From positions 558,001 to 622,000 of the forward strand of contig NZ_JAIUIE010000001.1 in assembly GCF_020165495.1 (NCBI RefSeq): a DNA stretch of 64,000 nucleotides. The letters are read 5' to 3'. The DNA comes from Mesorhizobium sp. BR1-1-16. GTDB lineage: Bacteria; Pseudomonadota; Alphaproteobacteria; Rhizobiales; Kaistiaceae. The notes below the pieces were generated by a model. That model saw only the letters and a list, made by a program, of their open reading frames with translations. It had not been told where the DNA came from and did not search any database. Positions 1-64,000 of the stretch are shown here, one piece after another (the first letter of the stretch is position 1; each line of letters begins with the position of its first letter). A program made the position numbers and the translations under genes.

Positions 1-2
1 TC

Positions 3-491
3 ATCAATTACCTGCTGAAATCGGCAGGCATCATCAAAGACAACGTCAACTGGCTCGGCTCGGTCGACAATGCGCTCTGGACGATCATCTTCGCCGATGT
101 CTGGAAGACGACGCCCTTCATGGCGCTGCTGCTGCTCGCCGGCCTGCACACGATCCCGAAATCGCTGATCGAGGCAGCCCGCATGGACGGCGCGCGCTCG
201 CTCGCGACATTCTGGTATGTGAGGCTGCCGATGCTGCTGCCGACCCTCCTTATCGCCGGCCTCTTTCGCGCGCTCGACGCTTTCCGCGTCTTCGACCTCG
301 TCTATGTGCTGACTGGCGGCGGCCCGGCGGATTCGACCGAGACGCTGTCGACGCTCAATTACAAGACGCTCTTCTCGACGCTGCAGTTCGGCTACGGCTC
401 GGCGATCTCGACGGCGATGTTCATGACGGAGGCGCTCATCGCACTCGGCTTCTGCATCTTCCTCTATGAACGGCTCAGGCGGCAGAAATGA
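3..491 (+). CDS. ABC sugar transporter permease, MalF/UgpA type (5' end outside window)
   Basis: This is the C-terminal 162 residues of an inner-membrane permease for carbohydrate uptake; the reading frame is open to the window edge, so the start is missing. The EAA loop that docks to the ATPase is visible (EAARMDGARSLATFWYVRLP), followed by hydrophobic segments and the FDLVYVLTGGGP motif typical of sugar permeases. The stop overlaps the start of the next permease by four bases (ATGA), so the two are translationally coupled. The substrate-binding protein and perhaps the ATPase probably lie upstream, outside the window. The transported sugar cannot be read from this piece; the neighbouring isomerase, aldolase and kinase point to a hexose or derivative. 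Confidence 0.9.
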   Translation: MNYLLKSAGIIKDNVNWLGSVDNALWTIIFADVWKTTPFMALLLLAGLHTIPKSLIEAARMDGARSLATFWYVRLPMLLPTLLIAGLFRALDAFRVFDLVYVLTGGGPADSTETLSTLNYKTLFSTLQFGYGSAISTAMFMTEALIALGFCIFLYERLRRQK

Positions 492-1324
492 TTTATGCGT
501 ACAGCCCACTGCGCCGCATCGGTCTTTATTTCGGGGCCTTACTGGCACTCATCTGGTCCGGCGGCCCGTTCTTGTGGCAGTTGTCGAGCTCGTTTCAGCT
601 CGACCGCGAGCTGACGACCGGCTCGCCGAAATTCTGGCCCGCACCCTTCACGATCGAGCATTATGTCAATCTCGTCGTCGAGAAGAGCTTCCAGGAATAC
701 ATCTACAATTCGATCATCGTCGCCAGTCTGACGACGCTCTTCTGCCTGTTCGTCGGCGCGCTCGCAGCGTTTTCGCTGTCACGGCTTGATGTTCGCGGCA
801 AGTTCGGCGTGCTCGGCATTATCCTGTCGATCTCGATGTTTCCGCAGATCGCCATTGTCGGCCCCCTCTATCTGCTCGCTTCCGATCTCGGGCTGCTCGA
901 TACCTATGCGAGCCTCGTGATCACCTATCTGGCGCTCGGATTGCCGCTCGTGACATGGGTGCTGTTCGGCTATTTCGAAACGCTGCCGCGCGAGATCGAC
1001 GAGGCGGCGCGGATGGATGGCTGTTCGACGCTTGGGCTCCTTTTTCGCATCATCCTGCCGATTTCGCTGCCGAGCCTCGTGACGACGGGCCTGCTCGCGT
1101 TCATCGCCGCCTGGAACGAGTTCATGTTCGCGCTCGCCTTCACATCTTCGATCGATCATCAGACTGTGCCGGTCGGCATCGCAAACTTCACCAATCTCTA
1201 TTACGTGCCATGGGGCGACATCGCCGCCGCCTCCGTGGTGGTGACCGTGCCGCTGATCGTGCTGGTGCTGATCTTCCAGAAGCACATCATCGAAGGCCTG
1301 ACGCAGGGCGGAGTAAAGGAGTGA
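488..1324 (+). CDS. ABC sugar transporter permease, MalG type
   Basis: This 278-residue inner-membrane protein is the second permease of the sugar importer. It has about six hydrophobic segments and a clear EAA loop (EIDEAARMDGCSTLGLLFRI). An AWNEFMFALAF motif near residue 210 is typical of MalG-family permeases. It starts by a four-base overlap with the preceding permease and ends three bases before the next gene, so all three are one operon. The family imports mono- and oligosaccharides; the substrate is not determined by the sequence. Confidence 0.93.
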   Translation: MIYAYSPLRRIGLYFGALLALIWSGGPFLWQLSSSFQLDRELTTGSPKFWPAPFTIEHYVNLVVEKSFQEYIYNSIIVASLTTLFCLFVGALAAFSLSRLDVRGKFGVLGIILSISMFPQIAIVGPLYLLASDLGLLDTYASLVITYLALGLPLVTWVLFGYFETLPREIDEAARMDGCSTLGLLFRIILPISLPSLVTTGLLAFIAAWNEFMFALAFTSSIDHQTVPVGIANFTNLYYVPWGDIAAASVVVTVPLIVLVLIFQKHIIEGLTQGGVKE

Positions 1325-1326
1325 CC

Positions 1327-2142
1327 ATGCAACGCGACGTCAGAGTCGGCTGCCAGACTTTCACATGGGAAATGCTGGGCAATGCCTGGCGGGGCGGCCC
1401 CGACGACCTGCTTGACGCCATTGCCGCCGGTGGCTATGCCGGTATCGAGATCACCGACACGATGATCGGTCATTATGCCGGGCGTCCGAGCGCCTTCGGC
1501 GAAGCGCTTGCGACGCGCGGCCTCGACCTCGTGGCCTTCGCCATCGGCTCGGACAGTGGCTTCACCGAGCCGTCCATGGTCGAGGCGGATCTCGAGGATG
1601 TCGCCCGCGCCATCACCTTTGCCGGAGCCTTCCCGGGCGCGCTGGTCTCGATCGGCTCGGCAACCGTGATGTCGCCGGGCGATCGCGCCGCGAAATTCGC
1701 AACGGCCGCCGACTTCTATAATCGCGCAGCGGCTCTCGGCCAGGCGGCGGGGGTCGGCGTGGCGGTGCATCCGAGCTCGCATCACAACACGCTGCTCTTC
1801 GATCGCGCCGACTATGACCGACTGTTCGCGCTCCTCGACGACAGCGTCGGCTGGGTGCCGGATACGGGTCACATGCTGCGTGGCCATCCGGACATGCTGG
1901 ACACACTCGGCCACTATCAGGCTCGCATCCGCTATCTCCACCTGAAGGATGTCGATGCGTCCGGCAAGTGGGCGATGCTCGGCGCTGGTGTCTGCGATAC
2001 ACCACACGTGATCGACATCGTCACGGCAGCGCCGCATTTCAACGGCTGGCTGGTGCTGGAAGAGGAATCAGACGAGGCCGCCAGCGACGCTGCGGTCGCC
2101 GTTCGCCGCAACCGCGAGACGATGCGCGGGCTCGGCTACTGA
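1327..2142 (+). CDS. Sugar phosphate isomerase/epimerase, TIM barrel (AP endonuclease 2 family)
   Basis: A 271-residue xylose-isomerase-like TIM-barrel protein. The start is the ATG two bases after the permease stop; an upstream in-frame extension would only read through the permease in another frame. Visible family features include a conserved GYAGIEITD near the N terminus, VHPSSHHNT and VPDTGHMLRGH in the middle, and HLKDVD with a late EEE, which supply the acidic and histidine metal ligands. Members act on sugars or inositol derivatives as isomerases, epimerases or dehydratases. It is last in the permease operon and is followed by a strong terminator. The exact reaction is unknown. Confidence 0.85.
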   Translation: MQRDVRVGCQTFTWEMLGNAWRGGPDDLLDAIAAGGYAGIEITDTMIGHYAGRPSAFGEALATRGLDLVAFAIGSDSGFTEPSMVEADLEDVARAITFAGAFPGALVSIGSATVMSPGDRAAKFATAADFYNRAAALGQAAGVGVAVHPSSHHNTLLFDRADYDRLFALLDDSVGWVPDTGHMLRGHPDMLDTLGHYQARIRYLHLKDVDASGKWAMLGAGVCDTPHVIDIVTAAPHFNGWLVLEEESDEAASDAAVAVRRNRETMRGLGY

Positions 2143-2218
2143 ACCATCGCCGGCCATCCTTCCTGGCCGGCATCGGCAAGCGTCGCGGTTTCCCTCCCGA
2201 GCGACGCTTCCCGAACTG

Positions 2219-2260
2219 CCTGCCGACCCGGGTTCCCGTCCCCGGGTCGGCAGGTTTTTT
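2219..2260 (+). terminator. Strong intrinsic terminator
   Basis: A perfect 14-bp stem (arms 2219-2232 and 2241-2254, core CCGACCCGGG) with an 8-base loop is followed directly by six T. It closes the permease-isomerase operon and separates it from the convergent kinase gene. Confidence 0.92.
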
Positions 2261-2305
2261 CGTATCGATGCGGTCAGCAAGATCGCCCGGCCCGGCAAGA
2301 TCGCG

Positions 2306-2833
2306 TCAGGCATCGTGCCCTTGGTGTCTTCGGGCGAGCCCAAGCTTTGAGATCAGTGTAGCGACGGACTGCTCGACAGATTCTGTGGCGGTATCGATGA
2401 CGAGGGGGCGTTGTCCCCAGTCGTCATAGTGCCGGGCCATGATTTCGTCCCAGCCCGGCTTGATCAATCCCGGAACATCGGTTGCCCGCGTTTCAACCCG
2501 CCGGCGATGCTCCGTCTTGTCGGAGCAGATAACCTCGATTTCGGCAAATGCCGTCCCCGAGCGCTCTGCAACCGATCGCCAGGCGTCCCGCGTGATCGTC
2601 AAAGGGTTGACGGTGTCCGCGACGACCAGATTGCCGAGCGTCAGATTGTCTTCGGCGACCCCGTAGCAGACCATATATCCCGCTGGTCCGACTTCCGATC
2701 TGAGCACGTCAGCAGCGCGGATATTCTGCTCGACCGTATCGACCCGGACATAGACGGCGCCGATCTCTTGCGCGAGTGCACGCGCGATCGTCGTTTTTCC
2801 GCTGCCCGGCAGGCCGCCGAAAATGATGAGCAT
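2306..2833 (-). CDS. Small P-loop ATPase/kinase (AAA_33, zeta-toxin/CPT-like)
   Basis: A 175-residue soluble protein with a Walker A motif at residues 7-14 (GLPGSGKT) right after an N-terminal beta strand (MLIIFG). This is the arrangement of AAA_33 small-molecule kinases related to chloramphenicol phosphotransferase and gluconokinase. A second acidic site (VVADTVNP) and basic residues (HRRRVETR) fit a kinase lid. The start is the ATG at 2833, preceded by GGAGGG; an ATG six codons upstream lacks such a site. It is downstream of the SDR gene on the same strand, about 100 bases away. The substrate is unknown; it may phosphorylate a sugar or a nucleoside-like compound. Confidence 0.75.
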   Translation of the reverse strand: MLIIFGGLPGSGKTTIARALAQEIGAVYVRVDTVEQNIRAADVLRSEVGPAGYMVCYGVAEDNLTLGNLVVADTVNPLTITRDAWRSVAERSGTAFAEIEVICSDKTEHRRRVETRATDVPGLIKPGWDEIMARHYDDWGQRPLVIDTATESVEQSVATLISKLGLARRHQGHDA

Positions 2834-2935
2834 GGTATCCACTCCCTCCATTGTGGCTTCCGGAAGCCTGCAGGAGGGTAACGGTTTCGTCGTGTCATGG
2901 CATTCGCAATCATGACACGACCGACGCTCGCGTCG

Positions 2936-3691
2936 TCAGAAGGCGCCGATGCCGCCATTCACCTCGATGATTTCCCCGGCCAGGAAAGACGACATCGGCG
3001 AGACGAGGTAGAGCACCGCGTTCGCGACATCTTCCGGCCGGCCCTCGCGACGCAGCGGCGTCCGATCGACCGTCGCCTTGCGGCCTTCGGCGGTCGAGAA
3101 GCGGTCGTGGAACTGCGTGCCGATCAAGCCGGGAGCGACCGCATTGACGCGGATGCCCTCCGGGCCGAGTTCCTTCGCCAGCGCCCGGGACAAAGTCGAG
3201 ACGCCGCCCTTGGAGGCCGCATAATGCGCGGCGCCCATGCCGCCGCCATCATGCGCCGCGAGCGAGCTCATCAGCACGATCGCGCCGGACCGCGCCTCGA
3301 TCATCTGCGGGATCACCGCGCGCGCCGTCAGGAATGCGCTGGTGAGATTGAGGGCCATCGCCTCGTTCCAGAGCTCGAGCGAGCAATCGCTGACACGGCT
3401 GCGTTGGATCAGGCCGCCAGCATTGGCGACCGCGATGTCGATCGTTCCGAATGTGGCATTGGTCGCTGAAACTGCGAGGTCTGCAGCATTCGCCTCCTTC
3501 AGGTCGGCGAACAGTGCGCGCGCACGACCCTTCGGCGCCTTCGCGACAATGTCATCGGCCGCTTCGCTGCTGCTGGAATAGGTGAAGGCGACACGGGCGC
3601 CGGCCGCGATAAGCGCCTCGACGATGGCCCGGCCGATGCCGGACGCGCCGCCGGTCACGAAGGCCGTCCGGCCCTCGAGTTCGATCTGCAT
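2936..3691 (-). CDS. Short-chain dehydrogenase/reductase (SDR)
   Basis: A 251-residue classical SDR. The cofactor motif TGGASGIG is at residues 13-20, NAG at 90-92, the catalytic Ser at 142-143, and Tyr157-x3-Lys161 in YAASK. The C terminus ends with the SFLAGEIIEVNGG signature. The basic/small residues after the second strand (TYSSSSE) leave NADH versus NADPH open. It lies 76 bases downstream of the aldolase in the same orientation, so it probably oxidises or reduces a sugar, sugar acid or the aldehyde product of that aldolase. Substrate not determined. Confidence 0.88.
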   Translation of the reverse strand: MQIELEGRTAFVTGGASGIGRAIVEALIAAGARVAFTYSSSSEAADDIVAKAPKGRARALFADLKEANAADLAVSATNATFGTIDIAVANAGGLIQRSRVSDCSLELWNEAMALNLTSAFLTARAVIPQMIEARSGAIVLMSSLAAHDGGGMGAAHYAASKGGVSTLSRALAKELGPEGIRVNAVAPGLIGTQFHDRFSTAEGRKATVDRTPLRREGRPEDVANAVLYLVSPMSSFLAGEIIEVNGGIGAF

Positions 3692-3767
3692 GGATGAAGT
3701 CCTTGAGGGGAGGGGAAAAGGCGAAACCGCGCCCCATAAGGACGCGGCTCCGCGAGATGGACGGGCG

Positions 3768-4790
3768 TTACTGCCAGTCGCGATACCAGCCGTCGGGGAA
3801 GGCGGCGGCGAGGGCTTCGCCGGTCAATGCCGGAGCATAGGGGCGGCCATGCTTGCGCGTGATGGCCGTCAGTTCCGAAAGCCGCGCGGCGGCCTCGGTC
3901 GCTGCGACGGCGCGCGCCGCCGGGTCGCGGGTTGCCACCGCGTCCTGCCAGATCGAACGGCCGCCGAGGAAGCCGGACGCGCCGGCCGAGCAGGCGACCT
4001 CGACCTGATCGCGGAATTCCTCATAGCCGACGCCGGCCGAGAGGATGACCCAGGGCTGCTTCATGCCGTCATTGAGGCGCTGACAGGCCTTGGCGGCGGC
4101 CTTGCGGCCCTCCGACGTCGAGACATCGCCCGGGAATTCAACTTTCAGCATGTCGGCGCCGAATTCGGCCGAGATATGCGCGGATTCGACGATGCCTTCG
4201 ACGCGGCGATCGAGCCAGGCCGTGCTCTTCTGGTCCTCGCCGGGCAGCGCGAACCAGATCGGCTCGACCACCAGCGGAATCGACTCGGCGGCGCATTCGA
4301 CGACGAGGTCGCGCACGACCTGCCGCTGCAGCTCGGCCGTCGTGGCCTCGGGGCGATAGAACCACAGCAGCTTGACCATGTCGGCGCCGAGCAGGCGGAT
4401 CTTGCGCACGTCCCAGCCGGGGCGCATGCGCGTGCGGCGCTCGCCGTCGACGACGTCGAAGCCTTCGCCCTCGATCGAGGAAATGAGGCCGGTGGCGCCC
4501 GGCAGAGCGCGGGAAGCGATCACCTGCGCCAGGCTGAACTGCGCCTCGAGCAGGAACGCGCTGGCGACAGGCGCCACGGCCTGGACGAGCTCGAGTTTGG
4601 CGTCGACGGCCTGCTGATAACTCACTTTCGAACGGTCGTCGGCGAGCAGGTCCTTGAAGCTCAGCAGATGGTCGAGCGCCAGAATGGCAAAATAGCCGTC
4701 GGCGGTCGTCACGCGTTGCAGCCCACGGATCTTGCCGGGGTCAGGAATGGCGGGTTTCGGGGCGCGCGCGGAGGCAGTGGCTGCGGTCAC
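3768..4790 (-). CDS. Class I aldolase, LacD/YihT-type (tagatose-bisphosphate aldolase family)
   Basis: This 340-residue TIM-barrel enzyme should cleave a phosphorylated ketose to dihydroxyacetone phosphate and an aldehyde. The likely Schiff-base lysine is Lys216 in GADMLKVEFP, matching the conserved ADxLKVE of LacD and YihT; Lys140 sits in ADMVKLLW. The phosphate-site loop GFLGGRSIW is also family-like. The N-terminal signature reads ALDHLL where LacD and YihT have A(L/F)DQR, so the substrate pocket probably differs. The GTG at 4790 is chosen because GGAG is eight bases upstream; a TTG two codons earlier is too close. It lies just downstream of the kinase gene, as expected for consecutive pathway steps. 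Confidence 0.82.
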   Translation of the reverse strand: MTAATASARAPKPAIPDPGKIRGLQRVTTADGYFAILALDHLLSFKDLLADDRSKVSYQQAVDAKLELVQAVAPVASAFLLEAQFSLAQVIASRALPGATGLISSIEGEGFDVVDGERRTRMRPGWDVRKIRLLGADMVKLLWFYRPEATTAELQRQVVRDLVVECAAESIPLVVEPIWFALPGEDQKSTAWLDRRVEGIVESAHISAEFGADMLKVEFPGDVSTSEGRKAAAKACQRLNDGMKQPWVILSAGVGYEEFRDQVEVACSAGASGFLGGRSIWQDAVATRDPAARAVAATEAAARLSELTAITRKHGRPYAPALTGEALAAAFPDGWYRDWQ

Positions 4791-4817
4791 GGTCAAATCT
4801 CCATTGTCAGGGAATGC

Positions 4818-6083
4818 TCAGGGGGCCGGCTGGCTGAGAACGAGGAGGCAGCCGGCAGCGAAGGTGTCTCCAAGCCCGATCGTGCTTTGAGGGCTCGGCA
4901 GATAGGGGGACGGGCAGGCGACGACGGACCAGCCGCCGTCCAGAAATTCGAAGGCAGGCAGCGGTCCGAAGCTTGCGCCGGTCGGGCAGAGCACCGGCAG
5001 TGCATGGCGACCGAGGCCGGCGCGCGCCGCGGCCAGAAGACAGCCGGTCATCAGCGCGGCCTTCTCCTGCGCGGGGTCATTGCGCGTCACCGTCATGGCC
5101 CATTCGTCGGCGTGAACAGTGACGCGATCGAGCGACCAGCGCTCGGCAAAGCGTCGGACAGCGTCGGTATCGGTCACCGCGGCGTCGTTCGAAATCGCGC
5201 GCCATTCGGAAAGGCTCATGCCAACCGAGGTCACCGTTCCCTTGAGCGCCGAGAGCAGCTTTTCCGGCAGAGCAGGGCGGCTGCCATAGTCGGCGAGTTC
5301 CTGATGGATCAGCGGCAAGCCGGCCGCCCGCCATTGCCCCGCAAGGCGCGCCACCATCGCGATCGCCTGATCGATCTGGCTGTCAGGCGTCGAGACAAGG
5401 CTCGACAGCACCGCGGCGCCGGCACGTGTGGCAAGCTCTGAACTGACGCGCGCGAAGGCCTCGTCGCATTCCGGGGCGTCGTCGACGAGGCGCACGATGA
5501 CGCGCGTCGAGCGGCGCACGGCTTCTCCATCGATCGAGGCACCAACAGCGGACTCGAAGATCCAGTGGCGAGGCTTGGCCTGTCCGCTGCCGGGCGCAAC
5601 CGCACCCAGCCGCGCGAGGCTCTCGTCCTCGGCCAACAACACGCCCTGATCGAGTACGCCGAGTTGCGCGGCGCTGCGATCGGCCAGTGCCAGCAAGACG
5701 TCGACGCCAAGCGGCGCCAGGACATTGGCGATCTGCGCCGAGGTGCCGCCGACGCGATCGCAATGGGGCAGCGTCGCGCCGAGAGCATCGTCGCCGGCCG
5801 GCCAGTCGAGTGCGATTTCGCCGCCGATCCCAGCTTTCGCCCGCCGTGCCAGTTCATGGCCGAGATGTCGGGCTTCCGCCGATGCTTCGGCCGCGAAAAG
5901 CGCATCGGCGCGTTCGAGGCGCACCAGCGCGTCGACGAAGGCGGAGAAGCCGGCGATCACAGGCCGCGCGCGGGCGGCCATGGCGGGAAGCTCATCTGCC
6001 AACGCCGCATAAGCCGTTGCCCAGTCCTCGGTGGCGGGCGCTGGAGCCGGTTCGTCTATGCCGGGGATGGTCGCGGCTGGCAT
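4818..6083 (-). CDS. ADP-dependent phosphofructokinase/glucokinase family protein (ribokinase fold)
   Basis: A 421-residue sugar kinase candidate. Residues 111-120 (VGGTSAQIAN) correspond to the GGxAGIxAN substrate-site motif of ADP-dependent gluco/phosphofructokinases. The catalytic Asp406 sits in the C-terminal GLGDTFAAG anion-hole motif, and SVGMSLSEW in the middle matches the SVGxNExE region of that family. It lacks the ATP-type PfkB signatures. It heads the leftward operon with the aldolase and SDR, and its start faces the DeoR gene across repeats at 6095-6146. The inferred role is phosphorylation of a ketohexose before aldol cleavage. The phosphoryl donor (ADP or ATP) is not settled by sequence. 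Confidence 0.72.
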   Translation of the reverse strand: MPAATIPGIDEPAPAPATEDWATAYAALADELPAMAARARPVIAGFSAFVDALVRLERADALFAAEASAEARHLGHELARRAKAGIGGEIALDWPAGDDALGATLPHCDRVGGTSAQIANVLAPLGVDVLLALADRSAAQLGVLDQGVLLAEDESLARLGAVAPGSGQAKPRHWIFESAVGASIDGEAVRRSTRVIVRLVDDAPECDEAFARVSSELATRAGAAVLSSLVSTPDSQIDQAIAMVARLAGQWRAAGLPLIHQELADYGSRPALPEKLLSALKGTVTSVGMSLSEWRAISNDAAVTDTDAVRRFAERWSLDRVTVHADEWAMTVTRNDPAQEKAALMTGCLLAAARAGLGRHALPVLCPTGASFGPLPAFEFLDGGWSVVACPSPYLPSPQSTIGLGDTFAAGCLLVLSQPAP

Positions 6084-6094
6084 CGCAGCCCCTT

Positions 6095-6146
6095 TGCGTC
6101 TTTATGCGGTTAAATGCGTTGTTATGCGCTTAATGTCTGTTATGCC
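6095..6146. promoter_or_regulatory. Tandem operator-like repeats in divergent kinase/DeoR promoter
   Basis: Two adjacent 20-base direct repeats (6095-6114 and 6115-6134) share TGCGTnnTTATGCGnTTAA. A third, degenerate copy has TTATGC at 6140-6145. The TTATGC cores are 20 and 18 bases apart, placing them near the same face of the helix. The array lies between the divergent starts of the kinase (6083) and the DeoR regulator (6208), the usual place for a DeoR-family repressor to bind. Confidence 0.6.
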
Positions 6147-6207
6147 TTCACTCTGGTGCCGTCAAGCGGCATCCTCTAGATTGCCAGGACAAACCGGAGC
6201 CCCCCTG

Positions 6208-6993
6208 ATGGCAAGAAAGCGAACGGCCTCGCTGCCGATGAGCCGGCGGACGGAAATGATCCGTATCGTCACCGAGCGCGGCAGCGCGTCTGTCCCGGAA
6301 CTTGCTGATCTGTTTCGGGTTTCAACGGATACGATCCGTCGCGATCTCGATGCGCTGCACGATTCGGGCAAGCTCGTGCGCGCCCATGGCGGCGCCGTCT
6401 GGATGCCGGGTGGCGACCGCATCACGCCGGTGACCGACCGCATCGGTGCCGAATCCGACGGAAAAAAACGCATCGCGGCTGCGGCCTCGGGCCTGATCGC
6501 CGATGGCGAGGCGCTGATCGTCAATGGAGGCTCGACGACGCTGGCCTTCATCAAGGCGCTGTCCGGCCATCGTTCGCTCAATCTCGTGACCAACAGCGTC
6601 CCGGTTCTCGACCAGCTCAATCCCGCCGCCTTCTCCAATGTCTATGCGGTGGGCGGCGAATATCAGCCGGCGACGAAGGTGATGCTCGGACCGCCCGCGC
6701 TGTCGGCCCATGGGCGGGTCAATGTCGATACGGCGGTGATCGGCGTGCGCGCCATCAGCGCTGAGGCCGGGATATCGACGGCCTTCATCATGGAGGCCGA
6801 GATGATCCTCGCGATGACGCGACTGGCACGGCGGACGATCGTTCTCGCCGATGCGCGCAAATTCGAGCAGAGCGCATTCGCCACCATTGCGCCGCTCGGC
6901 GAGATCGATGTTCTCGTGACCAATGCGGCGCCGCCGCCCGCCCTGGCATCGGCCCTGGAACTATCGGGCGTCGAGACGATCATCGCGCCCTGA
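6208..6993 (+). CDS. DeoR-family transcriptional repressor
   Basis: A 261-residue regulator. An N-terminal winged helix-turn-helix spans about residues 14-55 (VPELADLFRVSTDTIRRDLD, the DeoR signature), followed by the RAHGGA linker. The C-terminal DeoR sensor domain has the conserved INGGSTT-like (VNGGSTTLAF) and AVGGEY motifs and ends in VLVTNAA. Such regulators bind phosphorylated sugars as inducers. The start at 6208 has GGAG eight bases upstream; the frame is open further upstream through the promoter region, which is unlikely to be coding. It is divergent from the kinase-aldolase-SDR operon and upstream of a second SDR, so it most likely controls both. Confidence 0.92.
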   Translation: MARKRTASLPMSRRTEMIRIVTERGSASVPELADLFRVSTDTIRRDLDALHDSGKLVRAHGGAVWMPGGDRITPVTDRIGAESDGKKRIAAAASGLIADGEALIVNGGSTTLAFIKALSGHRSLNLVTNSVPVLDQLNPAAFSNVYAVGGEYQPATKVMLGPPALSAHGRVNVDTAVIGVRAISAEAGISTAFIMEAEMILAMTRLARRTIVLADARKFEQSAFATIAPLGEIDVLVTNAAPPPALASALELSGVETIIAP

Positions 6994-7062
6994 CCCACTC
7001 GCCAGAACAGAGTTCATAGTCTATGGCCGGCTGACGCAAAGCCTGCCCAGAAGGAAATCAGC

Positions 7063-7824
7063 ATGACGTTCGCCACCTATCCAAGCCTCAAGGGCCGGTC
7101 CGTTCTCATCACCGGCGGCGCTGCCGGAATCGGCGCTTCTCTCGTCGACGCCTTTGCCGGGCAGGGATCGCGCGTTGGTTTTGTCGATATCGATGCGCCG
7201 AGAGGCGAGGCGCGGGCCGCCGAACTCGCCACCAAGGGGCATGACGTCGCCTTCGAAGCCTGCGACCTCCGCGACATCGGCGCGCTCCAGGAAGCTTTCG
7301 GCCGCCTCGCGTCACGGGTCGGTGCGCCGGAAGTCCTCATCAACAATGCCGCCCATGACGATCGCCATGGCTGGCAGGAGGTGACGCCCGAATATTACGA
7401 CGGCCGCATCGCCTCCAACCTCAAGCACATGTTCTTCGCCATCCAGACCGTCGCGCCGGCGATGATCGCCGCCGGCCGTGGCTCGATCATCAATTTCGGC
7501 TCCAATTCATGGATGGAGGCTGTCGGCGGCATGCCGGTCTATACCTCCGCCAAGGCGGCCGTCCACGGCATGACGCGTTCGTTCGCGCGCGATCTCGGCC
7601 CGCATCGCATCCGCGTCAACACCATCGTCCCCGGCTGGGTGATGACCGAGCGGCAGAAGGCGCTCTGGGTCACGGAGGAGGGGTTGGCGCGGCAGCGCGC
7701 ACGCCAGTGCCTGCCCGATCTGATCGAGCCGGTCTATCTCGCCAACATGGCGCTCTTCCTCGCCTCCGACGACAGCGCGATGTGCACGGCCAACAACTAC
7801 ATGGTCGAAGCCGGCTCGATCTGA
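7063..7824 (+). CDS. Short-chain dehydrogenase/reductase (SDR)
   Basis: A 253-residue classical SDR with an N-terminal TGGAAGIG cofactor motif and FVDID after the second strand, where the acidic residues favour NAD(H). It also has NNAA, a serine-containing active-site strand (GSNSW), and YTSAK carrying the catalytic Tyr and Lys. A clear AAGGA ribosome site precedes the ATG. It lies 69 bases after deoR on the same strand and may be co-transcribed. By context it is a sugar or sugar-acid dehydrogenase of the same pathway; similar proteins include glucose/galactose-type dehydrogenases. Substrate unknown. Confidence 0.85.
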   Translation: MTFATYPSLKGRSVLITGGAAGIGASLVDAFAGQGSRVGFVDIDAPRGEARAAELATKGHDVAFEACDLRDIGALQEAFGRLASRVGAPEVLINNAAHDDRHGWQEVTPEYYDGRIASNLKHMFFAIQTVAPAMIAAGRGSIINFGSNSWMEAVGGMPVYTSAKAAVHGMTRSFARDLGPHRIRVNTIVPGWVMTERQKALWVTEEGLARQRARQCLPDLIEPVYLANMALFLASDDSAMCTANNYMVEAGSI

Positions 7825-7892
7825 GCCGTTCCGCTCGGCCGACTGCTGATGACGGCCGCAACCGGAAATTCTGATCCGGCTCCGAAAACCAT

Positions 7893-7920
7893 TTGCGTTC
7901 CCGGAGCCGCCAGCCTACAA
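7893..7920 (+). promoter_or_regulatory. Possible promoter of tRNA-fMet
   Basis: TTGCGT (7893-7898) and CTACAA (7915-7920) are separated by 16 bases and lie 15 bases before the mature tRNA start. They overlap the right arm of an 8-bp inverted repeat (7877-7884 and 7902-7909) that may end the upstream SDR transcript. Assigned by spacing only. Confidence 0.35.
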
Positions 7921-7935
7921 GGCGCCTCCACTTAT

Positions 7936-8012
<77 letters not shown>

Positions 8013-8021
8013 AATCATGTG

Positions 8022-8047
8022 AAAGGCCCGCCTCCGGCGGGCCTTTT
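8022..8047 (+). terminator. Intrinsic terminator after tRNA-fMet
   Basis: An 11-bp stem (8022-8032, AAAGGCCCGCC; 8036-8046) with a TCC loop ends in TTTT. It lies nine bases after the tRNA CCA. The following 250 bases up to the isomerase gene show no further recognisable element. Confidence 0.85.
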
Positions 8048-8297
8048 GCATTTTGGCGGCCCCCCTCATAGGCAAAGATCGGCCGGGGGGCTCCGTGAGC
8101 GAACCGGGCGGCTGACGGAGAGAATTCCGCGACCTTTGACAATGGAGCGTTCGGCGGGCGTGGCGGAATCGGCTATGGATTGAGCGACCGGTCTCTCGAC
8201 CTGGTCCAAGATCGTGTCGGCAGGGCTCGGGGATCGATTGTCGGTCTCGGCCTATGCCGCATAAAACAGTTCAATCCCTGGTCTGAAGAGACGCCCC

Positions 8298-9587
8298 ATG
8301 CCAAACAACGCCAAACCATTATGGACCGGGACGACGGGCCCGCGTTTCGTCGACCGTGCCGCGCATCGCCACTGGCTGCTCGGCCAGGCCTCGTCGCTGT
8401 TCGATTTCTTCCAGTTCGCCAGTTTCAATCCGAAGGGCGGCTTCTTCACGCTAACGGACGAGGGACTGCCAAACCCGCCAAAGCCCGGCAATGCCGGCGT
8501 GGTACGCGAGCTTCATGATACGACGCGCATGGTGCATTGCTCGGCCGTTGCCCATCTGCTCGGCCTGCCGGGTGCCGACCGGAATGTCGATCACGGCATG
8601 GACTTCATCTGGAAGCGTCATCGCGACACGGTGAATGGCGGTTATTTCTGGGGCGTCGACGACGAGAAGGCCACCAATCCCAACAAGCAGGCCTATGGCC
8701 ATGCTTTCGTGATCCTTGCGGCCTCGTCAGCCAAGGTCATCGGCCATCCTGACGCCGACCGGCTGATGAGCGACATCCTTGAAGTCTTGCAGACGCGATT
8801 CTGGGACAAGGCTGCCGGCGCGACGACCGAGGAATACCGGGCCGACTGGAGCGTGATCAGCGATTATCGCGGCCAGAATTCCAACATGCATCTGACCGAA
8901 GCCCTGATGGCCGCCTTCGAGGCCACCGGTGACCGGCAATTGCTGTCGATGGCCGAGCGCATCGCCGATCTCATCATCAACCGCCACGCCCGCGAGCAAG
9001 GTTGGCGCGTCGCCGAGCATTTCACGGGCGACTGGACGGTCGACCGCGACTATCTCGGCGATCCGATGTTCCGGCCAAGGGGCACGACACCGGGCCATGC
9101 GCTCGAATGGAGCCGGCTCCTGGTCCAGTTGTGGGAACTTGGCGGGCGGACCCATACCTGGATGCTGGACGCCGCCAGGAACCTCTTCCTCAAGACGGTT
9201 GGGACGGGCTGGAACAATACCACCGGCGGCTTCTACTACACGCTCGGCTGGGACGATCAGCCGGACTGCAGCGATCTTTATTGGTGGCCGTGCGCCGAGG
9301 GCATTGCTGCCGCGGCGGTTCTCGGCAGCGTCGATGGCGATCCGGAGTTCGAGGAGTGGTATCGCCGCATCTGGGGCTTCGTCAGCAACCACATCATCGA
9401 TCGGAAGCATGGCGGCTGGATCCCGGAACTCGACGCCGATCTGAAGCAGGTCAATCGCGTGTTCACGGGACGGCCGGACATCTACCACGCCGTTCAGGCC
9501 TGTCTGATCCCACTGCTGCCGCCGAATGGCAGCATCACGCGCGGCCTTGATGGCAATGGCTCGGTCTCGCTGTTGAACGGCCGCTGA
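8298..9587 (+). CDS. AGE-family aldose/ketose isomerase (mannose or sulfoquinovose isomerase-like)
   Basis: A 429-residue (alpha/alpha)6-barrel protein of the N-acylglucosamine 2-epimerase/YihS family. Typical features are an early aromatic-rich segment (HWLLGQASSLFDFFQFASFN), RMVHCSA, NSNMHLTEALMAAFEATGD, TPGHALEWSRLL with the catalytic-type His, and DLYWWPCAEGIAAA. Members interconvert aldoses and 2-ketoses, for example mannose/fructose or sulfoquinovose/sulfofructose, without cofactor. It has its own upstream region after the tRNA terminator and faces the MFS gene convergently. With the nearby kinase and class I aldolase it would supply the ketose for phosphorylation. The true substrate cannot be chosen by eye. 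Confidence 0.83.
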   Translation: MPNNAKPLWTGTTGPRFVDRAAHRHWLLGQASSLFDFFQFASFNPKGGFFTLTDEGLPNPPKPGNAGVVRELHDTTRMVHCSAVAHLLGLPGADRNVDHGMDFIWKRHRDTVNGGYFWGVDDEKATNPNKQAYGHAFVILAASSAKVIGHPDADRLMSDILEVLQTRFWDKAAGATTEEYRADWSVISDYRGQNSNMHLTEALMAAFEATGDRQLLSMAERIADLIINRHAREQGWRVAEHFTGDWTVDRDYLGDPMFRPRGTTPGHALEWSRLLVQLWELGGRTHTWMLDAARNLFLKTVGTGWNNTTGGFYYTLGWDDQPDCSDLYWWPCAEGIAAAAVLGSVDGDPEFEEWYRRIWGFVSNHIIDRKHGGWIPELDADLKQVNRVFTGRPDIYHAVQACLIPLLPPNGSITRGLDGNGSVSLLNGR

Positions 9588-9656
9588 CATCGTCCGTTCT
9601 GGCGCCCGCCTGCAGGACGGGCGTCAGACCGGACGGCTGTTGCCGATCCTTCCCGA

Positions 9657-10913
9657 TCACGCCGGTGGTCGCGCCACCTTGCCGCGGAGGATAGCTTCAG
9701 TGGGCAAGAGGGCGATCACAATCGCCGCAAGGACGAGGCCTCCAGCGAGCAGGAACGTGACACGCATGCCAGCCGCAATCGCGGCCGCATCGGCATGTGC
9801 GAAATCGGACGTGCCGACGCCATAGGCGAATACGGCGCCCATCGCCGAGGCACCGGTGATCAGGCCGATATTGCGAGAGAGGTTGAGCAGTCCCGAGACA
9901 GTGCCACGCCTCTCGCGGGGGATGTCGGCCAGCACTGCGGTGTTGTTCGCCGCCTGGAAGAGTTGATAACCCGGCGTCAGCACCATGATGGCGAGCACAT
10001 AGCCGAAGACGCCGATCATGCCCGGCAGGATCGCCAGCAGGAAAGATCCGGCCCCGAGGAGCGCGAGCCCGATCGTGAGGACACGGCGCGGGCCGAGGGC
10101 GTCGACCAGCCAGCCTGATGGTACCCCGGTGGCGATCGAGATCGTTGGCCCGACCGACATCACGAGCCCGACCAGCGCGCTGTTGAGGCCGAGACCAAGG
10201 CGGAGATAGAACGGGCCGACGACGAGCGTCGTCATCATGACGGAAGCGACCAGCAAATTCACGACGAGGCTGGGCACGATAGACCGGTCGAGCGCAGTCC
10301 AGAGCGACTGCGGCGCCGCCTTCCTAGCCGTCGCGCCGCGTGGCAGCGTGGCCAAGGCGAGCGCGAGCGCCAGCGCCACCAGAGGCACCTGAACCAGAAA
10401 GATGCCGCGCCACCCCGCCAGCGCGATCAGAACGCTGCCGAGCGAAGGTCCAAGCGCCGTGCCAAGCGCCGAAACGGTGCCGAGCAGGCCCATGGCGCGC
10501 CCGATCTGCGCCTCGTCGGCATTCTCACGCATCAGAGCCATCGAAAGCGTCATCAGGAATGCGGCACCGATCCCCTGCAACGCCCGCGCGCCAATCAGGA
10601 ATGGCAGGCTCGGTGCAAGGCCGCACAGGAGCGAGGCCGCCGCGAAGAGAGCAAGACCGGCGAGATGCATGCGTCGCAATCCGTAACGATCCCCGAGCCG
10701 GCCAACGACCACGACCGAGACCGTGAGACCGGCGAGATAGGCGACGACGACCCATTGCACGGCGGAGAACGGCGCGGCGAACGCATCCGTCAGCGCCGGC
10801 AGCGCGATATTGGCGATGCTGGTGCCGAGCGAGGCGAGCAGCATCGAGAGCGCGAGCGTTGCCTGAACACCCCGGTTTGCCTTGTCTGATACCGCCTTTG
10901 CCAGTTGGTCCAT
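9657..10913 (-). CDS. MFS transporter, probable drug/small-molecule exporter
   Basis: A 418-residue inner-membrane protein with about 12 hydrophobic helices. It carries MFS motif A (GRLGDRYGLRR, between helices 2 and 3) and an antiporter-type motif C (GTVSALGTALGPSLGS in helix 5), which favours drug/H+ antiport. The start is the ATG at 10913, preceded by AGGAAA; an upstream in-frame extension runs through the promoter and is rejected. It is divergent from a MerR regulator across a promoter with an over-long 19-base spacer, so expression is probably switched on by that regulator when it binds its effector. Confidence 0.88.
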   Translation of the reverse strand: MDQLAKAVSDKANRGVQATLALSMLLASLGTSIANIALPALTDAFAAPFSAVQWVVVAYLAGLTVSVVVVGRLGDRYGLRRMHLAGLALFAAASLLCGLAPSLPFLIGARALQGIGAAFLMTLSMALMRENADEAQIGRAMGLLGTVSALGTALGPSLGSVLIALAGWRGIFLVQVPLVALALALALATLPRGATARKAAPQSLWTALDRSIVPSLVVNLLVASVMMTTLVVGPFYLRLGLGLNSALVGLVMSVGPTISIATGVPSGWLVDALGPRRVLTIGLALLGAGSFLLAILPGMIGVFGYVLAIMVLTPGYQLFQAANNTAVLADIPRERRGTVSGLLNLSRNIGLITGASAMGAVFAYGVGTSDFAHADAAAIAAGMRVTFLLAGGLVLAAIVIALLPTEAILRGKVARPPA

Positions 10914-10948
10914 GTCGTTTCCTCTTGTCTCGATGGTCTTCAAGAGGC

Positions 10949-10979
10949 ACGCTACAAATTCAAGTCGACTTGAGGTCAA
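10949..10979 (-). promoter_or_regulatory. MerR-type promoter with 19-bp spacer and palindromic operator
   Basis: Read on the minus strand, -35 TTGACC (10979-10974) and -10 TAGCGT (10954-10949) are separated by 19 bases. The spacer holds the perfect palindrome CAAGTCGACTTG (10961-10972). An over-long spacer with a centred dyad is the defining layout of MerR-family targets, in which the regulator untwists the DNA to align the promoter. It drives the MFS gene and lies right beside the merR-like start codon. Confidence 0.75.
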
Positions 10980-10981
10980 GC

Positions 10982-11434
10982 ATGAATCTTCTCGATATCG
11001 GCGATGTGGTCGCCGAGACCGGAATCAGGGCTTCGGCGCTGCGCTATTACGAGGAAATCGGCCTGATCGCCTCCGTTTCGCGGCATGGGCTGCGACGGCA
11101 GTTCGAGCCGGACGTGCTGCTGCAGCTGAAGCTGATCACGATGGGCCAGAGCGCCGGCTTCGCGCTGGACGAGATCGCCGGCATGTTTGGCAAGGGCGGC
11201 GGGCCCGACCTGCCGCGCGCCGCGCTGCATGAAAAGGCCGATGCCATCGACCGCCAGATCCGCGAACTGACGGCCTTGCGTGATACCCTGCGCCATGTCG
11301 CGGACTGTCCTGCGCCCTCGCATATGGCGTGCCCGACTTTCCGCCGCTTGGTGGCGCTGGCAGGGCGCCGTGGTCCGAGGCGAAAGTCTGGCCCGGTGCG
11401 GCCGGGCCGGAACGCGACGGTGAAACCGGCGTGA
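10982..11434 (+). CDS. MerR-family transcriptional regulator (SoxR-like layout)
   Basis: A 150-residue regulator with an N-terminal winged helix (DIGDVVAETGIRASALRYYE, the MerR signature), a second wing around RHGLRRQF, and a dimerisation helix. C-terminal cysteines Cys109 and Cys117 lie in CPAPSHMAC, the place of effector-binding cysteines in MerR and SoxR relatives; only two are present, so a SoxR [2Fe-2S] cluster (four Cys) is unlikely. It is divergent from the MFS exporter and overlaps the operator region, so it should activate that gene in response to a drug, metal or aldehyde. The tail after residue 125 is basic and low in complexity. Confidence 0.88.
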   Translation: MNLLDIGDVVAETGIRASALRYYEEIGLIASVSRHGLRRQFEPDVLLQLKLITMGQSAGFALDEIAGMFGKGGGPDLPRAALHEKADAIDRQIRELTALRDTLRHVADCPAPSHMACPTFRRLVALAGRRGPRRKSGPVRPGRNATVKPA

Positions 11435-11624
11435 GCCGCGTTGCCTGGCGACACCGACAGACGCTTCAGGGGTCGCCGGCAGGTCTCGCATGCGTCATAA
11501 GGACGACACGAGACGCCGCCCCTTATTTCGTGCGTTGCTGCCGCGATTCTTGGCCGCGGCGAATGCCGCCCGCCGCCTGACGGGACCGCATGCCGAATTC
11601 TGACCCAGTCCCGCCGGAGTGCCG

Positions 11625-12755
11625 ATGCCAACCCTATCCGAACCGCTCAACATCGTTCTTGAAGACCGCGTCGTCTTCGGCAGCGTGTCCGTGGATGACG
11701 GCCGCATTCAGTCAGTCGAGAGCGAGGAACGGCCAGACGCCGGCGCAGCCGACTTTCTAATTCCGGGCCTCATCGATATCCACACCGACAATATCGAGCA
11801 CCACTTCCAGCCGCGCCCCGGCGTCAACTGGCCGTCGACGCTCGGCGCGGTGATGGCGCATGACTGGCAGGTGCTCGGCGCCGGCATCACGACGGTGCTC
11901 GATGCCCTTTCGCTCGGCGATTATGACAGCCGCGGCGCGCGCACAGCGATGCTCGACGCTGCCATCGGCGGATTGACCGAGGCGCGTAGCGCCGGCCTGC
12001 TCAGGGTCGACCACTATTTCCATTTTCGCTGCGAACTGTCCGATCCGGCACTGCTCGACATTGTCGGGCGGCATATCGACAATCCGGGTCTCCGCCTGAT
12101 GAGCATGATGGACCACACGCCCGGCCAACGGCAGTGGCACGATGTCGGGCTCTATCGCGAATTCCGCCGCAAGAAGAACGCGCGCGTCTGGTCCGACGAC
12201 GAGTTCGCGGCCTACATGGCCGAGCGGCGGGCGCATCAGGCGCACTATGTCCCCGCCGGCCGCGATTCCATCGCTGCGGCGGCGAAGGAGCGCGGCATCC
12301 GCCTTGCCAGCCATGATGATACCAGCGTCGCCGATGTCGAGGAGGCGCGCGGCCTTGGCATCGCCATCAGCGAGTTTCCGACCACGCTGGCCGCCGCGAC
12401 GGCCGCGCGCGACTCTGGCATGGCGATCGTCATGGGCGCGCCGAATATCGTGCTCGGCGGCTCGCATTCCGGCAATGTCGGCGCGGCGCAGCTTGCGGAT
12501 GCCGGGCTGCTCGACATCCTGACCTCAGACTATGTACCGACCAGCCTGTTGCAGGCGCCATTCATCCTGGCGGCGCGTGGCATGCCGATCCCCGAGGCGA
12601 TCGGCCTCGTGACGTCGAAGGTCGCCGACGCGGCGGGCTTTGCCGACCGTGGCCGCATTGTCCCGGGCCTCCGCGCCGATCTCGTCCGCGTCTCGCTCGT
12701 CGGAGGCGTGCCGGTCATCCGCGCCATCTGGATCGCGGGACAGCGCGTCGTCTAG
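11625..12755 (+). CDS. phnM: Alpha-D-ribose 1-methylphosphonate 5-triphosphate diphosphatase (PhnM)
   Basis: A 376-residue amidohydrolase-fold enzyme of the C-P lyase pathway. It removes pyrophosphate from alkylphosphonate ribose triphosphate. The metal-binding motif DIHTDNIEHHFQPRPG (about residues 51-66) is the PhnM signature, and DHTPGQRQW, ASHDDT and GAPNIVLGGSHSGN are also characteristic. The ATG at 11625 is chosen because GGAG is five bases upstream; a GTG two codons earlier overlaps that site. No other phn gene is visible nearby, so it acts either as part of a C-P lyase set elsewhere or in another role. The 190 bases upstream, after merR, contain no feature I recognise. Confidence 0.9.
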   Translation: MPTLSEPLNIVLEDRVVFGSVSVDDGRIQSVESEERPDAGAADFLIPGLIDIHTDNIEHHFQPRPGVNWPSTLGAVMAHDWQVLGAGITTVLDALSLGDYDSRGARTAMLDAAIGGLTEARSAGLLRVDHYFHFRCELSDPALLDIVGRHIDNPGLRLMSMMDHTPGQRQWHDVGLYREFRRKKNARVWSDDEFAAYMAERRAHQAHYVPAGRDSIAAAAKERGIRLASHDDTSVADVEEARGLGIAISEFPTTLAAATAARDSGMAIVMGAPNIVLGGSHSGNVGAAQLADAGLLDILTSDYVPTSLLQAPFILAARGMPIPEAIGLVTSKVADAAGFADRGRIVPGLRADLVRVSLVGGVPVIRAIWIAGQRVV

Positions 12756-12770
12756 TCAGACCGCGCTGGG

Positions 12771-14198
12771 CTACCCATGCGCGATCATCACGTGGCGGAC
12801 GACGGTGTAGTCCTCCAGCGCGTAGGATGAGAGGTCCTTGCCGTAGCCGGACTGCTTGAGGCCGCCATGCGGCATCTCGCTGACGAGCATGAAATGCGTG
12901 TTGACCCAGGTGCAGCCATATTGGAGTCGCGCCGCAGTCTGCATGGCGCGGTCGATGTCCTTGGTCCAGATGGAGGAGGCGAGGCCGTAGTCGGACTCGT
13001 TGGCCCAGGTGACCGCGTCGTCGGGATCGGTAAAGCGCGTCACCGAGACGACCGGACCGAACACCTCGCGGCGCACGATCTCGTCTGATTGCAGCGCCCC
13101 GGCGACGACCGTCGGTTCGAAATAGAAGCCTGAGCCGGCGCCCACATGGCCGCCGGTGGCAATCTCGATGTGCTTTTCCGCCGATGCGCGCTCGACGAAG
13201 CCTTTGACGCGGTCGCGCTGGCGCGCCGAGATCAGCGGTCCAAGTTCGTTCTTCGTGTCATCGGCATTGTTGTAGGTCAGCGTCGAGACGGCCGAGGCGA
13301 GGTCTGCGACGAGCTTGTCGTGGATCTTCGCGCCGGCATAGATCCGGCAGGCGGCGGTGCAATCCTGCCCGGCATTGTAATAGCCGAAGGCGCGGAGGCC
13401 ATTAACGACGGCATCGAGATCGGCGTCGTCATAGACGATCACCGGCGCTTTGCCGCCGAGCTCCAGATGGGTGCGCTTCACGGTGCTCGAAGCCGCCTGG
13501 ATGACCTTCTTGCCGGTGCCGATATCGCCGGTGACCGAGATCATGTCGACGCCGGGATGGTTGATCAGCGCATTGCCGACGGTGGCGCCACGGCCGAGCA
13601 CGATGTTGACGACGCCTTCCGGCAGCACGGCGGCGATGGTCTCGGCGAGGCGAAGTGCGGTCAGCGGTGTCTGCTCGGAGGGCTTGAAGACGACGGTGTT
13701 GCCGGCGGCAAGGGCCGGGGCCAGCTTCCACGCCATCATCATCAGCGGGTAGTTCCACGGCGCGATCGAGGCGACGACGCCGATCGGATCGCGGCGGATC
13801 ATCGAGGTATGGCCCGGCAGGTATTCGCCCGCGACCTGGCCATGCATGGTGCGCACAGCGCCGGCGAAAAAGCGGTAGCAGTCGACGATCGCGGGGATTT
13901 CGTCATTCAGGACGGCATTGATCGGCTTGCCGCAATTCTCCGCCTCGATCGCCGCGAACGCCGCCGCATCAGCCTCGATATCGGAGGCAATCCTGAGGAG
14001 ATAGGCCGCGCGCTGCGCCGGCGTGGTCCGCGACCAACCCGCGAAGGCCTTGCGCGCCGCGGCGACGGCCGCGTCGACCTGCGCGGTTGAGGCTTCGTTC
14101 AGCGTCAGGATGGTGGCGCCGGTGCGCGGATTGAGGATCGCTTCCTCGGCCTCGGTGCCGTCCTCGAACCGTGATCCGATCAGCATGGCGTGCTGCAT
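12771..14198 (-). CDS. NAD(P)-dependent aldehyde dehydrogenase (gamma-aminobutyraldehyde/betaine aldehyde type)
   Basis: A 475-residue ALDH-superfamily enzyme. It shows [28 protein letters not shown] with the general-base Glu, and the catalytic cysteine in [11 protein letters not shown]. The latter form is typical of gamma-aminobutyraldehyde dehydrogenases (PatD) and relatives. The ATG at 14198 is preceded by AGGAGAG. It is last in a leftward operon behind a polyamine-type ABC importer (15 bases after the permease stop), so oxidation of a putrescine-derived aminoaldehyde to GABA is the most natural role. Betaine aldehyde or another amino aldehyde remains possible. Confidence 0.85.
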
Positions 14199-14213
14199 GA
14201 CGTCTCTCCTGGA

Positions 14214-15026
14214 TTATTTGCCAGAGCCGGCGATCTCGTCGCCACCCCGGGTGAGATAGAAGGCCGCGAGAATCGGCAGGAAGGTGGCGGCGACGACGAA
14301 CATCGCGACAACATTGGTCACCGGGCGCTGGCGCGGGCGGATCAGCTCTTCCAGCATCCAGAGCGGCAATGTCTGCTGCTGCCCCGCCGTGAAAGTGGTG
14401 ACGATGACCTCGTCGAAGGAAAGGGCGAAGGCGAGCATGCCGCCGGCGAGCAGCGCCGTGCCGATATTCGGCAGGATGACATGGCGGAAGGTCTGGAAGC
14501 CATCGGCGCCGAGATCCATCGAGGCTTCGACCAGCGAGGCCGAGGTGCGCCGGAAGCGGGCGACGGCGTTGTTGTAGACCACGACGATGCAGAAGGTCGC
14601 GTGCCCCAGCACGATGGTCCAGAACGAAAACGGGATCGAAAAGGTCGAGAAGGCCGAGCGGAGCGCGATGCCCGTGATGATGCCGGGGAGGGCGATCGGC
14701 AGGATCACTAAGAGCGAGATCGTCTCGCGGCCGAAGAAGCGCGTTCGGCTCACGGCGGCGGCGGTCAGTGTCCCGAGCACGAGCGCCAGCGCTGTCGCGA
14801 CGGCGGCGACCTGCAGCGAGAGAAGGAGCGCGGCTGAGATGTCCGGACGCGCCCAGGCGACCGCGAACCATTTCAGCGTCAGTCCCGGCGGCGGCCAGAC
14901 GAAGCTCTTCTCTTCGGTTGTGAAGGCATAGACGAAGATGATGGCGAGCGGCGCCAGCAGATAGACGAGCCCGCCGGCGGCGGCGAGGCGGAGCAGGAGA
15001 GGGGCGCGGTCGCCGTCAGAGCGCAT
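14214..15026 (-). CDS. ABC polyamine-type transporter permease (PotC-like)
   Basis: A 270-residue inner-membrane permease with about six hydrophobic helices. The EAA-type loop ([20 protein letters not shown]) is that of the PotC/spermidine-putrescine permease family. The start overlaps the end of the PotB-like gene by 11 bases (ATGCGCTCTGA), indicating translational coupling. It partners the PotB-, PotA- and PotD-like genes just upstream to import a polyamine or a related cationic compound. Confidence 0.9.
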
Positions 15027-15963
15027 CGAAGGCTCCGAGCCGCTTCGCGACGGTGAGATAGATCCCCATGATGACGATCGGGACCACGGTGAAGGCCGCG
15101 GCGAGGGGGATGTTGCCGGCGGTGCCCTGCTGCGTGTAGACGGCCTGGCCGATGAAGAGGCGCGAGGTCCCGACGATCTGCGGGATGATGTAGTCGCCGA
15201 GCGTCAGCGAGAAGGTGAAGATCGAGCCGGCGACGATGCCGGGAAAGGCCAGTGGCAGGATAACGTTGCGGAAGGTCATCGCAGGCGTGCCGCCAAGATC
15301 GGAGCTGGCGTCGATCAGATTGGCCGGAACGCGCTCCAACGCCGCCTGCGTCGGCAGGATCATGTAGGGCAGCCAGATATAGACGAAGACGAGGAACGTC
15401 CCGATATAGCTGACCGAAAGCGAGTTGCCGCCAATGCCTGGGATGGCGAGGATCGCGTCGAGCAGCCATGAAATGTGCAGCTTCGCGAACAGCCAGGTCA
15501 GGATGCCCTCTTTGGCGAGGATCAGCTTCCAGGCATAGACCTTGACCAGATAGCTCGACCAGAGCGGCAGCATGATGCCGAGATAGAACAACGCCTTCCA
15601 TTTGCCGCGGGCATAGCGCGCCGCGACATAGGCGATCGGGAAGGCGATGATCGCGGAGGCGACTGTCACCAGCGCCGCCATGATCACCGTGCGGAGGATG
15701 ATGTCGAAATTCGACGGCCGCAACAGTTCCGCATAGGTCGCGAGGGTGAATTCCGGCACCACGAGGCCGGAGAATTCGTCGAGCGAATAGAAGCTCTGCA
15801 ACAGGAGCGTCAGCAGCGAACCGATATAGACGATGCCGAGCCACAGCACGGGCGGCAGCAGCATGAGCGCGACGAGCAAGCCCGGCCGGCGCCAGAAGAG
15901 GTCACCGAGCCGGCCGGCGAGCGATTGCGGCGGCGGTGTCCAGCCAGTGTCGAGCGCGCTCAA
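15016..15963 (-). CDS. ABC polyamine-type transporter permease (PotB-like)
   Basis: A 315-residue inner-membrane permease with six or more hydrophobic segments. The EAA-type loop [20 protein letters not shown] is typical of PotB, as is [14 protein letters not shown]-like text ([14 protein letters not shown]) in the C-terminal half. The start is TTG at 15963 and overlaps the stop of the ATPase gene (TTGA), so translation is coupled. It forms the membrane channel with the PotC-like protein. Confidence 0.9.
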
Positions 15964-16949
15964 GGCTCTGTGCCCATCAGATGGAGCGCAACGCTATCGA
16001 AACCGAGCCCGATCGTATCGCCTTCGCCGGGCAGGTCAGCGCCGGAGGGCACGATCGCATGGAGCTTCAATCCCACGGCCTCGATGGCGAGGCGCGTGAC
16101 GGGGCCGAGATAGCTGCGCGCAACGACCGTGCCGGTGAGCCGCGCTTCGCCGCCGAGCCGGATCGCCTCCGGGCGGAGGCTGGCAAAGCGGCGAACCCCT
16201 GCGAGCCGTTCGACGAGATCGGGCGGCAACACGTTGGACGACCCGACAAAATCGGCGACGAAGGGGGTGTCGGGCCGCTGGTAGATATCCTCGGGCGTTC
16301 CGACCTGCCGGATGCGGCCATCGCTGAACACAGCGACGCGGTCAGCCATCGACAGCGCCTCGCCCTGGTCATGCGTGACGAAAACGAAGGTGATGCCGAG
16401 GCGCTTCTGCAGGCTCTTCAGTTCCTCCTGCATGCTTTCGCGCAGTTTCAGGTCAAGCGCGCCGAGCGGCTCGTCGAGCAGCAGCACCTTCGGCTTGTTG
16501 ACGATGGCGCGGGCAAGCGCAACGCGCTGGCGCTGGCCGCCGGAAAGCTGCCCCGGCCGCCGCGCGCCATAGCCGCCGAGCTGCACGAGATCGAGCGCAG
16601 CCTCCGCCGTCTTCAGCCGCTCCGCCTTCGGCACCTTCCGCAGCATCAGCGAATAAGCGACGTTCTCGATCACATTCATATGCGGGAACAGCGCATAGTC
16701 CTGGAACACAGTGTTGACGCTGCGCCGATAGGGCGGGACGCCCTCGACCCGCTCGCCAAAAATCTCGATGTGGCCTGATGTCGGCTGCTCGAAGCCGGCG
16801 ATGAGGCGGAGGCAGGTCGTCTTGCCCGAGCCGGACGGCCCCAACATGGCGAAGAACTCTCCCGCCTCGATATCGAGATCGACGGCGTCGAGGGCCTTCA
16901 CGGCTCCGAAGTGGCGCGAGACGGCGCGGAGCGATACGGCGACTGTCAT
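15960..16949 (-). CDS. ABC polyamine-type transporter ATP-binding protein (PotA-like)
   Basis: A 329-residue cytoplasmic ATPase. Walker A is GPSGSGKT, the signature is LSGGQRQRVALARA, and Walker B is VLLLDEPLGALD with the ALDLKLRE extension characteristic of PotA/MalK-type importers. The C-terminal TOBE-like domain (about residues 240-329) has the LRPEAIRL motif. It is first of the three genes after the palindromic spacer and energises the PotB/PotC channel. Confidence 0.92.
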   Translation of the reverse strand: MTVAVSLRAVSRHFGAVKALDAVDLDIEAGEFFAMLGPSGSGKTTCLRLIAGFEQPTSGHIEIFGERVEGVPPYRRSVNTVFQDYALFPHMNVIENVAYSLMLRKVPKAERLKTAEAALDLVQLGGYGARRPGQLSGGQRQRVALARAIVNKPKVLLLDEPLGALDLKLRESMQEELKSLQKRLGITFVFVTHDQGEALSMADRVAVFSDGRIRQVGTPEDIYQRPDTPFVADFVGSSNVLPPDLVERLAGVRRFASLRPEAIRLGGEARLTGTVVARSYLGPVTRLAIEAVGLKLHAIVPSGADLPGEGDTIGLGFDSVALHLMGTEP

Positions 16950-16962
16950 GATGCACGACCGG

Positions 16963-17040
16963 TGTCATTGCCGGGCTTGGCCCGGCAACACGGTCCCTTG
17001 CGCTGAAGCCTGGATTGCCGGGTCAGGCCCGGCAATGACA
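16963..17040. repeat. Intergenic double palindrome (RIME/REP-like element)
   Basis: Two 21-base near-perfect palindromes (16968-16988 and 17015-17035) each consist of TTGCCGGG and CCCGGCAA arms. They are themselves arranged head to head, so TGTCATTGCCGGGC (16963-16976) and its complement (17027-17040) flank the whole. Such mosaic palindromes are common in rhizobial genomes. Here the element sits between the binding-protein gene and the ATPase gene, where a stem-loop often keeps the binding-protein mRNA more abundant. Confidence 0.8.
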
Positions 17041-17077
17041 GGTGGGGCGGCTGCGAATGCCTGATCACCCTCGGAAA

Positions 17078-18226
17078 CTACCCGCCCATCACCGCGATAT
17101 AGTCGGATACCCAGCGCGAATAGGGAACGCAGGCATCCTGGCTGGTGCATTTGGCCACCGGCGTCTTCCAGAAGCGGATCTTCGAGAAATTGTCGAAGCC
17201 GTTGGTGGCGCAGCCGGCATCGGTCAGCAGTTCGTTGCCCTTGCAGGCGGCTGGCACCACCGGCACCGAGCCAAACCAGGCCGCGACATCGCCCTGGACC
17301 TTCGGAGAGAGCGAATGCTCCAGCCAGAGATACGCGCAATTCGGATGCGCGGCATTGGCAGCGAGCATCGTCGTGTCGGCCCAGCCCGTCGCGCCTTCGG
17401 CCGGAATGGTTGAGGCGATCGGCTGCTTGTCGAACTGCAGCGTGTTGACCTGGAACGGCCACGATGACGAGGCAACCACGCCTTCGGTCTTGAAATCGTC
17501 GACCTGCACGGCGGCGTCGTGCCAATAGCGGCCGACGAGCTTGCGCTGGTTCTTCAGGAGGTCGAGCGCGGCGGCATACTGGTCCTCGGTCAGCTCATAG
17601 GGGTCCTTGATGTTGAGCTCCGGCTTCTTGGCCATCAGATAGGTCGCGGCGTCGGCGATGTAGATCGGCCCGTCATAAGCCTGGACGCGGCCGGCATTTG
17701 GCTTGCCGTCGGGAAGGTCCTGCGGCTCGAAGACAACCGACCAACTGGTCGGCGCCTCCTTGAAGACGTTGGTGTTGTACATGAGGACATTCGGCCCCCA
17801 CTGATAGGGGACGCCGTAGTGATCAGCGCCGACCGTGAACCACGGCGCGTTCTGCAGCCGCTCGTCCACCGTCGACCAACTCGGGATCAGCGCGGTATTG
17901 ACCGGCACGACCTTCTTGCCTGCGACGAGGCGCAGCGATGCATCGCCCGATGCGGTCACGAGGTCGAAGCCGCCCTGGTTCATCAGCGTCACCATCTCGT
18001 CCGAGGTGGCAGCCGTCTTCACCGAAACCTTGCAGCCGGTCGATTTCTCGAAATCGGTGACCCAGTCATAGGCCTTGTCGCTCTCGCCACGCTCAATATA
18101 GCCGGGCCATGCGACGATGTTCAGAGCGCCTTCGCCGGCGCCGATTGTCGCCTGCTGCGCGGTCGCCTGGCCGACAAAGGCGGCAATGGCAGCAAGCGCG
18201 ATCGTCGATTTGAGGATCGAGGTCAT
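17078..18226 (-). CDS. ABC polyamine-type transporter periplasmic binding protein (PotD-like)
   Basis: A 382-residue secreted solute-binding protein. A signal peptide of about 23 residues (MTSILKSTIALAAIAAFVGQ, cleavage after ATA or AQA) precedes the mature GALNIVAWPGYIERG, a PotD-family start. Further family text includes WFTVGADHYGVPYQWGPNVL and AATSDEMV. The ATG at 18226 is chosen because it starts the signal peptide and has GGGAG upstream; the longer frame adds a charged leader. It delivers the substrate to the PotB/PotC-like channel. It is the first gene of the operon that ends in the aldehyde dehydrogenase. Confidence 0.9.
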   Translation of the reverse strand: MTSILKSTIALAAIAAFVGQATAQQATIGAGEGALNIVAWPGYIERGESDKAYDWVTDFEKSTGCKVSVKTAATSDEMVTLMNQGGFDLVTASGDASLRLVAGKKVVPVNTALIPSWSTVDERLQNAPWFTVGADHYGVPYQWGPNVLMYNTNVFKEAPTSWSVVFEPQDLPDGKPNAGRVQAYDGPIYIADAATYLMAKKPELNIKDPYELTEDQYAAALDLLKNQRKLVGRYWHDAAVQVDDFKTEGVVASSSWPFQVNTLQFDKQPIASTIPAEGATGWADTTMLAANAAHPNCAYLWLEHSLSPKVQGDVAAWFGSVPVVPAACKGNELLTDAGCATNGFDNFSKIRFWKTPVAKCTSQDACVPYSRWVSDYIAVMGG

Positions 18227-18338
18227 TTCGATGCTGTCTCCCTGTTCCCTGGGAGACGCGGGCTTCTCAAGTCCCGTCATTCCCCCTCTGTCGCCAGATT
18301 AGTCGGGAACGGCGGCTTGGCAAATGCCCTCAAGGGAG

Positions 18339-18362
18339 GGGCCGCCTTTCAAGGGGCGGCCC
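18339..18362. other. Stem-loop downstream of mmsA
   Basis: GGGCCGCC (18339-18346) and GGCGGCCC (18355-18362) form an 8-bp hairpin with an 8-base loop between mmsA and the potD-like promoter region. No T run follows on either strand, so it may be a weak or Rho-assisted 3' end. Confidence 0.4.
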
Positions 18363-18367
18363 GTCCG

Positions 18368-18397
18368 TAATCAGTGCCTTGGTAATCAGTGCCTTGG
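18368..18397. repeat. Perfect 15-bp tandem duplication
   Basis: TAATCAGTGCCTTGG occurs twice back to back (18368-18382 and 18383-18397), ending three bases before the mmsA stop codon. It looks like a recent replication slippage event in the 3' untranslated region of mmsA. Confidence 0.9.
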
Positions 18398-18400
18398 CGA

Positions 18401-19906
18401 TCAGCTCATCGTCGGCATGACGAAGTCGGCGCCCGCGCGGATGCCGGTCGGCCAGCGGGTCGTGATGGTCTTGAGCTTGGTATAGAAGCGGATGCCTTCC
18501 ATGCCATGCATGTGATGATCGCCGAACAGCGACTGCTTCCAGCCGCCGAACGAATGGAACGCCATCGGCACGGGAATCGGCACGTTGATGCCGACCATGC
18601 CGACCTGGATCTGATGCGCGAATTCGCGCGCCGCATCGCCGTCGCGGGTGAAGATCGCCGTGCCGTTCCCGAAGGGATGGTCGTTGATCATCTTCGCGGC
18701 GGTGGCATAGTCAGGCGCGCGGGCAATGGCGAGCACCGGCCCGAAGATCTCTTCCTTGTAGATCGTCATGTCGGTCGTGACATTGTCGAACAGCGTGCCG
18801 CCAACGAAATAGCCGTCTTCGTAACCCTGGAGCTTCAGGCCGCGACCATCGACGACGAGCTTGGCGCCCTCGGCGACGCCGGCATCGATATAGCCGCGCA
18901 CCTTGTCGAGATGTTGCTTCGTGACGAGCGGCCCCATCTCGGCTTCCGGATCCGTGCCCGGTCCGACCTTCAACGCGCGGATCTTCGGCTCAAGCTTGGC
19001 GATGAGCGCCTCTGCCGTCTTCTCGCCGATCGGGACAGCCACCGAGATCGCCATGCAACGCTCGCCGGCCGAGCCATAGGCGGCGCCCATCAGCGCGTCG
19101 ACGGCCTGATCCATATCGGCGTCAGGCATGATGATCATGTGGTTCTTGGCACCGCCAAGCGCCTGGCAGCGCTTGCCGTTCTTCGCGGCGGTCTCATAGA
19201 TGTAGCGTGCGATCGGCGTCGATCCGACGAAGCTGACGGCCTGGATATCGGGGTTGGTCAGGATGGCGTCGACGGCGTCCTTGCCGCCATGCACCACCTG
19301 GAAGACGCCGTCGGGCAGGCCAGCCTCCTTCAGCCAGTCGGCGATCACCAGCGAAGCCGAAGGGTCGCGCTCGGACGGCTTCAGGATGAAGCAGTTGCCG
19401 GCCGCGAGCGCGATCGGGAACATCCACATCGGCACCATGGCCGGGAAGTTGAACGGAGTGATGCCGGCGACGACGCCGAGCGGCTGGCGCAGCGAATGGC
19501 TGTCGACGCGCGTGCCGACATTCTCGGTCACTTCGCCCTTGAGAAGCTGCGGCGCGGCGGTCGCGAACTCGACCACTTCCATGCCGCGCTGGATCTCGCC
19601 CTTGGCATCGGAGAGCACCTTGCCATGCTCAGCCGTGATGACGGCCGCGAGATCATCGATCCGCTCTTCGATGATATGCAGGAACTTGTTCAGGATGCGC
19701 GCGCGGCGAAGCGGCGTCGTCGCGGCCCAGCCCGGCGCTGCCGCCCTGGCTGCGTCTGCCGCTGCCTTCACCTCGGCCTCGCCGCCGAGACGCACGGCCT
19801 TGGCTGCCGCGCCCGTCGCCGGATTGAACACCGGCTGCGTCGCCTCCGAGGCTCCGGCCGAGCGCTGGCCCGCGATGAAATGGTCGACGATCGGCAAGCT
19901 GGACAT
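18401..19906 (-). CDS. mmsA: Methylmalonate-semialdehyde dehydrogenase (CoA-acylating)
   Basis: A 501-residue ALDH-superfamily enzyme that converts (methyl)malonate semialdehyde to propionyl- or acetyl-CoA in valine, beta-alanine and inositol breakdown. MmsA features are [20 protein letters not shown], the [14 protein letters not shown] segment, the catalytic Cys in GSAGERCMA, and the C-terminal PTMS-type ending. The length matches the family (about 500). The start is the ATG at 19906 with GGAG upstream rather than the longer frame. It is divergent from a LysR regulator and next to the polyamine importer; beta-alanine or malonate semialdehyde from polyamine breakdown could feed it. Confidence 0.92.
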
Positions 19907-20006
19907 GGCGTCTCTCCGGATTGAACCCGCCTCTCCATGCAGCATTCGAATTCGCACAGCAATCGCCAGTCTTGCGGCTCCGTTGTGCAGAAATTAAAGT
20001 GGTAGG

Positions 20007-20939
20007 ATGGATTGGGAGCGCATCCGCATTTTTCTCGCCGTCGCGCGCACCGGGCAGATCCTTGGCGCGGCGCGTCAGCTTGGGCTCAATCATGCCACCG
20101 TCTCGCGCCAGTTGACTGCGCTCGAGGAGGAGACCAAGGCTAAGCTGGTCGAGCGGCGCACCAATGGCTGCCAGCTGACGTCAGCCGGCGAGCAGCTGAT
20201 GGCGGCGGCGGAGAGGGCGGAGTCCGAGTTTCTGCGGGTCGAGGCGGAGCTTTCCGGCGCGTCGGCGGGTATTGCCGGAACGGTGCGCGTCGGAGCGCCT
20301 GACGGACTCGGCAATTACTTTCTCGCCGCTGAGCTCGGCCGGCTCGCGACGGAACATGCCGAGCTGATCATCCAGCTCGTGCCGCTGCCCCGCACCTTCT
20401 CGCTGTCGCGGCGCGAGGCGGACATCGTCATCACGCTCGACCGGCCGGTGAGCGGCCGGCTCGTGGTGCGCAAGCTCACCGACTACAGCCTCGGCATCTA
20501 TGCCTCCGATGCCTATCTGGCGCGCTCGGGCCCCATTCGCCGCGAGGCCGATCTCGCCGGGCGGCTCGTCGTCACCTATGTCGAGGACCTCGCCTATAGC
20601 CGCGCGCTCGACTATGCGGCGAAGCTCGCCCATGTCAGCAGCCGCCGCTATGAGTGCGGCAGCGTGGTCGGGCAGGTGGAGGCCGTAAGAGCCGGCGTCG
20701 GCGTCGGAATCCTGCACGATTACACGGCCGCGCTTTACCCTGAACTTCGCCGCCTGCTGCCGGAGATTGCCTTCCGTCGCAGCTATTGGCTGACGAGCCA
20801 TCCGGATACGCATGAGACTCGCCGCGTCGCAGCCGTAGCCGATTATATCGCTGCTCGCGTGCGATCGGCGCGCCATGCTTTTCTGCCGGCGGATGGCGCG
20901 GCCGCGCCGGCCGGCAGCAAGGCCTCGTTGCCGGCATAG
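20007..20939 (+). CDS. LysR-family transcriptional regulator
   Basis: A 310-residue regulator with an N-terminal winged helix (residues 1-60; [20 protein letters not shown]) and a C-terminal periplasmic-binding-like effector domain from about residue 90. It is divergent from mmsA with a 100-base gap, the classic place for LysR self- and target regulation, so it probably controls mmsA in response to a semialdehyde-related metabolite. The last 30 residues are alanine-rich and probably disordered. Confidence 0.9.
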
Positions 20940-21007
20940 GCCGCTTGGCGGCGCGGCGCCGGTGTTCTATGCAGCCCTGCGACGATCCGCGTGGTGAGGA
21001 GACCCCG

Positions 21008-22453
21008 ATGCGCCTTTCGAATGCGACGCTTGCCGGCCTGCCGGCTTCGGTGCGCCGGCCAGCCTATGCCCGCAATGCCGTCACGCCCGGCATCGTCCAT
21101 CTCGGCGTCGGCGCGTTCCACCGTGCTCATCAGGCGGCGTATGTCGACGAATGTCTCGCGGCGGGCGAGACCGACTGGGGCATCGTCGGTGCCTCGCTCA
21201 GAAGCGCCGATACGCGCGATGCATTGGCGCCGCAGGACGGGCTCTACACACTTGCCGTGCGCGCGGATGATCGCGAGGAGCTGATCGTCATCGGCGCGCT
21301 GCTTCGCCTCTTCGTCGCGCCGGAGGATCCGGCTGTTCTTCTCGACGTGATGGTCGATCCCGCCGTGCGCATCGTCACGCTGACCGTCACGGAGAAGGCC
21401 TATCTCCGCAATGCGACCGGCGATCTCGACGCTGACCATCCGGACATCCGCGCCGATCTCGCCGCGCCGGCTTCGCCGCGCACCGCGCATGGTTTCATCG
21501 TGGAAGCGCTGGCCCGCCGCCGCGCGGCCGGGACGCCGGCATTCACCGTTCTCTCCTGCGACAACCTGCCGAACAACGGCGTCACCACGCGCCGCGTGAT
21601 GGCGCAGTTCGCGGCGCTGCGCGATCCGGAACTCGGGTGCTTCGTCGCCGAGGAGGTCGCGTTCCCGTCCAGCATGGTCGATCGCATCGTCCCGGCAACG
21701 ACGGATGCCGATCGCGCCCGCGTCAGCGCGGCGCTCGGCTTAACCGATGCCTGGCCGGTGCCGACCGAGCCTTTCATGCAATGGGTGGTCGAGGATCACT
21801 TCCCGGCGGGAAGGCCAGATTGGGAACGCTTCGGCGTCACCATGGTCGAGGACGTGACGCCCTATGAGGAAATGAAGCTGCGGCTGCTCAACGGCGCGCA
21901 TTCCTCCATTGCCTATCTCGGGCAGCTGCTTGGCCATGAGACCGTCGCCGACGCGTTCGCCGATCCCGCAATCCGTCGCTTCGTCGACGGCATATGGCAG
22001 GATTTCATCGCCACATTGCCGGCGGATGCCGGCCTCGACACCGCCGACTATATCGAGCGCCTCGCCAGCCGCTTCGCCAATACCGCGCTCCGTCACCGCA
22101 CGGCGCAGATCGCGAATGACGGCTCGCAGAAGCTGCCACAGCGGATCGTCGCGGCGACGCTCGATCGGATGGACGAGGGGCTCGGCGTCGATCGTTCAGC
22201 CTTCGCGCTCGCCACCTGGATCGCGGCGCTCGCCGGGCGTGGCACCCCGCCTGCCTTCACCGATCCGCTCGACGCGGTTCTCGCACCTCTGCTGAAAGCG
22301 GACGGCGATCCGGAGGTCGTGGTCGAGGCGGTGTTCGCTGCTGCGGGATTTGCTGCTGCCAGCCCGCATCGTGCGGCGCTGGTTGCCAAGACGGCCGCGG
22401 CGCTCGCGACCCTTCGCGATGTTGGCCCCGCACAGGCTCTCGCTTTGCTGTGA
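21008..22453 (+). CDS. Mannitol dehydrogenase family protein (polyol-specific long-chain dehydrogenase)
   Basis: A 481-residue NAD-dependent enzyme that interconverts hexitols or hexonates and ketoses (mannitol/fructose, mannonate/fructuronate). The family motifs are VHLGVGAFHRAHQAAY, SCDNLPNNG, KLRLLNGAHSSIAYLG carrying the catalytic lysine region, and GSQKLPQRI. The ATG at 21008 has GAGGAG six bases upstream; the longer frame begins without a site. It follows the LysR gene on the same strand after 68 bases. Mannitol/arabitol dehydrogenase and fructuronate reductase (UxuB) cannot be told apart by eye. Confidence 0.88.
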   Translation: MRLSNATLAGLPASVRRPAYARNAVTPGIVHLGVGAFHRAHQAAYVDECLAAGETDWGIVGASLRSADTRDALAPQDGLYTLAVRADDREELIVIGALLRLFVAPEDPAVLLDVMVDPAVRIVTLTVTEKAYLRNATGDLDADHPDIRADLAAPASPRTAHGFIVEALARRRAAGTPAFTVLSCDNLPNNGVTTRRVMAQFAALRDPELGCFVAEEVAFPSSMVDRIVPATTDADRARVSAALGLTDAWPVPTEPFMQWVVEDHFPAGRPDWERFGVTMVEDVTPYEEMKLRLLNGAHSSIAYLGQLLGHETVADAFADPAIRRFVDGIWQDFIATLPADAGLDTADYIERLASRFANTALRHRTAQIANDGSQKLPQRIVAATLDRMDEGLGVDRSAFALATWIAALAGRGTPPAFTDPLDAVLAPLLKADGDPEVVVEAVFAAAGFAAASPHRAALVAKTAAALATLRDVGPAQALALL

Positions 22454-22549
22454 TGCGGCGCGGCCTTGTCGACAAGGCGTGCGTGGCCTAGCTGAAGGAC
22501 CGAGCCAAGGCGGCGCAAAGGACGGCGTCGCTCGCCAGGGAGCCTTCAC

Positions 22550-23422
22550 ATGACATCGTCGCTCAATGCATCCGCCTCCGGCACCTTCAAGGTCGGCGGC
22601 GAAATCGAAATCAACCGCCTCGGCTTTGGCGCGATGCGCGTCACCGGCCCGGGCATATGGGGGCCGCCTGCCGACCACGCTGAAGCGATCCGCACGCTGA
22701 AGCGCCTTCCCGAGATCGGCGTCAATTTCATCGATACGGCCAATTCCTACGGCCCAGACGTTTCCGAGGAGCTGCTTCGGGAGGCACTGCATCCCTATTC
22801 CGGCCTCCTGATCGCCACCAAAGGCGGCCTGACCCGCGAGGGGCCCAATCGCTGGACGCCCAAGGGCGACCCGACCTATCTGATCGAGGAAGCCAAGAAG
22901 AGCCTCAAGAAACTCGGCGTCGAGCAGATCGCGCTCTGGCAGCTTCATCGCATCGATCCGAAGGTGCCGCGCGCCGAACAGTTCGGCGCCGTGAAGCAGA
23001 TGCTCGACGAAGGCATCATCGCGCATGCCGGCCTCAGCGAGGTTTCAGTGGCCGAAATCCAGGCTGCGAGCGCCGTCTTCCCGGTCGTAACCGTGCAGAA
23101 CCGCTATAATCTCGTCGATCGCGACAGCGAGGACGTGCTCGACTATTGCGAGCGCGAGTCGATCGGCTTCATCCCGTGGGCGCCGCTCGCCTCTGGCAAT
23201 CTGGCCCGACCGGGCTCGGTGCTTGATGAGACGGCCAAGGCGCTCGGCGCGACGCATTCGCAGGTGGCGCTCGCCTGGGTGTTGAAGCGCAGCCCCGTGA
23301 TGCTGCCAATTCCCGGCACGTCCAAGGTTTCGCATCTCGAAGACAATGTCGCCGCCGCGGCGCTGACTTTGTCAGACGACGCCTTTGCGGCGCTTGATGC
23401 GGCGGCGCGCGGCTCATCCTGA
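22550..23422 (+). CDS. Aldo/keto reductase
   Basis: A 290-residue TIM-barrel NADPH-dependent oxidoreductase. The catalytic Asp and Tyr lie in [11 protein letters not shown], the Lys in LLIATKGG, and the His in LWQLHRID, giving the full tetrad. The C-terminal [15 protein letters not shown] is a typical cofactor-binding end. GGGAG precedes the ATG. It resembles E. coli YdbC-type pyridoxal reductases in general form; the substrate is unknown. It stands between the polyol dehydrogenase and lhgO in one direction. Confidence 0.88.
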
Positions 23423-23506
23423 TCATTTGAGGGACTTCCCGTCGGCGCCAAGGAGTGAAACTCTGCGCTGCCGGCGGGCAACCGCCTTTCTGGATCGGGA
23501 GCGAGC

Positions 23507-24712
23507 GTGATCTACGATTACTGCGTTATCGGCGGCGGCATCGTCGGCCTCGCGACCGCCATGCAATTGCTCGCGCGTGATCCAGGCGCCAGCCTTGTGC
23601 TCATCGAGAAGGAAGCGGCGCTTGCCCAGCATCAGACGGGCCATAATTCCGGCGTCATCCATGCCGGCGTCTATTATGCGCCCGGCAGCCTGAAGGCCGA
23701 ACTGTGCCGCGCGGGCTCGGCGGCGACCAAGGCCTTCTGCCTCAGCCACGACGTGCCCTTCCGCACCTGCGGCAAGCTGATCGTCGCCACCAACGATGCC
23801 GAGCATACCCGCCTGCTGGCGCTCGAGGAGCGCGCCGGCCGCAATGGCATCGAGGTGATCCGCCTCGACAAGGCCGGGCTCGCCGAACGGGAGCCGGAGA
23901 TCGAGGGTGTCAGCGCACTGCACGTTCCCTCATCGGCGATCGTCGATTATCGCCTTGTCTGCGCTGCCATGGGGCGGCGGATCGCAGCGTCCGGCGGCGA
24001 AGTCCGCCTCGGCGAACGGGTCATCGGCATTGCCGAGCATGGCGCCGGGGTGCGGGTCTCGACCGACAAGGGCGAGGTCGAGGCGAAGATGCTGGTTGCC
24101 TGCGCCGGGCTGCAGTCGGACCGGCTCGCGACCCTTGCCGGCCTACCGATCAGCCATCGCATCGTACCATTCCGCGGCGAATATTACGTGCTCGCCAAGA
24201 AGCACGAGAACCGCATTCGCCACCTCATCTATCCGACGCCCGATCCGGCGCTGCCCTTCCTCGGGATTCACCTGACGCTGATGATCGACGGATCGGTGAC
24301 GGTCGGCCCCAACGCCGTGCTCGGCCTTTCGCGCGAGCGGCAAGGCAAGTGGGAGATGGATGCGGCGGACCTTCGCGCCATGGCGGGCTTCGGCGGCTTC
24401 TGGAAGATGGCCGCTGCGAACTGGCGCACGGCTGCGTCCGAATTCGTCAATTCGGTCAACAAGCGCGGCTATCTGGAACAGTGCCGCAAATACTACCCCG
24501 CGCTCGAACTGGACGATCTCCAGCCTTATCCCGCCGGCATCCGCGCCCAGGCTGTCGAGGCCGACGGACGCATGGTCGAGGATTTCGTCATGGTCGAGAG
24601 CGCGCGCATGCTCCATGTCTGCAACGCGCCATCGCCTGCCGCCACCTCGGCGCTGCCGATCGCCGGCCGCATCGTCGATCGCATCGAGACGAAGCGCGCT
24701 GCACTCGCCTGA
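23507..24712 (+). CDS. lhgO: L-2-hydroxyglutarate oxidase/dehydrogenase (LhgO)
   Basis: A 401-residue FAD enzyme that oxidises L-2-hydroxyglutarate to 2-oxoglutarate and passes electrons to the membrane quinone pool. The N-terminal FAD motif is CVIGGGIVGLATAMQLL, and TGHNSGVIHAGVYYAPGSLK is the LhgO signature. The C-terminal HVCNAPSPAATSALPIAGRI closes the FAD site. It starts with GTG, with GGGAG six bases upstream. Its stop abuts the stop of the convergent nadE gene with no gap. It repairs the toxic side product of malate dehydrogenase and can serve glutarate breakdown. Confidence 0.93.
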   Translation: MIYDYCVIGGGIVGLATAMQLLARDPGASLVLIEKEAALAQHQTGHNSGVIHAGVYYAPGSLKAELCRAGSAATKAFCLSHDVPFRTCGKLIVATNDAEHTRLLALEERAGRNGIEVIRLDKAGLAEREPEIEGVSALHVPSSAIVDYRLVCAAMGRRIAASGGEVRLGERVIGIAEHGAGVRVSTDKGEVEAKMLVACAGLQSDRLATLAGLPISHRIVPFRGEYYVLAKKHENRIRHLIYPTPDPALPFLGIHLTLMIDGSVTVGPNAVLGLSRERQGKWEMDAADLRAMAGFGGFWKMAAANWRTAASEFVNSVNKRGYLEQCRKYYPALELDDLQPYPAGIRAQAVEADGRMVEDFVMVESARMLHVCNAPSPAATSALPIAGRIVDRIETKRAALA

Positions 24713-26758
24713 TCATTCCAAGGGGACGTTTGCTTCCAGCTCGTCCAGCCAGACCTTCGCTTCCGCATCCGACGGCATGCGCCAGTCGCCGCGCGGCGAC
24801 AGCGAGCCGCCTGACGACATCTTCGGCCCGTTCGGGATCGTCGAGCGCTTGAACTGGTTGGCGAAGAAGCGGCGAATGAACACCTGCATCCACTTGCGGA
24901 TTTCGGCGAGCGAATAGGCGCGCTGCTCGTCCGCCGGCATATCCTTCGGCCAGGGTCCGCGCGTGGCATCGCTCCAGGCGTGATGGGCGAGGAAGGCGAT
25001 CTTCGACGGACGGAAGCCAAAGCGCGTCAGGTAATAGAGCGTGAAGTCCTGCAGCGGGTAGGGACCGACGATCGCCTGCGTCGACTGGATCGGCTTGCCG
25101 TCGGCAACCGGCACGAGTTCCGGCGAAATCTCGGTCGCGAGGATCGCATAGAGCGTCGCCGCCGCCTCCGCGCTGACGTCGCCCGATATCGCGACGAAGC
25201 GGATGAGATGCTGGATCAGTGTCTTCGAGACTGACGCGTTGACGTTGTAGTGCGACATGTGATCGCCGACGCCGAAGGTGCACCATCCAAGCGCCAGCTC
25301 CGACAGATCGCCGGTGCCGACGACGAGACCGTGATGCTGGTTGGCGAGGCGGAAGAGGTAGTCGGTCCTGAGCCCCGCCTGCACATTCTCGAAGGTCACG
25401 TCATAGACCGGCTCGCCGCCGGCAAAGGGATGGCCAAGATCGGTCAGCATCTGCCGCGCGGCAGGGCGAATATCGATCTCGGCGGCACTGACGCCAAGCG
25501 CCCGCATCAGCGACCAAGCGTTCGACTTGGTGTGATCGGACGTCGCGAAGCCGGGCAGGGTATAGGCGAGGATGTTTTCGCGCGGCAGGCCGAGCCGGTC
25601 CATCGCCCGCGCCGCCACGATCAGCGCCTGCGTCGAATCAAGACCGCCCGAGACGCCGATGACGCAATGCTTGAGGCCGGTCGCCGAAAGGCGCTTGGCG
25701 AGGCCCTGCACCTGGATGTTGTAGGCCTCGTAGCAATCCTCTGCGAGCCGCGCGGGATCCGCCGGCACGAAGGGGAAACGCTCCACCACGCGGGAGAGTG
25801 CGACCGGCGGCTCCGGCGCGTCGAGCGTGAAGGCTGCCGTGCGGAAGCGAGGTGCGCGCGGTCCTTCGAGGGCGACGCAGTCGCCATAGCTGGTAAGGCG
25901 CATCCGCTCCTGCCGCAGGCGGCCGAGATCGATGTCGGCGACCGCCATCGTCGCCTCGATGGCGAAACGCTCGGTCTCGGCGAGCAAAACGCCGTTCTCG
26001 AAGATCGAGGCCTGACCGTCCCAGGCGAGGTCCGTTGTCGATTCCCCGGGTCCGGCCGCCGAATAGGCATAGGCGCTCGCCGTCCGCGCCGAGTGGCTCG
26101 CGCAGAGCAGGCGCCGCGTATCGGCCTTGCCGATGGTGATGTTGGAAGCCGAAAGGTTGAGCAGTACTTCCGCGCCGGCGAGCGCCGCATGGGTCGAGGG
26201 TGGCAGCGGAACCCAGATGTCCTCGCAGATCTCGGCATGGAAGGTGAACGGCACGCTGCCGGTCGAGCGGAACAGCAGGTCGGTGCCGAAGGGAACGTCA
26301 TGGCGGTCGATGGCGATTGCGAGACCGGTGACGCCGGCGCCGGACGTGAAGTGCCGCCGCTCGTAGAATTCGCGATAATTCGGGAGATAAGTCTTCGGCA
26401 CCGCACCGAGAATGGTGCCGCGATGGATGATGACGGCGCAGTTGTAGAGCCGGCCCTCGCGCCGCAGTGGCGCGCCGACGACCAGCACGGGAAAGAGCGC
26501 CTGCGAGGCCTCGGCAATCCGCCCGATCGCCCGCTCGACGGCATCGAGCAGTGCGTCCTGCAGCAGGAGATCGTCGATCGAATAGGAGGAGATGCCGAGC
26601 TCGGGAAAGAGCATCAGCGCGACGCCGGCCGCGTCACCCTCAGTGGCGAGCCGCACCGTTTCGCTGGCTGCGAAATCCGGATCCGCCACGGCGCCGCGCG
26701 GCACGACCGATGCGATGCGCAGGAAATCATGGCTGTAGAGCGAGGCGAACGGCTTCAT
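24713..26758 (-). CDS. nadE: Glutamine-dependent NAD+ synthetase
   Basis: A 681-residue two-domain enzyme that amidates deamido-NAD. The N-terminal nitrilase-type glutaminase domain shows catalytic Glu in LFPELGISS, Lys in VPKTYLPNY and Cys in EICEDIWVP. The C-terminal synthetase domain has the ATP pyrophosphatase P-loop GVSGGLDST and [20 protein letters not shown]. The length fits the long actinobacterial/alphaproteobacterial class. The ATG at 26758 ([10 protein letters not shown]) is preferred because GGAAAG is a correct distance upstream; the ATG two codons earlier is too close. Confidence 0.95.
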
Positions 26759-26970
26759 CGGCATCTTTCCACTTCAATCAGCGGTTTCGGCGTATCGCGC
26801 CCGCCGCGTCGCGACAAGGCCCTCTCGCGGCTTTGCGGCCCAGAGTGCGTCATCGTCGGAAAGCTTGATCGGCATCAATGTCGCGCCGGCAGGACAGACC
26901 ATGCTGCGCGCGATCCGCCGCAACGGCTTCCCCGGGCCGGCGGCCCTTCGCAAAAAAAGGATGGACGAGC

Positions 26971-28044
26971 ATGCCCAAGATGAAAGCTGCGATCTTCGTT
27001 GAAGCCGGCCGCATCGTGCTTGACGAGAAACCCATTCCCGATATTGGGCCGCTCGACGCGCTGGTACGCCTCACCACGACGACGATCTGCGGCACGGATG
27101 TGCACATCCTGAAGGGCGAATATCCGGTCGCGAAGGGCCTCACCATCGGCCACGAGCCGGTCGGCATCATCGAAAAGCTGGGATCGGCGGTCGCCGGTTT
27201 CAAGGAAGGCCAGCGGGTCATTGCCGGCGCGATCACGCCGAGCTTCACATCGAACGCCTGCATGTGCGGCTGTGCTTCACAGGATGGCGCGGGCACGAAG
27301 CATGGCTTCAAGGCGATGGGCGGCTGGCGGTTCGGCAATACCATCGACGGCGCGCAGGCGGAATATATCCGCGTCCCCGACGCGACCGCAAATCTCTCGC
27401 CCGTACCTGATGGACTGACCGACGAGCAGGTGCTGATGTGCCCTGACATCATGTCGACGGGCTTCTCGGGCGCCGAGAATGGCAGCATCAGGATCGGCGA
27501 TACCGTCGTCGTCTTCGCGCTTGGGCCGATCGGCCTTTGCGCTGTTGCGGGGGCAAAGCTTCTGGGTGCGACCACCATTATTGGCGTCGATACGGTCCCC
27601 GCGCGTCTCGCTGTTGCGAAGAAGCTCGGCTGCGACCATGTCGTCGACTTCAAGGCCGGCGACCCGGTCGAGCAGATCATGGCGATCACCGATGGTCGCG
27701 GCGTCGATGTCGCGATCGAGGCGCTCGGCACGCAACAGACCTTCGAATCGGCCCTTCGTTCGCTCCGTCCGGGCGGCACCCTGTCCAGCCTCGGCGTCTA
27801 TTCGACCGATCTGAAGATCCCGCTTGCAGCCTTCTCAGCGGGCCTCGGCGACAACAAGATCGTCACCTCGCTCTGCCCGGGCGGCAAGGAACGCATGCGC
27901 CGCCTGATGGGCGTCGTCGCCTCGGGTCGCATCGATCTGACGCCGCTGGTCACTCACCGCTTCAAGCTCGACGATATCGAAGCGGCCTATGACCTGTTCT
28001 CGCATCAGCGCGACGGCGTTCTGAAGGTCGCGATCACGCCCTGA
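26971..28044 (+). CDS. Zinc-dependent alcohol dehydrogenase (isopropanol-dehydrogenase-like)
   Basis: A 357-residue medium-chain dehydrogenase. The catalytic zinc site is Cys in TICGTDVH, His-Glu in IGHEPVG and Asp in MCPDIMSTG, the Cys-His-Asp pattern of secondary alcohol dehydrogenases such as TbADH rather than Cys-His-Cys. The structural zinc loop is reduced (CMCGC). The Rossmann motif FALGPIGLCA is followed by GVDTVPAR, whose Asp favours NAD(H). The start at 26971 is set by MPKMKAAIF; the upstream frame is not protein-like. It stands alone between nadE (divergent) and a convergent esterase. Confidence 0.9.
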   Translation: MPKMKAAIFVEAGRIVLDEKPIPDIGPLDALVRLTTTTICGTDVHILKGEYPVAKGLTIGHEPVGIIEKLGSAVAGFKEGQRVIAGAITPSFTSNACMCGCASQDGAGTKHGFKAMGGWRFGNTIDGAQAEYIRVPDATANLSPVPDGLTDEQVLMCPDIMSTGFSGAENGSIRIGDTVVVFALGPIGLCAVAGAKLLGATTIIGVDTVPARLAVAKKLGCDHVVDFKAGDPVEQIMAITDGRGVDVAIEALGTQQTFESALRSLRPGGTLSSLGVYSTDLKIPLAAFSAGLGDNKIVTSLCPGGKERMRRLMGVVASGRIDLTPLVTHRFKLDDIEAAYDLFSHQRDGVLKVAITP

Positions 28045-28049
28045 GCGGA

Positions 28050-28778
28050 TTAGAGATAGAGCGGCGCCATCTGGCGCCAGGAGCGGCCGCGATGGGCGCG
28101 GCCGTCCCAGACATGCAGCGCATGTCCGACGCCCTTGTCGCGAAGGACATTGCTCAGATGGCGGTTGTTGCCGAGGAAGGGATCTTCGGCGCCGATCGTC
28201 AGCACGATATCGAGCCGCCGCATCTGGCCGAGCCGCTCCGGGCAACCGAGGCGCGGCAGGAATTGCGACGGCATGCAGTAATAGGCATCCTCGCCGCGAT
28301 GCCCGTCGAGCAAGTCGCCGAAGCATTCGACGGCCTGCGTCAGATCATAGCGGCCCGAAAAGGCGACCAGCTTCGAAAAGCGCTCCGGCCGCCGGAAGGC
28401 GATGCTCGCTGCGCCGAATGCGCCGAGGCTGCAGCCATGAGCGATGGTCGCGGGATGGCTGTTGCGGGCATGGGCGAGCGGAAGCACTTCCGAAAGAACA
28501 TAGTCCTCATAGGCGAGGTGCCGCGCGACCCGGTCGGCCGGCCGCCGCCAGGAACAATAGAAGCTTTCGCCCGCGAACCCATCGATGCAGTAGAGCTGCA
28601 AGTGGCCTGCCGCGATCTTGTCGCGAAGGCTCGCGACGAGGCCAAGATCCTCATATTCGTGAAATCGCCCGTCGCGCGTCGGGAAGACGATCACCTTGGC
28701 GCCTGAATGGCCAAAGACCAGCAATTCCATGTCGCGAGACATGCGCTCGCTATACCAGCGATGATACTCGCGCTGCAT
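28050..28778 (-). CDS. Alpha/beta-hydrolase, esterase family (esterase D-like)
   Basis: A 242-residue soluble hydrolase. The nucleophile Ser117 is in HGCSLGAFGA, an Asp follows in IGAEDPFLGN, and the His is in HVWDGRAHRGRSW, making a plausible triad. The LVFGHSGAKVIVFPTRDG start is typical of the esterase family related to S-formylglutathione hydrolase and mycolyltransferases. GGAG precedes the ATG at 28778; a start ten codons upstream is possible. It is convergent with the alcohol dehydrogenase, five bases apart. The substrate is not determined. Confidence 0.8.
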   Translation of the reverse strand: MQREYHRWYSERMSRDMELLVFGHSGAKVIVFPTRDGRFHEYEDLGLVASLRDKIAAGHLQLYCIDGFAGESFYCSWRRPADRVARHLAYEDYVLSEVLPLAHARNSHPATIAHGCSLGAFGAASIAFRRPERFSKLVAFSGRYDLTQAVECFGDLLDGHRGEDAYYCMPSQFLPRLGCPERLGQMRRLDIVLTIGAEDPFLGNNRHLSNVLRDKGVGHALHVWDGRAHRGRSWRQMAPLYL

Positions 28779-28880
28779 GGCGGATCGCTCCGTCAAAGCC
28801 GGTTGCAACTCTCAGGATGCCGAAAGACTAGCCGGGCTCTGTGGAGGCTCGATGACGCGCTGCGACCATTCCAATGGCTG

Positions 28881-30341
28881 TTAGCGTTCCCTCAGCGAAT
28901 CCGAAGCGACCTCCACCAGCGGCGAGAACAGGTAGTCTAGAATGCTCCGGCTGCCGGTCTTGATTTCGACCGTGGCCGACATTCCGGGCGTCAACGGCAC
29001 GCGCACGCCATCAACCGCAATCGCTGGATCGTCGAGCGCGACCGTGACCGGAAAGACGAGATCCTGCACAGCCTGCGTGCCGCCTGCGCCCATCGAGCGC
29101 GGAGCAGCCGTCGGCGACGCCAGCCGTGTCTCGATGTCGGATCGCGCCACCGCATCGCGCGCGACCTGCTTCACGGTGCCATGCAGCACGCCATAGCGGG
29201 TGAACGGAAAGGAATCGATCTTGATCGACACCGCCAGTCCCGGATGGATGAAGCCGATATCCTGGTTCGAGACATAGGCCTCGACCTCGAGCTTCGATCC
29301 GTCAGGGACGATGCGCATCACCTCCTGGCCGGGGCTGACGACCTGGCCGGTGCCGGTCACAGCGAGCGCGGCGACATTGCCAGCGATCGGCGCGCGGATG
29401 GTCATGTGCTCGAGCTGCGCCACGGCCTTGGCGAGCCGTTCATGGCTCTCATCCGCCATCCGTTCGGCGTCGGCGAGCTTCTGGCCGTTTTCGGCAATGA
29501 AGGTCTCGACGATTTCGGTTCGCTGCCGGGCGAGCCGCTGCAGCGCCGCACGCGCCTCGCTGAGTTGCCCCCGCTGGGTGGCGAGCGTCACCTGCTGCAG
29601 CTGTCGCACTTCCTCGGCGTCGATGAGCTGGGCCTTGGAGCCGGCGGACCGCGCCATGAGTTCGGAACGCATGTCGACGCGTTCGCTCTGTGTCGCGAGC
29701 AGGGCTTCCTGCGCAGCGATGGTCGCCTCGAGGCGTCCCCGCTCGGCATCCTTTTCAAGGCTCGTCGCCTCGACCAAGGCGATTTCCGCGGCAAGCTTGC
29801 CGATTTCACCCTGGAGAACCCGGCTTTCGCGATCGCGGAGAGCCGGTGGAATATCTGCTGGAAAGGCCAATTCGGGAACAGGGCCGCCGATATCCTCAGC
29901 GGCTGCCAGTGCCGCATGGCGGCGGATCGCCTCGGCACGGACTGAAGTATAGGCGGCCTGCAGCTCGGCGACATCGGCCGCCGCTTCGCGGACATCAAGC
30001 GCGATTAGGCGGTCGCCGGCTTCGACATGGCTGCCATTCGCGACATCGATCGCCGCCACGCGGCCGCCCTCGGCTGCCTGGATCGCCCCGACGCGGCCGG
30101 TTGGCTGGACACGGCCAGGCGCCGTCGCGACGACATCGACACGTCCGAAAAAGCTCCAGATCAGCGCGACGGCGAAGAACGCCGCGATCGAGAGGATCAT
30201 CGCCATGCGGACCGGCGATGGCGGCGTCTCGATGATTTCGAGCGCGGCGGGCAGGAACGCCTGGTCGATCGGCTTTCGCGGTGGCGGCACTTGCGGGGGA
30301 GGGATGGCGGGCGGTTGTGGCAGCGGCGATTGGGCGCTCAT
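28881..30341 (-). CDS. Type I secretion membrane fusion protein (HlyD family)
   Basis: A 486-residue periplasmic adaptor. A proline-rich cytoplasmic N-terminus (residues 1-30) precedes one membrane helix (about 47-65, MAMILSIAAFFAVALIWSFF). A lipoyl-like half (VQPTGRVGAIQ), a long alpha-helical hairpin rich in Ala, Glu and Arg (about 110-310), the second lipoyl half (IRAPIAGNVAALAV) and a beta-barrel domain follow. The C-terminal PGMSATVEIKTGSRSILDYL is the HlyD/LapC signature. The start overlaps the stop of the ABC gene (ATGA). With the ABC protein it should export the divergently encoded RTX protein; the TolC partner is not in the window. Confidence 0.93.
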   Translation of the reverse strand: MSAQSPLPQPPAIPPPQVPPPRKPIDQAFLPAALEIIETPPSPVRMAMILSIAAFFAVALIWSFFGRVDVVATAPGRVQPTGRVGAIQAAEGGRVAAIDVANGSHVEAGDRLIALDVREAAADVAELQAAYTSVRAEAIRRHAALAAAEDIGGPVPELAFPADIPPALRDRESRVLQGEIGKLAAEIALVEATSLEKDAERGRLEATIAAQEALLATQSERVDMRSELMARSAGSKAQLIDAEEVRQLQQVTLATQRGQLSEARAALQRLARQRTEIVETFIAENGQKLADAERMADESHERLAKAVAQLEHMTIRAPIAGNVAALAVTGTGQVVSPGQEVMRIVPDGSKLEVEAYVSNQDIGFIHPGLAVSIKIDSFPFTRYGVLHGTVKQVARDAVARSDIETRLASPTAAPRSMGAGGTQAVQDLVFPVTVALDDPAIAVDGVRVPLTPGMSATVEIKTGSRSILDYLFSPLVEVASDSLRER

Positions 30342-32506
30342 GTCGGCGCACCCTCGGCCTGCATGGCCCAGAGCCGTGCATAGAGACCGCCGGGCAGGGC
30401 GAGCAACTCGGCATGCGAGCCTTGCTCGATGATACGGCCGTCGTCGATGCCGATGATGCGGTCGCAATGGCGCACGGCCGCCAGCCGGTGCGCAACGATG
30501 AGCACCGTTCGCCCGCGACTGATCTGGCGCATGTTCGACTGGATCAGCGCCTCGCTCTCATAATCGAGCGCGCTGGTCGCCTCGTCGAAGATCATCAGCG
30601 GCGGATTGGTCGCGAGCGCGCGGGCGATCGCGATACGCTGGCGCTGGCCGCCTGAGAGATTGGCGCCGCGCTCCTCGATCATCGTGTCATAGCCTTCGGG
30701 CAGCCGCTGGATGAACGGATCAGCGCCGGATAGCCGCGCAATGGCAATCACTTGCGCCCGAGGCATCGCGGGATTGGCCAGCGCGATATTGTCGTGGATC
30801 GTTCGGTTGAACAGCAGGTTCTCCTGCAGCACCACGCCGATCTGGCGCCGCAGCCATGATGGATCGACCTGAGTCAGGTCCATGCCGTCGATGAGGACCT
30901 GGCCTTCGTCCGGCACGTGGAAGCGCTGGATGAGCTTGGCGAGCGTCGACTTGCCGGACCCCGATGGACCGACGATCCCAACCACCTCTCCGGCCCGGAT
31001 CGACAGCGACACCTGCTTCAGCACTTCCGGCAGGCCCGGACGGTAGCGGAAGCTGACGCGGCGCAACTCGATCGCGCCCTTGATCGACGGAGGAACCGCA
31101 TGCGCGCTCGGCGTTCGCTCGGGTGCCGCGTTGAGAATATCGCCAAGCCGTTCGATCGAGACCTGGACCTGCTGAAAATCCTGGAACATCTGCGAAAGCC
31201 GCAGGATCGGTTGCGCGACCTGGCTCGCGATCATGTTGAACGCGATGAGCTGACCGACCGAAAGCTGGCCATCGATCACGGCGCGTGCCCCGAAGAACAG
31301 CAGAAGCGCCGTTGAGAGCTTCGACACATATTGAATGGCGTTCTGGCCGAGCGAGCCGAGCATGGACGCGTCGAAGGACGATCGCACATAGGCGGCGAGG
31401 CGATCCTCCCATTCCGCCTGCATGATCGGCTCGACGGCCGATGCCTTGACGGTCTCCATGCCGACCACGGTTTCGACGAGGAATTGCTGGCTGAGGGCGC
31501 CGGTGTCGAATTTCTGCTGCACGCGCCGGCGCAGCACCGGACGGATCGCCAGCGTCAAGGCGAGATAGACCGGAATGGTGCCGAGCACGATCAGCGTCAG
31601 CGTGGTCGAATAGGCGAAGAGCACCGCGATGAAGACGAAGGCGAACAGGAAATCGAGTGCCGCAAAGAGGCCCTGTCCGGTGAGGAACGAGCGGATCGTC
31701 TCCAGCTCGCGCATGCGTGCAACGGTCTGGCCTGCCGAGCGGCTCTCAAAATAGCCGATCGGCAGATGCAGCAAATGGCGGAACAGTCGCTGGCCGAGCT
31801 CGACATCGATCCGGTTCGTGGTGTGCGACAGCGCATAGCTGCGAAGATATTGCAGAAGCACATCAAAGACGCCGATGACGACGAGCCCGACGACCAGCAC
31901 GCTGAGCGTCGAGAAGCTTCGATGCGTCAGCACCTTGTCGACGACGACCTGGAAGAACAGCGGCGTCACCAGCGCGAAAAGCTGGACGAAGAGCGAGGCG
32001 AGCAGCACATGGCCGAGCGGCCGCCGATAACGCCAGATCGACGGCAGGAACCATCGGAAGCCGAAGGATTGCGGCCGGATGCCCGCGCCACGAAAACGCC
32101 GCGCGATGCGGATCGCGCGCGGCTCGTAGTCAGCCAGAAAGGTTGCAACATCGACGAGCCGATCGGTACGCGTTACCGGATCGATGATGCGAAAGCCGCC
32201 GCTGGCCTGACGCCCGCCAAACACCACGAAACTGCCATCGCGGCGCATGACGATCGACGGCGCCACAAGGCCTTCGACCCCTGCCGCTCCGCTGATCGCC
32301 CCCGCCGCAGCCTTCAACCCAAGCAGGCGTGCCGCCCGGACGACATCGTCGGCGCTCGCCTTGGCGCCGCTGCGGAGCGCGAGTTCACGCCGCAGCGCCA
32401 CCGGGTCAGCCGGGATGTGGAAATAGGCGGCGATACCGGCAAGCGCCATCAAGCCGTCGTCGGGCGACGGCTGGTTGACCTGTCCCGGGGAAACTGGGGC
32501 TGTCAT
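30338..32506 (-). CDS. Type I secretion ABC exporter with C39-like domain (HlyB type)
   Basis: A 722-residue exporter. Residues 1-130 form a C39-peptidase-like domain without the catalytic cysteine, as in HlyB, where it docks unfolded RTX substrates instead of cleaving them. A six-helix membrane domain follows (about 150-430). The C-terminal ATPase has Walker A GPSGSGKS, the signature LSGGQRQRIAIARAL, Walker B LMIFDEATSALD, and the H-loop in VAHRL. The ATG at 32506 with GAGG is preferred to a longer frame that extends into the promoter. It is co-transcribed with the HlyD gene and divergent from the RTX gene. Confidence 0.94.
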   Translation of the reverse strand: MTAPVSPGQVNQPSPDDGLMALAGIAAYFHIPADPVALRRELALRSGAKASADDVVRAARLLGLKAAAGAISGAAGVEGLVAPSIVMRRDGSFVVFGGRQASGGFRIIDPVTRTDRLVDVATFLADYEPRAIRIARRFRGAGIRPQSFGFRWFLPSIWRYRRPLGHVLLASLFVQLFALVTPLFFQVVVDKVLTHRSFSTLSVLVVGLVVIGVFDVLLQYLRSYALSHTTNRIDVELGQRLFRHLLHLPIGYFESRSAGQTVARMRELETIRSFLTGQGLFAALDFLFAFVFIAVLFAYSTTLTLIVLGTIPVYLALTLAIRPVLRRRVQQKFDTGALSQQFLVETVVGMETVKASAVEPIMQAEWEDRLAAYVRSSFDASMLGSLGQNAIQYVSKLSTALLLFFGARAVIDGQLSVGQLIAFNMIASQVAQPILRLSQMFQDFQQVQVSIERLGDILNAAPERTPSAHAVPPSIKGAIELRRVSFRYRPGLPEVLKQVSLSIRAGEVVGIVGPSGSGKSTLAKLIQRFHVPDEGQVLIDGMDLTQVDPSWLRRQIGVVLQENLLFNRTIHDNIALANPAMPRAQVIAIARLSGADPFIQRLPEGYDTMIEERGANLSGGQRQRIAIARALATNPPLMIFDEATSALDYESEALIQSNMRQISRGRTVLIVAHRLAAVRHCDRIIGIDDGRIIEQGSHAELLALPGGLYARLWAMQAEGAPT

Positions 32507-32860
32507 GACCTCGCCGCGATAGGCGCCACGCGAGCGCCGGATGAAAGGTGAGCGCCACCGGGCCAGCCAGCGACGATGCAACCTACACGAATTCACCGCG
32601 CCGAGCGATGGAACACGGTGATGTGCCTGATCGATGCGGCAAAGATCTCGGGTTGTATTGAGGTGGCTCAACAGCAGAGGACAAGCATCTTACCGACAGG
32701 TGAATACAACTCAAGGCTGGTATCCGGAATCTCGATCTTGTAAGTTTCACATAGCAATTGTCTTCTGGCGGAATCGCGTTTCGCTCCCGTTTGGCGCGGT
32801 GCATGATTCCGCGAGACGCGCCGCAGCGCGACAGCATCGATTGACAGGGGAGTGCGAGCC
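32507..32860. promoter_or_regulatory. Divergent promoter region, secretion genes / RTX gene
   Basis: This 354-base spacer separates the start of the exporter operon from the RTX gene and is lower in GC than its surroundings. It holds a short dyad, TTGAG-GTGG-CTCAA (32658-32671), and an overlapping wider inverted repeat (GTTGTATT at 32652-32659, AATACAAC at 32703-32710). These are candidate regulator sites. I do not recognise a consensus promoter with confidence. Confidence 0.45.
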
Positions 32861-35800
32861 TTGCCCGGTACGTTGTACACCTATGGCGCCACGATCACCG
32901 GTACCGCAGGCTATTTTCAGGGCTTCGATACGATCGCCTACAGCCCGGAAAACCTGACGGCTTCCGTCCAGCTGACCTTGTCCGATCCGGGGACGGTCGA
33001 TCTCACAAGCCAGCTCCTCGGCCGCGGCGTGACCTTCACGGGATCGACCGGTGCCGACACGGTTACGACCTCCGATGGCGACGACACCATCAATGGCGGC
33101 AATGGCAACGACACGCTGACAGGCGGCGGCGGAACCAACTCGATGAATGGCGGTGAGGGTGACGACCTCATCTTCGCCGGTGCCGGAACGGACTATATGT
33201 CTGGCGGCAATGGCATCGACACGGTGTCCTATGCCAATGCTCCGGGAGGCGTGACGGTCACTGTCGACCAGATCGATGTATCGGTTGAGAGCTACGGTAA
33301 GGGGGACTACGTCTCCCCGGATGTCGAATTCCTGATCGGCTCTTCCCACGATGATTATCTGAGCGCTGGACAGAATGACACCATCCTCGTCGGTGGGGCG
33401 GGCGCTGACATTCTCAATTCAGGCAGCTTTACGCCCACTGGAAGCGTCAGCTATTTCACCTCGGCCGAGGGCGTGACGATCGACCTTGCAACCGGCAAGG
33501 GCTATGGCGGCGACGCCGAAGGCGACACGCTGATCGCGGTCAAGAATGTCTATGGCTCGGATCACAATGATCTGCTGCTGGGCTCGACAGGTCCGGACCG
33601 CCTCTATGGAGGCGCGGGCGACGATGTCCTGCGCGGCGGCAAGAGCGGGGATACGCTGGCCGGCGGTGCCGGTTTCGACATGGTCAGCTATGAGGGGTCA
33701 AGCAGTGGCGTCTCGGTTAACCTCGCGACCAAGGCCGTTTCCGGCGGCGATGCCCAGGGCGATTTCATTTCCGAGTTCGAAGGTGTCATCGGCTCGGGCG
33801 GCAGTGACACGCTGGTTGGCGATGCCGGGGACAACAGGCTCGAAGGGCGGGCTGGAGACGACAGGCTGACGGGCGGCGCGGGCGCCGACACGCTGATTGG
33901 CGGCGATGGGTCTGATACGATCTACTACACCAATTCGTCGGCCGGGGTGTCGATCAACCTCACGGCCAACACGGCCTCCGGCGGCGACGCGGCGGGCGAC
34001 GTCATCTCGGAAATTGAGAGCGTCACGGGAACGGCTTTTGACGACACGCTCACCGGCAACAGCGCAGCCAACGTCCTGACTGGCAGCGATGGCGCCGATA
34101 CGCTGACGGGCCTCGATGGCAACGACACGCTCAACGGCGGCGTCGGCGCGGACTTCCTCTATGGCGGCAACGATGACGACTACCTGATTGGCGGCAGCGG
34201 CGCCGACCTGCTGGACGGTGGCAGTGGCAGTGACACGATCGATTACGCCGCATCGGCTGCCGTGGTCGTCAATCTGATCACGCAGACCGCCAGCGGCGGA
34301 CAGGCAGGTGGCGACACTCTGGTCTCGATTGAAAACGTCGTCGGTTCCGCCCAGAGCGACACGCTCACCGGCAACGACCTCGCCAACCGGCTGTTTGGTG
34401 GGACGGGCAATGACAAGCTCACCGGCAATGGCGGCGATGATTACCTGAATGGCGGCGACGGCAACGACACGCTGAATGGCGGCGCTGGCGACGACATTCT
34501 GGCTCTGGGCGGAACAGGAACGGATGTCCTGATCGGCGGCACGGGCAGCGATACCGCGGATTTCTCCGCCACGGGCAATGTCGTCGTCGATATCGCGGCA
34601 GGAACCGCGTCCTATTATATGGGGACCGCGACGCTCACGGAGATCGAAAACCTTGTCGACGGATCGTCGTCGAGCGTCCTGCGCGGGGACGCGGGCGCCA
34701 ATCGGATTGATGGCGGCGACGGCGACGACCTGATCGAGGGTCGCGCGGGCGCCGATACGCTCATTGGCGGCGGCGGTATCGATACGTTGAGCTATGAGTC
34801 CTCCTCAACCGGCGTGGCCGTCAATCTTACTTCGGGGGTAGTCTCTGGAGGCGACGCCGCTGGGGATGTCATTTCCGGCTTCGAAAATGCCACTGGCTCC
34901 GCCTTCGACGACGTCCTTGTCGGTACCTCGGGCGTGAATGTCCTTACTGGCGGCGATGGCAATGACGTCCTGTCCGGCGGTGCGGGGGCTGACACATTGA
35001 CGGGCGGTGCCGGCAGCGACACGGCGAGCTATGCGTCCTCGTCGGCTGCGGTATCCATCAATCTCGTGAGCGGTTCCGGGAGCGGCGGCGACGCACAAGG
35101 CGACGTTCTTTCCAGCATCGAAAACCTGATCGGCTCGGCCTTTGGCGACACGCTGACCGGCGATAGCAATGACAATGTTCTGACCGGCGGCGCGGGAGCG
35201 GACCGTCTGGATGGCGGCGGCGGCGGTGGGGTCGATACTGCCAGCTACAGCGCGTCGAACGCTGCTGTATCGATCAACCTGTCGGCAGGAACCGGCAGCG
35301 GCGGCGATGCTGAAGGCGATGTCCTCATCGGGATCGAAAACCTCGTTGGCTCGGCCTTCGCAGATACATTGATCGGCAGCGGCATCAACAATGTCCTTAT
35401 CGGCGGCGCCGGTGCCGACGCGCTGGATGGCGGTTCGGGCAGCGATACCGCAAGCTATGTCACCTCGTCGTCTGCGGTCTCGGTCAGCCTCATGGTTGGC
35501 ACCGGCACCAGCGGCGATGCCGCGGGCGACACGCTCGCCTCCATCGAAAATCTCGCCGGATCGCGCTTTGACGATACCCTGATCGGCCAAGACGGAAAGA
35601 ACCGTTTGGAAGGCGGCGACGGCAACGACACCCTGTTCGGTTATGGCAGCGGGGACATCCTGCTCGGCGGCGCGGGTGATGACCGGTTGGATGGCGGCGT
35701 CGGCGCGGACAGGCTCGACGGCGGCGATGGCATCGATACGGCCGTTTACAGCGGCTCGACCGCTGGCGTTCGCGTCAATCTCGCAGCCGGCAAGGGGCTC

Positions 35801-37663
35801 GGCGGCGATGCAGAGGGTGACGTCCTTTCGTCGGTCGAGAACATCATCGGCTCGGCCTTTGCGGATGCACTGGCCGGCACAGCGGGCGCCAACCGGATGG
35901 AAGGCGGCGAGGGCGATGATGTGTTTGCGGGGCTCGCCGGCGGCGACACCCTGATTGGCGGTGGCGGCTCCGACACCGCATCCTATACGGCATCTACGGC
36001 CGGGATCCGGGCTGATCTGCGGGCCGGTGTCGGCACCGGCGGTGATGCTGAGGGCGACACCTATTCCTCGATCGAGAACGCGATCGGCTCGGCTCACAAC
36101 GACGTTTTCATCGGTACGGCCGGCGCCAACCGCTTCGAAGGTGGCAACGGTAATGATCTGCTGTCGGGTCGTGAAGGTGCCGATACGCTGATCGGCGGCG
36201 ATGGCATCGACACGGCTGATTACAGCGACTCGACCGCTGGCATTCGCGTCAATCTCGCGACCGGCAAGGGGCTGGGTGGCGACGCCGAGGGCGATGTCCT
36301 TTCGTCGGTCGAGAATATCATCGGCTCGGCCTTCGCGGATGCGCTGGCCGGCACGGCGGGCGCCAACCGGATGGAAGGCGGCGAGGGCGACGATGTGTTC
36401 GCAGGGCTCGCCGGAGGCGACACCCTGATTGGCGGTGGCGGCTTCGACACCGCATCCTATACGGCGTCTACGGTCGGGATCCGGGCAGATCTGCGGGCCG
36501 GTGTTGGCACCGGCGGAGATGCTGAGGGCGACACCTATTCCTCGATCGAGAACGCGATCGGCTCAGCTCACAACGACGTTTTCATCGGCACGACCGGCGC
36601 CAACCACTTCGAAGGTGGCAACGGCAATGATCTGCTGTCGGGTCGTGAAGGTGCCGATACTCTGATCGGCGGCAATGGTACCGACACGGCGAGCTACAGC
36701 GAATCCACGGCAGCCGTGCGCGTCGACCTTTCGCTCGGGACCGGGCTCGGCGGCGAGGCGGAAGGTGACACGCTCGATTCGATCGAAAATCTCGTCGGTT
36801 CGCGGTACAACGACCGTCTGGTTGGCAACGACTTCAATAACGGTCTGACGGGTGGGGCAGGGGCCGATACGCTGATCGGTGGCGATGGCATCGACACGGC
36901 TATTTACAGCGACTCCACCGCAGGCATTCGCGTTAATCTCGCAACCGGCAAGGGGTTGGGCGGCGATGCCGAGGGCGATGTCCTTTCGTCGGTCGAGAAC
37001 ATCATCGGTTCCGCCTTTGCGGATGCGCTGGCTGGCACGGCGGGCGCCAACCGGATGGAAGGCGGCGAAGGCGACGATGTTTTCGCGGGGCTCGCCGGTG
37101 GCGACACCCTGATTGGCGGTGGCGGTTCCGATACCGCCTCTTATACCGGATCAGCGACAGGGATTCGGGCTGATCTCAGCACCGGCGTCGGCACCGGCGG
37201 CGATGCGCAGGGCGACACCTATTCCTCGATCGAGAACGCCATCGGCTCGACCCACGCCGATACTCTGATCGGCAACAGCCTTGCCAACCGTCTGGCGGGT
37301 CGCGAAGGCAATGACGTGCTGAAAGGCAATGGAGGTGCTGATACGTTCGTCTTCGACTCGGCCGTCAACAGCAGCAATGTCGATACGATCTCAGACTTCA
37401 CGGTCGGTTCAGACACGATCGAACTGTCGAAGTCGATCTACACCGCCCTGCAGTCAGGCCCGGCGGCTGGGTCGCTGGCCGCGTCCTCGTTCCGCTTTTC
37501 GACGCAGCCCTCGACCAGCGGTACGCTGGGCGAAATGATCTACAATGCAACGACGGGCACGCTCAGCTACGATTCAGACGGGGCCGGCTCGAACCCGGCC
37601 AAGCAGGTTGCCCAGCTCTCGTCCAATCTCAATCTCTCGGCGAGCGCATTCAGGCTGGTTTAA
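32861..37663 (+). CDS. Large RTX calcium-binding protein, type I secretion substrate
   Basis: A protein of about 1600 residues made almost entirely of RTX nonapeptides (GGxGxDxLx) that bind Ca2+ as a parallel beta-roll outside the cell. Sixteen larger modules of about 75-85 residues recur, each marked by a segment like GGDAEGDVLSSVENIIGS. No cysteine was seen, as usual for type I cargo. The last 110 residues contain DTFVFDS, an ISDFTVGSDTIELS segment, then a repeat-free tail ending FRLV, the expected C-terminal secretion signal. The TTG at 32861 has AGGGGAG eight bases upstream; a GTG three codons earlier overlaps that site. No enzymatic domain is visible, so adhesin, surface-layer or biofilm matrix roles are possible. 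Confidence 0.9.
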   Translation: MPGTLYTYGATITGTAGYFQGFDTIAYSPENLTASVQLTLSDPGTVDLTSQLLGRGVTFTGSTGADTVTTSDGDDTINGGNGNDTLTGGGGTNSMNGGEGDDLIFAGAGTDYMSGGNGIDTVSYANAPGGVTVTVDQIDVSVESYGKGDYVSPDVEFLIGSSHDDYLSAGQNDTILVGGAGADILNSGSFTPTGSVSYFTSAEGVTIDLATGKGYGGDAEGDTLIAVKNVYGSDHNDLLLGSTGPDRLYGGAGDDVLRGGKSGDTLAGGAGFDMVSYEGSSSGVSVNLATKAVSGGDAQGDFISEFEGVIGSGGSDTLVGDAGDNRLEGRAGDDRLTGGAGADTLIGGDGSDTIYYTNSSAGVSINLTANTASGGDAAGDVISEIESVTGTAFDDTLTGNSAANVLTGSDGADTLTGLDGNDTLNGGVGADFLYGGNDDDYLIGGSGADLLDGGSGSDTIDYAASAAVVVNLITQTASGGQAGGDTLVSIENVVGSAQSDTLTGNDLANRLFGGTGNDKLTGNGGDDYLNGGDGNDTLNGGAGDDILALGGTGTDVLIGGTGSDTADFSATGNVVVDIAAGTASYYMGTATLTEIENLVDGSSSSVLRGDAGANRIDGGDGDDLIEGRAGADTLIGGGGIDTLSYESSSTGVAVNLTSGVVSGGDAAGDVISGFENATGSAFDDVLVGTSGVNVLTGGDGNDVLSGGAGADTLTGGAGSDTASYASSSAAVSINLVSGSGSGGDAQGDVLSSIENLIGSAFGDTLTGDSNDNVLTGGAGADRLDGGGGGGVDTASYSASNAAVSINLSAGTGSGGDAEGDVLIGIENLVGSAFADTLIGSGINNVLIGGAGADALDGGSGSDTASYVTSSSAVSVSLMVGTGTSGDAAGDTLASIENLAGSRFDDTLIGQDGKNRLEGGDGNDTLFGYGSGDILLGGAGDDRLDGGVGADRLDGGDGIDTAVYSGSTAGVRVNLAAGKGLGGDAEGDVLSSVENIIGSAFADALAGTAGANRMEGGEGDDVFAGLAGGDTLIGGGGSDTASYTASTAGIRADLRAGVGTGGDAEGDTYSSIENAIGSAHNDVFIGTAGANRFEGGNGNDLLSGREGADTLIGGDGIDTADYSDSTAGIRVNLATGKGLGGDAEGDVLSSVENIIGSAFADALAGTAGANRMEGGEGDDVFAGLAGGDTLIGGGGFDTASYTASTVGIRADLRAGVGTGGDAEGDTYSSIENAIGSAHNDVFIGTTGANHFEGGNGNDLLSGREGADTLIGGNGTDTASYSESTAAVRVDLSLGTGLGGEAEGDTLDSIENLVGSRYNDRLVGNDFNNGLTGGAGADTLIGGDGIDTAIYSDSTAGIRVNLATGKGLGGDAEGDVLSSVENIIGSAFADALAGTAGANRMEGGEGDDVFAGLAGGDTLIGGGGSDTASYTGSATGIRADLSTGVGTGGDAQGDTYSSIENAIGSTHADTLIGNSLANRLAGREGNDVLKGNGGADTFVFDSAVNSSNVDTISDFTVGSDTIELSKSIYTALQSGPAAGSLAASSFRFSTQPSTSGTLGEMIYNATTGTLSYDSDGAGSNPAKQVAQLSSNLNLSASAFRLV
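35700..37150 (+). repeat. Recently duplicated long repeats inside the RTX gene
   Basis: A two-module unit of 474 bases is repeated almost identically. The stretch encoding GANRMEGGEGDDVFAGLAGG starts near 35885, 36359 and 37047 with very few base changes. The extra distance before the third copy is filled by one different module (about 36690-36880). High identity at synonymous sites points to recent unequal recombination. Confidence 0.85.
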
Positions 37664-37667
37664 TCAA

Positions 37668-37689
37668 GCGCCGCCGCTTTCGGCGGCGC
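37668..37689. terminator. Hairpin between convergent RTX and cupin genes
   Basis: A 9-bp GC stem (GCGCCGCCG, 37668-37676; 37681-37689) with a CTTT loop fills the gap between the two stops. There is no T run on either strand, so it is a probable but weak bidirectional terminator. Confidence 0.55.
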
Positions 37690-37691
37690 CG

Positions 37692-38087
37692 TCAATCGCC
37701 ATATTGAGTGTCGGTGACGTGTTCGAGCCACTCGACTGTCTTGCCGTCGAGGGCTTCCTGGATCGCGATATGCGTCATCGCCGTCTGAGGCGATGCGCCG
37801 TGCCAGTGCTTTTCGCCCGGCGGGAACCAGACGACATCGCCCGGATGTAGCTCTTCGACCGGGCCACCTTGACGCTGGGCGCGGCCGAGGCCTGACGTCA
37901 CGATCAATGTCTGGCCAAGCGGATGCGTGTGCCAGGCTGTCCGTGCGCCGGGCTCGAACGTCACCGCCGCTCCGGCCACCCGCGCAGGTGCCGGCGCCTG
38001 GAACAGCGGGTCGACACGGACGCTGCCGCTGAACCAATCAGTCGGGCCTTTGCCGGATGTTTGCGAGCCGCTGCGCTTGATGTCCAT
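37692..38087 (-). CDS. Cupin protein of the metal-dependent hydroxynitrile-lyase-like group
   Basis: A 131-residue single-domain cupin. The metal ligands His53, His55, Gln59 (WHTHPLGQT) and His94 (GEKHWHG) fall at the same positions as in the manganese hydroxynitrile lyase of Granulicella tundricola, and the N-terminal [18 protein letters not shown] and C-terminal [10 protein letters not shown] are also alike as I remember them. That protein cleaves cyanohydrins to aldehyde and HCN in vitro; its natural role is uncertain, and relatives are often annotated as carboxymuconolactone or quercetinase-like cupins. It stands alone between the RTX gene and an L,D-transpeptidase gene. Confidence 0.8.
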
Positions 38088-38118
38088 CAGCTCTCTCCCT
38101 CACGCAGGTTTTGGCAGT

Positions 38119-39159
38119 CTATTGCTGGCCCGCGACAGTCGCCGTCTGAACCTGATCGATGCCCAGCGGCTGGTAGGGGTCGGCAAGCGCTGCGGACGGA
38201 CGGCTGATCGGGAAGCCGGCCGAGGTCATGCGAGACAGCTTCTCGGGCCCTGCATTCTTGAGAATTTCGCGGAACGCCTCGTTCATGCCGCCATCCGAAT
38301 AGGCCAGCGAGATTGGCGGAGCGGCGGTGGCGATCGAGGCTATCTGCGCGTCATCGCGAGCCGTCTTCAGCGCCACCTTGGCGGCGACGGACGGATCGAC
38401 CTGATAGGCCGGGCAAGGGCCGAGTGGATCGAAGACGGCGCTCGGATCGATCGGCTGCGCGCCAAAAACGTAGCGACGATTGCAGGCCTCAACCTTCGGC
38501 GGTTGCCGCGTGATGTCGAACTGGTCCGTGCCCTGCTTGAGATTCAGCCAGAACGTCATGTTTGGATCGTCGCGGTGCATCGCGAGGTTCTTCGGCGTCA
38601 TGCGGAAGGGCAGGGATTGCACCTGGAACGAGGTCTGGCCGCCGATCAGCGCATCGCGCGCGACGGCGTAGATCTCCGCGACGCCGGCATCGGTCAGCGC
38701 ATAGCAGCCGGACGAGGAACAGGCGCCATGCACCATCAGGGCCGCGCCCTCATAGCCGAGCGCTTCTTCCAGCTTGTTCGGGAAGCCGAGATTGAAGGAG
38801 AGATAGAACTGCGATTGCGGGTTCAGGAGCGACATGGTGATCGCGTAGAAGCCTTCGGGCGCCTGACGATCGCCTTCCTGCTTCTTGGGCCCGAGCTTCC
38901 CGGACCAGCGGCAGATCGGATAGGTCTTCAGGAGTGCGTAGCTGCCGCTGCGATCGCGCTTCCAGACCTCCAGCTCGCTTTCCTGCTTGTAGATGCGGAT
39001 CATGATCGGGTCGGACGGCTTCATGCCCTTCTCGCGCATCTGGGCGACGAGCTTGGCCGGGATCGGCTGCATGCCGCGCGTGTCGCGCTCACCCGTCGTG
39101 CAGGCCGCAAGACCGCAGGCGAGAAGCGCCAGGAGCAGAAGAGAGCGAAGGGTCGCCAT
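38119..39159 (-). CDS. L,D-transpeptidase-like lipoprotein (YkuD domain, YafK type)
   Basis: A 346-residue envelope protein. A lipoprotein signal peptide (ATLRSLLLLALLACGLAAC) ends at lipidated Cys20. The YkuD catalytic domain covers about residues 50-200, with His144 and the nucleophile Cys152 in VHGACSSSGCYALT. This pattern matches the YafK/DpaA group, which in E. coli releases Braun lipoprotein from peptidoglycan rather than making crosslinks. The C-terminal 140 residues are not recognised. The ATG at 39159 is set by the signal peptide and an AGGA site; the longer frame adds a non-signal leader. Confidence 0.87.
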   Translation of the reverse strand: MATLRSLLLLALLACGLAACTTGERDTRGMQPIPAKLVAQMREKGMKPSDPIMIRIYKQESELEVWKRDRSGSYALLKTYPICRWSGKLGPKKQEGDRQAPEGFYAITMSLLNPQSQFYLSFNLGFPNKLEEALGYEGAALMVHGACSSSGCYALTDAGVAEIYAVARDALIGGQTSFQVQSLPFRMTPKNLAMHRDDPNMTFWLNLKQGTDQFDITRQPPKVEACNRRYVFGAQPIDPSAVFDPLGPCPAYQVDPSVAAKVALKTARDDAQIASIATAAPPISLAYSDGGMNEAFREILKNAGPEKLSRMTSAGFPISRPSAALADPYQPLGIDQVQTATVAGQQ

Positions 39160-39315
39160 AGGCCGAAATCCTGAACCATGTTCGCAGCCGGACGAGACGG
39201 CCACGCGAACAGTATAGGCCCGGTTCCTTAACACCCTACGATCATGATGTCGCGCTGGCTATTCTCCCGCCGACCCGGCCTCCGGCACCTCGTGACGCAA
39301 GCCCGTGCGCCTTAT

Positions 39316-40911
39316 TCAGGCGGTCTCCGCCGCCATCGGATGCGACGCTGGCTGATAGGGCATCTCGACGAGGGTCGGAACGATGCGATGGCGCGTCGCC
39401 TGTTCATAATCATAGGCGTAGGCGAGGAGGTCCGCTTCGCTCCACATGCGCCCGACGAAGATCAGGCTGAAGGGCGCGCCGTTGGAGAAGCGCCCGGCCG
39501 GAACCGTCACGCCGGGAAGGCCGGCAATATTGATCTCCGATACGGTCGTTGCCGGATAGGGCGCCTCATCGAAAATGCCCGGCAGCGTCGCCGTCGATTG
39601 CGGGAAGGCGAGCGCATCGAGTTGATGCGACGACATCACCGCGTTGAAGATCGCCAGATACGCTTCCCTGACGGCGAGGAAGGGGCCGACGTCAGGCGGG
39701 GTAGCCGGGTCGAAGAGAGAGGCCGCGAGCACGGGCATCGCCGCATGCATCGCCAGGATCCCGCCCGGCGCGAACGGATCCTCGCCGGTGAGCGCCGTCA
39801 ATTCGGCCAGCGAATGCGCCGCCGCCGAGGGACCGAGACGCTTCAGATAGAGCTCCATGTCATAGGCGACCGTTTCCAGTCCGCGCTCGTCGAAGCCACC
39901 CGACTTCCGGAGGGCGAGATCGGCGAAGCCGCTGCCGGCAAAGGGATCTTCGACGAGGATGGCGGAGCGGGCCGCAAGCTCGGCGCATGCCGCCGCATAG
40001 AGCGCAGCCGCTTCTTCGGACAATGATTGACGGCGCCAGCCCGGACCGTAGAGCCCGATCCGCTTGCCCTTCAGCGTGTCGGTGCCGAGGTGGCTGGTAT
40101 AGCCACCCGAGGGTATGTTGCCGATCGACGCCACGGTCTTCGGATCTTCGACCGTATAGCCGGCCAGGATGTCGAGCAGCAGGGCTGCGTCCGTGACGGT
40201 TCGGGCGTGTGGACCCACCACGTCGCGCGTCGAGCCGGCGAGCGGCGTAACGCCGGCATTCGGCACCAGCGCGAAGCTCGGCTTGACGCTGACAAGGCTC
40301 TGCGCGGCTGCCGGATTCTGGATCGATCCGCCCGTCTCCTCGGCGAGACCCACGACGGCAAAACTGCCGGATACAGCCGTCGCCGTTCCGCTTGAGCTCG
40401 CGCCGGGCGCGATGGCGCGATCGACGGCATTGAAGGTCGGCCCATCCCAGCTGGTATTGGCGCGGGCGCCGTCATGGCTGAAGGCGGGGATATTGGTCTT
40501 GCCGAGAATGACGGCGCCGCTGGCGCGCAATCTCGCCACGACCGGCGCGTCGCGCTCGGGAATGAGATCGGTGCCGCCTGCGGCGCTCGAAAGCGGCGCC
40601 CAGCCGCCGGTCGAGGGCAGGCCGGCAAAGTCCATCGCCTCCTTCACCACCACGGGCACGCCGGCCAGCGGGCCAAGGACTTCCCCGGCCGCTCGCCGGG
40701 CATCGATCGCACGGGCATCATCGAGCGCCGACGGGTTCATAAAGGTGAAGGCGTTGTAATAGGGCTCGAAACGTTCGATGCGGGCAAGATGGGCGTGCGT
40801 CAGCGCCTCTGAGGTATAGAGGCCGTCAGCGAAGCCCTTCTGGATTTCTCCAAGGGTCAGCTCGGCGACATCGATCTCGGCAGCCGGTTTGTGGAATACG
40901 GGCGCGTTCAT
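39316..40911 (-). CDS. Amidase (amidase signature family)
   Basis: A 531-residue cytoplasmic amide hydrolase. The Ser-cisSer-Lys triad is visible: Lys90 in PVVVKEA, cis-Ser173 in PGASSSGTA, and nucleophile Ser196 in ETGGSIQNPA. The C-terminal half contains the SEINIAGLPGVTVPAG segment typical of the family. It is the first of three such amidases within 8 kb and is about 115 bases from the isochorismatase-type amidohydrolase gene in the same direction. Relatives act on aryl, acyl or carbamoyl amides including allophanate; this one has no extra C-terminal allophanate hydrolase domain, so the substrate stays open. Confidence 0.88.
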   Translation of the reverse strand: MNAPVFHKPAAEIDVAELTLGEIQKGFADGLYTSEALTHAHLARIERFEPYYNAFTFMNPSALDDARAIDARRAAGEVLGPLAGVPVVVKEAMDFAGLPSTGGWAPLSSAAGGTDLIPERDAPVVARLRASGAVILGKTNIPAFSHDGARANTSWDGPTFNAVDRAIAPGASSSGTATAVSGSFAVVGLAEETGGSIQNPAAAQSLVSVKPSFALVPNAGVTPLAGSTRDVVGPHARTVTDAALLLDILAGYTVEDPKTVASIGNIPSGGYTSHLGTDTLKGKRIGLYGPGWRRQSLSEEAAALYAAACAELAARSAILVEDPFAGSGFADLALRKSGGFDERGLETVAYDMELYLKRLGPSAAAHSLAELTALTGEDPFAPGGILAMHAAMPVLAASLFDPATPPDVGPFLAVREAYLAIFNAVMSSHQLDALAFPQSTATLPGIFDEAPYPATTVSEINIAGLPGVTVPAGRFSNGAPFSLIFVGRMWSEADLLAYAYDYEQATRHRIVPTLVEMPYQPASHPMAAETA

Positions 40912-41026
40912 GGGAGGCTTCCTCGATCGGGAGATGGAAGGTTGACCGTCCGACGGTCATCGCCGCCGGACTGGGCATCAGGGGCGCCGGGGAAGGCGGG
41001 CTACATTGTGTGGCCAGGGACCTGCC

Positions 41027-41734
41027 TTACGCCGCTGCCCTGGCCTCGGCCGAGCCGGCGATGAGGCCGAGCAGCCGTTCGGTGTCCATCACATCGGCGA
41101 AGATGGCCGACATGCTGAGGAGCGTGGCGTTGTGTTCCTCATCGCTCAGCGTCGCATTGCCATCGGTGACGAAGATCACGTTGTAGCCCATCTGCAATGC
41201 GTCCCGGGCCGTGCTCTCGCAGCAGCAATTGGTCAGCGTGCCAGTGATGATCAGCGTGTCGATGCCGCGCGACTTCAGCAATTGATCCATCTCGCAGGTG
41301 CCCGGAATGAGCGCCGAAAAGCGCGTCTTGTCGACGACGAGGTCGCTGTCCCTAACATCGAGTTCCGGCCAGAGCTGCCAGCCATCGGCGCCTCGCTCGA
41401 AGGCGGCTTTCATGATCTCGAACTGCGCCGGGCTCATATAGTTCTCGAACCAGACATTCCATGGCAGCTTCTCGCTGCCGTCATAGGTGTAACGCAGGAA
41501 GCAGTTGAGCCCGCCAGCCACACGCACCGCCTTGGCGATGGCGTTCACCTGACCGACGATTTCTCGTGCGACCGGGACCTCAACGGCTGCGCCCTCCGCC
41601 ACGAAGCCGTTCTGCAGGTCGACGATCACATGGGCGACTTTGCTCATATCCAGCCTGTCGAAGATGAATTCCCGGCCGCCGCGCTGAAGGCGACCACGCG
41701 CCGCCACATGATCCGGGATCGAGATTTTGTGCAT
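41027..41734 (-). CDS. Isochorismatase-family cysteine amidohydrolase (RutB/biuret hydrolase-like)
   Basis: A 235-residue cysteine hydrolase. The catalytic triad is Asp39 (VDLQNGF), Lys136 (VDKTRFSA) and Cys171 (TNCCCESTARDA). The TN-x-C-x-ESTARDA text is that of the amide-hydrolysing branch, including RutB ureidoacrylate hydrolase, N-carbamoylsarcosine amidase and biuret hydrolase, rather than isochorismate enzymes. It lies upstream of an amidase in the same direction and divergent from the AmiC-like gene. The location next to amidases and urease genes supports action on a carbamoyl or ureido compound giving ammonia. Substrate uncertain. Confidence 0.85.
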   Translation of the reverse strand: MHKISIPDHVAARGRLQRGGREFIFDRLDMSKVAHVIVDLQNGFVAEGAAVEVPVAREIVGQVNAIAKAVRVAGGLNCFLRYTYDGSEKLPWNVWFENYMSPAQFEIMKAAFERGADGWQLWPELDVRDSDLVVDKTRFSALIPGTCEMDQLLKSRGIDTLIITGTLTNCCCESTARDALQMGYNVIFVTDGNATLSDEEHNATLLSMSAIFADVMDTERLLGLIAGSAEARAAA

Positions 41735-42053
41735 GGGAGGTCCTTTCCGACGTCGCGGTCATCGCATTCGGCATCGGCCACAACGCGGTGCCGTTTCACT
41801 GGAGATTATTAATTCATGAAATATCTCATTTGAAAATATCGAAGAGGGCATCAATGTGCCTAATCGGTAGGCATCGCAGTATCGCGGCCACTTATTCGGC
41901 ATTTGTTTGACAGGGCCGGTGCTGCAGTGCGAGGGTGCGCCGCTGATCGGGTTGGTATGCGGACCGTTGAACCGTGTTGCCAGTTCGCGCGTGGCCGTGC
42001 GGCGGCCTCGCGACCCGAGCCGCCTCGTTCATGGATTTGGAGAGGGCAGGGAC
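41735..42053. promoter_or_regulatory. Divergent promoter region with palindrome, amidohydrolase / AmiC-like gene
   Basis: A 319-base spacer with an AT-rich core (41808-41845). It contains the 10-mer TTGAAAATAT (41830-41839), also found in the other divergent promoter of the island (46770-46779). A perfect 6-bp dyad, TGCCTA-ATCGG-TAGGCA, lies at 41857-41873. These are candidate operators for the MarR regulator or another amide-responsive factor. An open frame continues upstream of the AmiC-like ATG but does not look protein-coding. Confidence 0.5.
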
Positions 42054-43100
42054 ATGAAAGTCGGCTTGCTGCATCCTCGAAGTGGCATCATGGGCATGTG
42101 GGCGCCGGCGATGGATGCCGCTGCAACGCTGGGGGCTGCCGAACTCAATGCCGCCGGCGGCATTCTGGGCGAGGAGGTCGAACTCGTCTTCGGCGACTGC
42201 GGTTTCGCGGTCAGCCAGGCGGTGGACGCGGTGGATGCGTTGATCGAGGTCGAGGGCGCCGAGGTGATCATCGGCGGTCACACCAGCAATATCCGCGACG
42301 CCGTCAGTCAGCGGATCTCCAGCAAGGTTCCCTATATCTTCACGCCTCAATATGAGGGATTGGCCTGCGGGCCCTCGACCGTCGCCATCGGCAGCACGGA
42401 CCAGGAACTACTTGGGCCGGCGCTGCACTGGCTGCGTCACGCCAAGCGAGCCGAGCGCTTTTTTTTCGTCGGCAATGACTATATCTGGCCGCGCATGGCG
42501 CTCGCGACCACACGCCGGCTGCTGCGTCAGCAGGGTGGCGAACTCGTAGGCCAGGCGATCATGCCGACCCGCCTGACCGACAATACTGAAGTCCTGAAGC
42601 AGATTGCCACGAGTGGCGCCCAAGTCGTTATCCAGGCGTTGGTCGGGCTGTGTGCTGTCGAATTCAATCGAGACTTCGCGGCCGCGGGTCTCGATCAGAA
42701 GATGCTCCGTTTCGGCCTCATCGTCGATGAGACCGTGATCTGCGGCATCGGCGCGGATGCTTCTACCAATCTCTTCACTGCGGCGAGTTATTTCGCTGTC
42801 AACCAGTCGCGCTCGAACGATGATTTCCTTGAGCGGTATCATGACGCCTTCGGGGCCTTCGCGCCCCCCGTTTCGGCCGCGAGCGTCAGCTACTATGAAG
42901 CGCTGCATGTCCTGGCTGGGCTGGCCCATGATCTGGGGACCCGCGACAGCCGCGCGCTCGCCAATCATCTCCATCGCCCCATATCCCGGCCGGCCGTTCG
43001 CCATATGCTCGACGACAAGCCGGTCGGCCAGTGTCCGCCGGTCTATATCGGCCGTGCCGACGGCGTCAGGCTCGAAGTCGTCACCGCGATGACGCGCTGA
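42054..43100 (+). CDS. AmiC/UrtA-type amide-binding protein without signal peptide (probable sensor)
   Basis: A 348-residue periplasmic-binding-protein fold related to AmiC and the urea/short-chain-amide binding proteins. Family features include MKVGLLHPRSGIMGMW, ELNAAGGILG, VIIGGHTSNIRDAV and FFVGNDYIWPR. There is no signal peptide at the ATG (42054, with AGGG upstream) nor in the 49-codon open extension. It should therefore stay in the cytoplasm, like Pseudomonas AmiC, which senses amides and restrains the antiterminator AmiR. No ANTAR-domain partner was seen in the window. Its position, divergent from amide hydrolases and followed by a MarR gene, fits a regulatory job. Confidence 0.8.
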   Translation: MKVGLLHPRSGIMGMWAPAMDAAATLGAAELNAAGGILGEEVELVFGDCGFAVSQAVDAVDALIEVEGAEVIIGGHTSNIRDAVSQRISSKVPYIFTPQYEGLACGPSTVAIGSTDQELLGPALHWLRHAKRAERFFFVGNDYIWPRMALATTRRLLRQQGGELVGQAIMPTRLTDNTEVLKQIATSGAQVVIQALVGLCAVEFNRDFAAAGLDQKMLRFGLIVDETVICGIGADASTNLFTAASYFAVNQSRSNDDFLERYHDAFGAFAPPVSAASVSYYEALHVLAGLAHDLGTRDSRALANHLHRPISRPAVRHMLDDKPVGQCPPVYIGRADGVRLEVVTAMTR

Positions 43101-43105
43101 AATAA

Positions 43106-43133
43106 TTGAAAACGGAATATTGTCAAACGTTGA
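43106..43133. promoter_or_regulatory. Putative MarR operator upstream of marR-like gene
   Basis: TTGAAAACGGAATATTG (43106-43122) is followed by the dyad TCAA-ACG-TTGA (43123-43133). The first part matches TTGCAAACGATAATATTG at 46748-46765 except for one substitution near the start and an A/G plus one-base-length difference in the middle. The shared motif suggests common control by the adjacent MarR protein. Confidence 0.5.
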
Positions 43134-43271
43134 TGGCGATGCTAACGGAACCGCTTTGGCCGCTCGGGCGAGTCCTGCCTGCCTCGTCGGGCGTGGGATC
43201 ACCCTAACCAGCGGTTTGACGGCGTTTCGATAGAGAATGAAAGCAACAATAAGCAATCGACAGGGGGGAAT

Positions 43272-43691
43272 ATGGCGCCGGTACGGATGAAGGATCAGCT
43301 CGCCTATCTGATCGCGAGCCTCAATCGTCAGTTGGAGAATGACCTTGAAGAACGGCTGCGCCCCGGCGGCGTGCCGATCGAGCAGTTCCGCATTCTGGAG
43401 GTGCTCGACGCCAGCGAGCCAGCTCCGATGGGCGAGATCGCCAGCCAGTCGCTGATCGAGCCTCCGACGCTGACCAAGATCGTCGACAAGATGGTTTCCG
43501 AGGGTCTCGTCTATCGCGCGCCCGATCCGAATGATCGCCGCCGTGTCCTGATCGTCACCGCTCCGGGCGGCAAGGCCTTGTTCAAGCGCCTCCGCGGCGT
43601 CTCGACGGCGCAGGAGCAGCGGATCGTGGAACTGCTCGAGTCCGAAAGGGCGGCCGAACTCCGCAATCTCCTGCGCGAATTGCTGCAGTAG
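43272..43691 (+). CDS. MarR-family transcriptional regulator
   Basis: A 139-residue winged-helix dimer. The DNA-binding core runs from about residues 30 to 100 (PMGEIASQSLIEPPTLTKIV for the helix-turn-helix, NDRRRVLIVTAPGGKAL for the wing). A strong AGGGGGG ribosome site precedes the ATG. It follows the AmiC-like gene by 171 bases, a spacer that carries TTGAAAACGGAATATTG, a near match to a sequence upstream of the amidase pair and the ABC importer. It is the best candidate regulator of the amide island. Confidence 0.92.
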   Translation: MAPVRMKDQLAYLIASLNRQLENDLEERLRPGGVPIEQFRILEVLDASEPAPMGEIASQSLIEPPTLTKIVDKMVSEGLVYRAPDPNDRRRVLIVTAPGGKALFKRLRGVSTAQEQRIVELLESERAAELRNLLRELLQ

Positions 43692-43798
43692 CTGCTGAAT
43701 CGGCTCGTCTCGGATGGTCGGTGGCGGTTTGCGCGGTTCCGGGACCTGAAAACGCTTCGGCCGCGCGAAGATGGTGCGCAGCCGAGCTTGATCTGAAA

Positions 43799-45202
43799 TC
43801 AGAGGAGCGGCGGGCGGCGGGTGTGCCAGTCGGTCGCCTGCTGATAGGCGTGCGCCACCCGCAGGAGCAGAGCCTCCGACCCGGCCTTGCCGGCAAGCTG
43901 CATCGCCACCGGGCGGCCATCTTCGGTGTAGCCACACGGAAGCGTCACCGTCGGAGTGCCCGTTGCATTGAAGGGCGAAGTGAATTTGCCGATGATGTTG
44001 AAGTCCTCGGCCACCGCGGCGCGCACTTCCTCCCAGGTCGGCGTCCCCGTGCGGAAGACGGGCATGACGAAGATGTCGATATCGTCAAACAGCCGCGCGA
44101 CGGCACCGCGGAACTTGTAGCGCTCGATGATGCCCTTGCCGATTTCAAGCGCGCCGACGCCATGGCCCGCCTTGAGACCTTCAGTGATCCAGCCGCCATA
44201 TTTCTCGGCTTGCGAGGGATAGGTCGCCTCATGGTGCACAGCCATTTCCGCCATGGTCATTGGCATCGTGTATTGCAGCAGCGTCTCGACCGAGGGAAAG
44301 CGAACCGGCTGCGTCAGCGCTCCGATCTCGGTGAGGACGTCGACGGCATCCTCGATAAAACCAAGCGAGACCGGATCAGCATCCGCGCCGGAATAGTCCC
44401 AGTCGACACCGATGCGCACACCGCGGGCGCCATAGATGCCATCGAGTTCGCCGAGATAATCGGGAACGGGCGTCGACAGCGAGGTCGAGTCCTTCGGGTC
44501 CCAACCCGCCAGCGCCTGCAGCATCGCAGCCGCGTCGGCGGCCGAGCGGGCCATCGGGCCGAGATGATCGAAGGTCGAGGCGAGATCGAAAATGCCGAAG
44601 CGGCTGATCCGGCCCCAGGTCGGCTTGACCCCTGTCAGGCCATTGCATGCCGAGGGAAAGCGTATCGATCCGCCCGTGTCCGACCCGATCGCCGCGAAGG
44701 TGAGGCCCGCGGCGGTTGCGACACCCGATCCGGACGAGGACACGCCGGTCCAGAGGTCGTTCTTCCAGGGGTTCACGGGCTCCGGCAGGTCGGGATGATG
44801 CTCGAGGGTCGCGCCCTCGGTCATATGCAGCTTGCCGAGCAGCACGGCGCCGGCCTCTGCGAGCCGCGTGACGACGGTGGCGTCATGGTCCGGGATGTAG
44901 TCGGCATAGATCGTCATGCCCCCCGTCGTCTTGATGCCCTTGGTGAAGCAGAGATCCTTCACGGCGATCGGAATGCCGTGCATGGGACCGCGATAGATCC
45001 CGGCGGCAATTTCCGCTTCGGCCTTCCCGGCCTGTTCTAGCGCCAGTTCCGGGGTGACCGTGGTGTAGCTCTTGAGGTCGCCGTCGAGCGCCTCGATGCG
45101 CGTGAGGATCGCTTCCGTCACTGCGACAGGCGAGAGATCGCCCGCCTCGATGCGCTTGGCGATGGCGGTGAGCGGTTGATAGTGGATGTCGCCGAGGGAC
45201 AT
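43799..45202 (-). CDS. Amidase (amidase signature family), downstream paralogue
   Basis: A 467-residue Ser-cisSer-Lys hydrolase. It has PIAVKDLCFTKG with the Lys, GVSSSGSGVATAAG with the cis-Ser, and GSDTGGSIRFPSACNG with the nucleophile Ser. PTWGRISRFGIF resembles GatA and aryl-acylamidases. It ends ATDWHTRRPPLL, nearly the same as its upstream neighbour, so the two are tandem paralogues. The ATG at 45202 has AGGAAG upstream; a TTG overlapping the stop of the neighbour (TTGA, 45229) would add nine residues. Probable role: hydrolysis of an amide imported by the adjacent peptide-type ABC system. Confidence 0.88.
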   Translation of the reverse strand: MSLGDIHYQPLTAIAKRIEAGDLSPVAVTEAILTRIEALDGDLKSYTTVTPELALEQAGKAEAEIAAGIYRGPMHGIPIAVKDLCFTKGIKTTGGMTIYADYIPDHDATVVTRLAEAGAVLLGKLHMTEGATLEHHPDLPEPVNPWKNDLWTGVSSSGSGVATAAGLTFAAIGSDTGGSIRFPSACNGLTGVKPTWGRISRFGIFDLASTFDHLGPMARSAADAAAMLQALAGWDPKDSTSLSTPVPDYLGELDGIYGARGVRIGVDWDYSGADADPVSLGFIEDAVDVLTEIGALTQPVRFPSVETLLQYTMPMTMAEMAVHHEATYPSQAEKYGGWITEGLKAGHGVGALEIGKGIIERYKFRGAVARLFDDIDIFVMPVFRTGTPTWEEVRAAVAEDFNIIGKFTSPFNATGTPTVTLPCGYTEDGRPVAMQLAGKAGSEALLLRVAHAYQQATDWHTRRPPLL

Positions 45203-45225
45203 TGCGGAGGCTTCCTTGCTGGAGG

Positions 45226-46623
45226 TCAAAAGCCAGGCGGACGGCGGGTGTGCCAGTCGGTTGCCTGTTGGAAAGCATGGGCAGCGCGCAGCAAGGCCGC
45301 CTCGGAGAGATGCGGCCCGATCAGCTGCATGCCGATCGGCATGCCGACCGCGGCCATGCCGCAGGGCAGCGTGATGCTTGGGCTGCCGCTGACATTGAAG
45401 GGCGAGGTGAAGCCGAGGAAGCTGATGAGATCGGCGAGATGGGCGTCCATCTGGTCGTAGAGCGCGCCGACCATCGGATACACCGGCGATATCAGGACGT
45501 CGATATCGGCGAAAAGCCTGGAGATCTCGCCCTTGAAGCGGTCGCGCTTGATATAGGCGCGGGACATCGTCAACGGATCATAGGCGAGCCCGCGTTCAAG
45601 CGCCGCGGCGAGCTGGGGGCCGAACACGCTCTTGTCGGTCTCGTAGACGTCCTTGTGAAAGAGAGCGCTCTCCGTGTCGGTGATCACCATCTGGGCGAGC
45701 ATCGCGTCGCGCCGATCGGGCACGGCGACCGGCACGAGCGTTGCGCCCAATTCGCGAAAGACCGTGATCGCCGCCTGGATGGCAGCGACCGTCTCGTCGT
45801 CGACGCCGGTTTCGAGATAGGCTTCGTCAATGCCGATACGCAGCCCGCGCGCGCCGAGAATCCCGTCGAGCGCCGCCAGATAATCCGGAACCGACGCGGA
45901 AAGACTGGTTGGATCCATGGGGTCGGCGCCGGCCATGGCGCTGAACATCGCCGAAACGTCAGCAGCGCTGCGCCCCATCGGCCCGATCGTGTCGAGGGAA
46001 TCGGCGAGCGGAAATACGCCATAGCGACTGGTGCGGCCCCAGGTCGGCTTCAGGCCCGTCACGCCGTTGGCGGCTGAAGGAAAGCGGATCGAGCCGCCGG
46101 TATCGGTGCCGAGGCTGGCGAAGCAAAGGCCGGCTGCGGTGGCGACACCGGAACCCGACGAAGATCCGCCCGGCCAATAGGCCTCGTTCCACGGATTGAT
46201 GCAGCGCCCGAGGGACGGATGGTGTTCGCCGAATGCGCCTTCATGCAGATGCAGGCGGCCGAGAATGATCGCACCAGCCATCTTCAGGCGATGGACCAGC
46301 GTCGCGTCGCTATTGGCGACAAAGTCCTTGTAGGCGAGCGAGCCGAAGGTCGAGGCGACGCCCTCTGTATGGAAGAGGTCCTTGATGGCGATGGGAACGC
46401 CATGCAGAGGGCCCCGACGGCGGCCGGACCGGATTTCGTTTTCGGCGGCCTCCGCCTGGGTGAGGGCGCTCTCTGCGGTGACGAGGAGATAGGAATTGAG
46501 GGCCGGGTCGACCGCCGCGATCCGTTCCAGCATCAGTTCGGTCAGGTCGACAGGTGAGATTTCGCCGGCCGCGATCAGCGCGGAGACCTCGAGCAGCGAG
46601 GCATAGTGCAGTGGCGCGTTCAT
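45226..46623 (-). CDS. Amidase (amidase signature family), upstream paralogue
   Basis: A 465-residue amidase. Motifs: PIAIKDLFHTEGV (Lys), SSSGSGVATAAG (cis-Ser) and GTDTGGSIRFPSAANG (nucleophile Ser). It shares order and the ATDWHTRRPPGF tail with the downstream amidase, with which it is co-transcribed. The start MNAPLHYAS at 46623 fits family length, whereas an open extension of 40 codons runs into the promoter. It is divergent from the peptide-type ABC importer, which suggests joint control of uptake and hydrolysis. Confidence 0.88.
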   Translation of the reverse strand: MNAPLHYASLLEVSALIAAGEISPVDLTELMLERIAAVDPALNSYLLVTAESALTQAEAAENEIRSGRRRGPLHGVPIAIKDLFHTEGVASTFGSLAYKDFVANSDATLVHRLKMAGAIILGRLHLHEGAFGEHHPSLGRCINPWNEAYWPGGSSSGSGVATAAGLCFASLGTDTGGSIRFPSAANGVTGLKPTWGRTSRYGVFPLADSLDTIGPMGRSAADVSAMFSAMAGADPMDPTSLSASVPDYLAALDGILGARGLRIGIDEAYLETGVDDETVAAIQAAITVFRELGATLVPVAVPDRRDAMLAQMVITDTESALFHKDVYETDKSVFGPQLAAALERGLAYDPLTMSRAYIKRDRFKGEISRLFADIDVLISPVYPMVGALYDQMDAHLADLISFLGFTSPFNVSGSPSITLPCGMAAVGMPIGMQLIGPHLSEAALLRAAHAFQQATDWHTRRPPGF

Positions 46624-47039
46624 CGTGATCCGCCCGCCGGCCGCAACGATGCTTCGGTCGGGTGAGGGCGCGGGCAGGGTGCCTTGCTCGTCTGGCTCAT
46701 CATGCCTCCATAGGGAATGAAGGCGGTTATATGTGAAAACCAATTAGTTGCAAACGATAATATTGAATGTTGAAAATATGGTCATGCTGCCTGAGAAATG
46801 CGCGCCGCTTCTGCAGTGAAGCCAATGAGGAGCCGAAGCCGGGCACGTCACAGCGGTGCTCTCGAAAAAATCGCTTCTGCATGGAGATGGCGGAAAATAT
46901 ACGATCTCGAATATTTTTATCCGCGATAATTGGCCTTTTCCTCTCCGCTTGGTCGTCTCGCGACGTCGCTGGCACAGCCCTTGCGAAATAGGTGATGGGC
47001 GCCTGCCGAGCAGCGCGGACGATAATCAGGAGAGAACAT
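46624..47039. promoter_or_regulatory. Divergent promoter region, amidases / ABC importer, with AT-rich repeats
   Basis: A 416-base AT-rich spacer in a GC-rich region. It carries TTGCAAACGATAATATTG (46748-46765; near match upstream of the marR-like gene), TTGAAAATAT (46770-46779; identical 10-mer at 41830-41839), and an inverted repeat AAAATAT-N10-ATATTTT (46894-46917). A 74-codon open frame (46767-46991) inside it has no recognisable features. These elements are the likely control sites for both flanking operons. Confidence 0.55.
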
Positions 47040-48629
47040 ATGAACTCATCGAGAATGCGAGGCGTGCTGAAGCTGGCTGCCATTGCAGTGTTCGGGTTCG
47101 GCTTAGGCGGACACGCATCGGCCGAGTCTGTCCTGCGCGTTGCGATGACGGCGGCGGATATCCCGGATTATACCGGCGCGCCCGATCAGGGTTATGAGGG
47201 CTACCGTTTCGCCGGCTACACGCTTTACGACGCGTTGGCCCTCTGGGACCTGTCGAGCTCCGACAAGGCCGCGGATATCGTTCCCGGTCTCGCGACGAGC
47301 TGGGAAATCGATCCGCAGAATAACAAGCGCTGGATCTTCAATCTCCGCCAGGGCGTCACCTATCACGATGGCTGCCCGTGGAATGCCGATTCCGCGATCT
47401 GGAATTTCAAGCGCGTGATGGACCCGACCGCGCCGCAGTTCAACGCCCGCCATGTCGGCCAGATGGGCACTTATGTTGTGAACATCGCCAGCGTCGACAA
47501 GCTGGACGACTACAAGATCGCCATCAATACGAAGGCACCGAGCTCGCTGTTTCCCTATGAAATGGCGATGTACTACATGATTTCGAATTGTGCCGTGACT
47601 GCGGCCGGCAATGACTATAACGTCTATATGAAGAAGCCGTCCGGAACGGGACCCTACAAGTTCGATTCTGTCGTTCCGCATGAACGGCTCGAGCTGGTCA
47701 AGAACGACAAATACTGGAACCCGGCCCGTATTCCCAAGCATGACCGCCTGGTGCTCCTGCCGATGCCGGAAGCATCGACCCGCGCAGCCGCATTGCTTTC
47801 AGGCCAGGTCGATTTCGTCGAGGCGCCATCGCCTGACACGATCCCGCGCCTGAAGGACGCTGGGATGCAGATCATCACGGTGCCCTATCCCCATAACTGG
47901 GACTACATGCTCCGCGTCGACACGCCGCCCTTCAACGATATCCGCGTCCGGCAGGCCGCGAATTACGCAATGAACCGGCAGGACATGGTCGACATGCTGC
48001 AGGGCGTCGCGGTTGCTGCCGACCAAACGCTGATCGAGTCCCAGCCCTGGTACGGACATCCGGTCAAGTATGAATTCGATCCGGACAAGGCTGCAGCGCT
48101 GCTGAAGGAAGCGAACTGCTCGCCGTGCAAGATCAAGGTCGGCATTTCGACCTCGGGATCCGGGCAGATGCAGCCGCTGCCGATGAACGAACTGGTCAAG
48201 GAGCAGCTTGAGGCAGTCGGCTTCCAGGTTCAGCTCGAGCCGATGGATTGGAATGCGCTGATCGGCGTCTTCCTGTCAGGTGCGGGGAAGAGCGATTTCA
48301 ATGCGATCAACTTCTCGATGGCACCGATCGACCCGGTTCAGGGCATCCTCAAGAAGTGGATGACCGAATACCAGCCGCCAGCCTGCTGCAACTGGGGTTT
48401 CTATTCCAATCCAAAGCTCGACGCGCTCGGCAAGCAGGCCCTCGGTGAATTCGATCCTGCGAAGCGCAACGTCCTGCTGACGCAGATGAACGAGATGGCC
48501 GTGGCCGACGCGGCGGAGCTCTACATCGTCCACGATCTCAATCCCCGCGCGCTTTCGCCAAAGCTCTCCGGCTTCGTGCAGGCCCAGAGCTGGTTCCAGG
48601 ACCTGACCCCGATCGTGGTCGCACCATGA
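47040..48629 (+). CDS. ABC peptide/nickel-type transporter substrate-binding protein (family 5)
   Basis: A 529-residue secreted binding protein. The signal peptide is about residues 1-27 (LKLAAIAVFGFGLGGHASA). Family-5 features include WEIDPQNNKRWIFNLRQGVT, the GTGPYKFDS motif and a C-terminal lobe ending VVAP. Two cysteine pairs stand out (CSPC near residue 360 and ACCNW near 445). AGGAGAG precedes the ATG. It is the first gene of a run with two permeases, two ATPases, a formamidase and urease genes. The substrate may be a short peptide, an amide or ureido compound, or a chelated nickel ion for urease; the cluster supports an amide best. Confidence 0.88.
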   Translation: MNSSRMRGVLKLAAIAVFGFGLGGHASAESVLRVAMTAADIPDYTGAPDQGYEGYRFAGYTLYDALALWDLSSSDKAADIVPGLATSWEIDPQNNKRWIFNLRQGVTYHDGCPWNADSAIWNFKRVMDPTAPQFNARHVGQMGTYVVNIASVDKLDDYKIAINTKAPSSLFPYEMAMYYMISNCAVTAAGNDYNVYMKKPSGTGPYKFDSVVPHERLELVKNDKYWNPARIPKHDRLVLLPMPEASTRAAALLSGQVDFVEAPSPDTIPRLKDAGMQIITVPYPHNWDYMLRVDTPPFNDIRVRQAANYAMNRQDMVDMLQGVAVAADQTLIESQPWYGHPVKYEFDPDKAAALLKEANCSPCKIKVGISTSGSGQMQPLPMNELVKEQLEAVGFQVQLEPMDWNALIGVFLSGAGKSDFNAINFSMAPIDPVQGILKKWMTEYQPPACCNWGFYSNPKLDALGKQALGEFDPAKRNVLLTQMNEMAVADAAELYIVHDLNPRALSPKLSGFVQAQSWFQDLTPIVVAP

Positions 48630-48640
48630 CGTGACGCCTC

Positions 48641-48674
48641 AAAGGGTCGCGGACGCTTCTGTTCGCGGCCCTTT
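48641..48674 (+). terminator. Stem-loop between binding-protein and permease genes
   Basis: AAAGGGTCGCG (48641-48651) pairs with CGCGGCCCTTT (48664-48674), an 11-bp stem with one T-G pair and a 12-base loop. It probably protects the binding-protein mRNA or causes partial termination, giving more binding protein than permease. Confidence 0.6.
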
Positions 48675-48725
48675 CCCGGCGGGTGGACCATCCGGGCGGG
48701 ACTGTCCGTACTTTGGAGGCAAGTG

Positions 48726-49682
48726 ATGTGGCTTTACGCGCTCCGGCGCATCATCCTGACCATCCCGATCCTTTTCGGCGTGACGGTTATCTGCTTCGCA
48801 CTGGTGCAGATCGCGCCGGGCGACCCGATCCAGAACCTGTTGTCGCCGACGGCGAGCCAGGCCGACGCCGAGAGACTGCGCGCCGCCTACGGCCTCGATA
48901 AGCCGCTTCCGGTCCAATATGTGATTTGGCTCGGCAAGGTGTTGGTCGGCGACATGGGCATGTCGATCGCCAACAACACGCCGGTGACGGGCGAGGTGCT
49001 TCGCGCATTCACCAACACGATCGTGATCGCGATGATAGCCGTGGTGATCGCCTTCATCCTCTCCACGATCTTTGGTGTCGCCGCCGCCTATCGTTCCGGC
49101 GGCCTCGTCGACAAGGCGATCACGGCCGTCGCGGTCTTCGGTATCAGCGTGCCGACCTTCTGGCTCGGCGTCATCCTCGTCATCATCTTCGCGGTCAACC
49201 TCTCCTGGCTGCCGGCCACCGGAATGGGTGCCGGCGGCTCCAAGGGCTTCGACTATCTGAGCTGGAGCGATTTCAGATTTGCCGTCATGCCGATCATCGC
49301 GCTGGCATTGCCGCCGCTCGGGATCATGACGCGGACGACGCGATCCTCGCTCTCGGAAATCCTCAACCAGGACTTTGTCCAGACGTTGCGCGCCAAGGGC
49401 CTGTCCGAGTTCGAGGTGATGGTGCATGCGGTCCGCAACATCATGCCGGCGGCGGTCGCGATGCTCGGGCTGCAGCTTGGCTATCTGATCGGCGGCTCGG
49501 TACTGGTCGAGACGGTGTTTACCTGGCCGGGCACCGGTTACCTGCTGAACAAGGCCATTCTGACCCGCGATATCCCGCTGCTGCAGGGCACCATCCTGGT
49601 GCTCGCAACGGCCTTCGTCCTCATCAATCTCGTCGTCGATCTTGCGCAGTCGCTCATCGATCCGCGCATCAAACGAAGCTGA
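48726..49682 (+). CDS. ABC peptide/nickel-type transporter permease (DppB-like)
   Basis: A 318-residue inner-membrane permease with an N-terminal YALRRIILTIPILFGVTVIC helix. It has the APGDP motif typical of DppB/OppB/NikB, a TMD with about six helices, and an EAA-like loop (LRAKGLSEFEVMVHAVRNIM). The ATG at 48726 has GGAGG six bases upstream; a GTG one codon earlier is closer than ideal. It forms the channel with the DppC-like protein. Confidence 0.93.
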   Translation: MWLYALRRIILTIPILFGVTVICFALVQIAPGDPIQNLLSPTASQADAERLRAAYGLDKPLPVQYVIWLGKVLVGDMGMSIANNTPVTGEVLRAFTNTIVIAMIAVVIAFILSTIFGVAAAYRSGGLVDKAITAVAVFGISVPTFWLGVILVIIFAVNLSWLPATGMGAGGSKGFDYLSWSDFRFAVMPIIALALPPLGIMTRTTRSSLSEILNQDFVQTLRAKGLSEFEVMVHAVRNIMPAAVAMLGLQLGYLIGGSVLVETVFTWPGTGYLLNKAILTRDIPLLQGTILVLATAFVLINLVVDLAQSLIDPRIKRS

Positions 49683-49692
49683 GAGGCATCCG

Positions 49693-50595
49693 ATGACCGA
49701 CGCTCTCGCCAATTCCCTCGCCGCTGCTCCAGTCCAGTCTGCACCCGCCGCGCGCGTCCGCAGCTACTGGGGCGGGGTCTGGCAGAGGCTGCGCTATGAC
49801 TATGTCACGCTGTTCTGCATCGCCCTCATCATCCTGATCGTGCTTTCGGCGGTGTTCGCGCCCTGGCTCGCGCCGTTCGATCCTTACAAGTCCTCGATGG
49901 CCCATCGCTTGAGGCCGATCGGCTACAGGCAGTTCCTGCTCGGCACCGACGAACAGGGTCGCGACATGCTGAGCCGCCTGCTCTATGGCGGCCGCGTCTC
50001 GCTGTTGATGGGGATCGTCCCTGTCCTCCTGGCGACGCTGGTCGGCGGCATGTTCGGCGTCGTGGCCGGATATTACGGGCGAAAAGTCAACATGGGCATC
50101 ATGCGCACCATGGACATCTTCTTCGCCTTTCCCTCGGTCCTGCTGGCGGTGGCGATCTCGGGCAGCCTTGGCGGCGGCATCACCAACCAGATGCTGACCC
50201 TGACCGTCGTCCTCATTCCGCCGATCTGCCGTGTCGCCGAGACAGCGACGAGCCAGGTCCGCAACATGGATTTCGTCGACGCAGCGCGGGCGACCGGCGC
50301 TTCGACGACATCGATCCTCTTCACGCATGTGCTCATCAACGTGATGTCGCCGGTCCTCGTCTACGCGTCGACGCTCGTCTCCATCTCGATCATCCTTGCC
50401 TCCGGCCTGTCGTTCCTGGGGCTCGGCGTCTCGCCGCCGACCGCCGACTGGGGGCTGATGCTCTCGACCCTGAGGCAGTCGATCTATGTCCAGCCGCTGG
50501 TTTCCGCCATTCCCGGCGTCGCCATCCTTGTCACTTCCATCGCGTTCAACCTGGTCAGCGACGGCTTGCGCCAGGCCATGGACGTCAAGGCCTGA
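49693..50595 (+). CDS. ABC peptide/nickel-type transporter permease (DppC-like)
   Basis: A 300-residue inner-membrane permease. It has the family segments LGTDEQGRDMLSRLLYGGRVSL (characteristic of DppC/OppC/NikC), an EAA-type loop DAARATGASTTSILFTHVL, and a C-terminal TADWGLML. It starts ten bases after the DppB-like stop. About 35 residues before the first helix are cytoplasmic and alanine-rich. Confidence 0.93.
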   Translation: MTDALANSLAAAPVQSAPAARVRSYWGGVWQRLRYDYVTLFCIALIILIVLSAVFAPWLAPFDPYKSSMAHRLRPIGYRQFLLGTDEQGRDMLSRLLYGGRVSLLMGIVPVLLATLVGGMFGVVAGYYGRKVNMGIMRTMDIFFAFPSVLLAVAISGSLGGGITNQMLTLTVVLIPPICRVAETATSQVRNMDFVDAARATGASTTSILFTHVLINVMSPVLVYASTLVSISIILASGLSFLGLGVSPPTADWGLMLSTLRQSIYVQPLVSAIPGVAILVTSIAFNLVSDGLRQAMDVKA

Positions 50596-50610
50596 TCGAA
50601 AGGGACGCAG

Positions 50611-51696
50611 ATGACCCAGATGGCCCTATCGCCGCCGCCTGTTGCCGCCGAGGATCCGCGTGATCGTGGCGGCCCGGCCCAGCCGATGCTGATCGTCGAC
50701 GGCATCCGGAAATACTTCCCCATCCGCGCCGGCGTGCTCAACCGGACGGTCGCCGAGGTCAAGGCGGTCGACGACATCTCGTTCTACGTCCTGAAGGGCG
50801 AGACGCTCGGCATCGTCGGCGAGAGCGGCTGCGGCAAGTCAACCCTGGCGCGGCTGCTGATGCATCTCGTCGATCGCGACGAGGGCCATCTCATCCTTGA
50901 TGGCGACCTTGTCGGCGAGGAAACGGGCGTGCCCCTCGATGGGCTTCGACGCGCGCTGCAGATGGTGTTCCAGGACAGCTATTCCTCGCTCAATCCACGC
51001 CTGCCGATTGAACAGTCGATCGCCTATGGTCCGAAGGTGCAGGGCGCATCATCCAAAGTGGCGAAAGCGCAAGCCCGCGCCCTGATGGAGAAGGTTGGCC
51101 TGAAGGCGAACCTGTTCGCGCAGCGTTATCCGCATGAACTCTCGGGTGGCCAGAAGCAGCGCGTCAATATCGCCAGGGCACTGGCGCTTGATCCCCGGCT
51201 GTTGATCCTCGACGAGGCGGTCTCGGCGCTCGATAAATCCGTCGAGGCCCAGGTGTTGAACCTACTCGAAGACCTCAAGAAGCAGCTTAATCTCACCTAC
51301 ATCTTCATTTCCCACGATCTCCACGTCGTCCGCTACATCTCCGACCGCGTCCTGGTGATGTATCTCGGCCAGGTGGTGGAGATCGGTCCTGTGGACCAGA
51401 TCTACGAGGACCCGCAGCACCCCTACACCCAGGCTCTGCTGGCCTGCCGGCTGTCGATGGATCCCGAGGAGCGGGTCGAGGCGGCGCCGCTGGCCGGCGA
51501 TCCGCCCAATCCGGTCAACCCGCCATCGGGATGCCGCTTCCACACACGCTGCCCCTTCATGGAGGACGTCTGCATGGCCAAGGCACCTGGCCTTGGCGAT
51601 GTCCTGAGATCGTCCGCCGACGACCATCTGGCCGCTTGCCACATGGTTCATCCCGGTTCGGGCCACAGCCGTGCACCCCTTCCGGTTCGTGCCTGA
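50611..51696 (+). CDS. ABC peptide-type transporter ATP-binding protein (DppF-like)
   Basis: A 361-residue ATPase. Walker A is GESGCGKST, the signature LSGGQKQRVNIARALAL, Walker B LLILDEAVSALD, and the H-loop ISHDLHVVRY. The oligopeptide-family C-terminal extension (about residues 260-361) has CRFHTRCP with the conserved cysteines found in OppD/F. An N-terminal leader of about 25 residues precedes the conserved domain. The DppF-like gene precedes the DppD-like one here, the reverse of the usual order. Confidence 0.92.
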   Translation: MTQMALSPPPVAAEDPRDRGGPAQPMLIVDGIRKYFPIRAGVLNRTVAEVKAVDDISFYVLKGETLGIVGESGCGKSTLARLLMHLVDRDEGHLILDGDLVGEETGVPLDGLRRALQMVFQDSYSSLNPRLPIEQSIAYGPKVQGASSKVAKAQARALMEKVGLKANLFAQRYPHELSGGQKQRVNIARALALDPRLLILDEAVSALDKSVEAQVLNLLEDLKKQLNLTYIFISHDLHVVRYISDRVLVMYLGQVVEIGPVDQIYEDPQHPYTQALLACRLSMDPEERVEAAPLAGDPPNPVNPPSGCRFHTRCPFMEDVCMAKAPGLGDVLRSSADDHLAACHMVHPGSGHSRAPLPVRA

Positions 51697-51717
51697 CCTT
51701 TGGCGCAGGAGAACGAC

Positions 51718-52833
51718 ATGAACGACATGACGACCCCCAACCTGTCTGGATCCCAGCCGCTGGCCACGCCTTTCGTCAGCGTCAAGGACCTGCGTGTCCG
51801 CTTCGTCAGTCGCGAGGCGACGGTGCGCGCGGTCAATGGCGTCACCTTCGACCTCGCACGCGGCGAGGTTCTCTGCGTCATCGGCGAATCCGGTTCAGGC
51901 AAGTCCGTGATGATGCGCTCGCTGCTGCGCCTTCATCCCAAGAAGCGGACAGTGATCGAAGGCAGCATGCAGGTCGGCGAGCATGACATCGGCACCGTCA
52001 GCGACCGTGTGCTGTCGAAGCTGCGCGGTTCGACGATCTCGATGATCTTCCAGGAGCCGATGACGGCGCTCGATCCGCTCTACACCATCGGCGACCAGAT
52101 CGCCGAGACGGTTCGGCGCCATGAGGGATTGGGCCGCGAGGCTGCATGGGCGCGGGCGCTCGAATTGCTGGAACTCGTGCGCGTTCCCTCTCCCGAGCGC
52201 CGGCTGAAGGCCTATCCGCACGAACTTTCCGGAGGTCTGCGCCAGCGCGCGATGATCGCCGTCGCGCTGTCCTGTCGTCCAAGCCTCCTGCTGGCAGACG
52301 AGCCGACGACGGCCCTCGATGCCTCCGTGCAGATCCAGGTCCTGGTGCTGCTGCGCCGGCTGCAGCGGGAAATGGACATGTCGATGATCTTCGTCACGCA
52401 TGATCTCGGCGTCGCGGCGCAGATCGCCGACAAGGTCGCCGTCATGTATGCCGGCCGCATCATCGAATATGGCAGCGTTGGCGACGTCCTCAACCGCCCG
52501 CAGCATCCCTATACGCAGGCCATGCTCGCCTCGACGGTGAAGGACCAGGAGCGCGTCGTTCCACTCGAGGCGATCGCCGGCAGTCCGCCGGATCTGAGGG
52601 CGCTTCCCGAGGGCTGCAGCTTCCTGCCGCGCTGCGCCTATGCGGAGCCCGAATGCGCCGTCGCGATGCCATCCGAGACCGTCGATGCGAGCCGCCACAT
52701 GGCCCGCTGCTATCGCGTCGGGCTCGAAGGCAAACGGCTTGCCTTCAACGGATCCGCGTTGCCGCCAGGCGGTCGGGCAACACCGGCGCCGATGGCCGCA
52801 GAGCGTGCGGAAATGCTGGGCCGGTCTGCCTGA
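51718..52833 (+). CDS. ABC peptide-type transporter ATP-binding protein (DppD-like)
   Basis: A 371-residue ATPase partner of the DppF-like protein. Walker A is GESGSGKS, the signature LSGGLRQRAMIAVAL, Walker B LLLADEPTTALD, and the C-terminal CSFLPRCAYAEPEC extension carries cysteines. The ATG at 51718 has AGGAG nine bases upstream. It is the last transporter gene, about 110 bases before the formamidase-family gene. Confidence 0.92.
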   Translation: MNDMTTPNLSGSQPLATPFVSVKDLRVRFVSREATVRAVNGVTFDLARGEVLCVIGESGSGKSVMMRSLLRLHPKKRTVIEGSMQVGEHDIGTVSDRVLSKLRGSTISMIFQEPMTALDPLYTIGDQIAETVRRHEGLGREAAWARALELLELVRVPSPERRLKAYPHELSGGLRQRAMIAVALSCRPSLLLADEPTTALDASVQIQVLVLLRRLQREMDMSMIFVTHDLGVAAQIADKVAVMYAGRIIEYGSVGDVLNRPQHPYTQAMLASTVKDQERVVPLEAIAGSPPDLRALPEGCSFLPRCAYAEPECAVAMPSETVDASRHMARCYRVGLEGKRLAFNGSALPPGGRATPAPMAAERAEMLGRSA

Positions 52834-52945
52834 TCACTGCTGAATGAAACCGTTTCCATCCTGATCATATTCCCTGCGATCCGGAGTTGGGCCGCCCTCG
52901 CGAGGCTGCATCATCCGGCTCACGCCGTCCCTGGAGGACCGAAGA

Positions 52946-53896
52946 GTGGCGAATTTCCACCTGCAGCCGAGTGTCGAAACCTGCCATTGGGGCTATTTCG
53001 ACGCGAAGCAGCGTCCGGCGCTCACGATCTCGAGTGGCGATACCGTGACGATCGACACGGTCTCGGGCTCGCCGAACGTCATCCCAGACCGCACGAAGTT
53101 CCATATTCCGGACGCGCTTGACGCCATCCATGCAGGGCTTCGGCCCGAGGGGCCGCATATCCTGACCGGTCCGGTCTTTATCGAAGGCGCCATGCCCGGC
53201 ATGGTCGTCGAGATCCGCATCCATGACGTGTCGCTGCTGCAGGATTGGGGCTTCAATCTCATCCTGCCGCTGCTCGGCACGCTTCCGCATGACTATGACG
53301 AGCCGCGCCACGTCAATATTCCGCTCGATCGGGCGCGCAATGTCGGCATCCTCCCGTGGGGGCTGGAACTCGACTTGAAGCCGTTCTTCGGCGTCATGGG
53401 CTTTGCGCCGCCGAAAGGCTGGGGCCGCATCTCGTCGATTGCCCCTCAGGCGACCGGCGGCAATCTCGACAACAAGGAACTGACAGCCGGCAGCACGCTG
53501 TTCCTGCCGGTCTTCACCGAGGGCGGCCTGTTCTCCTGCGGCGACGGGCATGGCGCGCAGGGCGACGGCGAAGTTTGCGTCACGGCGATCGAAACAGCGC
53601 TTCGCGGCACGTTCGAATTCATCCTCCACAAGGATCTCGCCTTCACCTATCCGCGTGCCGAGACTCCAACCCACTACATCACGATGGGCATGGATCCCGA
53701 TCTCGACCAATGCGCCGTCAAGGCGCTGCGCGAGATGATCACGCTGATCGGCGAGAAAACGGGGCTCTCGGCCGCCGACGCCTACATGCTCTGCAGCCTC
53801 GCGGGCGATCTGCACGTGACCCAGACCGTCAATGTCTCCAAGGGCGTGCACATGATGATCGAAAAGAAACTGCTCACCCCGCGGAAGGAACATTGA
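52946..53896 (+). CDS. Acetamidase/formamidase family protein (FmdA/AmdA)
   Basis: A 316-residue metal-dependent amide hydrolase that would release ammonia from formamide, acetamide or a related short amide. The family text is visible: HWGYFDAKQRPALTISSGD near the N-terminus, GPVFIEGAMPGMVVEIRI, LPVFTEGGLFSCGDGHGAQGD with potential metal ligands, and ADAYMLCSLAGDLHVTQTVN at the C-terminus. The start is GTG with GGAGGA seven bases upstream. It is two bases before the asparaginase-like gene and follows the ABC importer genes, so it is probably part of the same operon. Confidence 0.9.
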   Translation: MANFHLQPSVETCHWGYFDAKQRPALTISSGDTVTIDTVSGSPNVIPDRTKFHIPDALDAIHAGLRPEGPHILTGPVFIEGAMPGMVVEIRIHDVSLLQDWGFNLILPLLGTLPHDYDEPRHVNIPLDRARNVGILPWGLELDLKPFFGVMGFAPPKGWGRISSIAPQATGGNLDNKELTAGSTLFLPVFTEGGLFSCGDGHGAQGDGEVCVTAIETALRGTFEFILHKDLAFTYPRAETPTHYITMGMDPDLDQCAVKALREMITLIGEKTGLSAADAYMLCSLAGDLHVTQTVNVSKGVHMMIEKKLLTPRKEH

Positions 53897-53898
53897 TC

Positions 53899-55587
53899 AT
53901 GACGAGGATCCGGATTGCCCATCTCGCCGGCCCCACGGCGACGATCCAGAATACGCCTCCGCTGGTCACTTCGAACAAGGCCCGGCTTGCGAAGGGGCTG
54001 ACGCCTTTGCCGGCGGGTGAGGGCGGAGCGCCGGCCTTCGATGCACTGCGGGCCCAGCGGCTCGCGGCCCCGGTCAAGGTCTATGTCGAACAGTTCTCAG
54101 CCCATCCGCTCGAGGCCGACAGCGCCGAACTCTATGCCCCGCCCGACGGCTATGTCGGCGCCGACGGCGTGTTCAGCAAGGAGCGCCGCGCGGAGGAGGA
54201 CAAGCCGGTCTACGAGATCGAGCTTGCCCCGGAAGACGGTCTTTATCCGCTCCCCTATATGGCCTTGCAGCTGGATGGCTCGCCCTGGGAGGAGGAGGCG
54301 GTCGTCCCCGGCGGGCCGGTTTCGCGGCAGGGGTTCTTCCCGGATGGCTCGCGCAGCTTCGAGGAAATTGATCGCCTCTCGATCGGGGCGGATGGTCAGG
54401 GCAACCTGATCGGCGGCCGTGCCGAGGTCGATTTCTACCGCGTCTGCCCACCGGGCGGATTCACCAAAGGCCTGGCGGAAGATCGCCGCGCCGATACCGG
54501 CGCAGGCGATATCGCGCCGGAGAGCCTCGGCCGTGACTTCTTCGCCTACAAACCCTTCCAACTCGCCAAATCGCCGCCGCGGCCCGTTCTCGCCAAGATC
54601 ACCAATGACGTCCAGGCGATCATGGCCTCGGGGAAATATGACGGCGCGATCTGGACGCAGGGCAGCCCGCAGGTCGAGGAGATCGCCTATTGGTTCAATC
54701 TCCTCATCGATACCAACCTGCCGATCGCCTGCAACGCGGCGCAGCGGCCGCAGGGCCAGATCAGCAATGACGGTCCGGCCAACATCGTCGATTCCGTCAC
54801 CTATCTCCAGTCGCGCATCTGGGACGACGGCAAGGGTGGCAACCGCTGCGGAACGGTCGTCATCCAGGAGCAGCAGTTCTTCGCCGCTCGCGAGGTTGCC
54901 AAGGTCGATGCACGGCCCGGCGGCTATGTCGCAACCGGCGGACATGGCGGCATCCTCGGCCAGGTCACCCATACCGGCAAACCCTATCTCATGTATCTGC
55001 CGGCCTACCGCCATACGGCCTCGTCGGCGGTCAAGCTCACCAGCCTGCCGACGCATGTGACAGCGACGCGGCTGACGCCCGGCGGCATCTACAGGGTTGA
55101 GGTGCGGGTGAAGGACGACGACGGGGCGCTGCGCGGCGACGCCATTCCGCTCGTCTCCATCGTCAAGGACGGCGGCTTCGCCGCCGATGCGTTCGGCGAT
55201 GATCCCGAGGCCGAGGCCGATCTCGGCTTCCTGATCCGCCATCGCCTCGAAAGCGGCCGGCTGGTCGGCTTCGTCGTTGAGGGCCTCGTCCCCTATGGCA
55301 TGGCGACATCAGAACTGCGCACCGCCATGCTGCGCCGGGCGAGCTTTAGCGGTGCGCCGGTCGTGCGTGTCGGCCGCGGCTATCCTGAGGGCTTCGCCGA
55401 TCCTGATCCGCTGTCGATCGCCGGGATGAACCTCACCGCCACCAAGGCGCGCCTGCTGCTGATGGCGGCGCTGATGAAGTTCGGCAGCCTGCCGGCGGCC
55501 GCCGATCCGGCGCATCCGACGGCGGCGGAGGTCGAGGCCCTGAAGGCGGCGGTGGCGGCCTATCAGCACGTCTTCGACACACATTGA
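53899..55587 (+). CDS. Asparaginase/glutaminase-like protein with altered active-site motifs
   Basis: A 562-residue cytosolic protein with no signal peptide. Residues 250-300 match the asparaginase core: TQGSPQVEEIAYWFNLL sits where L-asparaginases have THGTDTxEETAYFL, and ISNDGPANIVDSV matches MSADGPxNLxNAV. The catalytic Thr-Asp pair is replaced by Ser256-Pro257. Near the N-terminus AGPTATIQNT stands where ATGGTIA is expected, and the usual Lys may be that in AREVAKVDA. The first 230 residues include about 180 not found in normal asparaginases. GGAAGG precedes the ATG. It is squeezed between the formamidase and ureE genes, so it may act on an amide other than asparagine. Confidence 0.65.
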   Translation: MTRIRIAHLAGPTATIQNTPPLVTSNKARLAKGLTPLPAGEGGAPAFDALRAQRLAAPVKVYVEQFSAHPLEADSAELYAPPDGYVGADGVFSKERRAEEDKPVYEIELAPEDGLYPLPYMALQLDGSPWEEEAVVPGGPVSRQGFFPDGSRSFEEIDRLSIGADGQGNLIGGRAEVDFYRVCPPGGFTKGLAEDRRADTGAGDIAPESLGRDFFAYKPFQLAKSPPRPVLAKITNDVQAIMASGKYDGAIWTQGSPQVEEIAYWFNLLIDTNLPIACNAAQRPQGQISNDGPANIVDSVTYLQSRIWDDGKGGNRCGTVVIQEQQFFAAREVAKVDARPGGYVATGGHGGILGQVTHTGKPYLMYLPAYRHTASSAVKLTSLPTHVTATRLTPGGIYRVEVRVKDDDGALRGDAIPLVSIVKDGGFAADAFGDDPEAEADLGFLIRHRLESGRLVGFVVEGLVPYGMATSELRTAMLRRASFSGAPVVRVGRGYPEGFADPDPLSIAGMNLTATKARLLLMAALMKFGSLPAAADPAHPTAAEVEALKAAVAAYQHVFDTH

Positions 55588-55609
55588 GGGGCGCGCGAGG
55601 ATGACGGCG

Positions 55610-56059
55610 ATGCTGCGAATTCACGGGATCATCGGCCAGGAAACGGACCCGGCCTATCGCGGGCGGCTGCATTCGCTCGAGCACCATGACGGCATCGAGC
55701 TGCTGTTCGTTCCGCCGGAGGACGCCGGGCGCAAGCGCTTCCGCCTCGCGACCGATCGCGGCACAGACTGCGCCGTCAGTCTCGATCGCGACGAGGAACT
55801 CGTCGACGGAGCGCTGCTGTATCTTGGGCCGGACCGCGCCATTATTGCGCGTTTCGGGGCCCAGGCGATCTGGCGCCTGCGTCCCGCGACAGCGGCTGCA
55901 GCGCTGAAGCTTGGCTGGAATGCCGGCAATCTGCATTGGCGTGTGCGCTTCGAAGACGATTGCCTTCTCGTGCTGCTCGATGGGCCGCTCGCCGATTATC
56001 GCGCCCGCATCCAGCCGCTGATGGCCGAGGGCGAGGTCGCGGAACTTGCCGATGTTTGA
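55610..56059 (+). CDS. ureE: Urease accessory protein UreE (nickel chaperone)
   Basis: A 149-residue UreE. The N-terminal peptide-binding-type domain covers about residues 1-75, and the C-terminal metal domain includes GWNAGNLHWRV, where the conserved His of the UreE dimer interface is retained. The histidine-rich tail found in many UreE proteins is missing, so it probably delivers but does not store nickel. The ATG at 55610 is nine bases after GAGG; an ATG three codons upstream directly abuts that site. It overlaps ureF by eight bases. Confidence 0.85.
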   Translation: MLRIHGIIGQETDPAYRGRLHSLEHHDGIELLFVPPEDAGRKRFRLATDRGTDCAVSLDRDEELVDGALLYLGPDRAIIARFGAQAIWRLRPATAAAALKLGWNAGNLHWRVRFEDDCLLVLLDGPLADYRARIQPLMAEGEVAELADV

Positions 56060-56729
56060 CGCTCTCACCGCGCTGGCGCTCTGCCAATATGGCGACAGTG
56101 CCTATCCCGCAGGGGGCTTCGCCTTTTCGTGGGGCGTCGAGGGGCTTGCCGCCGACGGCTTGCTGGAAGGGTCCGCGGATCTCGACGAACTGATCGGCGA
56201 GCATCTCGAAGCGCGCTGGAACACGATGGACCGTCCCCTGCTGCGCCGCGCTTTTCGCGCCGACGACCTCGAGGCGGTCGCCGCGATCGACCGTCTCGCC
56301 GATGTCTCAACCCCTTCCGCGCCGATGCGTGAGGGCTCGCGCCGGGCTGGGCGGGCGCTGCTGGGCGTTTCGGCACGGCTTGGTCATTCCCGCTCGCGCG
56401 CCTATCGCGCGATGCTGGAGGGCAATGAGCGGCTCGGCCATCTGCCGGTCGTGCAGGCGGTCGTCTATCGCGACGGCGGGCTCGCGCTGGAAGCGGCGGA
56501 GCTCGTCTCCGGCTGGACGCTGGTGAATGGTCTCGCCAGCGCTGCCGTGAGGCTCGGCGTCATCGGCCATGTCGAGGCGCAAAGCAGCCTCACCGCGGCG
56601 CGCGGGCATCTGGCGCGGCTTGTGGCCGAGCCCTGTCCCGACGAGCAGCGCCCGTCGAGCTTCACGCCGCTGATCGATATCGCGATCTCGCGCAATCCCT
56701 CGCGGCATGTCCGCATGTTCACGACCTGA
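56052..56729 (+). CDS. ureF: Urease accessory protein UreF
   Basis: A 225-residue all-helical protein that acts with UreD and UreG as the gate for urease nickel activation. Family features are the N-terminal QYGDSAYPAGGFAFSWGVEG segment and the LGHSRSRAYRAM-like middle. The ATG at 56052 lies inside the end of ureE. It is 14 bases before the fused structural subunit gene. Confidence 0.9.
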   Translation: MFDALTALALCQYGDSAYPAGGFAFSWGVEGLAADGLLEGSADLDELIGEHLEARWNTMDRPLLRRAFRADDLEAVAAIDRLADVSTPSAPMREGSRRAGRALLGVSARLGHSRSRAYRAMLEGNERLGHLPVVQAVVYRDGGLALEAAELVSGWTLVNGLASAAVRLGVIGHVEAQSSLTAARGHLARLVAEPCPDEQRPSSFTPLIDIAISRNPSRHVRMFTT

Positions 56730-56743
56730 AACGGGGCACAGCC

Positions 56744-57442
56744 ATGATGAACCTGACGCCGACCGAAATGGACCGCCTCGTCATCTTCACGGCGGCGGAA
56801 ATGGCGCGTCGCAACCGCGCGCTCGGCATCCGCCTCAGCCATCCGGAGGCCGTGGCGCTCTTGACCGACGAGGTCATGCTCGCCGCGCGGCGCGACATGC
56901 CCTATGCCGAAATCCGTGACATGGCGAGCCAGCTGCTGACGACCGACGACGTCGAGCCGGGCGTCGCCGAGATGGTGGCGATGATCTACATCGAATGCCA
57001 TTTCGCCGAGGGCACGAAGGTGATGGCGCTGTTCGAGCCGATCTCGCGCGGGCCGGCGCCTTTGCTCGATGACGTCGTGCCGGGCGAGATCATCGGCGGC
57101 GAAGGCGACATCGCCATGTTCGCCGATCAGCCGGTCGTGGTGGTCGACGTCGTCAATACGGGCGACCGCGACGTCCAGGTCCGCAGCCATTCGCATTTCT
57201 TCGAGGTCAACCGCGCGCTGCAGTTCGATCGTGGCGTGACCTTCGGCATGAAGATCGATCGTCCCGCCGGAACGGGCATTCGCTTCGAGCCGGGCGTCGT
57301 CAAGGCGGTGCGGCTGGTCCCGATCGACGGCGCCCGCATCGTTATGGGCCAGGCCGGTCTCGTGAACGGGCCGCTCGATGCGCCCGGTGCGCGGGAGCGA
57401 TCGCTCGAGCTCGCCCGCGCCCGCGGCTATCGAGGCGCGTGA
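56744..57442 (+). CDS. ureAB: Urease gamma/beta fusion subunit (UreAB)
   Basis: A 232-residue fusion of two urease subunits. Residues 1-100 are the gamma subunit (NLTPTEMDRLVIF start, LSHPEAVALLTDEVML). Residues 103-232 are the beta subunit (VVPGEIIGGEGDI, SHFFEVNRALQFDR, GTGIRFEPG). The family usually has separate ureA and ureB; this fusion recalls Helicobacter UreA and the divergent urease clusters of some actinobacteria and alphaproteobacteria. It ends eight bases before ureC. Confidence 0.93.
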   Translation: MMNLTPTEMDRLVIFTAAEMARRNRALGIRLSHPEAVALLTDEVMLAARRDMPYAEIRDMASQLLTTDDVEPGVAEMVAMIYIECHFAEGTKVMALFEPISRGPAPLLDDVVPGEIIGGEGDIAMFADQPVVVVDVVNTGDRDVQVRSHSHFFEVNRALQFDRGVTFGMKIDRPAGTGIRFEPGVVKAVRLVPIDGARIVMGQAGLVNGPLDAPGARERSLELARARGYRGA

Positions 57443-57450
57443 GGAGCATC

Positions 57451-59157
57451 ATGACAACGATGAACCGCAAGGCCTATGCCGATCTCTATGGGCCGACCAA
57501 AGGTGATCTGGTCCGCCTCGGCGATACCTGGCTCTTCGTGGAGATCGAGGAGGACTACACCGTCTATGGCCACGAACTCCTGATCGGAGCGGGCAAGAAC
57601 CTGCGCGACGGCGAAGGCATCAATCCCTATCGCACCTCGTCCGACAAGATCCTCGATATCGTCATCAAGAATGCGACGATCATCGATGCGGTGGCCGGCA
57701 TCGTGAAGGCCGATATCGGCATCCGCGACGGGCGGATCGTCGGCATCGGCAAGGCCGGTAATCCCGATGTCATGCCGGGCGTCCATCCGGATCTGATCGT
57801 CGGCCACACGACGTCGCCAGTCTCCGGCGAAGGGTTCATCGTCACGGCGGGCGCCGTCGAGAGCCACGCTCATATCCAGTCGCCCGAACAATCGGAACAT
57901 GCGCTTGCCGGGGGAACCACGACCCTGGTCGGCGGTGGTCCGGGGCCCGTGTTCGAAGTCGGCAGCGGCAGCACGGCGACCTTCGGGCGCTTCCTGCAGG
58001 CGACCGAGCATTCGCCGCTCAATTTCGCGCTGTTCGGGCGCGGCGGCTCCGATCCGCGTGCGGTCGAGGAATCGGTCGCCGCAGGCGGTATGTCAGTGAA
58101 AATCCACGAGGATTTCGGCGCTTCCCCCGCTGTGATCGACCAGACCCTCATCGCGGCGGACCGCAATGATTTCGCGGTTCACCTGCATACGGATTCGATC
58201 AACGAGTTCGGCTTCTGCGAGGACACGATGGCGGCCGTCGATGGCCGCACCATCCATATGTATCACGTGGAAGGCGCCGGCGGCGGCCACGCGCCGGACC
58301 TTCTCAAGGTTGTTTCCTACGAAAACGTCATTCCATCCTCGACCAACCCCACCAACCCCTACACCAGCTATGGGATGGAAGAGGGCGTGCCGATGACGAT
58401 GATCGCGCACCAGCTCAACTACAACACGCCCGAGGACGTCATATTCGGCGAGGCGCGGGTCCGCGCGCAGTCTATGGCCGCCGAGGACTTCCTGCATGAC
58501 ATGGGCGCCATCTCGATCTTCGGCACCGATACGCAGGGCATGGGCCGGCTGGCGGAGAATGTCGCCAATTGCTGGCAGCTCGCCAGCGTCATGAAGGAGC
58601 GGGTCGGCCGGCTGGCCGAAGAGACGACGGCTCGGGCCGATAACGAGCGCGTCAAGCGCTACATCGCCAAGCTCACCATCAATCCGGCGATCGCGGTCGG
58701 CATCGCCGATCATGTCGGCTCGATCGAGCCCGGCAAGATGGCAGATCTGGTGATCTGGCCGCGTGCCTCGTTCGGCATCAAGCCGTTCATGGTCATCAAG
58801 GGCGGCTTCGTCGCCTGGGCCGCTATGGGCGACGGCAATGGCAGCCTCAGCCTCTCCGAGCCGATGATCCAGCGGCCGATGTGGGGTTCGCTCGGCGCAG
58901 CGCCGCGACATCTCGGCGTCAACTTCATGTCGAGCCTCGCCATCGAGGCCGACGTTCGCGGGCGGCTTGGCCTTGGCAAGCAAAGCGTCCCGATCAGGAA
59001 TGTCCGTAAGCTCGGCAAGTCGGACATGCTGAGAAACAGCGCCAAACCGTTTGTGGAGGTCGATCCGCAGACCTTCGAAGTGCGAGCCGATGGCAAGCTG
59101 CTGATGTGCCCGCCCGCTGTGAAGGTGCCGCTCGCTCGGAGATATATGCTGCGATGA
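57451..59157 (+). CDS. ureC: Urease alpha subunit, divergent (UreC)
   Basis: A 568-residue amidohydrolase-fold subunit that hydrolyses urea with two nickel ions. All canonical ligands are present: His139 and His141 (ESHAHI), carbamylated Lys217 (VKIHED), His219, His246 (LHTDSINEF), His272 and Asp360 (GTDTQGMGR), with catalytic His320 and Arg336. Several surrounding motifs differ from typical ureases: AVESHAHI for GIDTHIHF, GGGPGP for GGGTGP, and the mobile-flap CHH(L) is AHQ(L), so the flap Cys319 is Ala. The ATG at 57451 has GAGGAG upstream; the frame open to 57439 is not used. Urea is the default substrate, but a substituted urea is possible. Confidence 0.92.
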
Positions 59158-59795
59158 ATATGATGACATCTACGGCGCCCCAGCGCGTCGCCGCGGCGCG
59201 GGTCGGCATCGGCGGGCCGGTCGGCTCGGGCAAGACCGCGCTGGTCGAACGCCTCATTCCGGCATTGCAGGCGCGGGGCATCGATCTCGCCGTCATCACC
59301 AATGATCTGGTGACGGCAGAGGACGCCGAGCGCATCCGCCGCTCGGGTCTGATCGATCCGGCGCGCGTTTCGGCCGTGGAGGCCGGTGCCTGCCCGCATA
59401 CCGTGATCCGCGAGGATCCGACGTTGAACATCGAAGCTGCCGACGCGCTGGAGCGGCAGTTTCCCGGCGTCGAACTGATCCTGATCGAAAGCGGCGGCGA
59501 CAATCTCGCCTCGACCTTCTCGCGCGATCTCACCGACTTCTGGCTGTTCGTCATCGATGTGGCTGGCGGCGACGATATTCCGCGCAAGCGCGGACCGGGT
59601 CCGATCCGCTGCGATGTCCTCATCATCAACAAGACCGACCTTGCGCCTCATGTCGGCGTCGATCTTGCCCGCATGCATGCCGAAGCGCTGACCGTGCGCG
59701 GCAATCGGCCGGTGCTGCTGACCAATTGCAGGGGCGGAGAGGGGATCGAGGCCGTGATCGCGATGATTGAAAAAGACGTGCTGTTTCGGGCGTGA
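59154..59795 (+). CDS. ureG: Urease accessory GTPase UreG
   Basis: A 213-residue SIMIBI GTPase that couples GTP hydrolysis to nickel insertion. The P-loop GPVGSGKT is at residues 21-28, the nickel-binding Cys-Pro-His motif at 80-82 ([11 protein letters not shown]), the ESGGDNLA switch follows, and the guanine-binding NKTD lies in [14 protein letters not shown]. It overlaps the ureC stop by four bases (ATGA) and ends overlapping ureD (GTGA). No histidine-rich N-terminal extension is present. Confidence 0.95.
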
Positions 59796-60634
59796 CCATC
59801 GCCTCACCGGCCAACCACGCGCAGCTTGATCTCGGCTTTGCCCGGCGCGGCGAGCGGACCGTGATGGCTCGTCGGCTGTTTGCCTGGCCCTTCGTGCTGA
59901 CGCGGTCCTTCGCTCTCGATACTGTTCCGGCGCACATGCTCACGGTGATCGTGCAGACGAGCAGTGGTGCCGTGCATGGCGAGGATCGTCTGATCCAGCG
60001 CATCCGTGTCGCGACGGGTGCGGCGGCACATGTAACCACCCAGGGCGCGACAGCGGTGCACCGCGCTCATCCGGGCTTCACCAGCCGTGAGGCGATCAAG
60101 CTCGACGTCGCGCCCGGCGGAGAACTCGAATTCCTGCAGGAACCACGGATTCTGTTTCCGGAGGCCGCGCTGGACCAGACGGTGGAAATCGAGGTCGCGC
60201 CCTCAGGTGCGGCCATCATTGCCGATGCGTTCACGGTCCACGATCCCGCAGGTGAGCATCGCCCCTTTCGCCGGCTGACCTCGTCCACGGTGCTGACGCG
60301 AGCCGGCGATCCGGCCGTGATCGACCGGCTCGATATCGCGGCACTGCCACGCCGGCGCGCCGTCCGATTTGAAGCGTTCGGAACCGTGCTGCTGGCGCTG
60401 CCGGACAGCTTCGCGATGTGTGATGAACTCGCTCGGACGCTGACGGAGCGCCTCGGCTCGCTGGGCGATCTCTATGGCGCCGCCAGTCCGTTGCCGATGC
60501 GCGCAGGCGTCGGCATACGCCTTGCTGCGCCCGACCTCCGCAGCGTCAGAGCCGGTATCAAGGCGACGTGGACCGCTTATCGGCTGGCACTGCATGGCGT
60601 CGCGCCGGCCGATCGGCGGTCTTCAGCTACATGA
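59792..60634 (+). CDS. ureD: Urease accessory protein UreD (UreH)
   Basis: A 280-residue scaffold that binds apo-urease and UreF/UreG. Family text includes [35 protein letters not shown] and [14 protein letters not shown]. It starts with GTG within the ureG stop. It is the last gene of the urease operon, whereas in many bacteria ureD comes first. The C-terminus overlaps the end of the convergent esterase gene by eight bases. Confidence 0.9.
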
Positions 60635-61787
60635 GGCCTGCCTGGCGCAAGGCGTCTTCGATTACCTTGCGAATGCCGCCGACATCTTCGCGAGCGGACC
60701 GGTTTGGAGCCGTCGTTCCGTTTCGCTGACGGTCGTCGGCTTGTGGCTGCACCGGCATCTCTGTCGTCACAAGCAACTCGTCCGGGTCCAGAGCGTGGGG
60801 CGTGGTCGCAGTGCTCGAGGCCGCGTGCTCGGCCGTGAGCCCCCAACGCGCGGCGATAAGGCGGGTCGACGAGAGGCCGACATCGAGGATGAACGGGCCG
60901 GCGGCGCCGAGCGCATCGGGTCCCTTGTCGTCGATGGGGGTGCCATGGCCCATGCCGGCGATCAGTACCTGTTCGAGGCGGATGTCGCCGCGGGCATCGT
61001 GCCAGACACGGCGCGTGACACGTCCGTCCTTGCTGACGTCGTCCGGCTTGGCCGCGACCTGATGCACACCGCGCCATTGCTCGATGATCGCGTCGGCATT
61101 GGCCGCGCTGACGGTCTGGTCGCCGGTCCCCTGCCAGACGGAGACGGTCGGCCAGCCGGTTGATGGCGTGGCGTCCGGCAGCAGCTTGCGCAAAGCTGGA
61201 CCGTCTGGAAGCCCGTGTGCCCGCATGACATCGAAGGCACCGGGGATCGTCGTGGCGACGCCATAGGGCAGGCCGGCGATGATCGCGCCGCCGGCAAAAA
61301 GCTCTGGATAGTCGGCGAGCATCACGAGCGCCATGGCGCCGCCGGCCGAGAGCCCGGTGACGTAGACCCTGCTTCGGTCGATCGAATGGGTCGCAACCAT
61401 ATGGTCGATCATCTGCCGGATCGATAGCGCCTCGCCCTGGTCGCGCTGGAAATCCGACGGCTGGAACCAGTTGAAACAGCGATTGAGGTTGTTGGCCTGC
61501 CCCTGCTCGGGAAACAGCAGCGCGAAGCCCGCCTCTTCGGCAAGCATCGACCAGCCGGTCCCCGCGTCATATTGCGCGGCAGACTGCGTGCAGCCATGCA
61601 GGACCACCACGAGCGGCATCGCGGCGGCTGGGCGCTTCGGAATGTAGATCCGCCCCTTGAGCGCCCCCGGATTGGACCCGAACGGGCCGAGATACGCAAG
61701 GCGGTCGACGGATGGTGATGGCTGGGCTGGCTGCTTCATGTGCTTGAAGGCAGCCAGGCGAGCGATCGTATCGGACAGGTTGCGCAT
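60627..61787 (-). CDS. PHB depolymerase-family esterase
   Basis: A 386-residue alpha/beta-hydrolase of the poly(3-hydroxybutyrate) depolymerase/LpqC family. The oxyanion motif is VVLHGCTQSA, the nucleophile Ser147 lies in VTGLSAGGAMA, the acid is in WQGTGDQTV, and the His is in GMGHGTPID. No classical signal peptide is seen. The C-terminal 70 residues are low-complexity. GAGGAG precedes the ATG. Relatives also include feruloyl and acetylxylan esterases, so the substrate is open. The 230 bases on its upstream side, towards pgm, hold nothing I recognise. Confidence 0.85.
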   Translation of the reverse strand: MRNLSDTIARLAAFKHMKQPAQPSPSVDRLAYLGPFGSNPGALKGRIYIPKRPAAAMPLVVVLHGCTQSAAQYDAGTGWSMLAEEAGFALLFPEQGQANNLNRCFNWFQPSDFQRDQGEALSIRQMIDHMVATHSIDRSRVYVTGLSAGGAMALVMLADYPELFAGGAIIAGLPYGVATTIPGAFDVMRAHGLPDGPALRKLLPDATPSTGWPTVSVWQGTGDQTVSAANADAIIEQWRGVHQVAAKPDDVSKDGRVTRRVWHDARGDIRLEQVLIAGMGHGTPIDDKGPDALGAAGPFILDVGLSSTRLIAARWGLTAEHAASSTATTPHALDPDELLVTTEMPVQPQADDRQRNGTTAPNRSAREDVGGIRKVIEDALRQAGLM

Positions 61788-62017
61788 TGTGGCTCCTCGG
61801 CAGCGATCCGCGGGAGACGGACGCCCGTTTCGGGAGGCAACATGAACGGTTCATGCTGCACTGCACAATGATATAGGAGGGATTCGGCTGGTCACCAGCG
61901 CGCGGCGTGCCGAATTCTTGAAATCGATGAGAGTCGGCAGCGCAAACTGCTGGCCCGCCGCCAAAAAGCGGCCGGATGCGTCGCCTTTCGCTTACGTCGG
62001 CGAGCGAGCCCGCCCGA

Positions 62018-63673
62018 TTATTTCGCCGCGAAAACCTTGGAAATCACTGCCTGGGCGTCCGTCTGCACCTCCTTCAGATGCTCCGCGCTCAGGAAGCTCT
62101 CGGCATAGATCTTGTAGACCTCTTCCGTTCCCGAGGGGCGCGCGGCGAACCAGCCGTTGCGGGTGACCACCTTTACGCCGCCGATCGGTTCGTCATTGCC
62201 GGGCGCGCGCGTCAGCCTTGCCTCGATGGGCTCGCCGGCAAGTTCGGTCGCCTCGATCCTGACGGGATCGAGCTTCGAAAGCAGGGCCTTCTGCTCGCCG
62301 GTCGCCGGCGCATCGATGCGCGCATAGAAGGACTGGCCGAGATCAGCGGTTTCCGAGGCATAAAGCTGGCTCGGGTCCATGCCGGTGCGCGCGGTGATCT
62401 CCGCGGCGAGCAAGCCCATGATGATGCCGTCCTTGTCGGTGGTCCACACGGAGCCGTCGCGGCGCAGGAACGAAGCTCCCGCGCTCTCCTCGCCGCCGAA
62501 GGCGAGCGTGCCCTCGATCAGCCCCTTGCTGAACCACTTGAAGCCGACCGGCACCTCGACCAGCCGCCGGCCCAGCTTGGCGACGACGCGATCGATCATG
62601 CCGCTGGAGACCGCGGTCTTGCCGATGCCGCTGGCGCTGTCCCATTCCGGCCGGTTGGCGCAGAGATAAGCGACCGACGCCGCCAGGAAGGCGTTCGGGT
62701 TCATCAGCCCGCCTGATGGCGTGACGATCCCGTGCCGGTCGGCATCGGTGTCATTGGCGAAGGCCACGTCGAACCGGTCGCGAAGGGCGATCAGCGGCGC
62801 CATCGCATAGGGCGACGAGCAGTCCATCCGGATCTTGCCGTCCCAGTCGGCCGTCATGAAGGCAAAGGTCTGGTCGACGACGTCGTTGACCACGGTTGCG
62901 TCGATGCCATAGCGCTCGATGACGGGCTGCCAGTAATGGACCGCCGCGCCGCCGAGGGGATCGATGCCGATCCTGACGCCTGCACTGCGGATCGCCTCCA
63001 TGTCGACGACATTGACGAGGTCCGCGACATAGGGCGTCACGAAGTCATAAGGATGGATGCATGCCGCCTTGCGAGCGCGCTCATAGGGCATGCGGAGGAC
63101 GCCTTCGAGCTTGGCGAGCAGCAAGGCGTTGGCCTGCTTGCCGATCCAGCCGGTGACGTCGACATCCGCCGGCCCGCCATTGGTCGGGTTGTATTTGAAG
63201 CCGCCTTCATCGGGCGGATTGTGGGACGGGCTGATGACGATCCCATCGGCCAGGCCCTCGGTGCGGCCGCGGTTATAGGTCAGGATCGCATGCGAGATGA
63301 CGGGTGTCGGCGTATAGCCGCCCGCGGCGTCGATCATCGTCTCGACGCCGTTCGCGGCGAGCACCTCGATGGCGCTTGTCTGGGCCGCTTCCGAAAGCGC
63401 GTGACTGTCCATGCCAAGAAACAGCGGGCCGGTGATCCCGGCCTGGCGGCGATAAAGGCAGACCGCCTGCGTGATCGCCAGGATGTGCCATTCGTTGAAA
63501 GCGGCGGCAAATGCTGAGCCGCGGTGGCCAGACGTGCCGAACGAGACCTTCTGCGTCGCAATCTCGGCGTCGGGAGTCAGGGCGAAATAGGCCGTCATCA
63601 GGCGGGGAATGTTAGCCAGCATGGCGCGAGGGACGGGCTTTCCGGCGAGTGGGCTCAATCTCGTGTCCGACAT
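62018..63673 (-). CDS. pgm: Phosphoglucomutase (alpha-D-glucose phosphate-specific)
   Basis: A 551-residue alpha-phosphohexomutase interconverting glucose 1- and 6-phosphate. It shows GTSGHRGS (residues 46-53), the catalytic Ser150 in SPSHNP, the Mg2+ loop in NDTDADRHG, the sugar-binding GGEESAGASF, and a phosphate-binding ARPSGTEEVYKIYAES at the C-terminus. The length matches the bacterial Pgm group (about 546). AGGGA precedes the ATG. It links glycogen and exopolysaccharide synthesis with glycolysis. Confidence 0.95.
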   Translation of the reverse strand: MSDTRLSPLAGKPVPRAMLANIPRLMTAYFALTPDAEIATQKVSFGTSGHRGSAFAAAFNEWHILAITQAVCLYRRQAGITGPLFLGMDSHALSEAAQTSAIEVLAANGVETMIDAAGGYTPTPVISHAILTYNRGRTEGLADGIVISPSHNPPDEGGFKYNPTNGGPADVDVTGWIGKQANALLLAKLEGVLRMPYERARKAACIHPYDFVTPYVADLVNVVDMEAIRSAGVRIGIDPLGGAAVHYWQPVIERYGIDATVVNDVVDQTFAFMTADWDGKIRMDCSSPYAMAPLIALRDRFDVAFANDTDADRHGIVTPSGGLMNPNAFLAASVAYLCANRPEWDSASGIGKTAVSSGMIDRVVAKLGRRLVEVPVGFKWFSKGLIEGTLAFGGEESAGASFLRRDGSVWTTDKDGIIMGLLAAEITARTGMDPSQLYASETADLGQSFYARIDAPATGEQKALLSKLDPVRIEATELAGEPIEARLTRAPGNDEPIGGVKVVTRNGWFAARPSGTEEVYKIYAESFLSAEHLKEVQTDAQAVISKVFAAK

Positions 63674-63820
63674 TTCGTTGTCCCTGCGATCGCGTCCTGG
63701 AGCAAATAGATCGGCATCCTAGCCGCTCAAGATGAAGGCCGCATCTCATTTGCCATGAGCGCTCACGCAATGGCATGAGGCGTATCGGAGGTTGCGCGAC
63801 CCGCCGGTCTCCCAGTCCGC

Positions 63821-64000
63821 CTAGATGTTGGAAAGCTCGACCCGGGCCCGCCCGGCCGATTTGGCGCGGAAGAGGGCAAGGTCCGCAGCATTGATGACGC
63901 TCTCGGGCGTAAGCCCCTCATGGGGTGTCACCGTGGCGACGCCGGCGCTGATCGTCAGGTAGCTGTCCCCATGGGCAATGGCGAGATCGCGCACCCTTTG
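63821..64000 (-). CDS. Diguanylate cyclase GGDEF domain, C-terminal end (5' part outside window)
   Basis: The last 59 residues of a minus-strand gene whose 5' part lies beyond the window edge. The sequence SYLTISAGVATVTP followed by NAADLALFRAKSAGRARVEL is the characteristic C-terminal end of GGDEF domains, which make cyclic di-GMP. The catalytic GG(D/E)EF loop itself and any sensory domain are outside the window, so activity cannot be judged. Confidence 0.85.
   Translation of the reverse strand, partial: QRVRDLAIAHGDSYLTISAGVATVTPHEGLTPESVINAADLALFRAKSAGRARVELSNI

Follow-up and report, generated by a model that had tools for sequence, protein, structure and literature searches.

A candidate amide-catabolic gene unit with a co-inherited urease in a Kaistia-like genome

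The 64,000-nucleotide stretch of DNA that was analysed (the window) belongs to a Kaistia-like genome and carries an Opp/Dpp-type importer, a set of predicted amide hydrolases and a nickel urease. On the sequence evidence we consider it fairly probable that these genes form a dedicated amide-catabolic unit, the final enzyme of which would hydrolyse urea, or an amide resembling it, set free inside the cell. Urease (EC 3.5.1.5) is usually regarded as urea-specific; if the proposal is true, a co-inherited urease with a changed pocket shows that a urea-splitting enzyme is adaptable to a new role. Its clade, placed beside amidases in cells that mostly hold another urease, would offer a natural test of substrate change in the urease scaffold, and the cluster could reveal an amide nitrogen source for bacteria of soil, roots and lichens. 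The analysis also brings to attention ASP, an uncharacterised asparaginase-fold family with at least 80 genome loci. No report of this gene combination, or of ureases with other substrates, was found in a literature search with coverage mostly outside subscription journals.

Organisation of the cluster

An earlier note on this DNA had described thirteen collinear plus-strand genes with short spacing, and both the genes and their spacing were confirmed. The run opens with the SBP_bac_5 substrate-binding protein (SBP) of the importer (47040..48629, ATG at 47040; PF00496, 259 bits), followed, as assigned by profile search, by permease 1 (NikB/DppB-like, 48726..49682), permease 2 (NikC/DppC-like, 49693..50595), a DppF-like ATPase (50611..51696) and an OppD-like ATPase (51718..52833). 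Two hydrolase genes come next: FMD, a short protein of the acetamidase/formamidase family (52946..53896; PF03069), and ASP, which is 562 residues long and, as judged from profile, alignment and model, has an asparaginase fold and changed catalytic residues (53899..55587). The urease genes complete the run and encode UreE, which from its sequence is without a His-rich tail (55601..56059; NF009752, over cut-off), UreF (56052..56729; PF01730), a fused gamma–beta UreAB (56744..57442; NF009671, 314, cut-off 243), UreC with intact nickel ligands and a changed substrate loop and flap (57451..59157; TIGR01792, 731 bits, cut-off 680), UreG (59154..59795; TIGR00101, over cut-off) and UreD (59792..60634; PF01774). 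Gaps of 112 bp (second ATPase to FMD) and 96 bp (SBP to permease 1) were found; the others are no longer than about 20 bp or are overlaps. Terminator-like sites were absent from the plus strand between 46500 and 61000 in a scan that was weak, with fewer sites than in shuffled sequences, and the numbers of promoter- and terminator-like sites did not exceed those in shuffles.

The unit is not limited to this run but reaches 39316 on the minus strand through a divergent arm (39316–46743) that encodes three amidases of the amidase-signature (AS) family, a cysteine hydrolase, a MarR-type regulator and an AmiC-like sensor; the same extension occurs on a Rhizobium tumorigenes plasmid. Nearest to the importer, on the minus strand, lies ami1 (45226..46743, likely start near 46623), the nearest solved relatives of which include GatA, a peptide amidase and a biuret hydrolase of AS type. 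It is followed by ami2 (43799..45229, minus strand; NCBIfam profile search), the MarR-type open reading frame (43272..43691, plus strand; 88% identical to the R. tumorigenes counterpart annotated as MarR) and a UrtA/AmiC-like binding protein (42054..43100, plus strand; TIGR03407, 136 bits, below cut-off). The latter has no evident signal peptide, its start and the absence of the peptide having been judged by eye, and is probably a cytosolic sensor. The isochorismatase-like cysteine hydrolase cysH (41027..41734, minus strand) is RutB/BiuH-like, and ami3 (39316..40911, minus strand), below cut-off for the NCBIfam amidase families, has a counterpart of 73% identity at the corresponding position of the R. 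tumorigenes plasmid.

Between the window and K. soli, dN/dS was 0.02–0.15 over the 13 run genes (UreC 0.02), in a set from which ami1 was left out because its value of 1.7 is an alignment artefact. By this measure the run genes are under strong purifying selection.

Conservation of the linkage

Comparison of gene order across genomes showed that the linkage is kept beyond the window: the importer–ASP–urease order recurs in 13 of 84 ASP loci, in several genera. Together with the low dN/dS values, this recurrence points to more than a chance arrangement. Common descent and transfer connect the loci, so the counts are not independent; a partial ASP match in Lichenicola (L068) is not among the 84. 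Two of the 13 ordered loci lack FMD or have it in broken form, so not every hydrolase is required; three of the 13 end at a contig end before ureC. The metagenome-assembled genome (MAG) with L072 carries ureE and ureF after ASP, yet the clade UreC is absent from the whole assembly.

Chthonobacter (L081 and L149) holds the complete set of parts in a rearranged order. Because its ASP falls outside the main clade of urease-linked ASPs, and its UreC clusters with that of Pleomorphomonas, the linkage of importer and ASP to urease probably formed more than once; alternatively, one old linkage followed by losses could account for the pattern (the ASP-linked UreC group has a support of 82). An empty insertion site was not demonstrated in other Kaistia genomes, which, K. 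soli excepted, lack the flanking genes or have them in non-adjacent positions.

The urease and its company

When aligned to Klebsiella aerogenes UreC, the cluster UreC retains all nickel ligands (H134, H136, K217, H246, H272 and D360) and the acid–base residues H219, D221, H320 and R336. It shares these residues, as well as all subunits and accessory proteins, with ureases of the K. aerogenes/Sporosarcina pasteurii type, from which it is set apart by the fused UreAB, a shortened loop around residues 160–180, altered pocket residues and the company of amidases. At A167, H312, C319, H321 and A363 the window UreC has F, G, A, Q and G, respectively, positions that vary in other urease types too. 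It belongs to a clade with a bootstrap value of 100 and a stem of 0.532 substitutions per site, in which A167 is changed to F or L, H312 to G, C319 to A or stays C, H321 varies, S359 and S361 are changed to T and A363 to G. The clade differs from its sister at 167, 312, 321, 359 and 361; at 167, 312 and 321, variation is likewise seen in a third urease type. According to PMC7433671, the equivalents of A167 and A363 touch urea in solved ureases through backbone oxygens. A structure prediction for UreC, made from an alignment of nine clade sequences, had a mean pLDDT of 27.

The sister is an alphaproteobacterial urease (Aminobacter, Shinella and Methylobacterium plasmids) with the same ureEF-AB-C-G-D order and G363; in contrast to the cluster urease, it retains H312, C319, H321, S359 and S361 and is accompanied by some of the Urt, ANTAR and HupE genes. 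Sister ureases adjoin urt genes, with purine-ureide genes in two of three plasmid records, and the parental role was therefore probably the hydrolysis of urea from import or catabolism. AS amidases were found near all 14 testable clade ureases, as against none of six sister and none of four other ureases searched with the AS queries. A Shinella sister locus contains a gene annotated as an aliphatic amidase that the AS queries did not match.

Another UreC is present in 13 of the 14 carrier genomes searched, and the Kaistia-like genome itself encodes a second, ordinary urease elsewhere. The statement that a standard urea importer is lacking holds for the window, where no UrtABCDE was found, but not for the genome, which encodes UrtB (440 bits, cut-off 250) outside the window. 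A comparable arrangement is described for Brucella, which is reported to have two urease operons and an active urease from only one. The likeness of ure-2 to the present cluster, drawn from that description and not from sequence, lies in an additional urease cluster that accompanies an ordinary one; ure-2 differs in being described with transport systems for urea and nickel, and its urease is reported as not active. Second ureases can thus be idle.

Hydrolases compared with known families

The asparaginase-like protein proved to have a type II asparaginase fold in its predicted model, but the family match spans only part of its length and catalytic residues are altered. The catalytic residues of type II L-asparaginases are given in PMC8256714 as Thr12, Tyr25, Thr89, Asp90 and Lys162. 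In ASP, T15 (assigned from its motif, not by superposition) and K335 are kept, whereas S256 replaces Thr89, P257 replaces Asp90 in 50 of 51 sequences, and a Tyr25 equivalent is not evident. ASP thus differs from Escherichia coli AnsB and its relatives, with which it shares the modelled fold, in these exchanges and in the insertions within its 562 residues. In other loci it stands beside flavin monooxygenases and other importers, settings so varied that it does not indicate one substrate; choosing a substrate from its neighbours (RutA-like, NtaA-like, a TPP enzyme and others) was rejected because these are too diverse.

The name formamidase applies at family level only. FMD (316 residues) scores 105 bits with PF03069, in common with FmdA/AmdA formamidases–acetamidases, and its nearest solved relative is the 'acetamidase' 2ii1 (E 1.5e-40), but it reaches 61 bits against the FmdA equivalog cut-off of 500. 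For cysH, RutB and biuret hydrolase were among the PDB matches, with equivalog scores of 69 bits for RutB (cut-off 378) and 61 bits for BiuH (cut-off 370). Unlike the Rut pyrimidine pathway, the window cluster has no RutA-like gene that could be seen, and none of its scores reaches the cut-off for RutA or RutB. Beyond the cluster, ASP adjoins a RutA-like enzyme in two plasmid loci. AS amidases and an isochorismatase-like hydrolase are also found in cyanuric acid and biuret pathways (AtzE, AtzF, BiuH), but the cluster proteins are all below the equivalog cut-offs, and those pathways are not known to end in a urease.

Discussion

Importer and hydrolases appear to belong to a single pathway, because the linkage is kept, the set recurs rearranged in Chthonobacter, the neighbourhood holds seven predicted amide hydrolases, and the importer accompanies ASP, often with FMD, in loci that lack urease genes in the DNA retrieved. 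This agrees with the earlier suggestion that the importer brings in an amide compound for stepwise cleavage. The importer would take up an amide-rich compound or several related ones; the AS amidases, cysH, FMD and ASP would cleave the amide or ureido bonds, giving cytoplasmic urea or a small amide similar to it; and the co-inherited nickel urease, distinct from the ordinary urease of the cell, would convert this product to ammonia, with the MarR regulator and the AmiC-like sensor responding to the amide. We infer the substrate, the order of steps and the regulation, as we do the reactions, the latter from family membership. The loss or breakage of FMD in two loci, the MAG without clade UreC, the varied settings of ASP and the idle second urease of Brucella count against this proposal.

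In one alternative, which we regard as possible but clearly less probable, the cluster urease is a nickel amidohydrolase that acts on a substituted urea or a different small amide supplied by the neighbouring amidases, and urea is no longer its main substrate. The long, fully supported clade stem, the five differences from the sister beside unchanged nickel ligands, H219, D221, H320 and R336, the urea contacts reported for A167 and A363, and the other urease in most carriers, together with UrtB in this genome, all favour such a change; the retention of every nickel-binding and proton-moving residue, the backbone nature of those contacts, C319 in some clade members and the variation at 167, 312 and 321 in the third urease type argue against it, and the UreC model gives no pocket shape. 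It is unlikely, in our view, that the neighbourhood is a loose one, in which a peptide importer, some amidases and an extra, perhaps idle urease are carried along together but share no pathway: loss of FMD, variable ASP settings and the inactive Brucella urease would fit, but not the strict order in 13 loci, the rearranged yet complete set in Chthonobacter, the confinement of the amidase association to this urease clade within the sample, or the strong purifying selection.

Urease needs nickel, and the earlier note had also considered that the importer might supply it; the permeases do score best or near best with NikB/NikC-type models, though all below cut-off. We now judge this very improbable. 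In 13 loci where the DNA retrieved around ASP contains no urease genes, the same importer adjoins ASP (often with FMD), so a role in nickel uptake is improbable. The SBP also falls short of the NikA equivalog of NikABCDE (119.7 bits, cut-off 393), and several heme- and peptide-binding proteins outscore nickel-binding ones among its PDB matches. A NicO-type transporter is encoded elsewhere in the genome, in which HupE/UreJ was not found, and in three members of the urease clade that lie outside the ASP cluster (Pleomorphomonas, G010 and a MAG) the urease is paired with a HAAT/Urt-like importer instead.

Region upstream of the importer

Inverted repeats were looked for some 145 bp upstream of the start of the SBP gene, which was poorly placed in L073, L074 and L075; L078 supplied only 218 bp. 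At this distance AT-rich inverted repeats occur in the window and in the loci of K. soli, R. tumorigenes and R. rhododendri. Among the ten further loci, L074 has an inverted repeat of another kind and the rest have none there.

Gene content of the cluster

The 13 same-strand genes claimed by the earlier note (47040–60634, + strand) were all confirmed by sequence and profile matches: the importer's substrate-binding protein (SBP), two permeases, two ATPases, the short acetamidase/formamidase family protein (FMD), the asparaginase-fold protein (ASP) and ureE-F-AB-C-G-D. This run, on contig C1 of a 5.2 Mb genome, makes up one arm of a more extensive unit, with further genes upstream. Two amidase-signature (AS) amidases (43799–45229 and 45226–46743, both − strand) are followed outwards by a MarR gene and an adjacent AmiC/UrtA-like gene (both + strand), an isochorismatase-like cysteine hydrolase (cysH, − strand) and, at the far end, a third AS amidase (− strand). 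Seven predicted amide hydrolases, urease included, thus lie within 21 kb. On inspection by eye, the AS amidases retain the Ser-Ser-Lys motif and cysH retains Asp-Lys-Cys; the closest solved relative of FMD is the "acetamidase" 2ii1.

As judged from sequence, the cluster is most likely one amide-catabolic unit in which a dedicated urease would perform the last step. Ureidomalonase, from the oxidative route of pyrimidine breakdown, offers a precedent for an amidase that releases urea. No report of this gene cluster was found in the literature searched.

A possible operator is an AT-rich inverted repeat at 46895–46916, ∼145 bp before the SBP start; Kaistia soli, Rhizobium tumorigenes and R. rhododendri have counterparts of it. 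Just upstream of the cluster, a 1603-residue ORF (32852–37663, + strand) with repeated GGxGxD-type units apparently encodes a calcium-binding repeat protein.

Conservation of gene order

The conservation search was carried out with ASP as the query. ASP is uncommon: in the order (150 genomes), the only close match besides the own genome was in K. soli (90 %), the remaining 20 matches being partial (25–36 % identity), and across the phylum (398 genomes, E 1e-20) only the own genome was retrieved. The GTDB contig collection contained 123 stretches encoding an ASP relative; the best 80 of these and four plasmid loci gave a set of 84 loci, from which a fifth, short and partial plasmid match was excluded. 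Comparison of gene order across genomes, as proposed earlier, showed that the order recurs: in 13 of these 84 loci, the five importer genes (those for the binding protein, the two permeases and the two ATPases), ASP and, as a minimum, ureE were collinear with the window. ureC lay within the fetched DNA in ten of the 13, the other three ending at contig ends; for one of these (L072, a MAG), no UreC of the group containing the window UreC (the clade) was found elsewhere in the genome. FMD was kept in 11 of the 13; in Lichenibacterium ramalinae it is in two fragments (L074:9521–9985) beside cluster genes that match at full length, and the other locus gave only a weak 62-residue match.

Judged by record title, carriers include K. 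soli, Lichenifustis, Lichenibacterium, Methylocapsa, Devosia, Mesorhizobium, Rhizobium and an Acetobacteraceae MAG. The R. tumorigenes plasmid has the cluster's arrangement plus one extra amidase, and the unannotated R. rhododendri plasmid has the cluster's genes in unchanged order. In Chthonobacter albigriseus (L081/L149), ∼26 kb hold FMD-ASP, MarR, AmiC-like, amidase and SBP-importer genes and a convergent cysH-ureEFABCGD. The ASP family itself is uncharacterised (asparaginase fold, ∼560 residues) and occupies many catabolic settings in at least 80 loci (L069–L148), mostly Alphaproteobacteria by their titles. The Neorhizobium sp. EC2-8 ASP gene (L065:15947–17684) matches in three pieces and is probably broken or misassembled.

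Role of the importer

A further 13 of the 84 ASP loci carry orthologues of SBP (41–60 % identity to the window) and of both permeases (permease 2, 57–70 %) next to ASP, and the DNA fetched for them contains no urease gene; for L096 this DNA extends only ∼250 bp downstream of ASP. Ten of the corresponding genomes were searched with UreC: none yielded a clade UreC, nine had a UreC at 47–51 % identity, and one small MAG had none. Because the importer is kept with ASP where the fetched DNA holds no urease genes, the two appear to belong together. Nickel supply by the importer, the earlier note's alternative, is unlikely for the same reason and because the own genome has a NicO-type transporter.

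Urease phylogeny and active site

In a tree of 52 UreC sequences (LG+G4), the clade comprised 15 members (bootstrap 100; stem 0.532 substitutions per site). Residue positions follow K. aerogenes numbering, presumably offset by three from that of the solved urease used for comparison. Tabulated clade members retain all Ni ligands, H219, E220, D221, H320, R336 and G277. The window UreC has a shortened 160–180 loop and the changes A167→F, H312→G, C319→A, H321→Q, S359→T, S361→T and A363→G; clade-wide, position 167 is F/L, 319 is A/C and 321 is Q, S, N, M, I or A. In the nearest UreC group (the sister), the loop is also changed, with V167 and G363, and the other residues are unchanged. In the solved urease (PMC7433671), the A167 and A363 equivalents contact urea through backbone oxygens, and the C319 and H320 equivalents lie on the flap. 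Positions 167, 312 and 321 are not absolute, since a third urease type from other genomes of the genus (L059, 9300–15638; L060; L062), on its own branch of the UreC tree, has G167, L312 and N321. Purifying selection on UreC is strong (dN/dS of 0.02 between the window and K. soli, the lowest among the 13 genes). A change of substrate, such that the clade urease would no longer act mainly on urea, is a tentative reading and the less likely one.

An additional UreC (48–55 % identity) was present in 13 of 14 clade-carrier genomes searched, in one of them truncated by the end of its contig; a search of MAG G574 with UreC gave no additional copy. The own genome has another UreC (53 %) and, elsewhere, UrtB; a clade UreC occurs in two of 14 genomes of the genus. 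A second urease may be inactive, as in Brucella, where only one of two operons is reported to encode an active enzyme.

Genomic surroundings and assembly of the cluster

AS amidases (E up to 1e-12) were found in the DNA fetched around 14 of 14 testable clade ureases, none of six sister ureases and none of four others, figures to be read as a contrast and not as a probability because the stretches vary in length and the ureases are related to one another. A Mesorhizobium clade member at a contig end lies outside the 14, and sister members were counted on stretches of at least 13 kb, leaving out a seventh (5.4 kb). All six sister ureases have some of the Urt, ANTAR and HupE genes beside them; the Aminobacter and Methylobacterium plasmids, but not the Shinella plasmid, also carry allantoin or urate genes nearby.

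The ASP tree drew on the window, A. vitis and 49 of the 80 GTDB loci, 51 sequences in all. In it, the ten urease-linked ASPs from loci with the main order fell into one clade (bootstrap 99). The Chthonobacter ASP fell outside it among loci without urease genes, two of which (L080, L103) were placed between it and the main clade. In the UreC tree, an ASP-linked group of 12 had a support of 82, and the Chthonobacter UreC grouped with Pleomorphomonas (node support not printed). On the Pleomorphomonas stretch, AS amidases accompany a HAAT/Urt-like importer, and neither ASP nor FMD was noted. The simplest reading would be that urease and the FMD/ASP/importer set were joined at least twice; a single old linkage with later losses may also account for the pattern. 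On the Pleomorphomonas plasmid (L066), genes annotated as allophanate hydrolase and GatA, together with a further amidase (279–2889 and 23879–25710), flank the clade urease and the HAAT importer.
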